Shown piece after piece: positions 1-64,000 of a DNA stretch of 64,000 bases. Source of the stretch: an uncultured Bacteroidota bacterium (lineage in GTDB: Bacteria; Bacteroidota; Bacteroidia; Chitinophagales; LD1). The stretch lies in NCBI GenBank assembly GCA_903919075.1, contig CAIXGR010000022.1:1-64000 (forward strand), read 5' to 3'. Position 1 is the stretch's first letter. The number at the start of each line of letters is the position of its first letter. Under the pieces are notes generated by a model that was not told the DNA's origin, ran no database searches, and was given only the letters and a program-made list of their open reading frames with translations. The position numbers and the translations under genes were made by a program.

Positions 1-749
<749 letters not shown>

Positions 750-847
750 CTATTGTTTTGCCTGCAAAATAAGCGTCGCTAAAATAATAGAATTAATGAG
801 AGATTGCCACGTCATACAGGCAGGCATTTCTTACTATAAAAACAGGC

Positions 848-1828
848 ATGGCTTTAAAACGCAAAGAAAAATACATCTTCAACACCCACACTTTAAGCTA
901 CGAAAAGGCTGTGGTGGGTTGGGGTACCCGTATTTTTAGGGTTTTTGGCTTTATTATTTCTACACTTATCTTTTCTCTTGTTATCTCTACTATTTATTAC
1001 AAGTTCTTCGATTCGCCGAAAGAGAAAATACTAAAGGCGGAGTTAAGTGAAATGAAAGACCAATATTATGTCTTGGGTCAGGATGTAGATAAGCTGTCAT
1101 CGGTTTTGGGCGATTTGCATTACCGAGATGGAAATATTTACCGGGTAATGTTTGAAGCCGACCCTATTTCCGATGATGAATGGCAGGCGGGCTCAGGTGG
1201 TGTTAATAAATACCGGTTTTTAGAAAAATACGATAATGGCGATTTAATAAAAGATATTGCCGTAAAGGTTGATAAGCTGAAAAAGCAAATGGTAATTCAA
1301 TCTAAATCGTACGATCAGATTGCTGACATGGTGAAAAACCAAACTAAAATGTTGGCTTCTATCCCATCTATTCAACCGGTGCCGAATAAAAAGTTAGAGC
1401 ACATGGCATCGGGTTATGGCTACCGGATAGACCCTATCTATAAAATTACCGAGTTTCATAAGGGAATGGACTTTACGGCACCCATTGGCACCGAGGTACA
1501 CGTAACCGGTGATGGTGTTGTTGAAACGGTGAACTATTCGTTTGAAGGTTATGGTAATGAAATAGTAGTAAACCACGGCTATGGATATAGAACCCGCTAT
1601 GCCCACCTTTCAAAATTTAATGTAAAACCCGGGCAAAAAGTTGTGCGCGGTGATGTGATAGGAAGAATAGGTAGTACCGGAAAATCAACCGGCCCACACT
1701 TGCATTATGAAGTAATGAAAAACGGAAACGTACTTAACCCGGTTTACTTTTATTACAACGACTTAAAGGATGCTGAGTTTGAAAAGATGGTTGAGTTATC
1801 GAAGAACCCGGGACAGACGATGGATTAA
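848..1828 (+). CDS. M23 family metallopeptidase, membrane-anchored (LytM-type)
   Basis: Likely a peptidoglycan endopeptidase, or a divisome/envelope regulator of that fold, acting in the periplasm. A basic N-terminus precedes one membrane segment at about residues 30-52. A linker of about 130 residues with coiled-coil character follows, then the M23 domain at about 190-305. The zinc ligands are intact: His204 and Asp208 in HKGMD, and His284/His286 in HLH, so it should be catalytically active rather than a degenerate EnvC/NlpD-like activator. At 326 residues it has the usual size for Bacteroidota M23 proteins of this architecture. A MerR-type gene follows in the same direction after 78 bases. 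Confidence 0.9.
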   Translation: MALKRKEKYIFNTHTLSYEKAVVGWGTRIFRVFGFIISTLIFSLVISTIYYKFFDSPKEKILKAELSEMKDQYYVLGQDVDKLSSVLGDLHYRDGNIYRVMFEADPISDDEWQAGSGGVNKYRFLEKYDNGDLIKDIAVKVDKLKKQMVIQSKSYDQIADMVKNQTKMLASIPSIQPVPNKKLEHMASGYGYRIDPIYKITEFHKGMDFTAPIGTEVHVTGDGVVETVNYSFEGYGNEIVVNHGYGYRTRYAHLSKFNVKPGQKVVRGDVIGRIGSTGKSTGPHLHYEVMKNGNVLNPVYFYYNDLKDAEFEKMVELSKNPGQTMD

Positions 1829-1906
1829 TCTAATTCGGAATTGAAGGTGGAAAAATTAATACCTGAATTTGCAAAGAATTATATACTTTTCGCTTAGAAT
1901 TACACA

Positions 1907-2245
1907 ATGCCATATAAGGAGAAAGAAATAGAGAAATTATACTACACCATTGGCGAGGTGGCCGAGATGCTGGATGTAAATGCATCGCTATTACGCTATT
2001 GGGAGAAAGAGTTTGATATTTTAAAGCCTAAAAAGAACGTAAAAGGCGACAGGTTTTTTACTAAAGATGATATTGAAAAAATAAAGCTTATCTACCACCT
2101 GGTAAAAGAAAAGGGCTATACGCTTGATGGCGCAAAATCAAGGTTAAAAACTGAATCTGTGTCTACCGAAAAGAAACTCCAGATTATTGAGAAGCTGAAA
2201 AAAATACGCGGCTTTATGGAGGAGTTAAAAGGGCAGCTGCACTAA
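1907..2245 (+). CDS. MerR family transcriptional regulator (short form)
   Basis: DNA-binding protein of 112 residues. The winged helix-turn-helix of the MerR family spans about residues 10-80 (YYTIGEVAEMLDVNASLLRYWEKEF, shown in part: GEVAEMLDV and LLRYWEKEF). A short helical dimerisation tail of about 30 residues follows. No effector-binding domain and no cysteine cluster is present, so it is not a metal or drug sensor of the classic type. It lies in the same direction as the M23 peptidase, a pairing often seen in Bacteroidota, but its targets cannot be told from the sequence. Confidence 0.85.
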   Translation: MPYKEKEIEKLYYTIGEVAEMLDVNASLLRYWEKEFDILKPKKNVKGDRFFTKDDIEKIKLIYHLVKEKGYTLDGAKSRLKTESVSTEKKLQIIEKLKKIRGFMEELKGQLH

Positions 2246-2339
2246 ATCTCTGCTTTTCACACAGTTATCATATTGTATTTCCCTCATTACTTTGTTATTT
2301 ACTAACATCCCTTCACATACAGTTGTGTGAACTTCTGCT

Positions 2340-2347
2340 TATCTTTG
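2340..2347 (+). promoter_or_regulatory. Putative -7 promoter element of mnmA
   Basis: TATCTTTG fits the Bacteroidota -7 consensus TAnnTTTG and ends 13 bases before the mnmA ATG. That implies a very short leader. No well-spaced -33 TTTG is seen. Confidence 0.4.
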
Positions 2348-2360
2348 CGCACTTAAATTT

Positions 2361-3467
2361 ATGAGCAAGAAGGGTAAAGTTTTGGTGGCTATGAGTGGCG
2401 GTATTGATTCCACCGTCAGCGCAGTTATGCTGCACGAGCAGGGCTATGAGGTTATTGGTATTACCATGAAAACATGGGATTATGCAAGTGTAGGTGGTAG
2501 CAAAAAAGAAACTGGCTGCTGCTCGCTTGATTCGATTAACGACGCCCGACAGGTGGCGGTAGATTTGGGTTTCAGCCATTTTATTATTGATATACGCGAA
2601 GAGTTTGGCGATTTTGTAATCAACAATTTTGTGGATGAATACCTGGCAGGGCGCACGCCTAACCCTTGCGTGTTGTGCAATACCCATATTAAATGGGAGG
2701 CCCTATTGAAGCGTGCAGACATGATGGATTGCGAGTTTATAGCTACCGGTCATTACGCACAGTTACGCCATGAAAATGAGCGTTATGTTATCTCGAAGGG
2801 GCTTGATAAGAACAAAGACCAGAGTTATGTTTTATGGGGCGTTAGCCAGCAATGTCTCGCCCGTACGGTTTTTCCGGTAGGTAAGTTTAATAAGCCAGCC
2901 ATTAAGCAAATGGCGCGCGATATGGGCTATATAGAACTTGCCAATAAAAACGAGAGTTACGAAATATGCTTTGTGCCCGATAACGACTACCGTGGCTTTT
3001 TAAAGCGCCGAGTGCCAGAACTGGAAACAAATGTAGCGGGTGGAAAATTTGTAGATACTGCCGGTAAAGTAATTGGAACCCACGAGGGCTATCCGTTTTA
3101 TACTATTGGCCAACGAAAGGGATTGGGGCAGGCATTTGGTAAGCCCGTGTTTGTTACCGAAATTGACCCTGAAACAAATACTGTGGTATTGGGCGAGGAA
3201 GAAGATTTACAACGGAACGGCATGTGGGTGGGCAAGTTGAATTTACAGAAATACGAAACGCTTAACCCTAATACACCCGCAATAACTAAGGTGCGCTATA
3301 AGCACGATGGGGAATCGAGTATATTGAATCAGGTAGGCGACAGGGTTAAGGTTGAGTTTATGACCAGGGTATCGGCTATTGCACCTGGCCAAAGTGCCGT
3401 TTTTTATGAAGCTGACGATATGATTGGTGGAGGAATAATTTTTTCTAACTTTAATTTTAATGAATAA
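2361..3467 (+). CDS. mnmA: tRNA 2-thiouridine(34) synthase MnmA
   Basis: ATP-dependent thiolase that makes 2-thiouridine at the wobble position of tRNA-Lys, -Glu and -Gln. The PP-loop SGGIDS is at residues 12-17. The catalytic cysteines are Cys103 in NPCVLC and Cys203 in ESYEICF, matching the pair at about 102 and 199 in the E. coli enzyme. Cys106 completes a CxxC. The central and C-terminal beta domains are present, and 368 residues is normal. The stop codon overlaps the ATG of the next gene by 8 bases, so the lipoprotein downstream is probably co-transcribed. Confidence 0.96.
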   Translation: MSKKGKVLVAMSGGIDSTVSAVMLHEQGYEVIGITMKTWDYASVGGSKKETGCCSLDSINDARQVAVDLGFSHFIIDIREEFGDFVINNFVDEYLAGRTPNPCVLCNTHIKWEALLKRADMMDCEFIATGHYAQLRHENERYVISKGLDKNKDQSYVLWGVSQQCLARTVFPVGKFNKPAIKQMARDMGYIELANKNESYEICFVPDNDYRGFLKRRVPELETNVAGGKFVDTAGKVIGTHEGYPFYTIGQRKGLGQAFGKPVFVTEIDPETNTVVLGEEEDLQRNGMWVGKLNLQKYETLNPNTPAITKVRYKHDGESSILNQVGDRVKVEFMTRVSAIAPGQSAVFYEADDMIGGGIIFSNFNFNE

Positions 3468-4200
3468 AAAACTTACGCTTCAACTTACTGTTACCTTTTT
3501 TATTGCTGGCTTACTTTTAATAGGCTCATGCAAAAAAGACGTAACCCCTATAAATATCAATTATGCATACAGTTATTATCCTGTTGATACCGGCCATTAT
3601 GTAATTTATAATGTCGATTCCATTCTTTACTCCTATAACGGAATATATACCCGCGATACCGTGCATTACCAATGGAAAGAGCTGATAGCCGATACTTTTT
3701 ATGATAACCAGAATCGCATTAATTACCGCCTAGAATGCTACCGGAGGCCGGATAGTACTTATCCATGGAACATTAACCGGGTTTGGTACGCTGTTAGAAA
3801 TACCTACAATCTTCAAGTGCAGGAAGATGATATTCGCTTTGTAAAACTTATTTTTCCGCCCCAGTTGAATGCAACTTGGAACGGAAACGAGTATGTGCCA
3901 ATTACTAATAATTCATCCGATCCGTATTCCATTTATCAAAACTGGAATTACTTTTATGAAAATATTGACACCACTTATTCGTTAAATGGAAATGTTATTA
4001 ATAACGCTATAGTCGTTTCGGAAGTAGATGAAGAAAACAAAATCAATAAAACCCTGCGCACCGAATCATATGCACCAGGCATTGGTATGATTTATCAAAA
4101 ATTGGAGGTGTTGAATAAGCAAAATGTATTAAATAATTTCCCACAGGGCACTGAGAATGGCTTTAGCATTGAAATGAAATTATGGGCACATTATCCGTAG
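3460..4200 (+). CDS. Hypothetical lipoprotein
   Basis: Not recognised. The N-terminus is a lipoprotein signal peptide with lipobox LIGSC near residue 24, so the mature protein should be lipid-anchored in the cell envelope. The remaining 220 or so residues are rich in Tyr, Asn and Asp with no motif I can name, and look beta-rich. It overlaps mnmA by 8 bases and ends 6 bases before the secreted subtilase gene, so it may be expressed with both. A role linked to the subtilase is only a positional inference. Confidence 0.8.
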   Translation: MNKKLTLQLTVTFFIAGLLLIGSCKKDVTPININYAYSYYPVDTGHYVIYNVDSILYSYNGIYTRDTVHYQWKELIADTFYDNQNRINYRLECYRRPDSTYPWNINRVWYAVRNTYNLQVQEDDIRFVKLIFPPQLNATWNGNEYVPITNNSSDPYSIYQNWNYFYENIDTTYSLNGNVINNAIVVSEVDEENKINKTLRTESYAPGIGMIYQKLEVLNKQNVLNNFPQGTENGFSIEMKLWAHYP

Positions 4201-4206
4201 CACTTC

Positions 4207-5865
4207 ATGAAAAAACTGCTGCTTGTTAGTTTATTTTCAGCATTCTGCATTTGCCTTTTTAGTCAGGCTAACAGCAATTTATTTTATTGGATTAAGTTTA
4301 AAGATAAAAGCCACAATCCTTATACTGTAAATAATCCCTCGCAGTTCCTCTCGCAAAAATCAATTGAAAGGCGAGCAAATCAAGATATAGCCATAGATAG
4401 TACTGACCTTCCACTTACTCCAGCTTATATTGATAGTATTGCTCCTTTTATTACAAACCTAGTACACCGGTTAAAATGGTTCAATATTGCCGTTGTAGAA
4501 ATAGATGATACTATCAACGCCACTTCAATTACTAATTCTATTAAACAATTTTCATTTGTTGATAGTATAGCCCCTATCGCTTTTTTTCCATATAAACTAT
4601 ACCTCAATAAATTCGAAACCGTACATGCAGTTAACCAGCAAATTGTTTATCCCAATACTTACGGTGCCTCATACCATCAAATAAGCAGGTTAAACGCCGA
4701 TTTGTTGCACCAGCTGGGTTACCGTGGGCAGGGTATCATTCTATCCATGATGGACAACGGTTTTTATAACGCCGATACTATTGCTGCTTTTGATTCTGTT
4801 CGTCCACGCATTCTTGCCACCTGGGATTTTGTACATAACCAGCAAAACGTTTATACGGATGGAGGGCATGGCACCAGCACTTTTAGTTGTATTGCCGCTA
4901 ATTTGCCCGGCCATTATTTAGGAACAGCCCCAGATGCTAACTTTTTTTTATTGCAGAGTGAAGATAACGATGCCGAATGGGTAATGGAAGAATATAACTG
5001 GGCCGCAGCAGCTGAAATGGCCGATAGTGGTGGCGCACAAATTTTCTCCACCTCGCTGGGCTACACAGTATTTAATAATGGTATTGGAAGCCATACTTAT
5101 GCAGATTTAAATGGCAATAAAACCATTATTACCCAAGCTGGCAACATAGCTTTCAGTAAGGGAATATTAGTAATTACCAGTGCAGGTAACGAAGGTAATA
5201 GCAGTTGGCATTATATTGCCGCGCCAGGCGATGGCGATAGTATTTTAACTATAGGAGCTGTTGATGATATTGACACTATTGCATCATTTAGCAGCAGAGG
5301 CCCTAATTCGGCAGGTAGAATAAAACCTGATGTTTGCTCACAGGGCTTAAACTCGGCAGTAATTGCCACCGATGGCACTGTAACAGCCTCCAGCGGCACT
5401 TCTTTTAGTTGCCCTATTATGGCAGGTTGTGCAGCCAGTTTATGGAGTGCTTTTCCCGAAAAATCAGCTAAAGAAATTAAAGAAGCAATTATTGTAAGCG
5501 CCGACCGCTTTTGGTCACCCGATAATAATTACGGTTATGGTATACCAAATTTTTATAATGCGTACCTTTTATTAAAAACCGGGTACAACGGAAATATTTT
5601 GCATATCAACGATGATGTAGCTGTTTATCCCAATCCATTTTCAAATCAACTTAATGTATCATTATATAGCAGCGAAGGAAAGAACCATACGATTGAAATT
5701 TTTGATTTGAGTGGCAGGAAAGTCCTTTCAAAACAAATTTACATTCGCGCTAATACTTTTGAGATACTAAATATTTATGAGGTAAGTTCACTGGCTGCCG
5801 GTGAGTATATTTTGAGATATGATACTCAAAAAAAATATAGCCACAGGATTATAAAAGCAAAGTAG
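4207..5865 (+). CDS. Secreted subtilisin-like serine protease (S8) with T9SS sorting domain
   Basis: Extracellular peptidase. A signal peptide (about residues 1-21) is followed by a propeptide-like region and the S8 catalytic domain. The triad is visible: Asp183 in MMDNGF, His221 in GGHGTS and Ser399 in SGTSFS. The oxyanion Asn is in SAGNEG. The last 80 or so residues begin VAVYPNPFSN and end in a basic tail, the type A C-terminal sorting domain used for export through the type IX secretion system and surface attachment or release. The length of 552 residues is usual. A short CCCT/AGGG palindrome and the convergent pruA gene follow. Confidence 0.92.
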   Translation: MKKLLLVSLFSAFCICLFSQANSNLFYWIKFKDKSHNPYTVNNPSQFLSQKSIERRANQDIAIDSTDLPLTPAYIDSIAPFITNLVHRLKWFNIAVVEIDDTINATSITNSIKQFSFVDSIAPIAFFPYKLYLNKFETVHAVNQQIVYPNTYGASYHQISRLNADLLHQLGYRGQGIILSMMDNGFYNADTIAAFDSVRPRILATWDFVHNQQNVYTDGGHGTSTFSCIAANLPGHYLGTAPDANFFLLQSEDNDAEWVMEEYNWAAAAEMADSGGAQIFSTSLGYTVFNNGIGSHTYADLNGNKTIITQAGNIAFSKGILVITSAGNEGNSSWHYIAAPGDGDSILTIGAVDDIDTIASFSSRGPNSAGRIKPDVCSQGLNSAVIATDGTVTASSGTSFSCPIMAGCAASLWSAFPEKSAKEIKEAIIVSADRFWSPDNNYGYGIPNFYNAYLLLKTGYNGNILHINDDVAVYPNPFSNQLNVSLYSSEGKNHTIEIFDLSGRKVLSKQIYIRANTFEILNIYEVSSLAAGEYILRYDTQKKYSHRIIKAK

Positions 5866-5891
5866 GCCCTCGCTAAATCTGCATTAAAGTA

Positions 5892-5901
5892 CCCTTTAGG
5901 G
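5892..5901. repeat. Short intergenic palindrome (CCCT-TT-AGGG)
   Basis: CCCTTTAGGG lies between two convergent genes, inside a longer G/C-run element (GGGGATTTAGGGG follows). Related pieces occur near 10590 and at 55227-55240. It may be a remnant of a dispersed intergenic element or a weak two-way terminator; there is no long T tract. Confidence 0.35.
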
Positions 5902-5913
5902 GATTTAGGGGTG

Positions 5914-7544
5914 TTACTCAGGCTGTAAAAACGGATACTTATAATTCTCAGCTGGCACAAAAGTTTCCTTAATAACCCTTGGCGAAACCCAACGAAGCAA
6001 GTTAACCATACTACCCGCTTTATCGTTAGTACCTGAGCCCCGGCTACCACCAAATGGCTGTTGTCCAACTACTGCACCGGTAGGCTTATCGTTTACATAA
6101 AAGTTGCCTGCAGCGTGTGTTAGTTTTCTTGTTGCCAAGTCAATAGCATATCTGTCCTGTGCAATAATTGAACCGGTAAGTGCGTATATGGAAGTGGAGT
6201 CTACTATAGCAATAGTTTCTTCATACTTGTTTTCATCATAAACGTAAACAGTAAGCACCGGGCCAAAAAGCTCCTCGCACATAGTTACGTACTTAGGGTC
6301 CTTAGTAAGTATAATGGTAGGTTCAATAAACCAGCCTTTGCTTTTATCATAGTTACCACCGGCAACTATTTCAGTGTTCTTATCCTTCTTGGCACCATCA
6401 ATATATGCAGCAAGTTTATCAAAACTCTTTTCGTCAATCACCGCATTAATATAGTTCGAGAAATCTTCAACCGGCCCCATTTTCATGCTCTTCATTTCGG
6501 CAATAAGTATCTCCTTTACTTCAGGCCAAAGATTGGAAGGAATATAAGCACGCGAAGCTGCCGAGCATTTTTGCCCCTGATATTCAAACGCACCGCGTGT
6601 AATTGCAGTAGCTAATACCTTAGCATCGGCAGACCGGTGAGCAAGAATAAAGTCCTTCCCTCCTGTTTCGCCAACTATGCGCGGGTATGTTTTATAGCGG
6701 TGAATGTTATTGCCTATGGTTTTCCAAATATCCTGAAACACCGGTGTAGAACCAGTAAAGTGAATACCTGCAAAATCGGGATGCGCAAAGATAACTTCAG
6801 CAGCATCAGGCCCGCTTGGGTAAATAAGATTAATAACACCATCAGGCACACCGGCTGCGCGAAAAATTTTCATCAACACATGTGCAGCGTATACCTGTGT
6901 GTTAGATGGCTTCCATACCACCACATTACCCATCATAGCAGAACTTGAAGGTAGATTACCAGCAATAGCAGTAAAGTTGAACGGGGTAAGTGCATAAACA
7001 AATCCTTCTAACGGGCGCCACTCAGTTCTGTTCCATATACCCGGTGCGCTTTGCGGCTGCATGGAATATATCTCAGTCATAAACTGAACATTAAAGCGCA
7101 GAAAATCTATAAACTCGCAAGCCGAATCAATTTCAGCCTGATAAGCACTTTTCGATTGCCCCAACATTGTTGCGGCATTCAACTCCGCACGATAAGGACC
7201 TGCAATTAATTCGGCAGCTTTTAAAAATATTCCGGCGCGTTGTTCCCAAGCCAGGTTAGCCCATTTTTCTTTGGCTGCAAGTGCGGTATCAATGGCTTGT
7301 GTTACATGTTGCTTTTCGCTTTTATAAAAATGGCCAAGCAAATGTTTATGGTCGTGGGGCGGATGAAGCGTTACTTTCTTTCCATCTCTAACTTCCTTAC
7401 TACTATAAACATAGGTATGTCGCGAACTTCGGCGCGCATTTCGGTAAGTTTTCTTTTTAGTTCTTCTCTTTCGGTGCTGCCGGGTGCGTAGTGTTTTACT
7501 ACTTCGTTATGTGCTACCGGTACTTTAAAAAATCCTGTTGACAT
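5914..7544 (-). CDS. pruA: 1-pyrroline-5-carboxylate dehydrogenase, split by a one-base frameshift
   Basis: Oxidises glutamate gamma-semialdehyde to glutamate with NAD in proline breakdown. The N-terminus starts at 7544 (MSTGFFKVPVAHNEVVKHY) and reads in one frame to MRAEVRDIPMFI. From about 7403 down, the reading continues in the next frame (SKEVRDGKKVTLHPPHDHKH, then LLGHFYKSEKQHVTQ). One missing C near plus-strand 7403/7404 accounts for the break. Repaired, the protein is 543 residues, the usual PruA length, with catalytic Cys327 in GQKCSAAS and the Glu motif GETGGKD. No second lesion is seen. Without repair only a 475-residue product lacking the first 68 residues could be made. Confidence 0.93.
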
Positions 7545-7603
7545 AGTTTCTAATTAATAAATTAGGTTATTTAAGATTGCTCCTATATCGTATAATTCAA
7601 ATT

Positions 7604-8959
7604 TTAATGCCCGCTAAAAAATGTTCGCAGTATATCATTTCCAATAGCAAAAAACATCAAGGCAAAAACAATAATCATTCCTACCACCTGCGCCCTTTCC
7701 AAAAATTTATCACTAGGGGCTTTGCCGGTTATCATTTCAACAAGTGTAAATAATGCATGGCCACCATCTAACGCCGGAATTGGCAATAAGTTTACAAACG
7801 CAAGGGCAATTGATAAAAATGCTGTCAAATTCCAAAATCTCACCCAATCCCAATGTGCCGAAAATTGTTGTGTAATAGTAATAAAGCTGCCAAGCTGTTT
7901 GTAGCCTTTTAATTCGGGATTAAAAACAATTCTGAATTGCTTAATGTAGTTAACTAAAACTTCATATGTCCTTTTTACTCCTGCTGGGAATGATTCTAAT
8001 AAGCTGTACTTTCTATCTATAATGGTAAAATATTTATCCAACTTATAAGTTGCAAAACCTATTTTGGCTGAATCAGGAATCTGAATATTAACGCGCACAG
8101 TATCATTGCCCCGTAATGCAAGAATATAAGTATTGGTACTTTTGAAATTTTTTATTTCGCGTTTAAATTCGTGGTAGTATCGTATAGGCACAGTATCAAG
8201 CTGAATAATACGGTCATCCTGCTTTCCGCCGGCATTAGCGTATGCTCCAGGCAACAATGTATCTACAATACAAGGTATTACCGGCGATACAAAATCTGCT
8301 CCCTTGGCCGCAAGTATTTCTTTATATATACTTGATTGTATAGGAAGCGACATTTTTTGCCCGTCTCTTTCTATCTCAATCGTTTTGGCATTATTAATTA
8401 ATAAGTCGCCGCCAATGGTAATTACATTTTTAAATTTCTTATCGCCATCGTACGAAATTATCTTGTCACCATCCTTTAAACCTACCTTTGTAGAAGTCGA
8501 ATCTGTAGCGAAACCGTATTTTGCATTTTCAGCAGGCATATAACTTTCGCCAACCCAGTATAATAATTGCGCATAAATTACAAAAGCCAAAAGCACGTTT
8601 ACAATAATTCCGCCCAACATAATAATAAGGCGCTGCCATGCTTTTTTACTTCTAAACTCATCGGGCTTCGGTTCCGATTTCATAAACTCTTCGTCCATGC
8701 TTTCGTCAATCATTCCCGCAATTTTCACGTATCCGCCAAGCGGAAACCAGCCAATACCATATTCAGTATCACCTATCTTCTTTTTAAAAAGGGCAAAATT
8801 GAGAAGTGTTGGAAAAGGAAAAAGGAAGTCGAAGAACAGGTAAAATTTTTCTACACGTGTTTTAAACATCCTGGCAGTAATGTAATGCCCGAATTCGTGC
8901 AGCACCACCATGATAGAGAGACTAAGTATAAGTTGCGATATTTTTATGAGAGTTTCCAT
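7604..8959 (-). CDS. rseP: RIP metalloprotease, site-2 protease family (RseP)
   Basis: Inner-membrane zinc protease of family M50 that cleaves transmembrane substrates such as anti-sigma factors. The active site HEFGH is at residues 21-25 in the first membrane helix, and the third ligand is Asp398 in ALDGGH near the C-terminus. A PDZ-like periplasmic region lies between, at about residues 200-290. Several membrane helices are visible, including GGIIVNVLLAFVIYA. The length of 451 residues is usual. dxr, which commonly precedes this gene in the phylum, is not its neighbour here; a GH3 gene is upstream on the same strand after 123 bases. Confidence 0.93.
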   Translation of the reverse strand: METLIKISQLILSLSIMVVLHEFGHYITARMFKTRVEKFYLFFDFLFPFPTLLNFALFKKKIGDTEYGIGWFPLGGYVKIAGMIDESMDEEFMKSEPKPDEFRSKKAWQRLIIMLGGIIVNVLLAFVIYAQLLYWVGESYMPAENAKYGFATDSTSTKVGLKDGDKIISYDGDKKFKNVITIGGDLLINNAKTIEIERDGQKMSLPIQSSIYKEILAAKGADFVSPVIPCIVDTLLPGAYANAGGKQDDRIIQLDTVPIRYYHEFKREIKNFKSTNTYILALRGNDTVRVNIQIPDSAKIGFATYKLDKYFTIIDRKYSLLESFPAGVKRTYEVLVNYIKQFRIVFNPELKGYKQLGSFITITQQFSAHWDWVRFWNLTAFLSIALAFVNLLPIPALDGGHALFTLVEMITGKAPSDKFLERAQVVGMIIVFALMFFAIGNDILRTFFSGH

Positions 8960-9082
8960 TCAATAATTTTAACGAGGCGCAAATGTATGAAAAAACGGCT
9001 GTGTCAATAGCCATTGATTAACAGGTGCTAATGAATAAGCGAGTCATTCACTTAATAATTTGCATTTTTTGTATTCTGAGGT

Positions 9083-10588
9083 TTAATTATACTGGGGTTT
9101 GCTCAACTCATCTGCAATTTTTCTGTCATTAGTCAGGCGAGGCACTTTATTCTGCCCGCCTAATTTCCCTTTACTCTTCATATATTCAATAAAAGTGCCT
9201 TGTTTAACAGGGCGTATTTTAAGCCTTTGCAGTATGCCGCCCTGCCTTAAATCGCTGTAATATGGGTTTTTCTGTTGCAGCGTTTGGTCTATCATTTCGG
9301 CAAAGGAATCCATATTTAATGGTGCTTTGCTAAACTCAACAAACCATTCGTGATAAGGTAAACCACTTTCTGGTGTTATTTGCGGTGCCACTGTAAATTC
9401 GGTAACTCCGGCGTGGTTAGAACTCATGGCGTTCATCATAGCCAGGTCAACCTCCTCGCCTATTACATGTTCCCCAAAAGCCGAAATAAAATGTTTAACC
9501 CTTCCTGTTACTAAAATGCGGTATGGGTTTTTCGAAACAAATTTAACTGTGTCGCCTAAGTCATAGGCCCACAAGCCTGCGTTGGTGCTTAATATAAGCG
9601 CATAGTTTGTATCTAATTCAACATCTTGTAATGAAATACGTTTCCGGTTATCGGTAAAATATTCATCTGCTTTTATAAACTCGTAAAAAATTCCACCGTT
9701 TACATTCAATAACAATCCTTTCTCCTTTTGCGAATCCTGATAGGCTATAAAGCCCTCACTGGCCGGGTAGGTTTCAATCGAATCAATCTTAAATCCAATC
9801 AACGATTCTACCCGTGTTCGGTATGGTTCATAATTTACTCCGCCATAAGCAAACACCTTAAAGTCCTGAAAAATATCTTTTACATGTTGCTTGCCGGTAA
9901 GTTCCAGTAGCTTTTCAAAATACATCACTGTCCAGGGTGGAATGCCACTTATCAGGCCCATTTTCTCTTTAATCGTTTCGTGGGCAATAGCTTCAACCTT
10001 CTCCTCCCAATTATCAATGCAATTGGTTTCGTAGTTGGGCATTCGGTTGGCTTTTGCATAAAATGGCACATGGTTATAAGCAATACCGCTTAACCTGCCC
10101 GAAGGAATAACTCCATGTTTATGCATTTCGGGCGAGCCTTGTAAAAAAATCATTTTGTTTTCAAAAAAACCAGCGTTGCCGGTTTCGGCTACATACATTA
10201 TTAAGCTGTTACGGGCAGCTTTTATCATTTCATTTATCTGCAAAGCTGTAACCGGTATATACTTGGTGCCGCTGGTAGTACCGCTTGATTTGCAGAAATA
10301 TAGTGGCTTGCCGGGCCACAATACATTTTCTTCCCCACCTGCAATGCGTTCAATATAATTGTGCAGTGCTTCGTAATCGCGCACTTTTACAGCAGCTTTA
10401 TAATCGTCGTAAGTTTTTATTTGGTTAAAGTTATTCTCCTTTCCAAAAACAGTTTTCGCAGTTTGATGAATCAAGCGGTGTAATATTTTTTGTTGAATAG
10501 CTACAGCATTCCGGTGTTCCCGGTAAACCGCAGGAGCAATAATACTGGCAGCAATTTTAGCAATTGTAGATTTAAACATATAACCCAC
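9083..10588 (-). CDS. GH3 family acyl-acid amido synthetase-like protein
   Basis: Member of the GH3 auxin-responsive family, an ANL-type acyl-adenylating enzyme fold. Plant members conjugate amino acids to hormones; substrates of bacterial members are unknown. The nucleotide-binding loop is SSGTTSGTKYIPV near residues 106-118. The second motif YPASEGFIAYQ and the YDLGDTVKF region are present. At 501 residues it is complete. A second Met four codons in is an equally possible start. It is the most upstream of three minus-strand genes (with rseP and pruA), but gaps of 123 and 59 bases leave co-transcription open. Confidence 0.85.
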   Translation of the reverse strand: MGYMFKSTIAKIAASIIAPAVYREHRNAVAIQQKILHRLIHQTAKTVFGKENNFNQIKTYDDYKAAVKVRDYEALHNYIERIAGGEENVLWPGKPLYFCKSSGTTSGTKYIPVTALQINEMIKAARNSLIMYVAETGNAGFFENKMIFLQGSPEMHKHGVIPSGRLSGIAYNHVPFYAKANRMPNYETNCIDNWEEKVEAIAHETIKEKMGLISGIPPWTVMYFEKLLELTGKQHVKDIFQDFKVFAYGGVNYEPYRTRVESLIGFKIDSIETYPASEGFIAYQDSQKEKGLLLNVNGGIFYEFIKADEYFTDNRKRISLQDVELDTNYALILSTNAGLWAYDLGDTVKFVSKNPYRILVTGRVKHFISAFGEHVIGEEVDLAMMNAMSSNHAGVTEFTVAPQITPESGLPYHEWFVEFSKAPLNMDSFAEMIDQTLQQKNPYYSDLRQGGILQRLKIRPVKQGTFIEYMKSKGKLGGQNKVPRLTNDRKIADELSKPQYN

Positions 10589-10729
10589 TTAAATCCCCTA
10601 ACGAGGCATTAAAACAAGTAATGAATTAGTGCACTATAATAAGAAATATATTTTTTAGAAATTAAGTTCCATTCTAACATCGTTCGGATACTTTTAGGGT
10701 TTTTGGCAAAATAGTTTCGGCGGGTACCC

Positions 10730-10737
10730 TACTTTTG
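10730..10737 (+). promoter_or_regulatory. Putative -7 promoter element of the serine hydrolase gene
   Basis: TACTTTTG matches TAnnTTTG, 28 bases before the ATG. A TTTG at 10702-10705 is a possible -33 box, but the 24-base gap is longer than usual. Confidence 0.4.
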
Positions 10738-10765
10738 CAATTCGAAAATATGTGCTGCCACTAAA

Positions 10766-11908
10766 ATGAAAAACAGACTGCTTATCCTTCTACTTTTGCC
10801 AGTGCTTTTAGCGGGTTGTAAAATTTATGTGGCCAGAAGTATTGTTTATAACGACCCGGGTATTAACGATAATAAAATAATGCCGGTGCGCAAAGTAAAA
10901 ACAGGTAAGCCACTTGCATTGTGCACTTCGCCAAATTGTAGCACTTGTGTAATACCTGATTCGTTGAAACGGGTTCTTAAAAAAACAGGCACGGTAGCTT
11001 TTCTGGTAATTAAAAACGATACTGTAGTTTATGAATCGTACGCCCGTGGTTATAGCGATAGTAGCTTAACCAATCCGTTTTCAGTTACTAAATCTATTGT
11101 AAGTGTGCTTACCGGTATAGCCTTAAAAGAGGGAAAGATTAAAAGCCTTGATGAACCGGTTTGCGATTACTATGCCCCCTATCAAAAAGATGGCTTAAAT
11201 AAAATTACTTTTAAAAACCTGCTATGCATGAGCTCGGGTGTAAATTATCACGACTCATACCTTAGCCCGTTCGGGCAAACAGCGCAGATATATTACGGCA
11301 ACGATGTGCGCAAACTCATCAATTCATTTTCTATTGAGAAACAACCCGGCACTGTATTCCGCTATAAAAATTGCGATCCTGAAATACTGACTATTGCTCT
11401 TCAAAATGCTGTGGGCATGAACATGAGCGATTATGCTTCGGAAAAACTATGGAAACCCATTGGTGCGGAGCACGAAGCCCAATGGATTGTTGATAGGCCC
11501 GGCGATAATGGCATTGAGAAATCATATTGTTGCTTTCATACCGATGCCCGTGATTTGGCCAGGATTGGAATGCTATATGAACACTCTGGCAATTGGAATG
11601 GCCAACAAATAGTAGATAGTTCTTATGTAAAGGCTTCGCTAACCCCTCATCATTTGCTAAGCGAAGAGGAGGGTAAGATAACTAACAACAACGGCTATTT
11701 ATGGTGGATACGTGGCGGAGACCCTGCGAAAGATTTTTCTGCAGATGGATTAAAAGGACAATACATTAGCGTGCTCCCCGAAAAGCACCTCATTTTCGTT
11801 CGCCTTGGCAAGCGCGACTGGCTTAAAAGAAACGAGCGCTTTAAAAAACATAAAACAAAAAGCCTTTACAATATCATCAAAAACAACGTCATCGCTATCT
11901 GGGGCTAA
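10766..11908 (+). CDS. Serine hydrolase lipoprotein, beta-lactamase/class C family
   Basis: Lipid-anchored envelope protein with the penicillin-binding/AmpC fold. The lipobox is LLAGC near residue 18. The nucleophile motif SxxK is Ser106-Val-Thr-Lys109, followed by the YxN motif at Tyr200 (YKN). A C-terminal YLWWIRGG stretch sits where the third motif lies in this family. Proteins of this sort are usually esterases, peptidases or of unknown substrate rather than true beta-lactamases. The length of 380 residues is typical. It is followed by the intergenic region containing the lon promoter, so it is probably a single-gene unit. Confidence 0.85.
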   Translation: MKNRLLILLLLPVLLAGCKIYVARSIVYNDPGINDNKIMPVRKVKTGKPLALCTSPNCSTCVIPDSLKRVLKKTGTVAFLVIKNDTVVYESYARGYSDSSLTNPFSVTKSIVSVLTGIALKEGKIKSLDEPVCDYYAPYQKDGLNKITFKNLLCMSSGVNYHDSYLSPFGQTAQIYYGNDVRKLINSFSIEKQPGTVFRYKNCDPEILTIALQNAVGMNMSDYASEKLWKPIGAEHEAQWIVDRPGDNGIEKSYCCFHTDARDLARIGMLYEHSGNWNGQQIVDSSYVKASLTPHHLLSEEEGKITNNNGYLWWIRGGDPAKDFSADGLKGQYISVLPEKHLIFVRLGKRDWLKRNERFKKHKTKSLYNIIKNNVIAIWG

Positions 11909-11923
11909 ATCTATTCTATTTAG

Positions 11924-11944
11924 CTATTTACTATTCACTATTTG
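11924..11944 (+). repeat. Tandem heptamer repeat (CTATTYA x3)
   Basis: Three adjacent seven-base units, CTATTTA, CTATTCA and CTATTTG, are preceded by a less regular CTATTCTATTTAG. They lie immediately upstream of the sigma-54-like element before lon. Such short tandem repeats can be inert microsatellites or phased protein-binding sites; nothing here decides. Confidence 0.6.
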
Positions 11945-11948
11945 ATTT

Positions 11949-11963
11949 TGGCACACCTATTGA
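11949..11963 (+). promoter_or_regulatory. Putative sigma-54 (RpoN) promoter of lon
   Basis: TGGCAC, five bases, then TTGA, with the exact spacing of the -24/-12 consensus TGGCACN5TTGC. Only the final C differs. The predicted start of transcription is near 11975, about 30 bases before the lon ATG at 12007. The same variant (TTGA) occurs before the kdp cluster at 41010. Confidence 0.55.
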
Positions 11964-12006
11964 CCTGTAAGGTTTTCTACTATTTTTGAAACCTAATACT
12001 GACAAA

Positions 12007-14475
12007 ATGAATATGTCTGATTTTATGAATGAACCAGTTAGCGATGACGAGGTTGACTTTTTACCCCTATTACCCGAAGAAGAAGGCTCTGACAGTAAGA
12101 AACTGTCTATACCCGATGTTTTACCCCTACTGCCATTGCGTAATACTGTCCTGTTTCCGGGGGTTGTTTTGCCTATAACAGTAGGTAGAGATAAGAGCAT
12201 TTTAGCTGTCAAAGAGGCATATAAGCAGAACAAGCTTATCGGCGTAGTCGGTCAAATTGACGCAAATATCGAAGAGCCTGAATTTAAAGATATTTTCAGG
12301 ATAGGCACAATAGCCCAAATATTACGTATGATAAAAATGCCGGATGGCTCAACAACAGCTATCATTCAAGGCAGAATGCGCTTTAATACCAAAGAATTGG
12401 TGCAATCGGAGCCTTTCATCAGAGCCCGTGTTGAGGTACTGCAAGACGTAGTACCAGCCAACGATAAGGAGTTTGAAGCCTCCATGTTAAGCTTAAAAGA
12501 ATTAGCAGGTAGCATTATCAAATTAAACCCGCAAATACCTAGCGAGGCGGCCATAGTATTGAAGAATATTGTAAATCCTGTTACGCTTACACACTTCATT
12601 TCATCTAATCTTAATATTTCCATTAACGAAAAGCAATCGTTGCTTGAGATTGCGGATATGAACAAGCGTATTAGCGTTGTTCTTCAACATCTGAATAAAG
12701 AATTGCAGATGCTTGAAATGAAAAATCAGATTCAAGGCAAAGTGCGCCAGGAAATTGATAAACAGCAGAGAGATTACTTCTTATCACAGCAATTGAAAAC
12801 CATTCAAGATGAATTAGGTATCAATTCATCTGATAAAGATGTACAACGCCTGCGCGAAAAAGCGAATAAATTAGAATTGCCCAAAAAGGCAAAAGAGCAG
12901 GTTGATAAAGAACTGGACAAGTTACAACGTATGAATCCAGCTGCTGCCGAATATTCGGTGGTATTGAATTATGTTGACTTGATATTGGAATTACCTTGGG
13001 GTATATACACCAAAGATAATTTCGATATTAAGCGTGCTAAAAAGGTTTTAGATAAAGACCACGCGGGTATTGATAAAGTAAAAGAACGCATTCTCGAATA
13101 CCTGGCAGTATTAAAACTTAAAGGCGATTTAAAAAGCCCTATACTATGTTTAGTAGGCCCTCCGGGGGTTGGTAAAACATCATTGGGCCAATCTATCGCA
13201 AGGGCGTTAGATAGAAATTATGTGCGCATGAGTTTAGGCGGCTTGCATGATGAAGCTGAAATACGCGGACATCGTAAAACATATATTGGTGCAATGCCGG
13301 GGCGCATTATTCAATCTCTAAAAAAAGCAGGAAGTTCAAATCCGGTATTTATTTTAGATGAGATTGATAAAGTTGGAAACGATTATAAAGGTGATCCTTC
13401 AAGCGCATTACTGGAAGTATTAGACCCTGAGCAGAATTCGAATTTTTACGATAACTATTTAGAGTTGGAATACGATTTAAGTAAGGTGCTGTTTGTGGCT
13501 ACAGCCAATTCGCTACAAACCATTCAACCTGCTCTTCGCGACCGGATGGAAATTATTCCTTTGGAAGGCTATTCGGTTGAAGAAAAGATAGAAATATCTA
13601 AAAAGCACTTAATGCCTAAGCAACTAAGTAACCACGGACTAAAGCCTAAGCAGGTTGTAATAAACGATAAAGTAATGGACCTGCTTATTGAAGAATACAC
13701 CAAAGAAAGCGGCGTGCGAGAGTTAGACAGGCAACTGGCGGCAGTAATGCGCAATATGGCCAAAAAGGTAGCATTGGAGGAAGATTATTCACCGGCAATT
13801 AAAGAGGAAGATTTAAATAAAATATTGGGGCCTGAAAAGTTCGATAAAAGTATTTACACCGAGGAAAACATTCCAGGTGTATCGGTAGGCTTAGCATGGA
13901 CACCGGTAGGTGGTGATATACTTTTTATTGAAGCAACATTAAGCAAAGGCACAGGGGCCTTAACCATAACCGGCAACTTGGGCGAGGTAATGAAAGAATC
14001 GGCTAGCACTGCCGTAACCTTTTTAAAAGCCAATGCCGAAAAGTTTTTTATCAATCCTGATATATTCAGCAAGGTAAATTTACACATTCACTTTCCCGAA
14101 GGTGCTGTGCCTAAAGATGGCCCAAGTGCAGGCATTACCATATTTACGGCTTTGGCATCTTTGTTTACACAGCGTAGGGTAAAACCTTTCCTGGCTATGA
14201 CGGGTGAAATAACCCTGCGTGGTAAAGTAATGCCGGTAGGTGGTATTAAAGAAAAAATTCTTGCTGCAAAACGTGCTGGTATTAAGGAAATTATAATGAC
14301 CGAAAAGAATCGTAAAGATGTGGCCATTATCAATCAGGACTACATTAAAAATATGAAGTTCAACTATGTTAAAACCATGGATGAAGTGGTTGAGCTGGCA
14401 TTAATGAAAAACAGAGTAAAAGACGGAATTGATTTTGCAGCCCTTCTGAAGAAAGAAGAGAAAAAACAACCTTAG
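12007..14475 (+). CDS. lon: ATP-dependent protease La (Lon)
   Basis: Cytoplasmic AAA+ protease that degrades misfolded and short-lived regulatory proteins. The N-terminal LON substrate domain spans about residues 35-230, then a coiled region, then the AAA+ module with Walker A GPPGVGKT (Lys390). The C-terminal protease domain has catalytic Ser707 in DGPSAG and Lys near 750 in GGIKEK. The total of 822 residues is normal. The reading frame extends upstream to a TTG at 11986, but the ATG at 12007 fits the family and the predicted transcription start better. A strong hairpin terminator follows. A sigma-54-like promoter upstream would be unusual control for lon. Confidence 0.95.
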
Positions 14476-14489
14476 TTTAACAATAGTTT

Positions 14490-14525
14490 AGTGGTCGGAC
14501 GGTTCCAAATCGTCCGACTACTTTT
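14490..14525 (+). terminator. Rho-independent terminator of lon
   Basis: A 12-base stem, AGTGGTCGGACG at 14490-14501 and CGTCCGACTACT at 14511-14522 with one G-T pair, encloses a nine-base loop. It is GC-rich in an AT-rich context and runs into TTTT, 15 bases after the lon stop. Confidence 0.8.
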
Positions 14526-14562
14526 CCAAACTATATTATTTAAAAAGTTTTATCTTCACGGC

Positions 14563-14796
14563 ATGAAGCACTTTGTAAGAATTACCATTAACTCTCAAAT
14601 ATGTAATGGCAAGCCTTGCGTAAGGGGTATGCAATGGACTGTTGAATCTATTTTAGATATGTTGGGTTCTGAAATGAGTCCCGAACAAATTCTTGAAAAA
14701 CACCCCGAACTTCAAAAAGAAGATATCCTGGCCTCGCTTCAATACGCAAAACTTATTTTTTCTAGCGAATCATCCTTGGTTGGGCTAACCGGATAA
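14563..14796 (+). CDS. DUF433 domain protein (antitoxin-like), orphan
   Basis: Small protein of 77 residues matching the DUF433 family: N-terminal beta strands (ICNGKPCVRGMQW), then a helical part containing MSPEQILEKHP. Family members are often the DNA-binding antitoxin partner of a PIN-like DUF5615 toxin. Here no toxin gene follows: the next gene is a lipoprotein on the same strand after 93 bases. The frame could start at a GTG at 14491, but that codon lies inside the lon terminator, so the ATG at 14563 is preferred. A lone regulator or a remnant of a toxin-antitoxin pair are both possible. Confidence 0.75.
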   Translation: MKHFVRITINSQICNGKPCVRGMQWTVESILDMLGSEMSPEQILEKHPELQKEDILASLQYAKLIFSSESSLVGLTG

Positions 14797-14889
14797 TTTC
14801 TTCCCTCCTTTCATTTTTAAGTTTCCTGTTTCAGAATACTGCTTAACTAATACTTTTTTTGCTACGTTCGTAAACAAATTAGTTGATGC

Positions 14890-15381
14890 ATGAAAGCAAT
14901 TCATTTCGCAATAGTTTTACTGCTCACTTCATCATGCAACCAAGGGCATACAGATGTACAGCAACAAATACCTGCAAGAACCGATAGGTTGCAACAACAG
15001 GAAAACAAAACTTACAAACCCGGTTTGGGCGATTTTATGCTGGCAGTGCAAATGCATCACGCCAAATTATGGTTTGCCGGAATTAACAGCAATTGGAAAC
15101 TGGCTGATTTCGAATTGGGCGAAATACAAGAAACCTTTCAGGATGTTCAAACCTATAACCGCGATAGGCCGGAAATTAAAACTATAAACATGATTAATCC
15201 GCCATTAGAAAATATCAGTAAAGCCATTAAGAAAAAAAATGTTGAAGACTTTAAAAGCAGTTTCAGCTTACTTACAAGCACCTGCAATAATTGCCACCGG
15301 ATTAATCAATACGAGTTTAATGTTATTACAATCCCTAATAGCCCACCGGTAAACAATCAAAATTTTGAAGTACAAAAATGA
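14890..15381 (+). CDS. Lipoprotein with one haem c motif (cytochrome c-like)
   Basis: Lipid-anchored protein of 163 residues: signal peptide with lipobox LTSSC at about residue 16, a low-complexity Gln-rich spacer, then a helical domain ending in a single CNNCH haem-binding motif near residue 136. The haem motif near the end of a helical bundle resembles cytochrome c-prime or the c556 type. It probably acts in electron transfer or ligand binding on the periplasmic face. A near-consensus promoter box (TACGTTCG) lies just upstream. The chromate transporter gene follows after 52 bases on the same strand. A joint role is possible but unproven. Confidence 0.75.
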   Translation: MKAIHFAIVLLLTSSCNQGHTDVQQQIPARTDRLQQQENKTYKPGLGDFMLAVQMHHAKLWFAGINSNWKLADFELGEIQETFQDVQTYNRDRPEIKTINMINPPLENISKAIKKKNVEDFKSSFSLLTSTCNNCHRINQYEFNVITIPNSPPVNNQNFEVQK

Positions 15382-15433
15382 TGCACTCCAAAAATGCATA
15401 ACAAACTTGCTTTACGCCCGAATTATTGTGTAA

Positions 15434-16561
15434 ATGAATAATAGCCCAACGCCATTAAAAGAAGTAGCCAAATTATTTTTTAAGTTAGGCTGCATTGGCT
15501 TTGGTGGGCCTGCTGTTCATATTGCCATGATGGAGGAGGAAGTAGTACATAAAAGAAATTGGCTAACACATGAACATTTTATTGATCTTATTGGAGCTAC
15601 CAATTTAATACCCGGTCCAAATTCAACTGAAATGGCCATGCATTGTGGACAGGAAAAAGCAGGTTGGAAAGGCTTGCTGTTGGCGGGGTGTTGTTTTATT
15701 TTTCCAGCAGTTGTTATTACTGGTGTTTTTGCTTGGGCCTATCAACTTTATGGTAAGTTGCCTCAGGTTGAGCCATTATTGTATGGAGTTAAACCAGCTA
15801 TTATTGCAGTTATCGTTTCTCTGGTAATTTCATTGGGGCGCAAAGCTCTTAAGTCCTTCTATCTGGGCGCAATTGGAATAGCTACCGCGCTACTGGCTTT
15901 ATATGGATTTAATGAGATTTATTTATTATTTGGTGCAGGTTTAACTGGTATAGGCTGGTACGTAATGTGTAACAGAAATCAAGTTTTTAAAAGTTTATTT
16001 TCTATTCCGCTGTTACAAATTAGCAGCAATGCAAGCAGTATTTCAAATTGGAAGGTGTTTTGGATATTTTTGAAAATTGGAGCCATTCTTTACGGAAGCG
16101 GTTATGTTCTTTTTGCATTTCTTGATACCGAGTTAGTGCATACGGGCCTTCTTACAAAACGCGAATTGGTAGATGCTATAGCGGTAGGTCAATTTACACC
16201 GGGCCCTGTTTTTTCATCAGCAACCTTTATAGGTTGGCAACTCGCAGGGCTGCCAGGTGCTCTGCTTGCCACAATAGGAATTTTCCTTCCCTCCTTTTTG
16301 TTTGTAGCATTTTTAAATCCTGTAATACCCAAACTTCGTCAATCAAAAATTATGTCGGCCTTTTTAGATACAGTAAATATAGCTTCTGTAGCACTCATTA
16401 TTGCTGTTTGTGTTGATATGGCTAAGACATCAGTTACCGATTGGAAAACATCGCTTATTGCAATTCTTGGCTTAGCAGTTGCTTTCTTCTTTAAAAAATT
16501 AAATACGGCATTTATTATTTTGGTCGGCGCAGCAATGGGTTATTTATTGTGGGGCTTATAA
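15434..16561 (+). CDS. chrA: Chromate transporter, fused two-domain CHR family
   Basis: Inner-membrane transporter of the CHR family, whose studied members export chromate using the proton motive force. The two homologous halves are visible. The first has GCIGFGGPAVHIAMM near residue 14 and NLIPGPNSTEMA near 57. The second has the matching GAILYGSGYVL near 216 and GQFTPGPVFSSATF near 254. About ten membrane segments cover 375 residues, the normal length of the long form. The physiological substrate in organisms without chromate exposure is uncertain; sulfate-like anions are an alternative. Confidence 0.9.
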   Translation: MNNSPTPLKEVAKLFFKLGCIGFGGPAVHIAMMEEEVVHKRNWLTHEHFIDLIGATNLIPGPNSTEMAMHCGQEKAGWKGLLLAGCCFIFPAVVITGVFAWAYQLYGKLPQVEPLLYGVKPAIIAVIVSLVISLGRKALKSFYLGAIGIATALLALYGFNEIYLLFGAGLTGIGWYVMCNRNQVFKSLFSIPLLQISSNASSISNWKVFWIFLKIGAILYGSGYVLFAFLDTELVHTGLLTKRELVDAIAVGQFTPGPVFSSATFIGWQLAGLPGALLATIGIFLPSFLFVAFLNPVIPKLRQSKIMSAFLDTVNIASVALIIAVCVDMAKTSVTDWKTSLIAILGLAVAFFFKKLNTAFIILVGAAMGYLLWGL

Positions 16562-16589
16562 TCCACTAATTCCACACTGTATTTTGAAG

Positions 16590-18159
16590 TCATTTATTCA
16601 GTTTCGCAAAAATTGATTTATTCCGATTGTAGATATCAATAAAGCGGTTAAACATTTCATCATACAAAGCACGATTGCCTGTATTTGGTTCATACACTTT
16701 ATTCACCTCAACTGACTTTCCAACTGTATCAATATTCATCATGTTTAGGGCAAGCAAAGCCAAAATTGCCGCCCCCCTGCTATTGCTCATTAAAGGCTGT
16801 TTCATTTGCCTTACAGGCCGGTTAAAAATATCGGCAGTTATCTGGCTCCAAATAGCAGAGTTAGCACCGCCCCCAATAAAATTAATCGCCTCAAATTTTC
16901 TTCCGGCCATTTGCTCTACATACTTTAATAGCCACCGGGCATTCATACTTACACCTTCCATAATAGCCCGCAACATATCATCGCGATTGTTATTTAAGGA
17001 AACATTGTAAAACCCGCCACGTACATGGTGGTCATCAACCGGTGCCCGTTCGCCATATAGCCATGGTAAAAAATATACTCCATTGCTACCTGCAGGCACT
17101 CGCTCTACTATTCTATCCGCTATTTTATAAAAATCTTTTGGAGCTGCTCCGGTGCCCAACTCATCCTTGTAATACAGTAAATTATTTTTAATAAAATTAA
17201 GACAAGCACCGGCGCTTTCCTGGTCATTAGCTATAAGATACCTGCCGGGTAATGCTGAAGGGATGGTTCCTATGTTATGAAATATATCCGTTTTCTTAAA
17301 AGGTACATGGCAGACCACCCAGGATGAAGTACCAACATAAAAATGTCCTTCAAAATCTTTCACAGCACCCGAGCCAATTGCTGCGCTATGCACATCAGGC
17401 GTACCCGATATTACTTTTACATCTGCATTTAATCCCAACTCATCTGTAATTTCTTTCCTAATGTTTCCAAGTATCGAGTTTGCAGGTACTAAATCTGGAA
17501 ATTTTTCTCTCTCAATACCAGTAAGCTTTAATAAGTCATCGTGGTAAGTAATATTATTAATGTCTCTGTTATCTGTCACCCAATACAGCGCAATTGAATC
17601 ATAAGAAGCAGCAAACGTACCGGTAAGCCATAAATTTTAAATAATCCTTCGGCTCTAAAAATTTGAATGTTTTTTGGTATATATCTGGTAACCTGTTTTT
17701 AATGTATAGAATATGTGCAATAGAATCTTTACCGGTTTTGGTCGGTCCGCCGCCGGTTAAACGTATCCATTTTAAAATTTTTCCTAAACCGTAGCCTTCA
17801 ACCTTTATAAATCCGTTGGTAATTTCTTTTATATATTCTGCTCCGCGGGTATCCATCCATATTATCGAATCTCCCAAAACATTGCCGTCCTCATCTACCG
17901 CTACTGTCCCACTCCACTGCGCCGTGCAATTAACAGCTATAATACTTTTGGGGTCAATATTATTGGCAGATATTAATTTCTTATAACAGCTTTTAATGGT
18001 ATTAATCCAATCAACTGGTTTTTGCTCTGCACCTCCATGTTCATACAGCATTAAAGGCACTTCTTGAAATTCATTGGCAATACATCTGGCACTAGAGTCG
18101 AACAAAGCTACTTTAGGGCCCGAAGTTCCAAGATCAATGGTAAGAATGAGAGGAGACAT
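16590..18159 (-). CDS. FGGY-family carbohydrate kinase (xylulokinase-like), split by a frameshift
   Basis: ATP-dependent sugar kinase. The N-terminal ATPase lobe starts at 18159 (LTIDLGTSGPKVALFD) and runs to EPKDYLKFM. The frame then breaks at about 17628-17630 and continues one base over as LTGTFAASYDSIALYWVTDN, joining the second lobe that ends at 16590. One extra base in the G pair after ATG explains it. The repaired length of about 522 residues is normal, and the C-terminal FIGGGANSAIW motif is intact. The substrate could be xylulose, ribulose or a related sugar alcohol; no sugar isomerase or transporter lies nearby to decide. The ORFs on either side of the break are otherwise undamaged. 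Confidence 0.87.
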
Positions 18160-18265
18160 TGCTTAAATTTTTCTAATTACAAATATGTACCAATCTTCCC
18201 GAAGTTAAGGATAAAGAAGGTAAGAGGCCAAATAAAAATCCTAAACCTTATGAAGCAAATGCTGT

Positions 18266-18273
18266 TATTTTTG
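18266..18273 (+). promoter_or_regulatory. Putative -7 promoter element of the aldehyde dehydrogenase gene
   Basis: TATTTTTG fits TAnnTTTG, ending 19 bases before the ATG at 18293. Confidence 0.4.
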
Positions 18274-18292
18274 ACACAAATATTTTCGGTAC

Positions 18293-19645
18293 ATGAAATA
18301 TGCCACCATTAACCCTTATGATAACCAGCTAATAAAGGAATTCCCTTTTGACAGCTTTCCCGACCTTGGCATTTCTTCCAGGGCTTTCGAAAAATGGCGG
18401 AAACTTAAAATAGAAGAGCGCGGTGCTTATCTGCAAAAAGTATCTGATTTATTAGAAAGAGATAAAAGGAAATACGCTTCACTAATTACTCTTGAAGTTG
18501 GTAAACCACTTGCTGAATCGGAATACGAAGTTTCAAAGGTTATTACAGCCTTCAACTATTATATTGCGAATGCACCCGGTTTCTTGAAACCCGAAATAGT
18601 ACAAACCAATGCATCTAAAAGTTATATCCTGTTTGAGCCACTCGGTATTATTCTATCGGTAATGCCGTGGAATTTCCCTTTATGGCAGGTGTTTCGCTTT
18701 GCAATCCCAACGCTTATATCAGGCAATGTAACTATTCTTAAACACGCACCTAATGTGCCTCAATGCGCTAAAGCTATTGAAGAGCTATTTGTTGAAGCCG
18801 GTGTGCCAGAAGGAGTCTTCAAAAACTATTTTATTGCTAATGAAGATGTAAGCCGCTTAATTGCTAATCCAGCCATTGCAGGTATTAGTTTTACCGGAAG
18901 CGATGCAACAGGCAGTTTATTAGCCGAGCAAGCTGGCAAGAATATTAAGAAATGCATTATGGAATTAGGCGGTAACGATGCCTTTATTGTGTTGGAGAAT
19001 GCCGACCTTGATTTTACTATAGCCGGAGCTATCAAATCCCGCAGCATTAATTCCGGGCAAAGTTGTAACGCCGCTAAACGCTTTATAGTGGTTGAAAAAG
19101 TAGCCGCAGCATTTACCCAAAAGTTAATTGAAGCAGTGAAAAAATTAAAGGTAGGTGACCCTCAAAAAAGTGATACACAAATTGGACCGTTGTCAAGAAA
19201 GGATCTGGCTGAAAAAGTAAAAAAGCAAATTGCTGATTCAGTAGCAGCGGGCGCTGTTGCCCATTATGTAAATGAAGTTCATAACACTATAGGTAATTTT
19301 GTTTCTCCTATGGTTCTTACCGGTGTAAAACGTGGTATTAAAGCATTTGAAGAAGAAATATTCGGGCCGGTATGGAGTGTTGTAATTGCTAAGGATGCAG
19401 CCGATGCCATTGCCATAGCTAACGATTCAGTTTATGGCTTGGGCGCCTCTATATGGACTGCTGATAAAGCCAATGCCGAAAAGTATGTTACCGAATTACA
19501 GGCAGGGAATGTTTTTATAAACGACATTGTAAAGTCCGATGCGCGTATCCCTTTCGGCGGTATAAAGCGCAGCGGTTTTGGGCGGGAGTTGGCAGAATTT
19601 GGCCTTAAAGAGTTTGTAAATATTAAAACAGTTTACATTAATTAA
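18293..19645 (+). CDS. NAD(P)-dependent aldehyde dehydrogenase, succinate-semialdehyde type
   Basis: Oxidises an aldehyde to a carboxylate in the cytoplasm. The catalytic cysteine is Cys258 in GQSCNAAKR and the general base is Glu224 in MELGGND. The cofactor-binding MPWNFPLWQ motif is near residue 124. The compact form of 450 residues lacks the N-terminal extension of larger ALDHs and resembles the Sad/YneI type of succinate-semialdehyde dehydrogenase. The substrate is inferred from overall resemblance only. It is transcribed away from the FGGY kinase with 133 bases between them. Confidence 0.88.
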   Translation: MKYATINPYDNQLIKEFPFDSFPDLGISSRAFEKWRKLKIEERGAYLQKVSDLLERDKRKYASLITLEVGKPLAESEYEVSKVITAFNYYIANAPGFLKPEIVQTNASKSYILFEPLGIILSVMPWNFPLWQVFRFAIPTLISGNVTILKHAPNVPQCAKAIEELFVEAGVPEGVFKNYFIANEDVSRLIANPAIAGISFTGSDATGSLLAEQAGKNIKKCIMELGGNDAFIVLENADLDFTIAGAIKSRSINSGQSCNAAKRFIVVEKVAAAFTQKLIEAVKKLKVGDPQKSDTQIGPLSRKDLAEKVKKQIADSVAAGAVAHYVNEVHNTIGNFVSPMVLTGVKRGIKAFEEEIFGPVWSVVIAKDAADAIAIANDSVYGLGASIWTADKANAEKYVTELQAGNVFINDIVKSDARIPFGGIKRSGFGRELAEFGLKEFVNIKTVYIN

Positions 19646-19684
19646 ATCAGATAATCACTAATAAAAAAATATTATCTTGCTCTC

Positions 19685-20188
19685 GTGGAACCAAAGGTTA
19701 TCATATACTTAATAGGCGGCGTGCTTTATTTTCTCTACACGATTAGTAAAAAAGCGCAAGAAAAACAGGCGCCCCCAAAAACAGGTGGCGATTCGGACAC
19801 AGCCACTAAACCTATTAAGCCTCCTGTAGCTAATCCTATGGAGGATATTTTGCGCGAAATAAAGCGTTCTTACAACGAGGCTGAGCAACGAAAAAAAATC
19901 AAAGAACCTGAACCAATCACATCTTCAAAGCGCCTATCTTCAAAACCCGCAAAAGAACTTTTCATTCATGAAAAAAAGAAAGCAACTTTTGGGCAGGGTG
20001 CAGCCGATGCCCCGGTGTACCAGAATAGCAACGATGAGAAAATATTAAAAGATTATGAAACCGGAATAAAAGAGGGCGTTACCTATAAAATACCTACAGC
20101 CGAAGAAGTTGCTGAAGAAGCAGATTTTTATCGGTTCGATGCCCGTCAGGCATTTATTGGTTCAGTTATTTTTGAAAGAAAGTATTAA
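19685..20188 (+). CDS. Hypothetical protein with N-terminal membrane segment, GTG start
   Basis: Not recognised beyond being a Bacteroidota-type conserved hypothetical. It starts at GTG (19685); no in-frame ATG lies nearby. One membrane helix at about residues 4-19 (VIIYLIGGVLYFLYTI) is followed by a Pro/Lys-rich, probably disordered stretch to about residue 110. A conserved-looking tail, DARQAFIGSVIFERKY, closes the 167 residues. The charged region suggests a cytoplasmic tail. It lies 21 bases before the TonB-domain gene and may share its transcript. Confidence 0.7.
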   Translation: MEPKVIIYLIGGVLYFLYTISKKAQEKQAPPKTGGDSDTATKPIKPPVANPMEDILREIKRSYNEAEQRKKIKEPEPITSSKRLSSKPAKELFIHEKKKATFGQGAADAPVYQNSNDEKILKDYETGIKEGVTYKIPTAEEVAEEADFYRFDARQAFIGSVIFERKY

Positions 20189-20209
20189 AAAACATTAAGC
20201 ATCTTAAAA

Positions 20210-20620
20210 ATGCAAAAGCTGTTTGTCATTTTATTTTTGCTGTTAGCAATTGCATCTTTCTCACAGTCTTCATCATCTTCTACAACAAAAAAAATATATA
20301 CCCGAGTTGATAAAATGCCCCAATACCCAGGCGGGCAGCAGGCTTTACTGCAGGTTTTTTTAGATAGTATTGATTTTCCGAGAGTGCGGTATAACGACTT
20401 AGATGACTCGGACCTTAGCGCTAAAGTTGTTTTAAAATTTATAATTGATGAAAATGGCAAGGTACTGGATGCCGTAATAGTTAAATCAGGCAACACCAAA
20501 TTAAATGATAAGCTAATAGCAGTTGCAAAGCGATTGAAGTTTAAGCCCGGATTGCAAGATGGAAAACCAGTAAAGGTAGAATACATTTTTCCTTTTACAT
20601 TTGACTTTGAATTGAGGTGA
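20210..20620 (+). CDS. Secreted TonB C-terminal domain protein
   Basis: Small periplasmic protein of 136 residues: signal peptide (residues 1-20, ending ASFSQ), a Ser-rich spacer, then a TonB C-terminal domain (LKFIIDENGKVLDAVIVKSG, then RLKFKPGLQDGKPV). It lacks the N-terminal membrane anchor and proline spacer of a working TonB, so it is probably not an energy transducer on its own. Stand-alone domains of this kind are common in Bacteroidota with unknown roles. It sits 10 bases before aroB. Confidence 0.82.
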   Translation: MQKLFVILFLLLAIASFSQSSSSSTTKKIYTRVDKMPQYPGGQQALLQVFLDSIDFPRVRYNDLDDSDLSAKVVLKFIIDENGKVLDAVIVKSGNTKLNDKLIAVAKRLKFKPGLQDGKPVKVEYIFPFTFDFELR

Positions 20621-20630
20621 ACCAAGTAGA

Positions 20631-21677
20631 ATGAAAATGCCAGACACTATCTTTATTAAAAATTCTTTTAAAAAATTATTCAAGTTTCTTTCCAAACAGT
20701 ACTCCTCTGTTTTTATTCTGCTTGATGAAAATACTTTAAAGCATTGCTATCCTAAGCTTGCCCCACATTTACCCAAACATCATATTATTCAAATCAAGTC
20801 GGGCGAAGAAAATAAAACGTTGCAAACCTGTAGTTTTATATGGCAAAAGCTTGGCACTGTAAATGCTGGCCGCGATAGCCTGATTATTAATTTAGGCGGC
20901 GGTGTAATAGGCGATATGGGTGGCTTTGCTGCAGGTTGCTATAAACGTGGAATTACTTTTATTAATGTGCCTACTACCCTGTTGGCAATGGTTGATGCAA
21001 GCGTGGGTGGTAAAACCGGTATTGACTTTGAAGGTTATAAAAATCAGTTGGGCTTGTTTGAAACCCCAGCTGCAGTTTTTATAAATACCGAATTTTTGCA
21101 AACCTTATCCGACCGGGAGCTTAAATCGGGCTTTGCTGAAGTAATTAAGCATTATCTTATTACTGATAAAAAATTGTTCCGTCAGCTTGCCGAATCTAAA
21201 TCCAAAATCAGTTTTAATAATTGGGATAAAGTGGTTTCTAAAAACGTTGCTATTAAGGAACGAATTGTGAAAGCCGATCCATATGAAAAAAATATACGTA
21301 AAGCCTTAAATTTTGGCCATACATTGGGCCATGCTGTAGAGACTCTCTTCTTGAAAAAAGACCATAAAAAGCTTTTGCATGGTGAAGCAGTAGCTGCAGG
21401 AATGCTGATGGAAAGCTTCATTTCTATGAAGAGGGGGCTTATTTCCGAAAACGAGTTGAAATCAATTTGTAAAGTTATTCTGCGATACTTTATATTGCCG
21501 CCTATTAGAAAAAACGACCTGAAACATGTTGTAACTTATATACGTCAGGATAAAAAAGTGGCGAAAGGGCGACAACAATTTACCTTGTTAAATGGAATTG
21601 GTAACTATTCCATAAATAATGCCGTTGAAGAAGTATTAATTATTGAATCTGTGAAATATTATAACACCCTTATTTGA
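20631..21677 (+). CDS. aroB: 3-dehydroquinate synthase
   Basis: Second step of the shikimate pathway: cyclises DAHP to 3-dehydroquinate with NAD and a divalent metal. The NAD-binding GGGVIGDMGGF motif is near residue 86 and DASVGGKTGID near 122. Metal ligands are in GFAEVIKH and NFGHTLGHAVE. The 348 residues are complete. The stop TGA is immediately followed by the ATG of aroA, so the two genes form a tight operon. aroK lies far away at 59647. Confidence 0.95.
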   Translation: MKMPDTIFIKNSFKKLFKFLSKQYSSVFILLDENTLKHCYPKLAPHLPKHHIIQIKSGEENKTLQTCSFIWQKLGTVNAGRDSLIINLGGGVIGDMGGFAAGCYKRGITFINVPTTLLAMVDASVGGKTGIDFEGYKNQLGLFETPAAVFINTEFLQTLSDRELKSGFAEVIKHYLITDKKLFRQLAESKSKISFNNWDKVVSKNVAIKERIVKADPYEKNIRKALNFGHTLGHAVETLFLKKDHKKLLHGEAVAAGMLMESFISMKRGLISENELKSICKVILRYFILPPIRKNDLKHVVTYIRQDKKVAKGRQQFTLLNGIGNYSINNAVEEVLIIESVKYYNTLI

Positions 21678-22910
21678 ATGAGCACTGTCAAAATCAGCCA
21701 TCCTACTCAAAAAATAGATGTTCATATTCAAATACCGGGCTCAAAAAGCGAGAGTAACCGCCTTTTGATATTGAATGCACTTTCAGGCAATCGCTTAAAA
21801 ATTGAAAATCTTTCTACTGCCAGAGATACACAACACTTAATAACTGTTCTTTCTTCAACCGATGAAACTGTAGATGCTATTGATGCCGGCACAAGTATGC
21901 GTTTTCTTACAGCTTATTATTGCGCTACTAATCAACACAAAGTTATAACCGGTAGCGCCCGTATGAAGCAAAGGCCCGTTTCATCATTAGTTACAGCACT
22001 AAACGAAATGGGTTTCGACGTTCGCTATAAAGCAAAAAATGGCTTCTTGCCTATTGAAATTAATCCTGTAAAAATAGAAAGCATTTCGCCTGAAACCTCT
22101 GTTGAAGGAAATATAAGCAGTCAGTTTATTTCGGCACTGCTATTAATTGCCCCTTTTCTACCCAAAGGTTTAAAAGTAAACTTTACCACTGAGCTCACCT
22201 CCCGGTCATATATAGAAATGACTTTAAAAATACTGAGCCATTTTGGTGTAAAACACGAATGGGGCGAGAGTTCAATTAGCATTCAGCATTCAACGCTCAA
22301 CACGCAGCAATCGTACTATGTTGGTGGTGATTGGTCATCTGCTTCGTATTGGTATTCGATTGCTTTTCTTGCAGATAAAACCAAAATATTTTTGGAAGGA
22401 TTGAAGAATGAATGGACACAGGGCGACAGGGTAATGGCTGATTGGATGAAACGCTTTGGGGTTATTACAACGTTTAACGAGCAAGGCGCATTGCTTGAAA
22501 AAATACCCACCACCTATCCGCACATGATGAAAATGAATTTTCGCGATAATCCTGATTTGGCCCAAACTTTTGCAGTAATGTTTGCTGCAAAAAATATTTA
22601 TGCCACGTTCTCAGGCCTCGAAAGTCTTAAACTTAAAGAAACCGACCGGGTAACTGCATTAAAGCAGGAATTAGAGAAGCTAAATACTCGCTTTGACTTC
22701 TCGGACATGTACGAGTTTTACCAGCTAAAGGGAGAGTTTAAAATATCCTCGGAGCCTATTAAAACTTATGACGACCACCGCATGGCAATGAGTTTTGCCC
22801 CGCTGGCTTTAACCGGCTCAATTGAAATTGAAAAACCTGAAGTAGTAGAAAAATCATACCCAGACTTCTGGAATGATTTAGAAAAGGCTGGATTTTTAAT
22901 TAGCCGCTAA
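21678..22910 (+). CDS. aroA: 3-phosphoshikimate 1-carboxyvinyltransferase (EPSP synthase)
   Basis: Transfers enolpyruvyl from PEP to shikimate 3-phosphate. The substrate-binding motifs are GSKSESNRLLI at residue 22, DAGTSMRFL near 73, LKLKETDRV near 315 and YDDHRMAMSFA near 361. The 410 residues are usual for the Bacteroidota form. It abuts aroB with no gap. The gene ends 33 bases before the convergent PorU-like gene; no clear hairpin is seen between them. Confidence 0.95.
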   Translation: MSTVKISHPTQKIDVHIQIPGSKSESNRLLILNALSGNRLKIENLSTARDTQHLITVLSSTDETVDAIDAGTSMRFLTAYYCATNQHKVITGSARMKQRPVSSLVTALNEMGFDVRYKAKNGFLPIEINPVKIESISPETSVEGNISSQFISALLLIAPFLPKGLKVNFTTELTSRSYIEMTLKILSHFGVKHEWGESSISIQHSTLNTQQSYYVGGDWSSASYWYSIAFLADKTKIFLEGLKNEWTQGDRVMADWMKRFGVITTFNEQGALLEKIPTTYPHMMKMNFRDNPDLAQTFAVMFAAKNIYATFSGLESLKLKETDRVTALKQELEKLNTRFDFSDMYEFYQLKGEFKISSEPIKTYDDHRMAMSFAPLALTGSIEIEKPEVVEKSYPDFWNDLEKAGFLISR

Positions 22911-22943
22911 TAAATATTTCAGTTTTAAGTATTAGTTATTAGC

Positions 22944-25900
22944 CTACCGGACAATAACCATTTTGCCAAACCCTTTTTTGAAATATTTGTCGTAGCTCAT
23001 GCTCATGTTATCCATCTTCTTGTTATCTAAACGGGTAACAACCCTGTAAAAATAAACGCCGTTAGCCAATGTATTGCCGTACTGGTCGCGACCATCCCAG
23101 GCATAGGTGGTTATGTTTTGGCCAATACGTAGCGGCCCCAATTCATCTTTCGATATCTCTTTCACCACAATTCCACGGATGGTCATAATCTGTATTTTCA
23201 TGTAATCGGGCACTTCGCTTCCGGTAATGGTAAATACAAAATGCGTCGAAGTAGTAAATGGATTAGGGTAATTAAGCACATTGGTAATCATTGGCTTATT
23301 TACAACCTGAAAATCTATTTTATAATCAAAGTAAGTGTTATCAATGTTTCTGTCTTCATTGCTGCTATGGTTGCCGCTGCGGTCTTTATCTTTGATTAAT
23401 AGCTGGTAGGTTCCATCAACATTAAAGGTAGGCTTATAGTCAATTTGTGCTTTATTATTGTGTGTTAGGTTATTACTATCGGCAGGATAAAACTTTAAAA
23501 TTTGATTGTCGAAGTTAGCTTTTACTGGTGTGGTTGACCCTGGTGCTAATACGTATACACTTAATACCGAAGTATCATTAAGCGCCAAAAACTTGTTTTC
23601 ATCCTTTAGCGTAATTAAAATATCAGGCTTCGCTGAAACTATATCGTTATTAAAAATATGCTGCCCGTCGAAAGTAATATCCAATAGCGGATTGGTACTA
23701 TCACCAGCTGCACTAAAGTTAACCATAGCATAGTTATTAAAGTGATATTGTTCTGGTTGGTCGTTGTTAGGGTTAGCCTCAAGCGACAATTGATTCAACC
23801 CCTGATACGAATTGCTATTAAGATTTGAATTGAATTTTAATATAAGTGTATCAAGCGGTAACAAAGGACTGTTGCGTATATTATAAGTATAATTGTTGAA
23901 AGCAGCATCTCGCACATTATACTTCACTAGCATACTATCCATTTTTATTTTAGTCACATTTTCCAATGCAATCTCAAAATGGAAAGTTCCTCCTAAAGTT
24001 AAGCTGGGTGTCATTACAAAATGCGCAGCTGGATTAATTACAGCTTCTGCCGGTTTCTGGTATAATACTCTCCAGTAGTTTAACTGTGTTGGTGTACGCA
24101 AGCTATCGTCCTCCGTTCTTAACCTCAACTGCAAATACGGATATTGTGTTGCACTAATATTTTGAATGGAGTTATCGAATAAAGTCGTCGTCCTCAAAAA
24201 TGCCGATGAACCTGCAGTGGTAATACCTATCAGGTCTACACTATCCTTATCGGCAGTAGGGTTTTCAATAGCATGTTTGCGCCATTGCATTCTATTCCAT
24301 TGCACAGCTGGGCCTATAACCGGCGAACTCACTTGTCCCTGATACCAAGTGCCCTGAAAGTTTATAGAAGATTGTATAGGGCCAGCATAACCTTGCTGAT
24401 GATTAAATGTTACCGGATAGCCTACGTTACATTTTTGCGTAAAGAAAATGAATGGACCGTTAATAGAACCGCTTTTGAATAACTGAGCCTGAAAGCCGAT
24501 TGATTGTAATGTATTGATAAGTGTAGTATCCCATGATGAATAAGGAACCTTATTATCGGAGTATATTAAAACATATGCGCCGCAAGGAATAGAATTAATA
24601 AAATTCTTAACCACATTGCTCCATGACTGTCCGGACCATGAATGTGCGCCGTTACCCGCTCCGTGTGTTCCGGTAGTAAGGAAATCAAATCCGTATTGAA
24701 ACGACTCCTTATCCGAACAATGATAGTTACCGTAAGTGTCACCATAATTGTCCTGGTCGTTATTAAGGCTAACCCAAGGCAAGCCGGTTACACTATCTAT
24801 AACCGCAAAGGTAATACCCGATAAAAATCCACAGCCACCCATCCTGAAACGGTACATGTTGCTATTATTGTAATTCCAGCCCATGGTTTCAAAATCAATA
24901 TTACCACCTACAGCAGTTGTCCAACCGGTTAAAACCTGTACGTTATTAACTGTTGAAGGAAATTTGAACATCCTTGTGGTACTATCCAATTTCAAATTCA
25001 AATAATTGTCCTGTGTAAATTGATAAAAGTGCGATTGGTTCCATCCGTATTGTCCGTTTATGTGTTCAAACGAACTATAACGCCAACCTGCGCTGGTATC
25101 AATTTTTACTCTCCAATAATAAACAACACTGTCTTTATATATAAGTGTTGGTGTCCAATGCAACACGCCACCGGTTTGTGTAACAGAACCCGCCTGTAAT
25201 AATGGGCTGTTAAATAAATTGGTAGTATCAATCTGAAAATCATATTTTCTTAAAGTTGCAAAGGGATTAGTAGTTGAAGCTTTAAGCGTTACCGATTTAT
25301 CTGAATCAATTGCAAATGCGTAAGGATAGATAGGCACCACATCATCGCTTTGTATATTAAGTGATACCGGTGTTGAAAGGCCGTTATTTAATTCAGCCAT
25401 TTCATCTACCTCAAAATCTGCATCAACATAAGGTGAAAATAAATTTTGCCCATAACCAAGTGCCGAAATTGTTGTAGGTAATGTAAATGTTACTGTATCT
25501 ATAAAATATGGCGCGGGTACAACTTGATTGTAGGTAAAAATAATAGGATGGTTATTGTTATTCTGATCGAACACAGTGCGCTGTAAACGAACTGTAATGT
25601 TTTTATTAATGGCTTTCCCGAGATTGGTAACTATTACATTTACTTTAAAAGAATCAACCCCGGGCGTTACCGGTGAGGGTGTAAAATAAACCGATGAGCC
25701 GTTTGCCGTTAATGCGTAATCAGGTTTAGGATATGTATTGAGATTAAGAGCAGGGTCGCCATGAAGTGTCATTTCATAACAAGCAGCCATGGTATAAATG
25801 TCGGCAGTATCGGCAGCATTTGTAAACAGGTCGGTTAGTGTTTGTTTAATACAACTTCCAAAAGGCAGGTTGTATTTGTTTACTGCGAAATTGTGATATA

Positions 25901-28097
25901 GGTCGGAACTAAAGTGATCTAAACCTGATGACACCGATAAATCTGAAGTTGCCATAAATGCAATAGCACCTTTGTTGGCTTCCAATACAAAACGCTCGCT
26001 ATATCCAGGCGCAGGGTCGAATATTAAACCAGAAAAGCAGCCGTTAGAAATAATAACCGGGTATTTATTAAGGTTGGTATAATTCTCGGGTTCATCAATA
26101 CTAAAGTCAAAGGCACCGGTAGCTGCGTGGCCAAAGAATGTTATAAGCGATACACCCGAATCTATTTGCGATTCGATAACCTGTGCCTGTGCCTGGCTAA
26201 TTGGGTCGCTACTAGTTTTTGAATACGCAGTTACATGCGCACCCCACAAAGTATCGGCTACTATTTTCTTATAAGTATTCAAGTAATATTGAAAAAGTAT
26301 TTGTTCCGAAAAATTGGTGCCACCGCTAAAATGCAATACTTGCTTCTGCCATATTTTAGGTGGCACATCCTGATTGGCAGGGTATGTATTTTGTACGTTT
26401 TCGTAGGCTTTCATCTTAGCCAGATAGTCATGCACCTGTTGAGCATTCTGTGCTGCAAGTCTTCCAATACCTATGGTAGGAACATCGCTGGTTCTGGTAG
26501 CAGCCAATAGGTTATCTGACCCCGGTTGCCCAAAAGTTGGCACTAAGCATTGGGCATAAGCACTTGCACTGCTACGTATATCCGGATACTCGCGTCCTTT
26601 ACCAATTATAAAAGCATATTTAGCCTGCCATTTGTTTACAGCGTATTGAATAAAATTGCGCACTGCAAGTGGTGATTTACGCACCCCGAAAGCAAACTGA
26701 TCGTACAATTGATCAATATCAAATACCCTGGCATGATATTTACCTACACCGGGGTTGTCGTTCTGGTCGCGGTATCTTTTATAATCTGTTACTTCATCGT
26801 ACCCGTTATTATCAACGTCGTGATATAGCACGCTATCCGAAATAATAAGGTAATCAGCCTGATATGCTGAACTGGTATAGTTTTGAAAAACTATTGGAGA
26901 TAATTTTGTAACAGTGTTATAACTTGAAGGATCTCCGCTTACAAGATACAACTCACGGGTAGTTGAAGAAGGTGGCAGCGAAAATTTAAGTGTATCGGCA
27001 TTTATCGGAACTGTAGATTGAATAACCAACCGGTTAGTCATATCATACAAAATAGGTTGAAGATGGTTGCTGTTGAAATTGGTTATCTCAATGTATTTTT
27101 TGTTTACAGCATCGCCGGCAATTTTAAAGTAATATTTGGTTTGTGCATTAAAATCAAAATAATGGGCATAATCAATCTGGTTCATATATACAGCATCTTG
27201 TTGAAAGCTGTTTAAGTTGCCCGTCTCTGTGTAACTAATTGCATTGTTACCCGAGTTAAGCAAATTGTTTTGAACGGGCACATTAATTTTGCCAAGATGG
27301 AAACCATTAACCCCGGGACTTTGATTATAAATATTTGATGCATTTAAACTTATACTTACTGTATGCACATCCGGAGTGGGGGAATTGTTACAGTATACTG
27401 AGTAAAATGTTGCTGCCGGACCATTTGGGTTAAGGAAGGGTGTAGATAAAGTATAAGTAAGGTTTGAAAATTGATTAGTGGAACTGTAACCAAAATTGCC
27501 AAAAAAGTTCTGGTCTCTATATCCCTCACCTACATCGTATATCGATTTAAAAATTTCATCATTACCTACCAGGTAATATTCGCCTTGGGTATTTGCAGCG
27601 GTATAAATTTGCCGGGTAGTAGCAATAAAATATGTCTCTTTTGGGGGTACATTGCTAATGTTGTTAATCAAGGGCGTAAAACGTGGATTGGCTCCGGTTG
27701 TTTTAACGGTAAGGTAGTAAACCGAGGTATCGTTAAACAAACTGTAATATATGTGTGGCTGCATAGCACTGCTTTTGTAAAGCATACTATCAACATCACC
27801 TATATTCTTTTGCCCGTAAAAGTCTATATAATCACTACTGCCTAGCGTTGTTGATGACGAAATATAAATAGGCACTGCCTGCCCATTATGGTACATTACA
27901 AAGTTATTTACATTAATCGAACTGATGTTTGGAATAGAGGAAAGCGTAGCGAAAGGAATGCGGTACATGCCATCGGCAGTAACTTTTATTTTGTAGTGGG
28001 TTTGCGAGTAATCAATCCATTCGTTGCCAAAAGGCTGAGCCTGCGTAATGAATCTGAAAGCAATTAAAGTAACAATTAGGAGTAGTTTTCTTTTCAT
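22944..28097 (-). CDS. Very large PorU-like C25 cysteine peptidase with ILEI/FAM3-like insert
   Basis: Extracytoplasmic peptidase of the gingipain clan, related to PorU, the sortase that removes sorting domains of T9SS cargo. After a signal peptide comes a PorU-type N-terminal beta domain (YKIKVTADGMYRIPF). The C25 catalytic domain has His657 in FFGHAATG and Cys687 in SNGCFSG. A CARDB-like beta domain lies at about 805-905 and an ILEI/FAM3-like domain at about 1080-1225 (NGPFIFFTQK at its end). A FlgD-like Ig domain covers the last 100 or so residues. At 1717 residues it is much longer than typical PorU (about 1100-1300), so it may be a paralogue. The PorV/PorQ-like gene lies 9 bases upstream. 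Confidence 0.87.
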   Translation of the reverse strand: MKRKLLLIVTLIAFRFITQAQPFGNEWIDYSQTHYKIKVTADGMYRIPFATLSSIPNISSINVNNFVMYHNGQAVPIYISSSTTLGSSDYIDFYGQKNIGDVDSMLYKSSAMQPHIYYSLFNDTSVYYLTVKTTGANPRFTPLINNISNVPPKETYFIATTRQIYTAANTQGEYYLVGNDEIFKSIYDVGEGYRDQNFFGNFGYSSTNQFSNLTYTLSTPFLNPNGPAATFYSVYCNNSPTPDVHTVSISLNASNIYNQSPGVNGFHLGKINVPVQNNLLNSGNNAISYTETGNLNSFQQDAVYMNQIDYAHYFDFNAQTKYYFKIAGDAVNKKYIEITNFNSNHLQPILYDMTNRLVIQSTVPINADTLKFSLPPSSTTRELYLVSGDPSSYNTVTKLSPIVFQNYTSSAYQADYLIISDSVLYHDVDNNGYDEVTDYKRYRDQNDNPGVGKYHARVFDIDQLYDQFAFGVRKSPLAVRNFIQYAVNKWQAKYAFIIGKGREYPDIRSSASAYAQCLVPTFGQPGSDNLLAATRTSDVPTIGIGRLAAQNAQQVHDYLAKMKAYENVQNTYPANQDVPPKIWQKQVLHFSGGTNFSEQILFQYYLNTYKKIVADTLWGAHVTAYSKTSSDPISQAQAQVIESQIDSGVSLITFFGHAATGAFDFSIDEPENYTNLNKYPVIISNGCFSGLIFDPAPGYSERFVLEANKGAIAFMATSDLSVSSGLDHFSSDLYHNFAVNKYNLPFGSCIKQTLTDLFTNAADTADIYTMAACYEMTLHGDPALNLNTYPKPDYALTANGSSVYFTPSPVTPGVDSFKVNVIVTNLGKAINKNITVRLQRTVFDQNNNNHPIIFTYNQVVPAPYFIDTVTFTLPTTISALGYGQNLFSPYVDADFEVDEMAELNNGLSTPVSLNIQSDDVVPIYPYAFAIDSDKSVTLKASTTNPFATLRKYDFQIDTTNLFNSPLLQAGSVTQTGGVLHWTPTLIYKDSVVYYWRVKIDTSAGWRYSSFEHINGQYGWNQSHFYQFTQDNYLNLKLDSTTRMFKFPSTVNNVQVLTGWTTAVGGNIDFETMGWNYNNSNMYRFRMGGCGFLSGITFAVIDSVTGLPWVSLNNDQDNYGDTYGNYHCSDKESFQYGFDFLTTGTHGAGNGAHSWSGQSWSNVVKNFINSIPCGAYVLIYSDNKVPYSSWDTTLINTLQSIGFQAQLFKSGSINGPFIFFTQKCNVGYPVTFNHQQGYAGPIQSSINFQGTWYQGQVSSPVIGPAVQWNRMQWRKHAIENPTADKDSVDLIGITTAGSSAFLRTTTLFDNSIQNISATQYPYLQLRLRTEDDSLRTPTQLNYWRVLYQKPAEAVINPAAHFVMTPSLTLGGTFHFEIALENVTKIKMDSMLVKYNVRDAAFNNYTYNIRNSPLLPLDTLILKFNSNLNSNSYQGLNQLSLEANPNNDQPEQYHFNNYAMVNFSAAGDSTNPLLDITFDGQHIFNNDIVSAKPDILITLKDENKFLALNDTSVLSVYVLAPGSTTPVKANFDNQILKFYPADSNNLTHNNKAQIDYKPTFNVDGTYQLLIKDKDRSGNHSSNEDRNIDNTYFDYKIDFQVVNKPMITNVLNYPNPFTTSTHFVFTITGSEVPDYMKIQIMTIRGIVVKEISKDELGPLRIGQNITTYAWDGRDQYGNTLANGVYFYRVVTRLDNKKMDNMSMSYDKYFKKGFGKMVIVR

Positions 28098-28106
28098 ATA
28101 TCGTTA

Positions 28107-29228
28107 CTACTTTTGCTTTTTAGTAATATCTAACCGCACTGAAATAACATTCGAATACAATCCACCTCCACTCCTGCTTCCGGCATCGCTTAACGTGCTA
28201 AGGTTAGTAAGTGCGTAGTCAATTGAAATAATTTTAATATGTATACCCGCCCCAATATTTGGCGATACGATTACAACTTTTTTGCCCTGTTCATTAGTTG
28301 CCCGTTGTATATTACCAGCACCCGCACGTAAATACAAGCCAATATCTTTTCCGGGTAAATATTTCAGTTCAAGCCCGGCATTCATATCAATGCTAACTGG
28401 CTTTGCAGGAATTAGTACGTTCTCTTTTCCATCAGTACTAAGCGATATATTAATTTCAGGTAAAATGGTAAAGTTCTTTTTCTTTCCCATTACGGCTTCA
28501 TATGCCGCACCTAGTATTACATGTGGTGTTGTTATTTCAAGGCTGTTGCTAGGCAAAGCATTATTAGTTTGTAATAAAACCTGTTTTTGTGCATCGGTAA
28601 ACGACATGGTCCAGGCATCAAAAGTACCAGTTATATCGCGTGCCATTAAACCAAAATGCCATTTTTTGTATTCGTATTGTGCGCCCGCATCTATTCCAAA
28701 ACCAAAGGCCTTAGCGAAACTTCCTATTTGACGGTAAATAACTTTAACACTACCGCCTATACTAAGCCCTTCAACCGGCAATGCCTGCGCATAGTGAAAC
28801 ATAAATGCATAATCTGCGGTGGAAAAAGATGTGATGTTATTGTAATTAATGCTTCCATCGGGGTTCACCAAAAACAAAGTATTCGGAATATTATCTACTC
28901 CAAACCTATAAATCGAAAAACCGATAACCCGTTTATTAGGCACCAAAGGCACAGCCGCTGCCAAATAATCATACTGCCCAATGCCCGCAAAATATTCGGA
29001 ATGCATAAACGCTAGTTGGAATGTATTGGTAATACCCACCAAGCCCGCAGGGTTATAGTAATTTGAGTATACGTCGGAAGTTGAGGCCACTTGGGCATTG
29101 CTCATAGCCAAGCCGCGGGCACCAACACCAATATTTAAGAAATCGTTGCTATAGGTGCGCACCACTTGTGCGAAGCTTGTAAGCTTAAGTAGCCCCAAAA
29201 AGGCGGTAAGTAAAATGGTTTTTTTCAT
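28107..29228 (-). CDS. PorV/PorQ-family outer-membrane beta-barrel protein
   Basis: Outer-membrane barrel of the FadL-like PorV/PorQ (UPF0164) family. PorV works with PorU as the carrier of T9SS cargo at the cell surface. A signal peptide (residues 1-20) precedes the family start NDFLNIGVGARGLAMSNAQVAS and the NYYNPAGL motif. The rest shows alternating beta strands to a C-terminal strand, in 373 residues. The gene is directly upstream of the PorU-like peptidase, a linkage known for T9SS components. It is closer to the general PorV/PorQ group than to canonical PorV, so no symbol is given. Confidence 0.83.
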   Translation of the reverse strand: MKKTILLTAFLGLLKLTSFAQVVRTYSNDFLNIGVGARGLAMSNAQVASTSDVYSNYYNPAGLVGITNTFQLAFMHSEYFAGIGQYDYLAAAVPLVPNKRVIGFSIYRFGVDNIPNTLFLVNPDGSINYNNITSFSTADYAFMFHYAQALPVEGLSIGGSVKVIYRQIGSFAKAFGFGIDAGAQYEYKKWHFGLMARDITGTFDAWTMSFTDAQKQVLLQTNNALPSNSLEITTPHVILGAAYEAVMGKKKNFTILPEINISLSTDGKENVLIPAKPVSIDMNAGLELKYLPGKDIGLYLRAGAGNIQRATNEQGKKVVIVSPNIGAGIHIKIISIDYALTNLSTLSDAGSRSGGGLYSNVISVRLDITKKQK

Positions 29229-29230
29229 AG

Positions 29231-29890
29231 TTATACTTTCAAAATTTCCTGCCAGCTATAACGCAATACAGCATCAATATTGTTAAGTGCATTAACAAAT
29301 CTGCTTTTTTCCTCTTCCGAAAACTCAATTCCCGTTACCGATGAATAAATGCGGTTAAGGCCAAAAACAATATGTTCTAAATCTTTAAACAAAAACAAAA
29401 ACCTTCTTTGCTTAAAAAACTGAAACCTGGTTAAAAACTCTTTCTTTTCTTTTACCAATGATAAATCATCAAAATATACGGATAAAACCTTCTCATTGGC
29501 ATTGTCAATGGCCTGATAAAAATCATGGCAAATAGATTCCTTTTCCAACACAATCTGCCTGTCAATCATCAATTCTACCGCAACATGGGCTATTACTGAA
29601 AGCCTTAATCTTTTCCGGCCCAATCCTTCATTTAAGAAAGACTGTATTGCCTGAGAAAGATGTTGCATGAACAACTTCGAATTATGAAAACTTTTATCGG
29701 CTTTGTAATGACTAATAATGCCCTGATGAATTAGTTGTAATTCGGAGTCCTTATTAGCTATTACGCAATTTTTGATAACAGAGTTATACGTTCTGGAAAA
29801 ATTCCCCGACAAGTCAGGAATAATTAAACCTGCAACAAAATAAGGCTTATTATTGGGCAGTTCGCAGTAATAGTGTGATAAAAAGTGCAT
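29231..29890 (-). CDS. Unknown protein, weakly like ACP phosphodiesterase (DUF479)
   Basis: No signal peptide or membrane segment is seen; it looks cytoplasmic and helical, 219 residues. The start MHFLSHYYCELPNNKPYFVAG, the GIISHYKADKSFH segment and the AHVAVELMIDR segment recall the spacing of His/Asp motifs in acyl-carrier-protein phosphodiesterase, but the similarity is faint. It is the first gene of a minus-strand run of three, 2 bases from the PorV/PorQ-like gene, so it is probably co-transcribed with the secretion pair. Its function is open. Confidence 0.65.
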   Translation of the reverse strand: MHFLSHYYCELPNNKPYFVAGLIIPDLSGNFSRTYNSVIKNCVIANKDSELQLIHQGIISHYKADKSFHNSKLFMQHLSQAIQSFLNEGLGRKRLRLSVIAHVAVELMIDRQIVLEKESICHDFYQAIDNANEKVLSVYFDDLSLVKEKKEFLTRFQFFKQRRFLFLFKDLEHIVFGLNRIYSSVTGIEFSEEEKSRFVNALNNIDAVLRYSWQEILKV

Positions 29891-30025
29891 AAAGGATTGG
29901 GGAAAATTAGGAAACTATACTAAATACAATACAGATTATTAGGAACACTTTACTAACAGGCTTTGCTTTAGTCAGCAATATCAAACATTATATTTCAAGA
30001 GTTAACAAAAAACTTGCGTTACGAT

Positions 30026-30033
30026 TATATTTG
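30026..30033 (+). promoter_or_regulatory. Putative -7 promoter element of tyrS
   Basis: TATATTTG matches TAnnTTTG, 28 bases before the tyrS ATG. No clear -33 box is visible. Confidence 0.4.
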
Positions 30034-30061
30034 CCATTAACTATAATAATAACTACTAAAC

Positions 30062-31342
30062 ATGGGATTTGTTGAAGAACTAAGATGGAGAGGATTGCTT
30101 CAGGATATTACGCCGGGCACTGAAGAGCTGTTAAACAAAGAATCAGTGTCGGGCTATATAGGCTTTGACCCTACTGCAGATTCGTTGACCATAGGCAATT
30201 TTGCTCCTGTTTCCCTTTTGATGAGGTTTCAAAAGTTTGGACATAAACCTGTTGTATTAATGGGTGGCGCTACAGGAATGATTGGCGACCCTTCGGGCAA
30301 AAAAGAAGAGCGCAAGCTGCTTACACCTGATGATGTTCAGCATAATGTTGATCGACAAAAAAAGCAAATTGAAAAGTTTTTAGATTTTGCCCCAGGCAAA
30401 AATACGGCAACCATGGTAAACAATGCCGATTGGTTTGGCAAGATAAATTTTATTGATTTTTTGCGGGATGCGGGTAAATATCTTACAGTCAATTATCTGT
30501 TAAGCAAAGGGTTTGTGAAAGAAAGATTAGAAGAAGGTGAACTGTCGTTCACCGAATTTAATTACATATTGATGCAGGCTTATGATTTTCTGCATTTGTA
30601 CGAACATCATAACTGCAAACTTCAATTAGGCGGTAGCGACCAATGGGGCAACATAACAGCAGGTACCGAACTAATACGTAAAAAATTGCGCGGCGAAGCC
30701 TTTGCAGTAACAGTGCCTTTAGTTACTAAAGCTGATGGAACCAAATTCGGAAAATCTGAAAAGGGTAATATTTGGTTGGACCCGGCTAAAACGTCTCCTT
30801 TTCGCTTTTATCAGTTTTGGATGGGCTTGGCCGATGAAGATGCACAGAAGTATTTGAAGGTTTTTTCAATGGAAGACAGAAATTCTATTGAACAAATTAT
30901 TGCTGAAGGCAGCGCCCGACCTGAGTTACGTATACCGCAAAGAAAATTGGCTGAGGAGTTAACTACCAGGGTGCATTCGGCAGATAAGTTGAATAGTGCA
31001 AAAGAAAAGACTGAGATAATATACGGCACGGCTTCAAGTATTGAAGGTTTTAAAAAACTTTCGCCCACTGAAATTGAAGATGCTTTTGACCTCGACGCAA
31101 TTCACAAAGTAAGTAAGGACGCATTTACCGGAGAAGTTAATCCGGTGAACCTATTGGGTGAGCAGTCAACTATTTTCCCCTCAAAAGGCGAGGCGCGTAA
31201 AAGTATACAGGGTAATGGAGTTAGCATCAACAAAGAGAAGATGAATCTGGAGCGCAAAATTTCTTCGGCAGATTTGCTGTATGGCAAATATCTTTTGGTG
31301 CAAAAGGGAAAAAAGAATTATTACTTAATTATAGCTGAATAA
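30062..31342 (+). CDS. tyrS: Tyrosyl-tRNA synthetase
   Basis: Charges tRNA-Tyr with tyrosine. Class I synthetase: the HIGH-equivalent is in DSLTIGNFAPV (near residue 41) and the KMSKS-equivalent is KFGKS near residue 229. The tyrosine-binding region GGSDQWGN is near 191. The C-terminal S4-like RNA-binding domain is present (about 360-426). The 426 residues are normal for the TyrRS-I bacterial form. A small lipoprotein gene starts one base after its stop. Confidence 0.96.
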   Translation: MGFVEELRWRGLLQDITPGTEELLNKESVSGYIGFDPTADSLTIGNFAPVSLLMRFQKFGHKPVVLMGGATGMIGDPSGKKEERKLLTPDDVQHNVDRQKKQIEKFLDFAPGKNTATMVNNADWFGKINFIDFLRDAGKYLTVNYLLSKGFVKERLEEGELSFTEFNYILMQAYDFLHLYEHHNCKLQLGGSDQWGNITAGTELIRKKLRGEAFAVTVPLVTKADGTKFGKSEKGNIWLDPAKTSPFRFYQFWMGLADEDAQKYLKVFSMEDRNSIEQIIAEGSARPELRIPQRKLAEELTTRVHSADKLNSAKEKTEIIYGTASSIEGFKKLSPTEIEDAFDLDAIHKVSKDAFTGEVNPVNLLGEQSTIFPSKGEARKSIQGNGVSINKEKMNLERKISSADLLYGKYLLVQKGKKNYYLIIAE

Positions 31343-31343
31343 A

Positions 31344-31679
31344 ATGTTTAGAAAAACAATTTTGGTTTCTATTTCAGTTCTAATTGCATTTTTTTCTATT
31401 CTGCAATCGTGCTATAAATTGCCTACTGCGTGTTTTACAACCAACATAGGAATTGATAGCATTCGTGTTGATACGCCTGTTATTTTTAACGCATCTTCAT
31501 GTAGTACAAATGCCAGCGCTTATAATTGGCAGTTTGGAAATGGCGATTCGCTTGAGGTGGCATTTGGCCCAATAGTAACAAAAACATTTACAGATACTGG
31601 CAATATTGATGTTTATCTGCTGGTAACAAAAGGGCAAAAGCAAAATTCTTTTGATAAAATAATTCACGTTAACCCGTAA
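31344..31679 (+). CDS. Small PKD-domain lipoprotein
   Basis: Envelope lipoprotein of 111 residues: signal peptide with lipobox LQSC near residue 23, then a single PKD (Ig-like) domain with the family marks YNWQFGNGDS and KTFTDTGNIDVYLLV. The domain usually mediates protein or polysaccharide binding. It follows tyrS after one base and ends 3 bases before the convergent pabB. The link to tyrS is probably only transcriptional. Confidence 0.78.
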   Translation: MFRKTILVSISVLIAFFSILQSCYKLPTACFTTNIGIDSIRVDTPVIFNASSCSTNASAYNWQFGNGDSLEVAFGPIVTKTFTDTGNIDVYLLVTKGQKQNSFDKIIHVNP

Positions 31680-31682
31680 TTA

Positions 31683-32975
31683 TTATTGAATTGTTGCATT
31701 TAGCACATCCATCATACTTTTAGCTTTTAGCAGTACTTCATCGTATTCTTTTTCAGCTACCGAATCAAAAGTAATAGCGCCACCGGCTTTTATGGAAAGA
31801 TACTTTTGTATAGCATTATAAAAGATGCTTCTTATCACTACATTAAAATCAAAATCGCCAGATGGTGTTATATAGCCAATAGCGCCAGAATAAAGTCCGC
31901 GCTTAAAATCTTCATAAGCCTCAATATTTTTCATCACCTCAATTTTAGGTGCACCGGTCATACTTCCCATCGGGAATGCATTTTTAATGGCATCAACAAA
32001 ATGCACTCCTTCTTTTATTTGCGAACTAATAGTTGAAACCATTTGATTAACAGTATTAAACTCATAAATACCAAAAAGCTCATCCACCGTTACACTTCCT
32101 GGTTTCGAACTTTTCGCAAGATCATTTCTCATCAAGTCAACTATCATCACATTTTCTGCGCGCTCTTTAACGTCGTTAGCTAGTTGCTGCTTAAGCTTAT
32201 CATTTTCTTCAGTGGTAATTCCTTTCTTTATCGTTCCTTTAATTGGTTGCACTGTAAGCTTCTCTCCCACCTTTTTTAAAAATCTTTCGGGGCTTGCGCA
32301 AAGAAGAAAGTTATCGTTATGCTTAAAAAAGCAACTGAAAGGCGCTTTAGCTTTTTCATTCAATCTTATAAAAGTATCTACCGGATTAATTGCTACACCT
32401 TCTGAATAAAATTCATTGCAATAATTCAGCTCGTAAAAATCGCCATCAATAATTTGCTGCTTTATAGCGCCAATATTTTCCAGATATTTATTTTTCGATG
32501 TCCGCTGTTGAAGCAATATGTTTTGAGGCTCTGTATCTTGAACTTGTATTTTATTAATCACCTCAATAATCTCAAATGTCTCCGGGTAATTTCTATTAAC
32601 CGTGACCTTATCTCCATTAATTTCAAAAACATAACGGGGTTTAAAAAAATACAATTCAGGAAAGTGCAAATGGTCACCATGGCGACTCTGTAATTTTTCA
32701 ATTTCATTTTTCAGATCGTACGAAAAATATCCGAAAATATCTTCCTTACATTTTGTCTGAAACTTCTTAAGCTCTTCAAAAGCATTTTCGTTGCAGCTTA
32801 GCTCTTCAACAGCGTCAACAGCTAATACCCAGTCTTTACTTTGATAGTTTTGGTGAGGGTAATCGTTACTATCAAGCAGTAAAACTGTTTTGAAATGATT
32901 GGCCCAGTAAAGAGCCTTTATTTTAAAGGAGTTTATATCACTAACTGAAACTGTAGTTGATTGCGACATTTGCAA
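31683..32975 (-). CDS. pabB: Aminodeoxychorismate synthase component I (chorismate-binding)
   Basis: Forms 4-amino-4-deoxychorismate from chorismate for folate synthesis, usually with a separate PabA glutaminase. The chorismate-binding domain occupies the C-terminal two thirds, with PIKGTIKKG near residue 243, SMTGAPKIEVM near 342 and GLYSGAIGY near 365. The lone short N-terminal domain and the absence of TrpE-type features favour PabB over anthranilate synthase, though the two families are hard to separate by eye. It starts 3 bases after purA ends on the same strand. No pabA is in the window. Confidence 0.85.
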   Translation of the reverse strand: MQMSQSTTVSVSDINSFKIKALYWANHFKTVLLLDSNDYPHQNYQSKDWVLAVDAVEELSCNENAFEELKKFQTKCKEDIFGYFSYDLKNEIEKLQSRHGDHLHFPELYFFKPRYVFEINGDKVTVNRNYPETFEIIEVINKIQVQDTEPQNILLQQRTSKNKYLENIGAIKQQIIDGDFYELNYCNEFYSEGVAINPVDTFIRLNEKAKAPFSCFFKHNDNFLLCASPERFLKKVGEKLTVQPIKGTIKKGITTEENDKLKQQLANDVKERAENVMIVDLMRNDLAKSSKPGSVTVDELFGIYEFNTVNQMVSTISSQIKEGVHFVDAIKNAFPMGSMTGAPKIEVMKNIEAYEDFKRGLYSGAIGYITPSGDFDFNVVIRSIFYNAIQKYLSIKAGGAITFDSVAEKEYDEVLLKAKSMMDVLNATIQ

Positions 32976-32978
32976 AGT

Positions 32979-34268
32979 TTATAAAGCAGTTTCCAGAGTC
33001 TTTTTAAAAAGAAGTTTTTCCCGTTCAGGTCCAGTTGAAATCATACTGATTTTAGTAGACAGGTATTGTTCTAAGAAAGAAATATAGTTCAGAAAAAATT
33101 CCGGTAATTCGTCGTACGAAGTAAAATTACGAAGGTCAGTTTTCCAACCTGAGAATTTTTGGTATACGGGTTTAATCTCCTCCTTACATAAATCGAATGG
33201 AATTTCAGTGGATTGTTTACCATTTATATCATATTCAGTGCAAGCCTCAATAGCCTCAAAATCATTCAAAACATCGGCTTTGGTAATAACAAGCTGAGTA
33301 ACGCCATTAAGCATTACAGCATATTTAAGTGCCGGTAGATCTATCCAGCCGGTGCGCCGTGGGCGGCCGGTAGTAGCCCCGAACTCGTTGCCACTTTTTC
33401 TTATTCGCTCACCGGTAGCGCCATTCAACTCAGTAGGAAAAGGTCCACTGCCTACGCGAGTGCAATAGGCCTTAGAAATACCAATTACTTCTTTAATTTT
33501 TTTTGAAGGAGGTATACCCAACCCCTGGCAAGCGCCTGATGCAATTGTGTTGGACGAAGTAACAAAAGGATAAGTGCCAAAATCAATATCCAGCATACTA
33601 CCTTGCGCACCTTCAGCCAAAATATTTTTGCCTTCGGCAAGTGCTTTGTTTAAGTAGTATTCCGAATCAATAAGATTGAGTGATTTTACAAATTCTATGG
33701 CATCAAACCACTCCTTTTCTAAGTCAGTTAACGAAAATTCAAAATCATAAATGGAAAGCAGCTTTAAATGCCTCTCTTTTATCTTTTCGTATTCCAGCTT
33801 AAAGTTTTTATCTAACACATCGCCCACCCGCAAGGCATTACGGCCGGTTTTATCCATGTAAGCAGGTGAGATACCTCGAAGGGTAGAGCCTATTTTACTT
33901 TGTCCCTTTGCTGCCTCTGACGCAGCATCTAAAATTTTATGAGTGGGGAGAATAAAGTGAGCCTTTTTAGAAATAAATAAGCGCCGTTTAATATCGGCGT
34001 CTTTACTGGTAAGGTTTTCTATTTCTTTTTTTAATGTAACCGGATCAATAACTACACCATTGCCAATAACATTAACTGGCCTTTCGTGCATAATACCGCT
34101 GGGTACGGTGTGAAGCACAGTTTTTACTCCGTCTATAATGAGCGTGTGGCCTGCATTTGGCCCGCCCTGAAAGCGAGCTATTATATCGTATTTATTTGCA
34201 AGATGATCGACAATTTTTCCCTTGCCTTCATCACCCCATTGAAGCCCAAGTAATACGTCAACACTCAT
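32979..34268 (-). CDS. purA: Adenylosuccinate synthetase
   Basis: Joins IMP and aspartate with GTP, the first committed step to AMP. The N-terminal P-loop-like GLQWGDEGKGKIVD begins at residue 8, and GGPNAGHT follows with its active-site His. The IMP-binding STLRGISPAYMDK is near 129 and the C-terminal TGRPRRTGWID is near 302. The 429 residues are complete. It lies between a STAS-domain gene and pabB in a minus-strand run starting with a Fur-type gene. Confidence 0.96.
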   Translation of the reverse strand: MSVDVLLGLQWGDEGKGKIVDHLANKYDIIARFQGGPNAGHTLIIDGVKTVLHTVPSGIMHERPVNVIGNGVVIDPVTLKKEIENLTSKDADIKRRLFISKKAHFILPTHKILDAASEAAKGQSKIGSTLRGISPAYMDKTGRNALRVGDVLDKNFKLEYEKIKERHLKLLSIYDFEFSLTDLEKEWFDAIEFVKSLNLIDSEYYLNKALAEGKNILAEGAQGSMLDIDFGTYPFVTSSNTIASGACQGLGIPPSKKIKEVIGISKAYCTRVGSGPFPTELNGATGERIRKSGNEFGATTGRPRRTGWIDLPALKYAVMLNGVTQLVITKADVLNDFEAIEACTEYDINGKQSTEIPFDLCKEEIKPVYQKFSGWKTDLRNFTSYDELPEFFLNYISFLEQYLSTKISMISTGPEREKLLFKKTLETAL

Positions 34269-34311
34269 TATCGTTAATTTAATTCCGTTTAAGGAATCGG
34301 GTAATAGTAAT

Positions 34312-34653
34312 TTACTTTACGCTGTTCAAAAACGAGATTGCTGAGGCTTCATCAGGCTGGGTTTTAAATACACCATCCAGTTTAGTTATTAACAATAGTT
34401 TTCTCATCTGCTCAGGAACATTGCAAAGTGCAAGTTCTCCACCCGCATTGCGTGTTTTTGATACTGCAGTTAACAACATGCCTAATCCGGTACTGTTGAT
34501 GAATTTCATTTCGCCCAGATTGAAAAGAACCTTTTTGTTGCCGGCTTCAATACTGTTTTTAATCATTTCCATTACCGGTGCGTTGGCTTGTTCGCCTAAT
34601 AAATTTCCTTCCAGTGCAATAATAAGCACTCCATCTTTGGTTTCGTTTTTCAT
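34312..34653 (-). CDS. STAS-domain protein (anti-sigma factor antagonist type)
   Basis: Single STAS domain of 113 residues. The conserved phosphorylatable serine is Ser54 in FINSTGLGML. Such proteins act as partner-switching antagonists of anti-sigma kinases, but no RsbW-like kinase or PP2C phosphatase is present here. It sits between the fur-type gene (15 bases away) and purA (43 bases), a setting that suggests co-transcription but not function. Confidence 0.88.
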   Translation of the reverse strand: MKNETKDGVLIIALEGNLLGEQANAPVMEMIKNSIEAGNKKVLFNLGEMKFINSTGLGMLLTAVSKTRNAGGELALCNVPEQMRKLLLITKLDGVFKTQPDEASAISFLNSVK

Positions 34654-34668
34654 GCGTTAAGTGTTTAG

Positions 34669-35196
34669 TTATATGGTTTGTTTTTCTGTTTTCTTTTTAT
34701 TTATCGGTTCTTCTTTGCGTTGCGCTTCTGCCATCTCGCGTTTTTTCTGGCAACTTCCGCAAACGCCGTACATATTTAATGAATGATGCGTAATTTTAAA
34801 ATTTAATAATTCACCCATCATACTTTTAATTTGCTGTATCCGCGGATCGCAAAATTCAACTACTTTTTTACAATCTACGCAAATAATATGGTCATGTTGT
34901 TTATAACCATAGCTTTTTTCGTATTGTGCAAGGTTCTTGCCAAACTGGTGTTTCTTAATCAGGTCGCAGGAAATAAGCAGTTCGAGTGTGTTATAGACAG
35001 TAGCCCGGCTTATGTTGAAATTTTTTTTCAGAATGTCGTTATACAACGACTCGGCTTCGAAGTGGTCGGTACGGGAATATATCTCATCAAGTATCAAAAA
35101 ACGCTCGTTGGTTTTACGCAGGGCTTTTTTCTCAAGGTAAGCCGAGAAGATGTTTTTAGCCTCTTCAATCTGTTCTTTTTTGTCTGGCGAAATCAC
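34669..35196 (-). CDS. Fur-family transcriptional regulator
   Basis: Metal- or peroxide-responsive repressor. The winged helix lies at about residues 25-90 with the recognition helix in NISRATVYNTLELL. The dimerisation domain carries His-Asp-His metal ligands (KQHDHIICVDC) and two CxxC pairs (CVDC and CGSC) for structural zinc. The C-terminus is a Lys/Glu-rich tail. The 175 residues are slightly long. Whether it senses iron, peroxide or zinc is not decided by the sequence. It heads the run STAS-purA-pabB. Confidence 0.9.
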   Translation of the reverse strand: MISPDKKEQIEEAKNIFSAYLEKKALRKTNERFLILDEIYSRTDHFEAESLYNDILKKNFNISRATVYNTLELLISCDLIKKHQFGKNLAQYEKSYGYKQHDHIICVDCKKVVEFCDPRIQQIKSMMGELLNFKITHHSLNMYGVCGSCQKKREMAEAQRKEEPINKKKTEKQTI

Positions 35197-35261
35197 GTGC
35201 TAATTTACAAAGTTTGAAGTATAATTAGAAAAAATCGGAAACACTGTAAACTACGTGTCTT

Positions 35262-35630
35262 TTACCTCTTTCTCATAATGCGTTTACGGTGCTGTTCTCC
35301 CCATGTTTTCATTTCCATTAAAACCTTGTCAAGCGATTTTCCGTATGGGGTTAACTCATATTCAACGGTTACCGGCTTGGTATCGTAAACCGTTCGGGTT
35401 ATCAGTTCGTTATCTTCCAGTTCTTTCAATTCCTTCGAAAGCATCCGTGCGGTAATTTTGGGTATATCACGCTCCATAGCCTTAAAGCGCTTTTTCCCAA
35501 ACATCAGCGAACCTAAAATAGGGAGTTTCCATTTGCCGCTTAAAATGTCGAGCGTATCCCTAACAGGTATTAAAAACTGAGTGCATTCTGTAGGTCGTGC
35601 TTCGGCTGTTGCTTGTTTTTGACTTGCCAT
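35262..35630 (-). CDS. HxlR-type winged-helix regulator
   Basis: Small regulator of 122 residues with the HxlR hallmark region LSGKWKLPILGSLMFGKKRFKAMERDIPKITARMLSKELKELE (shown in halves: GKWKLPILGSL and ITARMLSKELKELE). Members respond to redox or reactive electrophiles, often through a conserved Cys; here one Cys is present near the N-terminus (ECTQFL). It is divergent from a DoxX gene across a 105-base region filled with three related half-palindromic sites, a typical self-regulating arrangement. Confidence 0.9.
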   Translation of the reverse strand: MASQKQATAEARPTECTQFLIPVRDTLDILSGKWKLPILGSLMFGKKRFKAMERDIPKITARMLSKELKELEDNELITRTVYDTKPVTVEYELTPYGKSLDKVLMEMKTWGEQHRKRIMRKR

Positions 35631-35645
35631 ATTATTTGTAGTTGG

Positions 35646-35694
35646 TATACCAGAGTATATTAGTATACTTTGGTATAGTAGTTACTAAAGTATA
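35646..35694. promoter_or_regulatory. Putative HxlR operator: three phased inverted/direct sites
   Basis: TATACCAGAGTATA at 35646-35659 and TATACTTTGGTATA at 35664-35677 form an inverted repeat with one mismatch around a four-base centre. A third, weaker copy (TTACTAAAGTATA) ends at 35694. Centres are about 18 bases apart. The sites lie between the HxlR and DoxX starts, just upstream of a promoter-like CATTTTTG at 35707. Confidence 0.65.
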
Positions 35695-35735
35695 GCAAAC
35701 ATAGCGCATTTTTGCATTACAAAAAATAAATAGAT

Positions 35736-36092
35736 ATGAACTTAGCACTTTGGATTATGCAAGGATTATTGGGCCTGTTTATTGTAGCAGGTATTATGAA
35801 AACTTTACAACAGGTAGATAAACTTTCGGTAAGGATGGCGTGGGTAAAACGTTATTCCGTGGGAATGGTAAGATTTATTGGTATTACAGAACTGCTAGGA
35901 GGTATAGGAGTAATAGTGCCTTGGGCAACAGGTATAATGCCAATACTAACCCCCCTTGCTGCCGTTGGCCTTGCAATTATCCAAGTTGCAGCAGCCTTTG
36001 ATCATTTAAGGAATAATGAAAGCAAGCTGGTTCCAATCAATATTGTATTTCTTCTACTTGCAGTTGCGGTTGCTTACGGAAGATGGGTGTAA
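35736..36092 (+). CDS. DoxX-family membrane protein
   Basis: Integral membrane protein of 118 residues with four helices, DoxX/DoxD-like family. The functional residues are not known in detail; members are linked to quinone or thiol chemistry. The helices are at about 7-24, 45-64, 72-90 and 99-116. The gene is divergent from the HxlR regulator, which probably controls it. Induction by reactive electrophiles or oxidants is an inference from this common pairing. Confidence 0.85.
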   Translation: MNLALWIMQGLLGLFIVAGIMKTLQQVDKLSVRMAWVKRYSVGMVRFIGITELLGGIGVIVPWATGIMPILTPLAAVGLAIIQVAAAFDHLRNNESKLVPINIVFLLLAVAVAYGRWV

Positions 36093-36122
36093 GCGAATTT
36101 TCGCTAATTAGAAAATTTCGCT
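36092..36122. promoter_or_regulatory. Putative operator of the XRE regulator (AGCGAA half-sites)
   Basis: AGCGAATTTTCGCT (36092-36105) is an inverted repeat with six-base arms, and a third TTCGCT is at 36117-36122. They sit directly upstream of a -7 box at 36127 and would cover the -33 region. The first copy overlaps the DoxX stop codon. Confidence 0.5.
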
Positions 36123-36126
36123 TTTG

Positions 36127-36134
36127 TATATTTG
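36127..36134 (+). promoter_or_regulatory. Putative -7 promoter element of the XRE regulator
   Basis: TATATTTG matches TAnnTTTG, 16 bases before the ATG at 36151. Confidence 0.45.
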
Positions 36135-36150
36135 CATTTTATAACCTAAG

Positions 36151-37638
36151 ATGCTAACCTCTTCTGAAGAAAACATACGCATCATATTTGGCCTTAAATT
36201 GAAAAAATTAAGGGCCGATAAAAAACTGTCGTTGCATCAGCTTTCGTCAAAATCGGGTGTGTCAGTTTCATACCTTAATGAAATTGAGAACGGCAAAAAA
36301 TATCCGAAGCCAGATAAGATAAACGGACTTGCCAGTGCGCTGGATACTACTTACGATCAGCTGGTCTCTCTCAAAATAAATAAAAACCTTACACCGGTTG
36401 TACAAATTCTTAATTTACGAATTGTCAACGATTTTCTTTTCGAAACCTTTGGTGTAGATAAGAATCTTTTAATGGGCATGATGGCTGCTGCCCCTATCCA
36501 GCTATCAGCGCTGATAAATTCTGTATTCGAAGTTGCGCGCAACTATAATTTGCAGGAAGAGCACTTCTATTTCAGTTGCCTTCGCTCCTACCAGGAAATG
36601 AACGAAAATTATTTTGATGACATTGAATTGGCAGTAGAAAATTTTAGTAATGAAGTAGGTATCAAAGGCCAGCAGCATCTTACCGCAGCAAGTTATGAGC
36701 AGATATTAAAAGAAAAATTTAAATACCGGGTTAGCAAAACCGATTTTTCTGATTACCCAAAACTTCGCGGTTTTCGTTCGGCATTTATCAAGGGCAAAGA
36801 ACCTGTACTGCTATACAATAGCCGCCTTACCGAACAACAAAAAATTTTCCTTTTCGGAAAGGAACTTGGCTTTGCTTATATGAAAATTGAAAAGCGGCCT
36901 TTAACTACTTCATGGCTTAAGGTTGAATCGTTTGATCATGTGTTGAATAATTTTAAGGCATCGTATTTTGCACAGGCATTGCATATTAATAACGAGCGGC
37001 TTGTTAAAGACATAGAATCACTATTTCAGAATAAAACCTGGAAACCCGTTGCGCTGGCCGAGTTGCTTGAAAAGTATAATTCCTCACCCGAAATGCTTTT
37101 ACAGCGTATAGCTAATTTGCTGCCCAAATATTTTGGATTCAATGATCTTTACTTTATTCGTTATTCAAGCAAAGAACCGGCCAAGCATTTAAAAGAAATA
37201 TCGAAGGAACTGCACCTTAGTAAAAACCAACTGGACCTTGAATACATGATAAATGAACAAAATTACCGGCGCTGGATAACCAAATCGTTGGTACACTACC
37301 TGGATAATAAACGTTCGACAACCGATGCCCGGAAAACATTTATTGATGCTATAATCAGCAAAAATAACGCCGGTGATGAATATTTAACTATTTCCATACT
37401 TAGGCCTATGCCCGAGTTAAATAACAATGCAAATTCTGTAAGCATTGGTTTTGTTTTAACCGACCATGTAAAAAAGAAAATCGCATTTTTAAACGATCCA
37501 TCTTTAAGAATAGAAAAGATAGGTGTTGTTTCTGAATTTCAATTTGAAACGCCATTTGCCATGCGAAAGATGCGGGATGAAGAAGCCCGGCAGGCCGATT
37601 ATGAAAAGTTGGCTTGGAAAGAAAAACACCGGAACTAA
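36151..37638 (+). CDS. XRE-family regulator with RamB/ScfR-like C-terminal region
   Basis: DNA-binding protein of 495 residues. A Cro/CI helix-turn-helix occupies residues 10-65 (LSLHQLSSKSGVSVSYLNEIE). The middle part (about 190-300) resembles the IrrE-like domain of acetate/glyoxylate regulators RamB and ScfR. The zinc site HExxH is absent; the matching place reads GKELGFAYM, as also happens in those families, so no protease activity is expected. The C-terminal 150 residues may bind a metabolite. It probably controls its own promoter through AGCGAA sites. No glyoxylate-cycle genes are in the window. Confidence 0.78.
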   Translation: MLTSSEENIRIIFGLKLKKLRADKKLSLHQLSSKSGVSVSYLNEIENGKKYPKPDKINGLASALDTTYDQLVSLKINKNLTPVVQILNLRIVNDFLFETFGVDKNLLMGMMAAAPIQLSALINSVFEVARNYNLQEEHFYFSCLRSYQEMNENYFDDIELAVENFSNEVGIKGQQHLTAASYEQILKEKFKYRVSKTDFSDYPKLRGFRSAFIKGKEPVLLYNSRLTEQQKIFLFGKELGFAYMKIEKRPLTTSWLKVESFDHVLNNFKASYFAQALHINNERLVKDIESLFQNKTWKPVALAELLEKYNSSPEMLLQRIANLLPKYFGFNDLYFIRYSSKEPAKHLKEISKELHLSKNQLDLEYMINEQNYRRWITKSLVHYLDNKRSTTDARKTFIDAIISKNNAGDEYLTISILRPMPELNNNANSVSIGFVLTDHVKKKIAFLNDPSLRIEKIGVVSEFQFETPFAMRKMRDEEARQADYEKLAWKEKHRN

Positions 37639-37748
37639 AAAATGTAACAATCCTTACTTTGTTATAGTCCAATTTTGCGGTTTTCCGCAAACTCATTTAC
37701 CCTATAAACGTAAAATCTTTTTCTAAATTCGTAGCTGGGGGTTCTAAT

Positions 37749-39497
37749 ATGAAATTTTCTTTCGAGCAACAATTGAGTTTTGCGTTTGCCGCATTCTTTG
37801 CAGGCACAGTTTTTATGGGCTACACCGCCTATCGAAATAATCTGGCATTTAATGAAAGTAATCACAGGATACGGCATACCGAAGAAGTACTGCGCGAAAC
37901 CGACCAAGTAGTTTCGCTTAGCAAAGACATAAGCGGCGAGCGGGCATATCTTAGCACCAGTAACCGCCAATTTTTGGAACCACTCAACCAGGCTTCAAAA
38001 TCTGTTTTTGTACATATTGCCAGTTTAAAAAACCTAACTACCGATAACCCTGCGCAGCAACAACGTATTGATTCCCTTCAATTTTATGTAAGCAAGCGCC
38101 TTGATTTTGTTTCGCAATGTATTCAGTTAATAGACCAGAAAAAAACAGACTCTGCCGCAACGCTTATTGCCACCCAGCAAAGCAGATTCTGGATGAATAA
38201 AATACGGAAAAGCACTGCCGATATACAGCAGGAAGAAGAAGTTCTGTTTCAGAAGAGAAAAGCAATTAATGATCAAAGCATAAACGCTTTTAGTGGTACA
38301 ATTTTAACCTTGTTTTCGGGTTTGTTGTTTTTATTAATCGTTACTTATATTACTATCAGGTATAATTTAACTAAGCGAATAAAATTGGAAGAAGAGCTAA
38401 AACGAACCAACAGGTTTGTAAATGCTATTCTGGAGAATATACCCGACATGATATTTGTAAAAGATGCCGAAGACCTTCGCTTTATAAGGTTTAATAAAGC
38501 AGGCGAAAAACTAATCGGGCAGCCAAGAGAAAATTTAATAGGCAAAAATGATTATGATTTTTTCCCAAAATCTCAGGCCGATTCGTTTACCGCTAAAGAT
38601 AGAGAGGTTATAAAAGGTGGAAAGTTAATTGATGTAGCCGAAGAACCAATTCAATCTCCACAAGGGGAACGTTGGCTGCACACTAAAAAAATACCGATTT
38701 ATGATGAATCGGGTAAAGCACAGTACTTACTAGGAATTTCCGAGGATATTACAGAAAATAGAATACGCTTGGCGGAAATTAGAAAATTGAACGATGAGTT
38801 AGAGAAAACGGTGGAGCAACTAACTCAAGCCAATAAAGAAATGGAGGCTTTTACTTATTCCGTTTCGCATGACCTTCGCGCTCCGCTTAGAATAATTGAT
38901 GGCTTTAGTGAAATTTTACTTAAAGATTATCGTGATAAACTAGATAATGATGGTGTTGAAACAATTAAGGTAATAACCAGTAATGCCCGGCACATGAGCA
39001 AGCTTATTGAAGATTTGTTAAACCTATCGCGTTTAGGAAGAGCAGAGCTTGTGAAAAAGCAAAACGATATGAATAGACTTGTAAATGATGTAGTTGAGGC
39101 TATCCGCATTGTTGATAATAAAATAAACGTGCCTATTAAGGTGCATAATTTAAGTGGGGCATTCTGTGATTATAACCTTACCCGCCAGGTTTGGATGAAT
39201 TTGATTTCGAACGCGCTTAAATATTCAAGAAACGTAGATAAGCCCGAAGTTGAAATTGGAAGCATTGATAAAGATGGAGTTAGTGTTTATTATGTAAAAG
39301 ATAATGGCGTAGGCTTTGATATGAAATATGCACATAAATTGTTTGGTGTTTTTCAGCGTTTACATAAAGCCACGGAGTTTGAAGGAACCGGTGTTGGTTT
39401 GGCGCTTGTACATCGTATTATTACTAAACATGGAGGTAAAATTTGGGTAGAGGCTAAACTGAGCGAAGGGGCTACTTTTTATTTTACCCTTGGATGA
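37749..39497 (+). CDS. Membrane sensor histidine kinase with CHASE3 and PAS domains
   Basis: Sensor half of a two-component pair. Membrane helices lie at about 8-25 and 178-200 and enclose an extracytoplasmic CHASE3 domain (RAYLSTSNRQFLEPL). A PAS domain follows at about 219-330, then HisKA with phosphoacceptor His374 in SVSHDLRAPLR, then HATPase_c with NALKYS and GVGFDMK boxes. The 582 residues are complete. The response regulator gene begins 48 bases downstream on the same strand and is the likely partner. The signal cannot be told; the nearby kdp genes suggest potassium or osmotic status. Confidence 0.9.
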   Translation: MKFSFEQQLSFAFAAFFAGTVFMGYTAYRNNLAFNESNHRIRHTEEVLRETDQVVSLSKDISGERAYLSTSNRQFLEPLNQASKSVFVHIASLKNLTTDNPAQQQRIDSLQFYVSKRLDFVSQCIQLIDQKKTDSAATLIATQQSRFWMNKIRKSTADIQQEEEVLFQKRKAINDQSINAFSGTILTLFSGLLFLLIVTYITIRYNLTKRIKLEEELKRTNRFVNAILENIPDMIFVKDAEDLRFIRFNKAGEKLIGQPRENLIGKNDYDFFPKSQADSFTAKDREVIKGGKLIDVAEEPIQSPQGERWLHTKKIPIYDESGKAQYLLGISEDITENRIRLAEIRKLNDELEKTVEQLTQANKEMEAFTYSVSHDLRAPLRIIDGFSEILLKDYRDKLDNDGVETIKVITSNARHMSKLIEDLLNLSRLGRAELVKKQNDMNRLVNDVVEAIRIVDNKINVPIKVHNLSGAFCDYNLTRQVWMNLISNALKYSRNVDKPEVEIGSIDKDGVSVYYVKDNGVGFDMKYAHKLFGVFQRLHKATEFEGTGVGLALVHRIITKHGGKIWVEAKLSEGATFYFTLG

Positions 39498-39545
39498 TAT
39501 TACTTCTTATAAGCCATTAGCATAAAATTTACAGATATTTGCCGC

Positions 39546-40874
39546 ATGAAAGCAACCATTTTGGTTATAGATGATGAGGCAAAATTGCGCGAGTTACTTT
39601 CGCGTATTATTTCGCTAGAAGGTTTCAATGTGCTGGAAGCCGATACTGCTAAAGCCGGATTAAAAATACTGGAGAGGAATGAAGTGCATGTAGTATTAAG
39701 TGATGTAAAACTACCTGACGCTAATGGTATTGAACTAAGTTGCGAAATTAAAAGCAAGTATCCCTGCACAGAGATAATTGTGCTTACTGCTTTTGGCACT
39801 ATTGCCGATGGCGTGAAAGCAATTAAAGCAGGAGCTTTTGATTACCTGACTAAAGGTGACGATAACGAAAGAATAATTCCGCTGCTGAATAAAGCTGTTG
39901 AAAAAGCCATTCTCCAATTCCGTATTCAGCAATTGGAGAAAAAGGTTTCTGAAAAATATAGTTTCGAAAATATTCTGGGCACATCAAAAGCCATTATGCA
40001 ATCAAAAGAACTGGCAGCTAAAGTTGCAATGACTGACTCCACTGTACTTTTGTTAGGCGAAACCGGAACCGGTAAAGAGGTATTTGCCCAATCTATTCAC
40101 CAGGCCGGCAAAAGAAGGCTGAAACCTTTTATTGCTGTTAACTGCAGTGCTTTTGCCAAAGATATATTGGAAAGCGAACTCTTCGGGCATAAGGCTGGGG
40201 CTTTTACGGGTGCCATAAAAGATAAACGTGGTTTGCTTGAAGAAGCACATGAGGGAACTATATTTTTAGATGAGATTGGCGAAATGAATATTGAGCTACA
40301 GGCAAAACTATTGCGTGCGCTCGAAACCAGTGAATTTTATAAAGTGGGAGATTCGAAGCCCACCAAAGTGAATGTACGTTTTATTGCTGCATCAAACCGG
40401 AATCTTGAAGCGGAAAGCGAAAAGGGAACATTCCGTTCTGACCTGTTTTATCGTCTTTCGGTATTTACTATTCATTTGCCATCGCTTAATGAACGAATGG
40501 AAGACATAGAAATATTGGCTGAGCATTTTATTAAAATATTTGCCGATAAAATGAATAAGCCCCAACCTAAAATGTCGACCGCGTTTTTAGATGCTCTTCA
40601 ACATCATGCCTGGAAAGGGAATACCCGGGAGTTGAAAAATGTTACCGAGCGGGCAGTAATACTTGCCGAAAATGTTTTGCGACCTGAAGATTTACCCTTC
40701 AATTTTTCAGATGCAACTTCTTCGCAATTTGTTTTTGACATTGCAGAAGTTGAAAAGCGACATATTCAAAAGGTATTGAAACACACCAATGGTAATAAAA
40801 CCGAAGCCGCCAAATTGATGAACATCGGCCTTACTACCTTATACCGTAAGCTGCAGGATTATAAAATCGAATAA
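39546..40874 (+). CDS. Sigma-54-dependent response regulator (NtrC/AtoC type)
   Basis: Transcription activator. The receiver domain has the acid pair Asp9-Asp10 and phosphoacceptor Asp53 in LSDVKLPD. The AAA+ domain has Walker A GETGTGKE near residue 171 and the sigma-54 contact loop GAFTGA at 218-223, both intact. A Fis-type helix-turn-helix closes the protein (KTEAAKLMNIGLTTLYRKL). The 442 residues are complete. It follows its kinase gene and lies 135 bases before a sigma-54-like promoter of the kdp cluster, so it is the best candidate for kdp activator, in place of the missing KdpE. Confidence 0.93.
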   Translation: MKATILVIDDEAKLRELLSRIISLEGFNVLEADTAKAGLKILERNEVHVVLSDVKLPDANGIELSCEIKSKYPCTEIIVLTAFGTIADGVKAIKAGAFDYLTKGDDNERIIPLLNKAVEKAILQFRIQQLEKKVSEKYSFENILGTSKAIMQSKELAAKVAMTDSTVLLLGETGTGKEVFAQSIHQAGKRRLKPFIAVNCSAFAKDILESELFGHKAGAFTGAIKDKRGLLEEAHEGTIFLDEIGEMNIELQAKLLRALETSEFYKVGDSKPTKVNVRFIAASNRNLEAESEKGTFRSDLFYRLSVFTIHLPSLNERMEDIEILAEHFIKIFADKMNKPQPKMSTAFLDALQHHAWKGNTRELKNVTERAVILAENVLRPEDLPFNFSDATSSQFVFDIAEVEKRHIQKVLKHTNGNKTEAAKLMNIGLTTLYRKLQDYKIE

Positions 40875-40966
40875 CCTTTCATTTTGGAAAAGCATTTATC
40901 ATTTCGGTAAGGTATCCCCAACTTTTGCCAATCTTATCCAATGCTCAAGATTCTCCATTTTCGTTA

Positions 40967-40996
40967 TTAATCAATGGGTTACAAAATATTGATTAA
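40967..40996. promoter_or_regulatory. Dyad upstream of the kdp sigma-54 promoter (possible activator site)
   Basis: TTAATCAAT (40967-40975) and ATTGATTAA (40988-40996) are perfect nine-base inverted arms, 12 bases apart and two helical turns between centres. The dyad is centred about 55 bases before the predicted transcription start. It is AT-rich with no T tract, so it is not a terminator. Confidence 0.5.
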
Positions 40997-41009
40997 ATGC
41001 TTTAGTAGC

Positions 41010-41024
41010 TGGCACCTATTTTGA
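41010..41024 (+). promoter_or_regulatory. Putative sigma-54 (RpoN) promoter of the kdp cluster
   Basis: TGGCAC, five bases (CTATT), then TTGA: the -24/-12 elements with exact spacing and one deviation from TTGC. The predicted start is near 41036, just before the first gene of the cluster. The adjacent gene encodes a sigma-54 activator. Confidence 0.65.
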
Positions 41025-41041
41025 AATGGGTGTGCCAAAAT

Positions 41042-41410
41042 ATGTATTCTATGATTTTGCTATATGATGCAGTATCGGTAATTCAAAGCGAGTTTCCATA
41101 CCTTTCTTATCAAACTAGAAATAGCTCAAATAATAAGAACTTGTTTCATGTGGTTAACAATTTGGCCAATTATACCAAAAATCAACTTCTTGAAAATAAT
41201 GAAGCAGAATGCGAGCACTGTTTTAAGGTAGCTTATGAGATATGGGAACAGGGCAGCAATATTTCTAAAATGGCTATTGAGAACATTTTTGTTTACAGCC
41301 TTAGTCGTTTATTGGAAAGGTCTTTCTCGGTTTCAAATGAAGCACGGGAACAATTTCTTAAATTTTTCAGAAAACAATATGAGGTGCAAATTGGGGGTAA
41401 ATACCCTTAA
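41042..41410 (+). CDS. Small cytoplasmic protein at the head of the kdp cluster (DUF7674-like)
   Basis: Protein of 122 residues without signal peptide or membrane segment, helical, with a Cys pair in ECEHCF near residue 57. It resembles small proteins of the DUF7674 kind, which often precede kdp genes in Bacteroidota; the function is unknown. A TTG at 41021 in the same frame lies inside the -12 promoter element and cannot be the start. ATG 41042 leaves a leader of only about six bases and ATG 41051 about fifteen, so the latter is also possible. It is probably the first gene transcribed from the sigma-54 promoter, so a regulatory or accessory role in potassium uptake is inferred. Confidence 0.72.
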   Translation: MYSMILLYDAVSVIQSEFPYLSYQTRNSSNNKNLFHVVNNLANYTKNQLLENNEAECEHCFKVAYEIWEQGSNISKMAIENIFVYSLSRLLERSFSVSNEAREQFLKFFRKQYEVQIGGKYP

Positions 41411-41484
41411 TAAGCTGTTATGATAAAAGTCATATCAACAAACAGTGCCCAAGACAGATATTTGTAATAAATAAATAATAATTA

Positions 41485-41568
41485 ATGATAACCATAATAC
41501 TAATAACAAGCGGACTTTTGTGTTTCGCATTTTTCTTAAAACTGATTGACTGGTTCGAAAAAATTTAA
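41485..41568 (+). CDS. 27-residue single-pass membrane peptide
   Basis: Short ORF with a hydrophobic helix (MITIILITSGLLCFAFF) followed by LKLIDWFEKI. It ends 3 bases before kdpF, in the same direction. The size and topology match single-pass KDP accessory peptides, but it lacks the PExF ending of KdpF. It may be a second small subunit or a leader peptide. The call rests on position, hydrophobic pattern and close spacing; no homologue is recognised. Confidence 0.55.
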   Translation: MITIILITSGLLCFAFFLKLIDWFEKI

Positions 41569-41571
41569 TCT

Positions 41572-41649
41572 ATGATAGCTCTGTTCATCGTATCGATATT
41601 TGTTTTTGCTTATTTGGTTTATGTATTAATTAAACCTGAAAAATTCTGA
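41572..41649 (+). CDS. kdpF: K+-transporting ATPase subunit F
   Basis: Peptide of 25 residues (MIALFIVSIFVFAYLVYVL, then IKPEKF). One membrane helix ending in the PExF motif is the KdpF signature; the subunit stabilises the KdpFABC complex in the inner membrane. It ends 4 bases before kdpA. It is too short for most gene finders. Confidence 0.85.
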   Translation: MIALFIVSIFVFAYLVYVLIKPEKF

Positions 41650-41653
41650 AAAG

Positions 41654-43381
41654 ATGTTTACTTATACTGAAATACTTGGCATATTATTGATGTTTTTCGG
41701 AACTGTTGCATTGGCTATTCCGCTCGGAAAGTACATTGCCAAAGTTTACGGTGGCGAAAAAACGCTTCTTGATGCAGTTTTTAATCCGCTTGAAAAATTA
41801 TTTTTCAAGCTAAGCGGAATTGACGCTAGTAAGGAAATGAATTGGAAGCAAAGCATGGTAGCCTTACTGGTTATTAATGCCGTATGGTTCATTTACGCAT
41901 TTGTAATTTTAATTTATCAGGGTTCTCTCCCACTAAATCCCGACCACAATCCATCTATGACAGCTGACCTTGCGTTTAATACCGCCATCAGTTTTGTAGT
42001 GAATTGCAATTTGCAGGACTACAGTGGTGAGACAGGAGCCAGTTATTTTACGCAAATTTTTGTATTCACATTCTTGCAGTTTGTTTCAGCTGCCACCGGT
42101 ATGGCAGCATTAGCCGTGTTGTTTAATGCCTTAAAAGAACGCACTACTGATAAGCTCGGAAACTTCTATAACTACTTTATGAAATCGCTTACAAGGGTTT
42201 TACTTCCACTAAGTATTGTAGTAGCCGTTATCTTTCTTTTCAATGGTATGCCAATGACCTTTAAAGCAAAAGATACTGTTGTAGCCATGCAAGGCGATAC
42301 CTCACAGGTATCTCGAGGCCCAGTGGCAGCCATGATACCTATTAAACATCTTGGTACCAATGGCGGTGGCTTTTTCGGGGCCAACTCTGCACATCCATTT
42401 GAAAATCCAAACTATCTAACCAATGTAGTTGAGATGATTGCCCAATTGCTGATTTCGATGGCTATGATATTTGCTTTAGGTTATTACCTGAAAAGGAAAA
42501 AATTGGCCTGGGTGATTTTTGGTGTAATGACAGTCGGATTTCTCATGCTGGCAATTCCTAATATAATGATGGAGGTTAAGGGCAACCCCGCTATTGCAAA
42601 AATGGGCATCAATATGTCGGCCGGTGCAACTGAGGGCAAAGAAATTCGTTTTGGCGCTGCTGCTTCAGGCTATTGGAGCATTCTTACTACCGTTATCTCT
42701 ACCGGCTCAGTTAATGCTATGCATGATAGTACTATGCCTTTATCCGGTATGAACGAAATGTTAGCTATGATGGTGAATGCCTTTTATGGCGGCGTTGGTG
42801 CCGGTATGCTCAACTTTTTCATCTTTATCATCATCGCAGTTTTTATTTCGGGTTTAATGGTAGGCCGCACCCCTGAGTTTCTTGGTAAAAAGATTGAGGC
42901 CCGGGAAATGAAAATTGCGGTGCTGGTCTCTCTCCTATCGCCATTATTAATATTGGGATTTACTGCTTTAGCAAGTTACTTCGCTGCGCATGATACTAAT
43001 ATGGGTTGGTGGTTCGGTGGCAAAGCCAGCACATGGCTTAATAATCCCGGATATCATGGTTTTTCGGAAATGCTTTATCAGTTCACATCAAGCAACGCCA
43101 ATAATGGAAGCGGCTTTGAAGGATTGAATGACAATAATCCATTTTGGAATATAACTGCCGGTGTAGTAATGATACTGGGCCGCTTTATACCAATCATAGG
43201 TCCGGTAGCAATTGCTGGCTTGCTTGCTGGTAAAAAATATATTCCTGAAAGTGCGGGTACATTAAAAACCGATACGCTCACTTTCGGATTGATGACACTG
43301 GCAGTAATTCTAATTATAACAGCACTATTATATTTTCCTGCATTGGCATTGGGGCCTTTGGCGGAGTATTTCAGTATGTAA
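41654..43381 (+). CDS. kdpA: K+-transporting ATPase subunit A (channel-like)
   Basis: Potassium-binding, channel-like subunit of the high-affinity KdpFABC pump in the inner membrane. Four pore-loop regions with Gly/Asn-rich selectivity motifs are visible: FVVNCNLQDYSGE, LGTNGGGFFGANSAHPFENP, STGSVNAMHD and SSNANNGSGFEGL. About ten membrane helices cover 575 residues, the normal length. The gene starts 4 bases after kdpF. Confidence 0.97.
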   Translation: MFTYTEILGILLMFFGTVALAIPLGKYIAKVYGGEKTLLDAVFNPLEKLFFKLSGIDASKEMNWKQSMVALLVINAVWFIYAFVILIYQGSLPLNPDHNPSMTADLAFNTAISFVVNCNLQDYSGETGASYFTQIFVFTFLQFVSAATGMAALAVLFNALKERTTDKLGNFYNYFMKSLTRVLLPLSIVVAVIFLFNGMPMTFKAKDTVVAMQGDTSQVSRGPVAAMIPIKHLGTNGGGFFGANSAHPFENPNYLTNVVEMIAQLLISMAMIFALGYYLKRKKLAWVIFGVMTVGFLMLAIPNIMMEVKGNPAIAKMGINMSAGATEGKEIRFGAAASGYWSILTTVISTGSVNAMHDSTMPLSGMNEMLAMMVNAFYGGVGAGMLNFFIFIIIAVFISGLMVGRTPEFLGKKIEAREMKIAVLVSLLSPLLILGFTALASYFAAHDTNMGWWFGGKASTWLNNPGYHGFSEMLYQFTSSNANNGSGFEGLNDNNPFWNITAGVVMILGRFIPIIGPVAIAGLLAGKKYIPESAGTLKTDTLTFGLMTLAVILIITALLYFPALALGPLAEYFSM

Positions 43382-43405
43382 AAGCAGTATTAAAATTTAA
43401 TTAAA

Positions 43406-45457
43406 ATGGGCACAGAAAGAAAAGCAGCATTATTTGAAAAAGAACTTGTTGGAGAAGCCATTATACAATCGTTCGTAAAACTTAATCCAAAAATTCTTTT
43501 CCGTAATCCTGTAATGTTTACTGTTGAAATTGGAACCGCAATTATGTTGGCGGTAACTATTTATTCAGCTATTAATCATGATAAATCGCAAGGTTCATTT
43601 GGCTATAATTTGGCGGTGTTCCTCGTACTACTTTTTACAGTGCTATTCGCCAACTTTGCTGAAGCCATAGCTGAGGCTCGGGGAAAAGCACAGGCTGATT
43701 CATTACGCAAAACACGACAAGACACAAAGGCGAAATTGGTAGTGGAAGATAGGCGTGGATTTGAAGTAAAAACCACTTCCACCGTTTCCTCGCAGTTAAA
43801 AAAAGGTGATATTTTTTTATGTGTAGCTGGGGATATTATACCCACCGACGGCGAAATTATTGAAGGTCTTGCTACAATTGATGAGAGTGCTATTACCGGA
43901 GAAAGTGCACCGGTAATTCGCGAATCGGGTGGGGATAAAAGCAGCGTTACCGGTGGCACCAAAGTTTTAAGCGATAGGGTAAAAGTTTTGGTTACTACGC
44001 AACCGGGAGAAAGCTTTTTGGATAAAATGATAGCTCTGGTAGAAAGTGCAACAAGACAAAAAACCCCCAATGAAATTGCCTTAACTATTTTATTGGCCGG
44101 GTTTACACTTGTGTTTGTTATTGTATGTGTAACACTTCAACCCTTTGCGGTTTATGCTAAAACGCCCATTACTATAGCTGCCTTCATTTCACTTTTTGTT
44201 TGTTTAATTCCTACAACTATTGGTGGGTTACTTTCAGCAATTGGTATAGCAGGAATGAATAGGGCTTTACGTGCCAATGTAATTACCAAATCGGGTAAGG
44301 CAGTGGAAACAGCGGGTGACTTAGATACCTTGTTATTAGATAAAACAGGAACTATTACAATTGGTAACCGGAAAGCCACCAATTTTTATGAAGCGCCGGG
44401 AGTGGATAAAAATACTTTTATTGAGTTATGTACCTTAAGCTCGCTGGCTGATGAAACACCTGAGGGAAAATCGATTGTTGAATTGGCAGGTTACGAAAAG
44501 GTAAAATCTCTTTCAATCGAAGGTTCAGTTTTAATAAAATTTACTGCTGAAACGCGCACATCTGGTGTTGACCTAAAAGACGGAAGACGCATTCGTAAAG
44601 GAGCATTGGATGCTATTGCTAGAATTTCTGAGAATGCGGGTAATCCGTTTCCTCAGGAAACTGCTGCGAAGGTGAAAGAAATATCATCAAATGGAGGTAC
44701 GCCTCTAGTAGTTTCATTGAATGAAAAAGTTCTTGGGGTTATAGAGCTTCAGGATATTATTAAAACTGGCATTAAAGAACGCTTTGAGCGTTTGCGTAAA
44801 ATGGGGGTAAAAACTGTAATGGTTACCGGTGATAATCCGCTTACTGCAAAATATATTGCCGAAGCTGCTGGTGTGGATGATTTTATTGCAGAGGCCAAGC
44901 CTGAGGATAAAATGAATTACATACGCAAGGAACAGGCCAGCGGTAAGCTAGTAGCGATGATGGGCGATGGCACTAACGATGCACCGGCGCTGGCCCAAGC
45001 TGATGTGGGTGTTGCCATGAACAGCGGAACACAGGCTGCTAAAGAGGCTGGCAATATGGTTGACTTGGATAATGATCCTACCAAGTTGATTGAAATAGTG
45101 GAAATAGGAAAGCAATTATTAATGACTCGTGGAACATTAACCACCTTTTCAATTGCTAATGACGTAGCCAAATATTTTGCAATTGTACCTGCACTTTTTA
45201 TTACATCAATACCAGCTTTACAAGGATTGAACATTATGAAATTGCATTCACCGGAAAGCGCTATTATGTCGGCTATAATATTTAATGCATTGATAATACC
45301 GACTTTAATTCCTTTGGCATTGCGCGGAGTTGCTTACAAGCCTATTGGTGCAAGTGCTTTGTTGAGAAGAAATTTATTCATTTATGGTCTTGGTGGTGTT
45401 GTGGTACCTTTTATAGGTATTAAACTACTTGATCTATTTATTTCATTATTAGTTTAA
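43406..45457 (+). CDS. kdpB: K+-transporting ATPase subunit B (P-type ATPase)
   Basis: Catalytic P-type ATPase subunit of KdpFABC. The phosphorylated aspartate is Asp312 in [10 protein letters not shown]. The actuator motif ITGESAPV lies near residue 161, and the hinge motif [19 protein letters not shown] near 518. The inhibitory-phosphorylation motif TGES is intact. The 683 residues are complete. The gene starts 24 bases after kdpA and is followed after 13 bases by kdpC. Confidence 0.97.
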
Positions 45458-45470
45458 ATATATTTCGAAA

Positions 45471-46037
45471 ATGAAAACTCATATTCTTCCGGCAATAAAA
45501 CTTACGATTATATGTATCCTGTTCTTTTCAGGCATATACACGCTTGCAGTTTGGGGTATAGCTTATATAGTAGCACCTAATCATGGCGATGGACAAACTG
45601 TTCGGGTAAATGGCAAGGTAGTAGGTTATGAACTGATAGGCCAAAAATTCAATCAGGATAAATATTTCTGGTCACGTCCATCGTCGGTAGATTATAACGC
45701 AGCCGGTTCCGGTGGTAGTAATAAAGGGCCATCTAATCCTGATTATTTAAAACAGGTTCAATTAGCTATTGATACATTTTTGTTGCGCAATCCATCAGTT
45801 AAAAAGGAAGATGTTCCGGTTGAAATGGTTACTGCTTCGGGTAGCGGATTAGACCCGGATATCTCGCCAGAGGCTGCGGCTGTGCAAATTCCACGCATTG
45901 CAAAGGCTACGGGTTTAAGAGAAGATAATTTGAGGAAATTAGTCGCACTGCATACTGAGAAAGCGTTGTTGGGATTGTTCGGGCCATCAAAAGTAAACGT
46001 ACTAAAACTTAATATATCATTAAACAATTTAAAGTAA
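45471..46037 (+). CDS. kdpC: K+-transporting ATPase subunit C
   Basis: Small subunit that raises the affinity of KdpFABC for potassium and ATP. One N-terminal membrane helix at about 8-32 is followed by a periplasmic/cytoplasmic-side domain with the family motifs GQKFNQDKYFWSRPS and ASGSGLDPDISPEAA and the LNxxL-type C-terminus. The 188 residues are normal. The porin gene follows after 18 bases. Confidence 0.96.
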   Translation: MKTHILPAIKLTIICILFFSGIYTLAVWGIAYIVAPNHGDGQTVRVNGKVVGYELIGQKFNQDKYFWSRPSSVDYNAAGSGGSNKGPSNPDYLKQVQLAIDTFLLRNPSVKKEDVPVEMVTASGSGLDPDISPEAAAVQIPRIAKATGLREDNLRKLVALHTEKALLGLFGPSKVNVLKLNISLNNLK

Positions 46038-46055
46038 CACCTAAAACCAATTTTT

Positions 46056-47555
46056 ATGAAAAGTAGATTTTTACTCGGCGTTATGATACTGGTTGCAAGT
46101 TCTTCGGCTTTTGCCGAAACAGACAGTACTGCTGTTAAAAATGCAACTGCTAGTGCTGTGCCCACACCGCATACCACCTCGGTGGCTAATGAAAAGGTGA
46201 GCGAAATGGGACATAATTTTGTAGATGCCTTTTTAGATAAAAAGAAACATCAAAAGCAGCGCGATACTACTGCTACAGCCGAGCCATTTTCGCAATATGA
46301 CCTTACGTGGATGAATGGAAATGACCGCAGGAAAAGCGGTTCGCCTTTTGCCGGTAAGTATTTTACACCTATAGTAATGGTAGATGTGAATTATACTGCT
46401 TCAACAGCCCATCCTAAAGATAATACGGTAGTCGGTTCAACTGCATTGGCCCGTAATAATGAGGTGGAACTTTCATTGGCCTCTTTAGGTGGTGAATTCA
46501 ATTATGCCAATGTTCGGGCAAAAATTCAGTTGCAGTTTGGCACCCGTGCAACTGTAGTTCCTCGTAACGATGCTAGCTGGAACCGCGGCGGTTACGACCT
46601 CAGGTCTGCATATCAATATTTTTGCGAGGCTTATGGTGGTTATCATTTTAACGCCATGCATGGCATTAATGTTGATGCAGGTATCTTCATGTCGTACGTT
46701 GGCTTGTTCTCTTATTACAATGCCGAAAACTGGACGTATCAACCATCGTTTACATCAGATAATACACCGTGGTTTTTTAATGGTGTGCGTATTCAAATGT
46801 TTCCGAGTATGAAATTGAAACAGGAAATATGGATCATTAACGGCTGGCAAAGTTATGGCAAGTTTAATAATATGCCGGGTTTAGGCTCATCAACTTCATG
46901 GAGCCCGAAGGAAAACATACGGGTGGTATCCAATAACTATTTTGGAACTGATGTTGGCAATAATACTAAGTGTTTCCGTTTTCATAGCGACAATAGTTTT
47001 CTGTTGAGGTATTACAACAAACCGGATGGTAAATTTAGCAAAGCAGCTTTTTCTCTAACTGGAAATTTGGGCTTTCAGGAAGGCGGAGGGTTCGGTGGAT
47101 TTGGAGCCGGACTAGCGAATGGCGCCCAATCCAACTTTTTATGCTGGATGGCTTATAACAACTTATGGTTTGGAAAAGATCATTTTTCATGGTGCATAGG
47201 TGGGGGCATGATGCACAACCCCGGCCGCTACTTAGTGTTATACCCTGGCGGCGATGCTGACCCCAATATTAATCCTGCAACAGGAACAACAATTGGCACC
47301 CATCCATTTTCAGCCAATCCGGGTGATAAATTTGATGCTTGGGATATGTCTACTAGTATAAGTTGGATGCCTAACGATTTTATTACGTTCACGGCCCAAA
47401 TTGTACATCGTGAATCAAACGTGCCCTATTTTGCAGGTCCCGGTGGTGTAACTTCACCTGATGGTTATAACGGAACGCCTATTACAGGTGGATGGACGCC
47501 TGACCTTCAAAAGCAGGAAACACGCGTAATATTAGCTATGGTTGTGCGCTTATAA
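46056..47555 (+). CDS. Outer-membrane beta-barrel porin (BBP2/OmpL-like)
   Basis: Outer-membrane protein of 499 residues with a signal peptide (residues 1-20, ending SAFAE), a Thr/Lys-rich spacer, then a long barrel of alternating strands ending in VILAMVVRL, the aromatic/hydrophobic C-terminal strand pattern. It resembles the putative porin-2 (BBP2, OmpL-like) group. It lies 18 bases after kdpC and 75 before kdpD on the same strand, so it may be made together with the pump to let potassium through the outer membrane. The ion preference is unknown. Confidence 0.82.
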   Translation: MKSRFLLGVMILVASSSAFAETDSTAVKNATASAVPTPHTTSVANEKVSEMGHNFVDAFLDKKKHQKQRDTTATAEPFSQYDLTWMNGNDRRKSGSPFAGKYFTPIVMVDVNYTASTAHPKDNTVVGSTALARNNEVELSLASLGGEFNYANVRAKIQLQFGTRATVVPRNDASWNRGGYDLRSAYQYFCEAYGGYHFNAMHGINVDAGIFMSYVGLFSYYNAENWTYQPSFTSDNTPWFFNGVRIQMFPSMKLKQEIWIINGWQSYGKFNNMPGLGSSTSWSPKENIRVVSNNYFGTDVGNNTKCFRFHSDNSFLLRYYNKPDGKFSKAAFSLTGNLGFQEGGGFGGFGAGLANGAQSNFLCWMAYNNLWFGKDHFSWCIGGGMMHNPGRYLVLYPGGDADPNINPATGTTIGTHPFSANPGDKFDAWDMSTSISWMPNDFITFTAQIVHRESNVPYFAGPGGVTSPDGYNGTPITGGWTPDLQKQETRVILAMVVRL

Positions 47556-47630
47556 TTGTAGATTTTTGTAAGATATTATTATATAAAAAATAGTTAATCT
47601 AACATAGCAGCAAAGCAGTTTCAAGGAAAG

Positions 47631-48755
47631 ATGGAGGAGTCAAATAAAAATGCTGAGAAGTTTTTAGAGTTAATCCGACAGAGCAAACGCGGCAAGTTTA
47701 AACTGTATATTGGCATGAGCGCCGGTGTGGGTAAAACATACCGGATGCTTCAAGAAACCCATGCCCTGCTTAAAAATGGTGTTAATGTTAAGATTGGGTT
47801 TATTGAAACCCATAACCGGGTAGAAACTCACGCCTTGCTCGAAGGACTGCCATCCATTCCTCGCCGAAAGATATTTTATAGAGGAAAGGAATTAGATGAG
47901 ATGGATGTTCAAGCGGTTATTAATGCACACCCTGAAATTGTAATAGTTGATGAACTAGCGCACACCAATGTGGAAGGTAGTAAAAATGAGAAGCGTTGGC
48001 AGGATGTTATTGAAATTTTGAATGCCGGTATTAATGTTATCAGCGCGGTGAACATACAGCATATTGAAAGCTTGAATGATGAGATAAAGGATATAACTGG
48101 AATTGAAATTAAAGAGCGCGTGCCTGATTCTGTACTTCGCTTAGCTGATGAAGTAGTTAATATTGACCTTACTGCCGATGAATTAATTGCAAGGTTGAAA
48201 GAAGGAAAGATATACGAAAAAAGCAAAGTGGAAACCGCTTTGAGAAACTTCTTTCAGTCAGATAAAATTCTTCAGTTACGGGAGTTGGCGCTCAAAGAAG
48301 TTGCCTCGCAAGTAGAAAGGAAAATAGAAACTGAATTGCCTAAAAACAGCGGATTACGTTCTGAGCGCTTTTTAGGATGCATTAGCAGCAACCACGAAAT
48401 AGCAAGGAAGATTATCCGCAAAACTGCGAGGTTAGCTTCCTATTATAACAGCACCTGGTATGTGCTTTATGTGCAAACGCCACAAGAGGATACGGATAAA
48501 ATTCCATTAGCTGCGCAGCGGCATCTGATTAACAATTTCAAGTTAGTAACCGAGCTGGGGGGCGAAATAATAAACCTAAAAGATGAAAGCATTGCCAATG
48601 CCATTGTAAAAGTAGCGGAAGAAAAATCTATTACGACCATTTGTATTGGCAAGCCGCATATGAGCATTTGGAAAATAATTATGAGTACAACTGTGTTTAA
48701 CCAGCTATTAAATAAGTTATCGGCATCAGATATTGATATTATCATACTATCGTAA
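47631..48755 (+). CDS. kdpD: KdpD sensor half: KdpD and USP domains only, no kinase
   Basis: Cytoplasmic N-terminal part of the potassium sensor KdpD. The KdpD domain (about 20-225) has Walker A GMSAGVGKTYRM and VDELAHTNVEGSKNEKRW. A universal-stress-protein-like domain covers about 245-374. It stops before the four membrane helices, GAF and kinase domains that full KdpD (about 890 residues) would have. The stop is natural: the next gene starts 10 bases later and carries separate HAMP/PAS and kinase domains. The split is expected for this group rather than damage. No kdpE is in the window. Confidence 0.92.
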   Translation: MEESNKNAEKFLELIRQSKRGKFKLYIGMSAGVGKTYRMLQETHALLKNGVNVKIGFIETHNRVETHALLEGLPSIPRRKIFYRGKELDEMDVQAVINAHPEIVIVDELAHTNVEGSKNEKRWQDVIEILNAGINVISAVNIQHIESLNDEIKDITGIEIKERVPDSVLRLADEVVNIDLTADELIARLKEGKIYEKSKVETALRNFFQSDKILQLRELALKEVASQVERKIETELPKNSGLRSERFLGCISSNHEIARKIIRKTARLASYYNSTWYVLYVQTPQEDTDKIPLAAQRHLINNFKLVTELGGEIINLKDESIANAIVKVAEEKSITTICIGKPHMSIWKIIMSTTVFNQLLNKLSASDIDIIILS

Positions 48756-48765
48756 ATAATATAAT

Positions 48766-50448
48766 ATGAAGATTAAAACTAAAATACGTTTAGGCCTTAT
48801 CTTTTTGCTATCCATAATTATTACGCTGGCAGCAACGGGTAGCCTTTACGTTAACCGTCTTGCAGATATTTCTTCTGATATTTCAAAGGCCAACTATCAA
48901 AGCCTTGAATACGCAAAAAATATGATACAAGCATTGGATGAAGGTGATAATGATGTATCGGTAAAAAAGTTTGAAGATAATCTTAAGGCTCAGGAAAATA
49001 ATATTACTGAAGTTGGCGAAAAAAATGCAACAAAGGAAATGCGCGATATATTTGAGTTATACAAATCGGGTAAGCATGATGATAAAACCCAATCGCTATT
49101 ACGATTGAAAATATTGACTGTTCAGGACCTTAACATGCAGGCAATAGTGAAAAAAAATCAGTCGGTAACTCAAACTACAAAAAGAGTGTTCGCGTATATC
49201 ACCATTTTAGGTACACTGTGTTTTCTACTCAGTTTTACTTTTGTTATCAATTTTCCCGGTATGATAGCCAATCCGATAGCCGAACTTACTGCTGGTATAA
49301 AAGAAATTGCTAATAGAAATTATCAGTCGAGGCTAAACTTTAAAGCTAATGATGAATTTGGTGAAGTAGCAGGCGCCTTTAACGAAATGGCAAGTAAGTT
49401 AGATGATTATGAAAATAGCAACCTGAGCCGATTGATGTTTGAAAAAAAGCGGATTGAAGCTATTATCAATAACATGAAGGACGCAATAATAGGTTTGGAC
49501 GAAAAGAACAATGTGTTATTTGCTAATTCAGTAGCGTTGCAATTGTTGGGCCTGAACGAAAAGGATTTATTGAGCAAATATGCACCTGATGTGGCATTGA
49601 ACAATGATTTATTTCGCAACTTACTTGTGAAAGAGGAAAGAGAAAAGTTATTAAAAATTTATGCTGATAATAAGGAGAGCTACTTTACAAAAGAAGTGCT
49701 TGAAATTATAACCGGCGGGCAAAAAATTGGTGAGGTGATGGTTTTGCGCAACATTACCCGCTTTCAGGAATTGGATTTGGCTAAAACAAATTTCATTGCC
49801 ACAATTTCGCATGAACTAAAAACGCCCATATCTTCTATTAAAATGAGTTTGAAGTTATTGGATGATGAGCGTGTGGGAAAAGTAAATGAGGAACAGAAGA
49901 AACTGATTGATAATATAAAAGGCGATAGCCAGCGCTTATTAAAGATAACTACAGAATTGCTGGACATGGCACAGGTTGAAAGCGGCCATATTCATTTAAG
50001 TATTCAGCCCGTTGCGCCCGCGCAAATAGTAGAGCAAGCTGTAGGTGCAGCGCATTCTCTTGCTGAACAGAAAGGAATTACAATTGAAAAGCAATTAGCT
50101 GAAGGCCTTCCATCGATAAAAGTTGATGCGGAGAAAACATCATGGGTGTTACTTAATTTTCTGACCAATGCTATTCGTTATTCCCCCGAACGTTCAAAAA
50201 TAACCATCAATGTTGTACAGAAGGAAAACTCAATTATCTTTTCAGTAAAAGATATGGGACCTGGCATTGAAGAAAAATACTACGCGCGATTATTTGAAAA
50301 ATTCTTTCAGGTGCCAGGTTCTTCATCGGGCGGAAGTGGCATGGGTTTAGCCATCTCGAAAGAAATTATAGAAAAACAAGGGGGTAAGATAAGCGTAGAA
50401 AGTGAGCCGGGTAAAGGCAGCGCCTTCAGTTTTGAGTTAGCCGTGTAA
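48766..50448 (+). CDS. HAMP/PAS sensor histidine kinase paired with the KdpD half
   Basis: Membrane kinase of 560 residues: helices at about 8-28 and 141-165 with a short extracytoplasmic part, HAMP (NPIAELTAGIKEIANRN), PAS (about 228-330), HisKA with His349 in ISHELKTPIS, and HATPase_c with NFLTNAIRYSP, DMGPGIEEKY and GSGMGLAIS boxes. It starts 10 bases after the KdpD half and may supply the kinase activity that half lacks. No response regulator follows; the nearest is the NtrC-type protein upstream of kdp, which has its own kinase. Two kinases may therefore feed one regulator. Confidence 0.88.
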   Translation: MKIKTKIRLGLIFLLSIIITLAATGSLYVNRLADISSDISKANYQSLEYAKNMIQALDEGDNDVSVKKFEDNLKAQENNITEVGEKNATKEMRDIFELYKSGKHDDKTQSLLRLKILTVQDLNMQAIVKKNQSVTQTTKRVFAYITILGTLCFLLSFTFVINFPGMIANPIAELTAGIKEIANRNYQSRLNFKANDEFGEVAGAFNEMASKLDDYENSNLSRLMFEKKRIEAIINNMKDAIIGLDEKNNVLFANSVALQLLGLNEKDLLSKYAPDVALNNDLFRNLLVKEEREKLLKIYADNKESYFTKEVLEIITGGQKIGEVMVLRNITRFQELDLAKTNFIATISHELKTPISSIKMSLKLLDDERVGKVNEEQKKLIDNIKGDSQRLLKITTELLDMAQVESGHIHLSIQPVAPAQIVEQAVGAAHSLAEQKGITIEKQLAEGLPSIKVDAEKTSWVLLNFLTNAIRYSPERSKITINVVQKENSIIFSVKDMGPGIEEKYYARLFEKFFQVPGSSSGGSGMGLAISKEIIEKQGGKISVESEPGKGSAFSFELAV

Positions 50449-50467
50449 AAGAAAAAATAGTCATCCG

Positions 50468-52717
50468 TTACCATGAAAACGAAACTGACAGGCTTGGCAA
50501 TATTGGTAACTGGTTAACACGTGTGTAAGCAACAGGGTCAAAATAAAAAATATTCTTCCTGTCAAGCATGTTTGAAATGCCTGCAATTAATTCAATTTTC
50601 ATTCTTGGTTTAAATGCGAATGCCTTCTTTAACTCTAGGTCTAAGCGACTGTACGCCGGCAAGCGTCCTCCATCAATTTGCGAAGCGTATACTACACCCA
50701 ATTTGCCATTATTAGCATTAATGTTGGTGCCAATGCCATTAGAGAACGGATTATACTCGTAGAAAGATTGTGTTTTTGTGAATGGGAAACCACTTCCAAA
50801 ATTCCAGCGCGCACTTAACTCCCAATCTTGTTTTTTGCCAAACTTGTACGCTATTATTAAATTTAGATTGTGTCTTCTATCGTAGTAGGGTGGATATACT
50901 TGCAAACTATCATTTCGGTTGGTCCAGGCAAGAGAATAGGTGCCGTAGGCAAAAAATCTTTTCCATTGCCATTTTACGAGAAAATCAACCCCGTATGCGT
51001 TTCCTTTTTCAAGTATAAAATTTGGGTCTTCGGTAAATTGCTTGTACTTATTTAAATCTAATGTATGCCAGAAATACTTATAATACGGTTCAACATTTAT
51101 AGTTATATTTTTCGGAAGGTCAATTTCAAAACCTAAAATTGCGTCAACACTCCTTTGCAAATTGTGCGCATTTCCGGTTGAATGTAAAGCAGTTTCGTTA
51201 GTGCCGGTTACGAAACCTGTAAATAAGTCAACAACATCCTGGTTATTTACAGCGCTAACAATATTTTGCGAATACAAACCGGAAGCCATTTTTATACGAA
51301 ATTTATCGGTAACATTATATTTCATGCTTAACCGGGGTTCAGGCGAAACAGCACCTATTACACCATAATATTGAAAACGCGCACCGGCTTCAATAACAAA
51401 CTTCTTTACGTATTTATGAAAAGTAAAATAAGCATCTAAATCGGTTGAATTCTGATTCTGGTCTATGTTGTTGCCAAATGTATTTGTAAAAGAAAAATCC
51501 GTTTTGGTTCCTTCTACCGCTAAGCCGTATTTCAATTCGCCCTGATTAACGTAATAGCTAAAATCCATACCCACATTAAAATCACCAATCATGCTTGAGC
51601 GGGGTATGTTATCAGGTTCATTTAAGGCAATAGAATACTGCGAATAGCTAACGTGCGTATTAAAGAATAAGTTTGAATTTTTGGGAACTGCCATAAAATT
51701 AGCGCCAACCCCGAATGTGTTCCAACTGTAATCGGCAGTAGAAAAATTTGCATTATCCCTATAATTGAAACCGGTTACACTAAACTTGTTGCCATAGTTG
51801 GTATTAAGCGTAAACTTTCCGAAAAAGTCGTAGAAACTATAAGGCAAGCTATTTGCGTATGGATAAAATATTTTCGAACTCTCGTTCAAATATGAAATTT
51901 TTGAGCTTAAAATAAGCGAGGCGCTGGTATTGTGGCCCTCTTTAAGTTTTATAATTGGTATTTCAAGCAAGGCATGGGCTGTAAATGGGCTGGCGCTTAC
52001 TTTGCCGCTAAAATCTTTTTGGTTGCCATCCCTTGTGCTTACATCAACAACAGCACCTGTTCTGGTTCCGTATTGCGAAGGGAAACCACCGGTATAAACA
52101 TCAACGTTTTTTACTATATCAGTTTCATACACTGAAAAAAGGCCAACGGAGTGAATTGGGTTATAAATCTGTATTCCATCAAGTAAAAATCGGGTTTGCA
52201 CTTCGGTTGCGCCTCTAATAATTATTTGCCCACCCTGGTCGCCGGTAGAAATAATTCCGGGCATTACCGGTAGATACTGTGCTATATCTGCCTCTCCACC
52301 TACCGATGGTATACGGTTTATTTCAATTGGGGTAACTGTGATTACCGATACGCGGGTTTCGGTTTGCTTTTGCTGTTTTTCCCCGCTAATTTCAACACCT
52401 TGTAGCTCTACAGATTTTACATTAATAAAAATCTTAACGTTAGAAGTTTGATTCTTTTTAACTTCAACGGGTATAGTTTGGGCTTCGTAGCCTATATAAG
52501 TAGCTGTAAGTTTATATTCACCGACTGGTAGATTAGGAATGCTAAAAAAGCCGCGGTCATCGGTAGCCGCACCAAATTCGGTTCCTTCAACCTTAACACT
52601 ACCAAAGGGAATTCCTTCGCCATTGGCTTTGTCCAAAATAAAGCCCTTTACAGAGCCTTTTTGTGCGAAACCAATAATTGCAACAAAAACTAAAATTGCG
52701 GTAAAAACGTTTTTCAT
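50468..52717 (-). CDS. TonB-dependent receptor with carboxypeptidase-regulatory domain
   Basis: Outer-membrane active transporter. A signal peptide (residues 1-18) is followed by a CarboxypepD_reg-like beta domain (about 22-105, GFILDKANGEGIPFGSVKV) and the plug domain (about 115-230, with GDQGGQIIIRGATEVQTRFLLDG shown in part: GGQIIIRG). A 22-strand barrel of about 500 residues follows, ending SFSW. The 749 residues are complete. Unlike SusC it lacks a SusD partner, so it is probably an import or siderophore-type receptor. The substrate is unknown. It converges with the kdp kinase gene. Confidence 0.9.
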   Translation of the reverse strand: MKNVFTAILVFVAIIGFAQKGSVKGFILDKANGEGIPFGSVKVEGTEFGAATDDRGFFSIPNLPVGEYKLTATYIGYEAQTIPVEVKKNQTSNVKIFINVKSVELQGVEISGEKQQKQTETRVSVITVTPIEINRIPSVGGEADIAQYLPVMPGIISTGDQGGQIIIRGATEVQTRFLLDGIQIYNPIHSVGLFSVYETDIVKNVDVYTGGFPSQYGTRTGAVVDVSTRDGNQKDFSGKVSASPFTAHALLEIPIIKLKEGHNTSASLILSSKISYLNESSKIFYPYANSLPYSFYDFFGKFTLNTNYGNKFSVTGFNYRDNANFSTADYSWNTFGVGANFMAVPKNSNLFFNTHVSYSQYSIALNEPDNIPRSSMIGDFNVGMDFSYYVNQGELKYGLAVEGTKTDFSFTNTFGNNIDQNQNSTDLDAYFTFHKYVKKFVIEAGARFQYYGVIGAVSPEPRLSMKYNVTDKFRIKMASGLYSQNIVSAVNNQDVVDLFTGFVTGTNETALHSTGNAHNLQRSVDAILGFEIDLPKNITINVEPYYKYFWHTLDLNKYKQFTEDPNFILEKGNAYGVDFLVKWQWKRFFAYGTYSLAWTNRNDSLQVYPPYYDRRHNLNLIIAYKFGKKQDWELSARWNFGSGFPFTKTQSFYEYNPFSNGIGTNINANNGKLGVVYASQIDGGRLPAYSRLDLELKKAFAFKPRMKIELIAGISNMLDRKNIFYFDPVAYTRVNQLPILPSLSVSFSW

Positions 52718-52840
52718 GGTCCAATTATGAAGGGCGCAATTTATAAAAAAATTGACCGGAATAAGGCTAATGGTTAGTTAACAATAATATGGATTTTCGG
52801 GCGGCGATTTAAGACTGGTACATTTCTTCTTTCCTATAGT

Positions 52841-54352
52841 CTAAACTTTATAAACCACATCCAAGTATTTTTTCAAAATATCACTTACAATACCCCTAAA
52901 AGGTAATGAAGACGCCATACCGTATACTGGTGCCATACCATCTTTGCTGCCGGGGTTGGTTTTTACATAAGCTACTGAGTCTTTCAAGTCTTGTATAAAT
53001 CTCTCCGCCACCCCTGGCTGTGTTTGCCGAAGGGTTAAAGCAAGATGGAAGCAGGCAGGTTTATGCAGCCCATTTAAATTCCAGCCCTTTTTAGTCATTT
53101 GGTCCAACACTTCATAAATATTAAGCGAATCGCTGGCTATGGCGAATATCCATAGCGGCTCGCCCAATATTTTCAATTCGGGTATAGATAGTATTCCTGC
53201 TTTTATTTTATCTGCTGTTTCGAGAATGGCTTTTGTGGCCTGTAGGTAACCCTCCTCTCCCATTGCCAACATAGCTGCCCAACATGCTGCGCTTAAAGCA
53301 CCGGGACGGCTACCAGCAAGCGTAGGAGAAAAATATAGTCCTCCGGGCCATTCGGTGGATGTATAGAATTGATAATGTCGAAGTGCTTCATCTCTGTATA
53401 ATACTACTGAAGTACCTTTTGCTGCGTAGCCGTATTTGTGTGTATCAACACTCATAGACGTAACGCCGGGCAGGCGAAAATCTACCACTGGCACTTTGTA
53501 CCCCAACTTTTCGGCAAATGGAACTACAAAGCCACCAAGACAACAATCGGTGTGAAATCCGATTTTATGTTTTAGGGCTATATCTGACAACTCTTTGATA
53601 GCATCGAATGTGCCGTGAGGAAAAGAAGGCGCAGAGCCAACTATAACTATGGTGTTATTATTAATTGCACGTTTTACTGCATTTACATCAACTGTATAAT
53701 TACCAGTAACAGCGATTTTAACCTGTTTGATATTAAAGTATTGAGAAGCTTTGTCGAACGCGGCGTGGGCGGTAACCGGTACTATCATCTCCGGCTCAGT
53801 AATACCTCTTTCTTCCCGTGCTTTGTCGCGGTAGGTTTTCATGGCAAGCAAAATGCTTTCTGTCCCACCGCTGCTAACGGTTCCACAAATAGAAGAGTTA
53901 GCCCCAACCACAGTTTTGCCGTGAAGCGTTGCGACCATGGAAACTATTTCAGCCTCAAACTTGGTGGCAGAAGGAAATAAATCAGAATGTAAAGGGTTGC
54001 TTTGCGATTGTAGGGCGTAGACTTTATTCAAAAAATCAATATGCTCTTGCGAGCCGTGGTAAATTCCTCCGCTTACGTAGCCATCTTTCCATTTCCCGCT
54101 TTCTAATTCATTCATTTGCTGAATGTCGGCCAGTATTTTTTCGCGGTTTAATCCCGTCGCAGGAAGAATTGGGTATTTATCAAACTTATCGCTGTAGGGT
54201 TTTAAACTGTGTTCAAGCACATGCATCACCTTTTCATTCTCAGCATCAATCATTTTTTTTACTGAGGGAATTTTCTTCATCCGTTTTTCGATAAAACGGG
54301 CTAGCGAAGCCGGCAACCAGCTAAGTTTTCCGGTAATTTCCTCAATATTCAT
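52841..54352 (-). CDS. Sphingosine-1-phosphate lyase-like PLP enzyme
   Basis: Pyridoxal-phosphate enzyme of the group II decarboxylase/S1P lyase family. In eukaryotes the lyase cleaves sphingoid-base phosphates to a fatty aldehyde and phosphoethanolamine. The PLP lysine is Lys306 in VDTHKYGYA, and the family stretches SSGGTESILLA, SAHAAFDKA, PHGTFDAI and TLAGSRPGALSAACWA all match. The 503 residues lack the N-terminal membrane anchor of yeast and animal enzymes, giving a soluble form. Bacteroidota make sphingolipids, so breakdown of sphingoid phosphates is a plausible role. A related amino-acid decarboxylase activity is the alternative. Confidence 0.85.
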   Translation of the reverse strand: MNIEEITGKLSWLPASLARFIEKRMKKIPSVKKMIDAENEKVMHVLEHSLKPYSDKFDKYPILPATGLNREKILADIQQMNELESGKWKDGYVSGGIYHGSQEHIDFLNKVYALQSQSNPLHSDLFPSATKFEAEIVSMVATLHGKTVVGANSSICGTVSSGGTESILLAMKTYRDKAREERGITEPEMIVPVTAHAAFDKASQYFNIKQVKIAVTGNYTVDVNAVKRAINNNTIVIVGSAPSFPHGTFDAIKELSDIALKHKIGFHTDCCLGGFVVPFAEKLGYKVPVVDFRLPGVTSMSVDTHKYGYAAKGTSVVLYRDEALRHYQFYTSTEWPGGLYFSPTLAGSRPGALSAACWAAMLAMGEEGYLQATKAILETADKIKAGILSIPELKILGEPLWIFAIASDSLNIYEVLDQMTKKGWNLNGLHKPACFHLALTLRQTQPGVAERFIQDLKDSVAYVKTNPGSKDGMAPVYGMASSLPFRGIVSDILKKYLDVVYKV

Positions 54353-54367
54353 TAGTGCTAATTATGG

Positions 54368-55168
54368 TTATTGGAAGTTGATGGTTTCAAGACCCTGACC
54401 GGCAGCAAGTAATTCGGCAATGTCGAACACCTTCACCTGTTGTTGTTTTTCTTTGGCTTTTACGCCGTCGGTAAGCATGGTATTGCAAAAAGGGCAGGCC
54501 GAAGCTACAATTTGAGCTTCAGTTTCTACGACCTCTTCAATTCGGGCAATGTTTATGCGTTTTGCACCTGGTTCATCCTCCTTAAACATTTGCGAACCAC
54601 CTGCACCGCAGCATAAACCTTTGGTGCGGCAACTCTTCATTTCAACCAGGTCGGCATCTAACTGTTCAAGCACTTTTCGGGGGGCTTCGTATATTTCATT
54701 TGCCCTTCCTAAATAACATGAATCGTGATATGTTATCTTCTTGCCTTTGAATACATTAGCATCGGTCATTTTAATCCTTCCTTCATTTATTAATTGCTGC
54801 AAATATGTGGCGTGATGAAGCACCTCGTAATTACCACCAAGCGATGGATATTCGTTCTTTAAAATATTAAAGCAATGTGGGCAGGTAGCTACTATCTTTT
54901 TAACGCCGTAGCCATTTAATATTTGTATGTTTTGCAGGGCCAGCATTTGGTAAACAAATTCGTTGCCTGCCCGTTTGGCGGGGTCGCCATTGCAGCTTTC
55001 TTCGGTGCCTAAAACGGCAAATTTGATATTGAGGTGGTTCAGAATTTTTACAAATGAGCGCGTAATTTTTTGCGCCCGCTGGTCGAAACTTCCGGCACAA
55101 CCTACCCAAAAAAGCACTTCGGGGGTTTCGCCGTTAGCGGCATATTCGGCCATTGTTTTAACTTCCAT
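54368..55168 (-). CDS. Iron-sulfur/disulfide reductase-type subunit (CCG-domain)
   Basis: Soluble protein of 266 residues with two Cys-rich CCG-type repeats. The first has ESCNGD and CPHC in the order usual for this family and the second SCYLGR, GLCCGAGG and CPFC. Repeats of this kind hold unusual iron-sulfur clusters in HdrB, GlpC-C and succinate:quinone reductase E-type subunits. The gene lies 110 bases downstream of the membrane iron-sulfur gene on the same strand. Together they look like a quinone-linked oxidoreductase, possibly with an acyl-CoA dehydrogenase or glycolate/lactate donor encoded elsewhere. Confidence 0.87.
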   Translation of the reverse strand: MEVKTMAEYAANGETPEVLFWVGCAGSFDQRAQKITRSFVKILNHLNIKFAVLGTEESCNGDPAKRAGNEFVYQMLALQNIQILNGYGVKKIVATCPHCFNILKNEYPSLGGNYEVLHHATYLQQLINEGRIKMTDANVFKGKKITYHDSCYLGRANEIYEAPRKVLEQLDADLVEMKSCRTKGLCCGAGGSQMFKEDEPGAKRINIARIEEVVETEAQIVASACPFCNTMLTDGVKAKEKQQQVKVFDIAELLAAGQGLETINFQ

Positions 55169-55226
55169 AACTGTAGTTTAAATTCACGTTTCAAATTCTA
55201 AACTTCTCGCTCCCCGCACCCTCTGA

Positions 55227-55240
55227 CTCCCTAAAGGGAG
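55227..55240. repeat. Intergenic palindrome (CTCCCT-AA-AGGGAG)
   Basis: A 14-base inverted repeat lies in the gap between the two iron-sulfur genes, flanked by repeated CTCCCCGC (about 55209 and 55246). The core CCCTnnAGGG matches that at 5892-5901. It may form a small hairpin in the mRNA; no T tract follows. Confidence 0.45.
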
Positions 55241-55278
55241 AACAGCTCCCCGCAAATACACAAACTATAAACCTGCTA

Positions 55279-56604
55279 CTATCCATTCTTCCAGTTCAAT
55301 CTATCTTGTTGACTAAACTGCCAAGGTGCGCCGTTGTTTTCCATATTGGCAAACATGCCGGTCCACTCCGCCGGTGCGTTTGATTCTTCCATTATTAAAT
55401 TTCTTCTCAACTCTATTATAATCTCTAAAGGACTAATCATTATCGGGCATTCTTCAACACAGGCATTGCAGGTGGTGCAAGCGCGCAATTCTTCAACACT
55501 TATATAGCCGTTTTCAATTAATGATTTGCCATCGTCGTTCCATACGCCTTTATTAGCTTCAATAGACCGTCCTACTTCTTCCAGCCGGTCGCGGGTATCC
55601 ATCATAATTTTGCGCGGGCTTAATTTTTTACCGGTAAGGTTGGCCGGGCAGGCGGCAGAGCACCGGCCACATTCTGTACAACTATAAGCATCTAATAAAT
55701 TCTTCCAGCTTAAATCAAACACATCTTTGGCTCCGAATTTTACTGGCTCAGCAGGAGCCTCGGGTGCCGCCGCTGCTGAATCAGGATTCATCATTAAATT
55801 AATTTCCCTTGTAATTTCGGGCACGTTGCTTATGTATCCTTTAGGGTTTAATCGCGAAAAATATGTATTGGGGAAGGCAAGTAATATGTGCAAATGCTTT
55901 GAGTATGGCAGATAAACCAGAAAGCCAAATACACCTAGAATATGCCCCCACCAACCCAACCGTTCAATTAAATGAAGCGTGGTATCGTTGAATCCAGATA
56001 ATAAAGGCACCAATTTACCGCTTACTAAAAAACCATACATACCATCATGCAAAGCCATATCGCCAGTATTCATACTAAAAATGCAAGCCAATAAATAAAG
56101 TTCGGCAAGTAGAATAATAGTGGCATCTTTAATGGGCCAACCTTTTAGTTCGGGCTTATTAAGGCGTGGAACTTTTAATATCCACCGGCGGGTAAGAAAA
56201 GCTATGGTAGCAACTAATACAAACAGCGATAAAACTTCGATAAAGGAAATTGTAAAAACATAAAGGCCGCGCAGAAAAGCTATGTTCTCTACGGCGTGGT
56301 ATAATATGCGGTGATGACCGGTAATGCCATCAATGAAAATTTCTATTAATTCGATTTGTGTGATGGTGAAGCCTACATAAATAAATACGTGCAAAATTGC
56401 AGGCGTAATGTTTTTAAACATTTTCTTTTGACCCAAAGCCACTAGCAGCATATTATTAAGCCTAAGTTTAGGTTGGTCTGTATAGCTTTCTCGCTTATTG
56501 CCCAACATTATATTTTTATAAACCCGGTAATAACCTTTAAAAGCAAAATACCCTGCGGCTGCGGTTAGAACAATAAAGAGTACAGTCTGTAAAATCACCA
56601 TCAT
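55279..56604 (-). CDS. Membrane iron-sulfur oxidoreductase (NarI-like plus 2[4Fe-4S])
   Basis: Membrane protein of 441 residues: about six helices in the N-terminal 260 residues of the nitrate-reductase-gamma type, with likely haem-ligand His residues (LHVFIYVGFTI, HLIERLGWWGHILG). A cytoplasmic ferredoxin-like domain follows with CTECGRCSAACPAN near residue 311 and CTTCNACVEECPI near 382, two [4Fe-4S] sites. It is the upstream partner of the CCG-domain gene. It probably passes electrons between a soluble dehydrogenase and menaquinone. Confidence 0.87.
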   Translation of the reverse strand: MMVILQTVLFIVLTAAAGYFAFKGYYRVYKNIMLGNKRESYTDQPKLRLNNMLLVALGQKKMFKNITPAILHVFIYVGFTITQIELIEIFIDGITGHHRILYHAVENIAFLRGLYVFTISFIEVLSLFVLVATIAFLTRRWILKVPRLNKPELKGWPIKDATIILLAELYLLACIFSMNTGDMALHDGMYGFLVSGKLVPLLSGFNDTTLHLIERLGWWGHILGVFGFLVYLPYSKHLHILLAFPNTYFSRLNPKGYISNVPEITREINLMMNPDSAAAAPEAPAEPVKFGAKDVFDLSWKNLLDAYSCTECGRCSAACPANLTGKKLSPRKIMMDTRDRLEEVGRSIEANKGVWNDDGKSLIENGYISVEELRACTTCNACVEECPIMISPLEIIIELRRNLIMEESNAPAEWTGMFANMENNGAPWQFSQQDRLNWKNG

Positions 56605-56685
56605 AAGTTGAAAAGTCGAACGGGGCTAAAATACATTTTGTTCGCGAAAAACATCTAAACTTGTATCAACACTTTAAGCAAATAT

Positions 56686-59130
56686 ATGAGCAAAAAAATC
56701 TTTCTGTTTATTACCCTTATTTCATGCCTATTATGTGCGTATTCGCAAACCACAACCAAGTTTGATTTGCGTTTATTGGAACGTTTACATGAGGGCAAAA
56801 TAAGAGACGTAAATATGCCGCTATTGGTGAAAGGCGATTTAGCCAAAATAAAAAGCCTGGCTAAAAGATTTGAGGGTGTATATAAATACGGCTATAACAA
56901 TATTTCAGCTATAGAGATTCCTGAAAAAAACCTGATTGCCTTTTCGCAGGAAAGTGCAGTTGAAAAAATTGAGCATACCGGCGCTAAAGGAACTTTTTTG
57001 ATGGATACCGCACGTATTCGCAATAACATTGATAGTGTGCAGGCTGGTTTTGCACCTTTAATGGATAGCACGACTGGGAAAAATGTGATTATAGGTATTA
57101 TAGATGGAGGAATTTACTGGCAGCATAAGGATTTTAAAAATGCTGATGGGACTACACGCATTATGTACATTTGGGATCAAACGGTTCCCCACGGTGCTAA
57201 TGCCCCTGCGCCCTATAACTATGGAAATCAATGGAACTGGTTGGATATTGATGCCGGTAACTGTACGGAAGTTGAACCCTACACTGGGTCTTGCGCCGAC
57301 TTTGGGCATGGTACATGCGTTGCAGGTATTGCAGCGGGTAATGGAAGATCGGACAGTGCAAACCCGCACCTTGCAGGCATGTATACTGGTGTAGCACCGC
57401 AAAGTAATTTGATAGTGGTTAATGTGGGCTCAGGAAATTGTTATGGTGATAATTTTGAAGCCAACGTAGTAGATGCAGTAGACTATATTTTCAAAAAAGC
57501 TGATGCGCTGGGAATTCCTTGTGTTATTAATACCAGCGTGGGTACTTACTACGGCTCGCATGATGGTTTGGACCTTTATACCCAAATGATTGAGGCTCTG
57601 CTTGACCAACGCAATGGCCGCGTATTAGTAGCCGCAGCGGGAAACGGAGGGAATGTTCGCTACCATTTATCTTATGATATTCCTTCCGATTCAACTAATG
57701 CCGCCTATACTTACTTTAATTACAACCCTTATTTAGATTTGCCTGGCCCTGGTGCATATTTTGATTTATGGGCAGACACCGCTCAATTTAATAATGCATG
57801 GTTTACCGTGGGATGTAATGATGCCTTAGGAGACAATTTGGGTACTATTGATTATTTAAATGTGCTTACAGATTTTCATCCTGCACAAGGGCAAACTGCA
57901 GCTAAACTTAATATACCGCTGGTTGAAGGTGGCGTTCTATTGGCATCGATGGATATTGGAGTTACGCTGGACGGAACAAGGTACCATGTTGAATTTAAGA
58001 TAAAATCGCCTGCTTCTACTTCGTACTTATGGCGATTGCAAACCTATGGTAGCGGATCTTTTGATTTGTGGGCAACCAGTGGCCTTATTGGCTCATCAGA
58101 TATGATTGATTCTATTCCTGGTAGCGGAGGTACAATAGCAGACCCTAATTACCACCATCCCGATTCGCTAAAAACTATGGTGTCTGAGTGGCAATGTAGC
58201 AACAAAGTAATTACGGTGGGTAACTATTCTAACCGCCCAGGTTATTATGATTATGATTCGAGCTATGTTGACCTGGTAAATCCAAACCACGGTGATATAC
58301 CAGAAGTTGTTGGTAAAGTATACCACACTTCAAGCCTTGGCCCTACAAGAGATAATCGGTTAAAGCCCGATGTAATGGCTACCGGCAGTACAATTATTTG
58401 TACCGGCGACGGAAATGATATTTCATTAAAACTTGGAAACAACTCGCTACACTATAAAGTTGGCTTGGGTGGTCATCATGAACGTAATGGAGGAACTTCA
58501 ATGGCTTCGCCTGTTGTGGCGGGTATTGCAGCTTTGTACTTGCAAAAACGCCCTACAGCCACTTATGATGAAGTTATGAGGGCTTTGATATGCACTGCAA
58601 TAAAAGATTCATTTACCGGCCCAACTACAAGCTACTCTTATGGCAATGGGAAGGTAAATGCTTTCCAAGCACTTACTAATGCAACTTGCATTACTTACGG
58701 CGCTGTTGATACCGCCTGTTTTAATTATAACCCGCTTGCCAATACCGATACCGGAGGCTGTGTGGCTAAAGTTTACGGTTGTATGGATACTGCTGCTAAT
58801 AATTACGATTCGACCGCAAACATTAGTAATGGTGGTTGTACATTTACAACATCAATAAAAAATATTGAGGGTAGTGAAATTTCATTGCGATTAATGCCTA
58901 ATCCTTTCAGTAATCAAACAACTTTTAGTTTTGTGAATAATGGCTATTCATTTAGAAAGGGTGAAATAGAAATTGTTAACCAATTGGGCGAAATTGCTGA
59001 TGTGTTACCGGTGAATGAAAACAAAAGCAGTTATACATACATTAATCAGAAACTTGTGGCGGGTATGTATTATTACATGCTTAAATTAGATGGCAAAACT
59101 GTAAAAACCGGAAAGCTTTTGGTTGAGTAA
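56686..59130 (+). CDS. Secreted subtilisin-like serine protease (S8) with T9SS sorting domain
   Basis: Extracellular protease of 814 residues. Signal peptide (1-20), then the S8 domain with Asp140 in GIIDGGI, His208 in FGHGTC and Ser605 in GTSMASP. A 300-residue insert sits between His and Ser, as in bacteroidal fervidolysin-type subtilases with a jellyroll. After the catalytic domain two copies of a GCMDTAANNYDS-type Cys repeat occur near 664-725, typical of secreted Bacteroidota proteins. The type A T9SS domain (LRLMPNPFSN) closes the protein. The phosphoribosyltransferase reading frame begins around its stop. Confidence 0.9.
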   Translation: MSKKIFLFITLISCLLCAYSQTTTKFDLRLLERLHEGKIRDVNMPLLVKGDLAKIKSLAKRFEGVYKYGYNNISAIEIPEKNLIAFSQESAVEKIEHTGAKGTFLMDTARIRNNIDSVQAGFAPLMDSTTGKNVIIGIIDGGIYWQHKDFKNADGTTRIMYIWDQTVPHGANAPAPYNYGNQWNWLDIDAGNCTEVEPYTGSCADFGHGTCVAGIAAGNGRSDSANPHLAGMYTGVAPQSNLIVVNVGSGNCYGDNFEANVVDAVDYIFKKADALGIPCVINTSVGTYYGSHDGLDLYTQMIEALLDQRNGRVLVAAAGNGGNVRYHLSYDIPSDSTNAAYTYFNYNPYLDLPGPGAYFDLWADTAQFNNAWFTVGCNDALGDNLGTIDYLNVLTDFHPAQGQTAAKLNIPLVEGGVLLASMDIGVTLDGTRYHVEFKIKSPASTSYLWRLQTYGSGSFDLWATSGLIGSSDMIDSIPGSGGTIADPNYHHPDSLKTMVSEWQCSNKVITVGNYSNRPGYYDYDSSYVDLVNPNHGDIPEVVGKVYHTSSLGPTRDNRLKPDVMATGSTIICTGDGNDISLKLGNNSLHYKVGLGGHHERNGGTSMASPVVAGIAALYLQKRPTATYDEVMRALICTAIKDSFTGPTTSYSYGNGKVNAFQALTNATCITYGAVDTACFNYNPLANTDTGGCVAKVYGCMDTAANNYDSTANISNGGCTFTTSIKNIEGSEISLRLMPNPFSNQTTFSFVNNGYSFRKGEIEIVNQLGEIADVLPVNENKSSYTYINQKLVAGMYYYMLKLDGKTVKTGKLLVE

Positions 59131-59146
59131 ATTAAAAATGGTGGCA

Positions 59147-59650
59147 ATGAAAAGGGCATTGATTTTAAATAGCGATGAAATACGACAAAAAACAATACGC
59201 ATAGCCTACCAAATTGTTGAGGATAATTATAATACTACCGAACTAACCCTTATTGGAATAAAGTTGAATGGCTTTACTTACGCAACTAAGCTGAAAAGCG
59301 AGATTGAGCAGATTGATAAAAACATTAAAATTACCCTTCTTGAACTTGAGTTAGATAAATTAAACCCTCTTCTGAAAGATATAAAGCTTAAACCGGCTGG
59401 TTCTTTAAATAAGGAGACGGTTATTATTGTTGACGATGTAGCCAATACAGGTAAAACACTTTTCTACGCCCTTCAACCCATTCTAAAATTTTCTCCTGCA
59501 AAAGTACAGGTTGCAGTACTAGTAGACCGGCAACACAAACTGTACCCAGTTTCGCCAGATTTTGTAGGGTTGTCGCTTTCTACCACTTTAAAGGAGCATA
59601 TTGTTGTTGAGTTTGATAAAAAGGGTAATGGCTCGGCTTACCTAACTTAG
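59147..59650 (+). CDS. Phosphoribosyltransferase (PyrR-like)
   Basis: Type I phosphoribosyltransferase fold; the PRPP-binding motif is VIIVDDVANTGKT near residue 90. The N-terminal ALILNSDEIRQKTIRIAYQI resembles PyrR-type enzymes and regulators of pyrimidine use. Starts at TTG 59123 and ATG 59138 are also open; ATG 59147 (MKRALILN) fits the family best. The Arg-rich RNA-binding face of true PyrR is not evident, and no pyrimidine genes are near, so an adenine/uracil-type transferase or a general regulator is possible. Its stop overlaps that of aroK tail to tail. Confidence 0.78.
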   Translation: MKRALILNSDEIRQKTIRIAYQIVEDNYNTTELTLIGIKLNGFTYATKLKSEIEQIDKNIKITLLELELDKLNPLLKDIKLKPAGSLNKETVIIVDDVANTGKTLFYALQPILKFSPAKVQVAVLVDRQHKLYPVSPDFVGLSLSTTLKEHIVVEFDKKGNGSAYLT

Positions 59651-60162
59651 AATTTTAAGCTTTGTAGTTTATCTATGAGTAACTCCATCTTTTCATTCAC
59701 CGGATTGAATATAATGTGAGCTTGGTTATAATAAGGCAATCGCTCTTGTAATTTGGTATGAATAAAGCTATTTAATCCAACATCATCTAAATCTTTAAGC
59801 AGTGGTCTTTCGTGCAATTCGGTAGTTTTTAGCCTGCTGTATATTACACCCTTATCAACATTTAAAAACACAACCGCTCCTCTCCCTTTCATCCATTTCA
59901 TGCTATCAAAATAACAGGGTGTGCCTCCGCCGGTGGAAATAACAACATTATCAATAGGGAGCGATTTCAAAGTTTCATTTTCTGCTTCTCTAAAAAAATC
60001 AATTCCCCTTTCTTCAATCAAAATTTTAATAGTGGCAACTTTATATTTAATGCAAACGGCAACATCTAAATCAATAAATTTATAACCCAGTTTTGCAGCC
60101 AATTTTCTGCCAAAAGTAGTTTTGCCTGAACCCATAAAACCAATCAGGAAAATGGTTTGCAT
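59647..60162 (-). CDS. aroK: Shikimate kinase
   Basis: Phosphorylates shikimate at the 3-hydroxyl in the aromatic pathway. P-loop GFMGSGKT at residues 8-15, the substrate region FIDLD, and the Walker B-like STGGG near residue 76. The lid Arg is in ELHERPL near 113. The 171 residues are normal. aroB and aroA are at 20631-22910. The gene follows the permease on the minus strand after 4 bases. Confidence 0.94.
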   Translation of the reverse strand: MQTIFLIGFMGSGKTTFGRKLAAKLGYKFIDLDVAVCIKYKVATIKILIEERGIDFFREAENETLKSLPIDNVVISTGGGTPCYFDSMKWMKGRGAVVFLNVDKGVIYSRLKTTELHERPLLKDLDDVGLNSFIHTKLQERLPYYNQAHIIFNPVNEKMELLIDKLQSLKF

Positions 60163-60166
60163 AAAT

Positions 60167-61243
60167 TTATTTTACAGTTACACGGGGGTCGAGTATAGAA
60201 TATAGGATGTCGGTAAAAATGTTCATTACCACAAATATAAAGGCTACTAAAAGCACTGAGCCCATAACTACAGGAAAGTCGAAAGAAAGAAGTGAGTTAA
60301 TGGTTAGCAGGCCAAGCCCGTTGTAATTAAATACCTTCTCGATAAAAAATGCACCGGTAAGCAACGCAGCGAGCCAACCTGATATAGAAGTAACCACCGG
60401 ATTCATGGCATTTCGCAATGCATGTTTAAATACCACATTAAAATAACTAAGGCCTTTGGCTTTTGCTGTTCTAATAAAATCCTGATTCAACACATCAAGC
60501 ATTGAACTGCGCGTAAGCTGGGTAATAATAGCTATAGGCCGAACGCCAAGCGCAAACATGGGCAACCAAAGGTTTTTCCAGATAGTAATTTCGCCGTTAT
60601 AGTCAAGGTCGGTTAAGGAGCCACTTACGTTCAACCCTGTCCAATCTTTAAGGTAATAGCCAAATATCATTGCCAAAATAATTCCCGAAAAATAGGCCGG
60701 TTGCGAAATACCGAAAGTAGAAAAGATAAGTATGGTATTATCCCAAATAGAATATTGCCTTATAGCAGCAAATACGCCCAGTATAATTCCTACAAATGAG
60801 GCAAGTGCCATGGCAGATATAGCTAATATGAAAGTAGGGTATATTTTTTCGCCCAATAATTCGCTTACTTTTCGGCGGGTTTGAAATGACTTGCCCAGGT
60901 AAGGCATTTTAACTACTACCGAAACTGTGCTGACAGAAAAAAGCTTTGCAAATTTTACGTCCTCAGGATTTAGATAAGAGGGGGCATCTGTGTTTTCAAT
61001 ATTATTTAATGAAATTGGCGATAGGTCGTTAAAATACAGCATCAGCCGGTTGTACCAGGGCAAATTCAATCTAAATTCTTTTTCAATAGCTTTTACCGAG
61101 GCAGTATCGGCCCTTTGCCCTAGTGTCATTCGCGCAGAGTTAACGGGCAAAATATTGAACAGGATAAAAATTAAAACAATTACCCCCACCATTACCAGTA
61201 GGCCGTTCAGCAATCGCTTTATTATAAATTTTATCAGTTCCAT
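60167..61243 (-). CDS. Oligopeptide/dipeptide ABC transporter permease, DppB/OppB type
   Basis: Integral membrane subunit of a peptide or nickel-type importer. A first helix (MELIKFIIKRLLNGLLVMVGVIVL shown in part: IIKRLLNGLLVMVG) precedes a long extracytoplasmic loop. The permease domain has the EAA-like segment RTAKAKGLSYFNVVFKHALRNA (shown in part: TAKAKGLSYF). Start codon ATG 61243 fits the family; an upstream in-frame start at 61309 lies in the terminator. No DppC, ATPase or binding-protein genes are next to it, which is unusual. Confidence 0.88.
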   Translation of the reverse strand: MELIKFIIKRLLNGLLVMVGVIVLIFILFNILPVNSARMTLGQRADTASVKAIEKEFRLNLPWYNRLMLYFNDLSPISLNNIENTDAPSYLNPEDVKFAKLFSVSTVSVVVKMPYLGKSFQTRRKVSELLGEKIYPTFILAISAMALASFVGIILGVFAAIRQYSIWDNTILIFSTFGISQPAYFSGIILAMIFGYYLKDWTGLNVSGSLTDLDYNGEITIWKNLWLPMFALGVRPIAIITQLTRSSMLDVLNQDFIRTAKAKGLSYFNVVFKHALRNAMNPVVTSISGWLAALLTGAFFIEKVFNYNGLGLLTINSLLSFDFPVVMGSVLLVAFIFVVMNIFTDILYSILDPRVTVK

Positions 61244-61283
61244 TAAATACTTTGTGCGAATAAAAATAACATAATTCAGAAGC

Positions 61284-61321
61284 AAAAGAAGCCAAGTGGA
61301 TTTCTCCAATTGGCTTCTTTT
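61284..61321. terminator. Strong hairpin terminator, two-directional
   Basis: Seventeen-base arms (61284-61300 and 61305-61321, one mismatch) around TTTC. The outer 12 bases, AAAAGAAGCCAA / TTGGCTTCTTTT, are perfect. Runs of A and T at the two ends suit termination in either direction. It lies after the PKD gene and before the permease. Confidence 0.85.
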
Positions 61322-61366
61322 ATTTAATGAATAGAATCTTCTCAGTTCATCAATAAAAAGTGGGGA

Positions 61367-63382
61367 TTATTTTGCTCGTAATACTTTAAAGCTACGCTGT
61401 TGGCTATTTGTTTGAATTATCAATTGATAAATGCCTGCAGGAATTTTTTCCATGTCTACTTCCAGCTTATTATTTCCGGAAGCTAATTTGGTGTTGCGGG
61501 TTATTATCGTTCTTCCTAAAATATCAACCAGCTTAATGGTGGCATTGTTTTCCTGCTTACTATTTATCAGCACTTCAAGGATATTAATAACCGGATTAGG
61601 GTAGACACCCTGTATGGCTATTACGCCTATATCGCTAATACCTGTAGCTGTAGCACTATCGCTGTTTATGCTTATATTAAGGTCAGCAATGGCAGAATCT
61701 GATGGCGATAGTGTAAACGGAATTGGCACCGGTGTTTTATTTAGCTGATCAGCATATATTTTATAGCTGCCATAAGCTAAATTGCTGAATTGGTAATAGC
61801 CAGCTGCATCTGTATAAGTATATGCCACAGCTTCATCGGCACTAGTAACCAAATTAATTTGAACACCAGCCAGTGGGTCACCTAAACTTCTAAATATGTT
61901 ACCACCTTGATGTAATGCCATACCTGCACCTTGGTCTACATAGCCGCCTACAAAACCAGGGCCACCCGGGTTAACTCCTTCAACTAAGGTTATATCAATT
62001 CCATTTGCATCGCCCGAAGTTAAATCTACGGCGGTTGCGTCAACCCAGTTTAAAGCATTGTTGTAATATGTTGGCAGGTAATTAGCATAGTGCTGACTAC
62101 CTATTGCTAAGGCTGCTTTTACGTAATAAGTATTTACAGGCAGGTTGTAGAAGGTGTAGTAACCTGTTCCTATTGAATCGTACAAATGTATAACGGTAGA
62201 ATCGAAAAGGGTTAAATGCCCCGTATTATCCTGAACTATTAAATAAACTACAGCCTGTTCGCTTGAGGTGCCGGCGGTAACTTGCCCTTGAATATTATAA
62301 GCAGGCGGTGGAGGAGGCGTTAAAGTGAAAGTATTATATAAAGTATCAGTACAACCAGATTGAGTAGAAGCATAAAGCGTAGCAATGTAAGTGCCCAATG
62401 AAGTGAAAGTAACAGAAGGGCTTACATTAATAGAGCTTGGCGGACTTCCACCGGGGAAGCTCCACAAATAAGTTACGGGGGCATGCGAAGAATCTATGAG
62501 AGATACATTAAAGTTTGCTGTTGTGCCATTTGAATTCTCATTTACATGTAGCAATAAATCACACCGGTCGACATTTATTATATGCTTTACGCTATCTACG
62601 CAAGTAAAGGCACCGCTTGCAACTAATAGTGTTACTGTATCGGGGCCGTTGTGATTAAATGTAAATTGTGTGCTATCGGCAGTTGGGCCGTAAGAACCAT
62701 CGCTGGATATCCAATCATAATGATAGCTCGGGTTTGGATTAGTAACCACAAATTCAGCGGTATAGGGATTTGTAGATACGGTATGATAAGTAAAGTCAAG
62801 ATTAAAGGGATGGCACATAACTAGTGTATCCAATCTGCACGTTGTATCTAAACAGCCTGGCCCGGCTACATTAAAGCAAACATTGTACAAGCCATCGGAT
62901 GTAAATTGATGAGTTGCTGTAAGTCCGCTTGCGGTTCCTCCATCGCTAAAACTCCAGGTGCCGGTGTATGAACCGCCCGAAATGTTTGCAGCAGGGGAAA
63001 ATAAGTATTCACCAAAACCTACAGGTTCAAGAGCAATTGCTGAAGATTGAGTGCATAGATTTACTGAATGTGTATCGCATTGTTGAACAGTACATGAGTG
63101 TATAAGGTCTATTACTGTAAGACACATATTATAGGTGCCTGAATTAGCATATAAATGAGAAGCACGAGGCAAAACGGTAGTATCGAAAGTACCATCGCCA
63201 AAAGCCCATTGAAACATTATAGTATTGGCGGAGTCGAAATTGCCAACGTAATTAACCGACTGAAGTTGGATATTGCCCAAGCCATTATCGGTTGCTGTAA
63301 ATGCTGCATTGCATTGACTTCGGGCTGCATATGCCACAAGCAAAAGCGCCACGGCCATTAAAAGTTTTAGTTTCGTTTTCAT
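61367..63382 (-). CDS. Secreted PKD-repeat protein with T9SS sorting domain
   Basis: Surface or extracellular protein of 672 residues. Signal peptide at the ATG 63382 (MKTKLKLLMAVALLLV, to SQC). Several PKD-type repeats follow (MFQWAFGDGTF, TWSFSDGGTA and TYLWSFPGGSPP mark three), then a SdrD/carboxypeptidase-regulatory-like domain (VQINLVTSADE, YTDAAGYYQFSNLAYGSYKI). The end, GVYPNPVIN to SFKVLRAK, is a type A sorting domain. Repeats of this kind serve adhesion or polysaccharide binding. The longer frame starting at 63508 adds a non-signal-like segment and is rejected. Confidence 0.87.
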   Translation of the reverse strand: MKTKLKLLMAVALLLVAYAARSQCNAAFTATDNGLGNIQLQSVNYVGNFDSANTIMFQWAFGDGTFDTTVLPRASHLYANSGTYNMCLTVIDLIHSCTVQQCDTHSVNLCTQSSAIALEPVGFGEYLFSPAANISGGSYTGTWSFSDGGTASGLTATHQFTSDGLYNVCFNVAGPGCLDTTCRLDTLVMCHPFNLDFTYHTVSTNPYTAEFVVTNPNPSYHYDWISSDGSYGPTADSTQFTFNHNGPDTVTLLVASGAFTCVDSVKHIINVDRCDLLLHVNENSNGTTANFNVSLIDSSHAPVTYLWSFPGGSPPSSINVSPSVTFTSLGTYIATLYASTQSGCTDTLYNTFTLTPPPPPAYNIQGQVTAGTSSEQAVVYLIVQDNTGHLTLFDSTVIHLYDSIGTGYYTFYNLPVNTYYVKAALAIGSQHYANYLPTYYNNALNWVDATAVDLTSGDANGIDITLVEGVNPGGPGFVGGYVDQGAGMALHQGGNIFRSLGDPLAGVQINLVTSADEAVAYTYTDAAGYYQFSNLAYGSYKIYADQLNKTPVPIPFTLSPSDSAIADLNISINSDSATATGISDIGVIAIQGVYPNPVINILEVLINSKQENNATIKLVDILGRTIITRNTKLASGNNKLEVDMEKIPAGIYQLIIQTNSQQRSFKVLRAK

Positions 63383-63391
63383 AAGTTCAAA

Positions 63392-63428
63392 TTTTTGTTG
63401 TTTAATAATTTGTTTGACACAACAAAAA
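63392..63428. repeat. Inverted repeat in the leader of the PKD-repeat gene
   Basis: TTTTTGTTGT (63392-63401) and ACAACAAAAA (63419-63428) are perfect ten-base arms with a 17-base loop, 9 bases upstream of the ATG. It may fold in the mRNA leader and affect translation. The rest of 63429-63649 shows no gene or motif I can support. Confidence 0.5.
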
Positions 63429-63649
63429 TGAGGAGGATAATATGGGTTGGCAAGGTGAAATGGTAAATTTCTTACATGAAAAATGATAATTTCTAAAGCC
63501 AATGGCATCTCGATGACTTAGACCGTAATAAAATACCTGTAGGATAATCTCTTGCATATAAAATAAGTTATTCGCTTAAGATATCTTACACGGCATTATG
63601 TGTTTTTAAGGTAATGATATACTTCTAGACCCATTAAAAATATCGTTGA

Positions 63650-64000
63650 CTACAATGTCGCTTTAATGATCTGCTCCTGTCCCGCTTTATTTTTAATCAC
63701 AATAGTATAATTTCCATGAACTAACGACAATGCAATTTTCTCATTCTCGTTCTTTAACTCAATAACATCAGCGGGAATAGCAATGGCTCTATCTTCATTC
63801 TCATTATAGGCAAATATTAAACAGGGAAATGGAATTTTAAGCTGGCCATCGACAAAAAAAGGCAGACGCTTGCTTTCAAATACCCAATTGGGGCGTCCGT
63901 TTATCCAGCTAGTGCGAGGATGATAAACTCTTACATCGTATTGATTCAAACCTTTGGGGCCATTAAACGGGCTCCCTGAAGAATCTACAAAAACAGCATA
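63650..64000 (-). CDS. C-terminal part of an unknown protein (runs off the window)
   Basis: Open frame of 116 codons from the right edge to a stop at 63650. No start is inside the window; a TTG at 63949 merely lies within the frame. The segment (YAVFVDSSGSPFNGPKG, then VYHPRTSWINGRPNWVFES) has no motif I recognise. The end is beta-like (SLVHGNYTIVIKNKAGQE). Nothing indicates function. Confidence 0.6.
   Translation of the reverse strand, partial: YAVFVDSSGSPFNGPKGLNQYDVRVYHPRTSWINGRPNWVFESKRLPFFVDGQLKIPFPCLIFAYNENEDRAIAIPADVIELKNENEKIALSLVHGNYTIVIKNKAGQEQIIKATL

Follow-up and report, generated by a model that had tools for sequence, protein, structure and literature searches.

A predicted sigma-54 control module with tandem palindromes and an IHF-like element upstream of kdp in Bacteroidota

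In a 64,000-nucleotide stretch of DNA from an uncultured Bacteroidota bacterium (the window), the kdp potassium-pump genes are preceded by a sigma-54 activator gene, a −24/−12 promoter box and a perfect inverted repeat. This raises the question of how kdp is controlled here, and through which DNA element the adjacent activator would act. The first-pass annotation, made from the window alone, had taken the inverted repeat for a possible activator site lying unusually close to the promoter. Comparison with related loci points instead to a pair of tandem palindromes farther upstream, and the region 40873–41036 is considered, with a probability of about 0.8 on sequence grounds, to hold a sigma-54 control module of the classical kind for the operon DUF7674–kdpFABC–porin–KdpD.

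The comparison set comprised about 100 Bacteroidota kdp loci and two kup loci. When genome contigs were scanned for the regulator, 80 loci were obtained, mostly from Bacteroidota and many with kdp adjoining the regulator gene. A second set, drawn separately, covered the DNA upstream of kdpA in 395 genomes belonging to the class. The motif models were partly learned from the loci displayed here; leave-one-out scoring was used for the bend element, and the second locus set for the palindrome and the promoter. Features of the window are listed in Table 1.

Table 1. Genes and DNA elements of the kdp region, in positions of the 64-kb window
Feature	Position	Strand	Basis or remark
Histidine kinase (CHASE3-PAS), probably partnering the NtrC-type regulator	37749..39497	+	Pfam; gene order HK-RR-(DUF)-kdp same in congeners L034, L041
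Proposed kdp activator, an NtrC-type response regulator with receiver, AAA+ (GAFTGA) and Fis-type HTH domains	39546..40874	+	Pfam, alignment, orthologues
Candidate UAS, distal copy AACCTTTCATTTTGGAAAAGC	40873..40893	.	19.7 bits, best PWM position in the window; overlaps regulator stop codon
Candidate UAS, proximal copy CATTTATCATTTCGGTAAGGT	40893..40913	.	12.3 bits; centre 20 bp from distal copy, 108 bp upstream of −24 GG
IHF/HU-like bend element (putative) TATTAATCAATGGGTTACAAA	40965..40985	+	Contains exact WATCAANNNNTTR (40969-40981); centre at −36 relative to −24 GG
Dyad TTAATCAAT-N12-ATTGATTAA	40967..40996	.	Perfect 9-bp arms; not conserved as dyad
−24/−12 promoter TGGCAC-CTATT-TTGA	41010..41024	+	Sequence, PWM; TGGYA-N6-TTGG-like boxes conserved in relatives
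DUF7674 leader gene of operon	41051..41410	+	Pfam PF24722; start codon 41042 or 41051
Probable kdpF (MIALFIVSIFVFAYLVYVLIKPEKF)	41572..41649	+	Read directly from sequence
kdpA	41654..43381	+	Pfam KdpA, E 1e-225
kdpB	43406..45457	+	ORF; named from position and similarity beside kdpA in relatives
kdpC	45471..46037	+	ORF; named from position, conserved in relatives
BBP2 beta-barrel porin	46056..47555	+	Pfam
KdpD sensor domain without kinase, 374 aa	47631..48755	+	Pfam PF02702 only
HAMP-PAS histidine kinase after split KdpD	48766..50448	+	Pfam

Gene cluster and predicted sigma-54 promoter

The gene ending at 40874 had been called a sigma-54 activator in the first-pass annotation, and Pfam bears this out: the product is an NtrC-type response regulator with receiver, Sigma54_activat and HTH_8 domains and a GAFTGA loop. 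Its orthologues, which are 54–77% identical, adjoin kdp in dozens of Bacteroidota. The genome encodes a single copy of rpoN (one Sigma54_DBD, E 1.6e-52), three strong sigma-54 activators and two HU/IHF-family proteins (Bac_DNA_binding). A full-length KdpD kinase with an OmpR-type KdpE was not found beside kdp; KdpD is a 374-aa fragment lacking the kinase, and no OmpR-type regulator was noticed among the ORFs of 34000–52000. KdpD is split (47631–50448) into a kinase-less sensor part and a separate HAMP-PAS kinase, and a CHASE3-PAS kinase adjoins the NtrC-type regulator.

Small leader genes similar to that for DUF7674 precede kdp in other families: in several families, the predicted sigma-54-driven kdp operon opens with a gene for DUF7674 or for a small protein resembling it on visual inspection (besides the window, loci L096, L123, L124, L126, L128, L131, L136 and L152). 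The DUF7674 protein could be a regulatory subunit or a sensor.

The −24/−12 box reported upstream of these genes, TGGCAC (41010–41015) and TTGA (41021–41024) separated by five bases, is present with the correct spacing. It ranks 7th among 127,968 positions of the window under a PWM learned from the kdp loci, this locus included, and has p = 0.008 within its own interval. Its −12 dinucleotide is GA, compared with GC in the consensus, and three congeners (L034, L066, L041) have TTTTCG in place of the −12 element, which is therefore weak in the genus. Most relatives carry TGGYA-N6-TTGG[CT]A or a near variant upstream of kdpA, and this recurrence, together with the single rpoN and the three strong activators, upholds the proposal of a sigma-54 promoter ahead of kdp with an adjacent NtrC-type activator. 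The transcript would be expected to start at about 41036.

Across most relatives, kdp promoters often have TTGG[CT]A in place of TTGCA as their −12 element, in two registers (GG-N10-GC and GG-N11-GC); this may be a Bacteroidota form of the sigma-54 box. The Bacteroidota housekeeping promoter TTTG-N17-23-TANNTTTG was also sought in the intergenic region, where the best match has two mismatches and none is convincing.

Tandem palindromes and their spacing

The layout conserved among the loci is a tandem pair of palindromes, followed by an element resembling the IHF consensus and then by the −24/−12 box. The tandem palindrome precedes kdp in most loci; it has the consensus ACCCTTYCATTTTGRAAGGGT, its copies lie 19–23 bp apart, and the upstream copy is often the weaker of the two. 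It directly follows the stop codon of the regulator gene in many loci, and in 37 of 65 regions sampled downstream of the regulator without prior selection it exceeds the 95% level of shuffled sequences. The same palindrome and sigma-54 box were obtained from the second draw of kdpA upstream regions. The tandem dyads are thus conserved at a distance from the promoter such as is expected of enhancers (about 80–150 bp).

Both copies in the window are degenerate (19.7 and 12.3 bits, compared with about 30 at the best loci), and the stronger copy is the distal one, unlike in most relatives. As a tandem, the pair scores 32.0 bits, whereas the next unrelated place in the 64 kb scores 6.7, and no other tandem pair was found genome-wide in a search with three mismatches. 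Single matches to the palindrome are not enriched in the genome (29, compared with 39 in the reversed control), and no further targets are therefore proposed in this genome.

The recognition helix of the regulator and the core of the palindrome change together, with an R to Q substitution in the helix accompanying a changed core. Regulators ending in TLYQK have the core CGGAWTCCG or a hybrid in all five loci where a site was found (L045, L057, L062, L065, L101), and those with TLYRK have a CATTTTG-type core in 60 loci; the simple palindrome finder left fifteen TLYRK loci and one TLYQK locus unclassified. Because helix and core co-vary, direct recognition of the palindrome by the regulator is supported at the level of sequence, although a single evolutionary event, inherited by all the Q loci, may account for the co-variation.

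The distance from the centre of the strongest palindrome to the −24 G, measured with the promoter picked solely on its own score, falls into the classes 64, 75–76, 84–90, 94–98 and 104–110 bp. The Rayleigh R of this distribution is 0.69 (n = 81), a value reached by 0 of 5000 smoothed resamples, and it is 0.72 (n = 21) with one locus per genus, which was the only treatment of phylogenetic dependence. In the second locus set the classes are 84–90, 96–98 and 106–110. The proximal copy of the window lies at 108, a main class in relatives, and the stronger distal copy at 128. Distances from the palindrome to the bend element are also stepped (37, 47–50, 57–61 and 70–72), the value being 72 in the window and 71 and 72 in the congeners L034 and L066, respectively.

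Similar arrangements were seen in other settings. In two Mucilaginibacter loci (L061:7329-7629, L100:7329-7579), the regulator gene is followed by a gene for a Kup-like transporter, identified by its translation, with the same palindromes and sigma-54 box and a palindrome-to-promoter distance of 75–76. In two further Mucilaginibacter loci (L081:7326-7700, L083:7332-7700), a homologue of the regulator lies just upstream of the gene for the BBP2 porin, accompanied by a sigma-54-like box; the DNA retrieved for these loci contains no kdpA. The clusters L034 and L066 each contain two different kdpA genes, with palindromes and promoter-like boxes by each.

IHF-like element, inverted repeat and rival readings

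Between the palindromes and the promoter, the window contains an exact match to the IHF consensus WATCARNNNNTTR; the element (AATCAATGGGTTA) consists of the left arm of the dyad and part of its gap. This consensus, which was learned in E. coli and whose use by a Bacteroidota protein is assumed, is matched exactly in 20 of 82 palindrome–promoter intervals, compared with 1.3 ± 1.1 in shuffles, and in 18 of 78 intervals, compared with 2 of 77 and 0 of 78 flanking control segments. The IHF-like elements are for the most part centred at −26, −37/−38 or −48 relative to the −24 GG, and the exact consensus matches mostly at −26 or −36 to −38. A bend PWM, grown from the consensus matches and scored leave-one-out, is significant in 49 of the 82 intervals, in 38 of them at −24 to −28 or −35 to −39 and in most others at −47 to −49; about a third of the 82 intervals have no recognisable IHF-like site. 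Scores of at least 11 bits were obtained in 41 of 78 intervals, whereas only 1 of 78 segments upstream of the palindromes and 4 of 77 downstream of the promoter reached this level.

The element of the window scores 17.3 bits in leave-one-out (0 of 60 shuffles), and its position is 2 bp off the commonest one. In the congeners L034 (AATCAATAAGTTA) and L066 (AATCAATAGATTA) the element is placed at −38, and the three-way alignment with them has its longest invariant block in AATCAAT..TTA.

The nine-base inverted repeat with a 12-base gap exists exactly as first described (arms at 40967–40975 and 40988–40996), and it occurs once in the 3.53-Mb genome. The idea that the NtrC-type regulator encoded next to it binds this repeat, unusually near the promoter, could draw on the perfect arms, on arm centres two helical turns apart and on the neighbouring activator gene, but it is very unlikely in view of the comparative data. 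Among the 82 palindrome–promoter intervals, no locus except the window has both arms with fewer than 5 mismatches in 18 positions; that is, every relative has at least 5. Perfect inverted repeats with arms of at least 9 and gaps of at most 20 are no commoner in the window than chance predicts: 7 were counted, and dinucleotide shuffling gave 8.7. When the 167-bp intergenic stretch was shuffled 2000 times, 69 of the shuffles (3.5%) contained such a repeat. The conserved activator-type palindromes are a different pair, at 40873–40913, which co-vary with the recognition helix and stand at classical enhancer distance, so that the candidate activator site shifts by about 80 bases and the unusual proximity falls away. 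The proposed footprinting by relatives gave a divided result: the −24/−12 box is conserved, although weaker at −12 in the congeners, and the dyad is not. A second, unrelated regulator or repressor overlapping the promoter-proximal region, with the IHF resemblance secondary, is also unlikely as the user of the dyad. It would account for the perfect symmetry and for the match to the IHF consensus on both strands, as expected of two inward-facing monomer sites; moreover, perfect 9-bp repeats are enriched in the palindrome–promoter intervals (9 of 82, compared with 1.3 in shuffles; among them L039, L051, L068, L076, L096, L140, L151 and L166), though their sequences and positions are unrelated. 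However, the congeners keep only the left arm and the gap, and this left half matches a position-specific IHF-like motif found across the class. Because the left half is a positionally conserved IHF-like element and the right arm is not shared by the congeners, the most fitting interpretation of the dyad is that of an IHF/HU-type bend site with an incidental second arm, the right arm being probably a chance or lineage-specific extension.

The palindromes at 40873–40913 could themselves be viewed as intrinsic terminators of the regulator gene rather than activator sites, given that many relatives have a strong copy just past the regulator stop codon, followed by a T run. This too is very unlikely. 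Where kdp is 2–4 kb away or divergent (L051, L070, L072, L074, L075, L077, L080, L082, L094, L099; Niastella and Hufsiella are included), the palindromes sit with kdp and not with the regulator gene, so they are not merely its terminator, and a function as terminator only was rejected. In addition, the copies are in tandem at 19–23 bp with a conserved CATTTTG loop, no T run follows those of the window, and neither helical phasing to the promoter nor co-variation with the recognition helix is expected of terminators. The strong copy could be both terminator and activator site in some species.

Proposed control of kdp and known systems

Sigma-54 enhancers assisted by an IHF bend are known from nifH, with NifA and IHF, and from glnA, of the NtrC type. 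The kdp module resembles them in its tandem activator palindromes (about 100–150 bp upstream), in the IHF-type site between enhancer and promoter, in the GG/GC-type −24/−12 box and in the AAA+ activator with GAFTGA. It differs from them in its target, a potassium pump, in the palindrome CCCTTYCATTTTGRAAGGG, in its occurrence in Bacteroidota and in a natural spacing series in helical steps across species. The architecture as such, a classical sigma-54 enhancer with an IHF bend, is known; what sets this case apart is its target, kdp, and its occurrence in Bacteroidota. With E. coli-type KdpD/KdpE, the cluster shares the transporter operon and an encoded KdpD sensor domain. Unlike in that system, KdpD is kinase-less, the histidine kinases are separate, an NtrC-type regulator would act via sigma-54, and no OmpR-type KdpE was noticed among the ORFs around the cluster.

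Surveys of sigma-54 regulons predict sigma-54 promoters across phyla (PMC12316311, Bacteroidota included; PMC3162934); neither of them ties kdp of Bacteroidota directly to sigma-54, since 'kdp' and 'potassium' are both absent from the text of the former, and the latter brings up kdp solely in connection with PTS-Ntr of E. coli. Searches confined to the open literature turned up no description of kdp under sigma-54, NtrC or KdpE in Bacteroidetes, and nothing relevant on IHF with sigma-54 in Bacteroidetes or on a Bacteroides IHF-like factor.

The elements, their conservation, the helical phasing and the regulator–site co-variation are properties of the sequences themselves; regulator binding, DNA bending, the potassium signal and the identity of the signalling histidine kinase are what we infer in the following mechanism. 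When potassium is short, a neighbouring kinase would phosphorylate the NtrC-type regulator, dimers of which would bind the tandem palindromes and form an AAA+ oligomer. An IHF/HU-family protein would bend the DNA at 40965–40985, the left half of the dyad, and the bend would allow the GAFTGA loops to reach sigma-54 RNA polymerase, closed at 41010–41024. The right arm of the dyad would be dispensable. The enhancer, bend site and promoter appear in this way to replace KdpE control of kdp.

For the window, the outcome is a correction of the putative activator site by about 80 bases. Across Bacteroidia, kdp (and sometimes kup) is likely to be under the control of sigma-54 together with a dedicated NtrC-type regulator that replaces KdpE, its enhancer and bend site having shifted in evolution only by full turns of the helix (about 64, 75, 85, 96 and 107 bp). 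To our knowledge, sigma-54 enhancer spacing has so far been explored mainly with engineered spacings in Proteobacteria. The spacing series in steps of one helical turn over dozens of species, together with the co-variation of regulator and motif, constitutes a natural experiment on sigma-54 enhancer action, and the series, if true, shows that contact between activator and polymerase is constrained by the helix face even with a bend protein. The proposed module also provides a concrete, testable rule for KdpE-free control of the emergency potassium pump in a large bacterial group, specifying which regulator, which binding motif and which promoter are involved.
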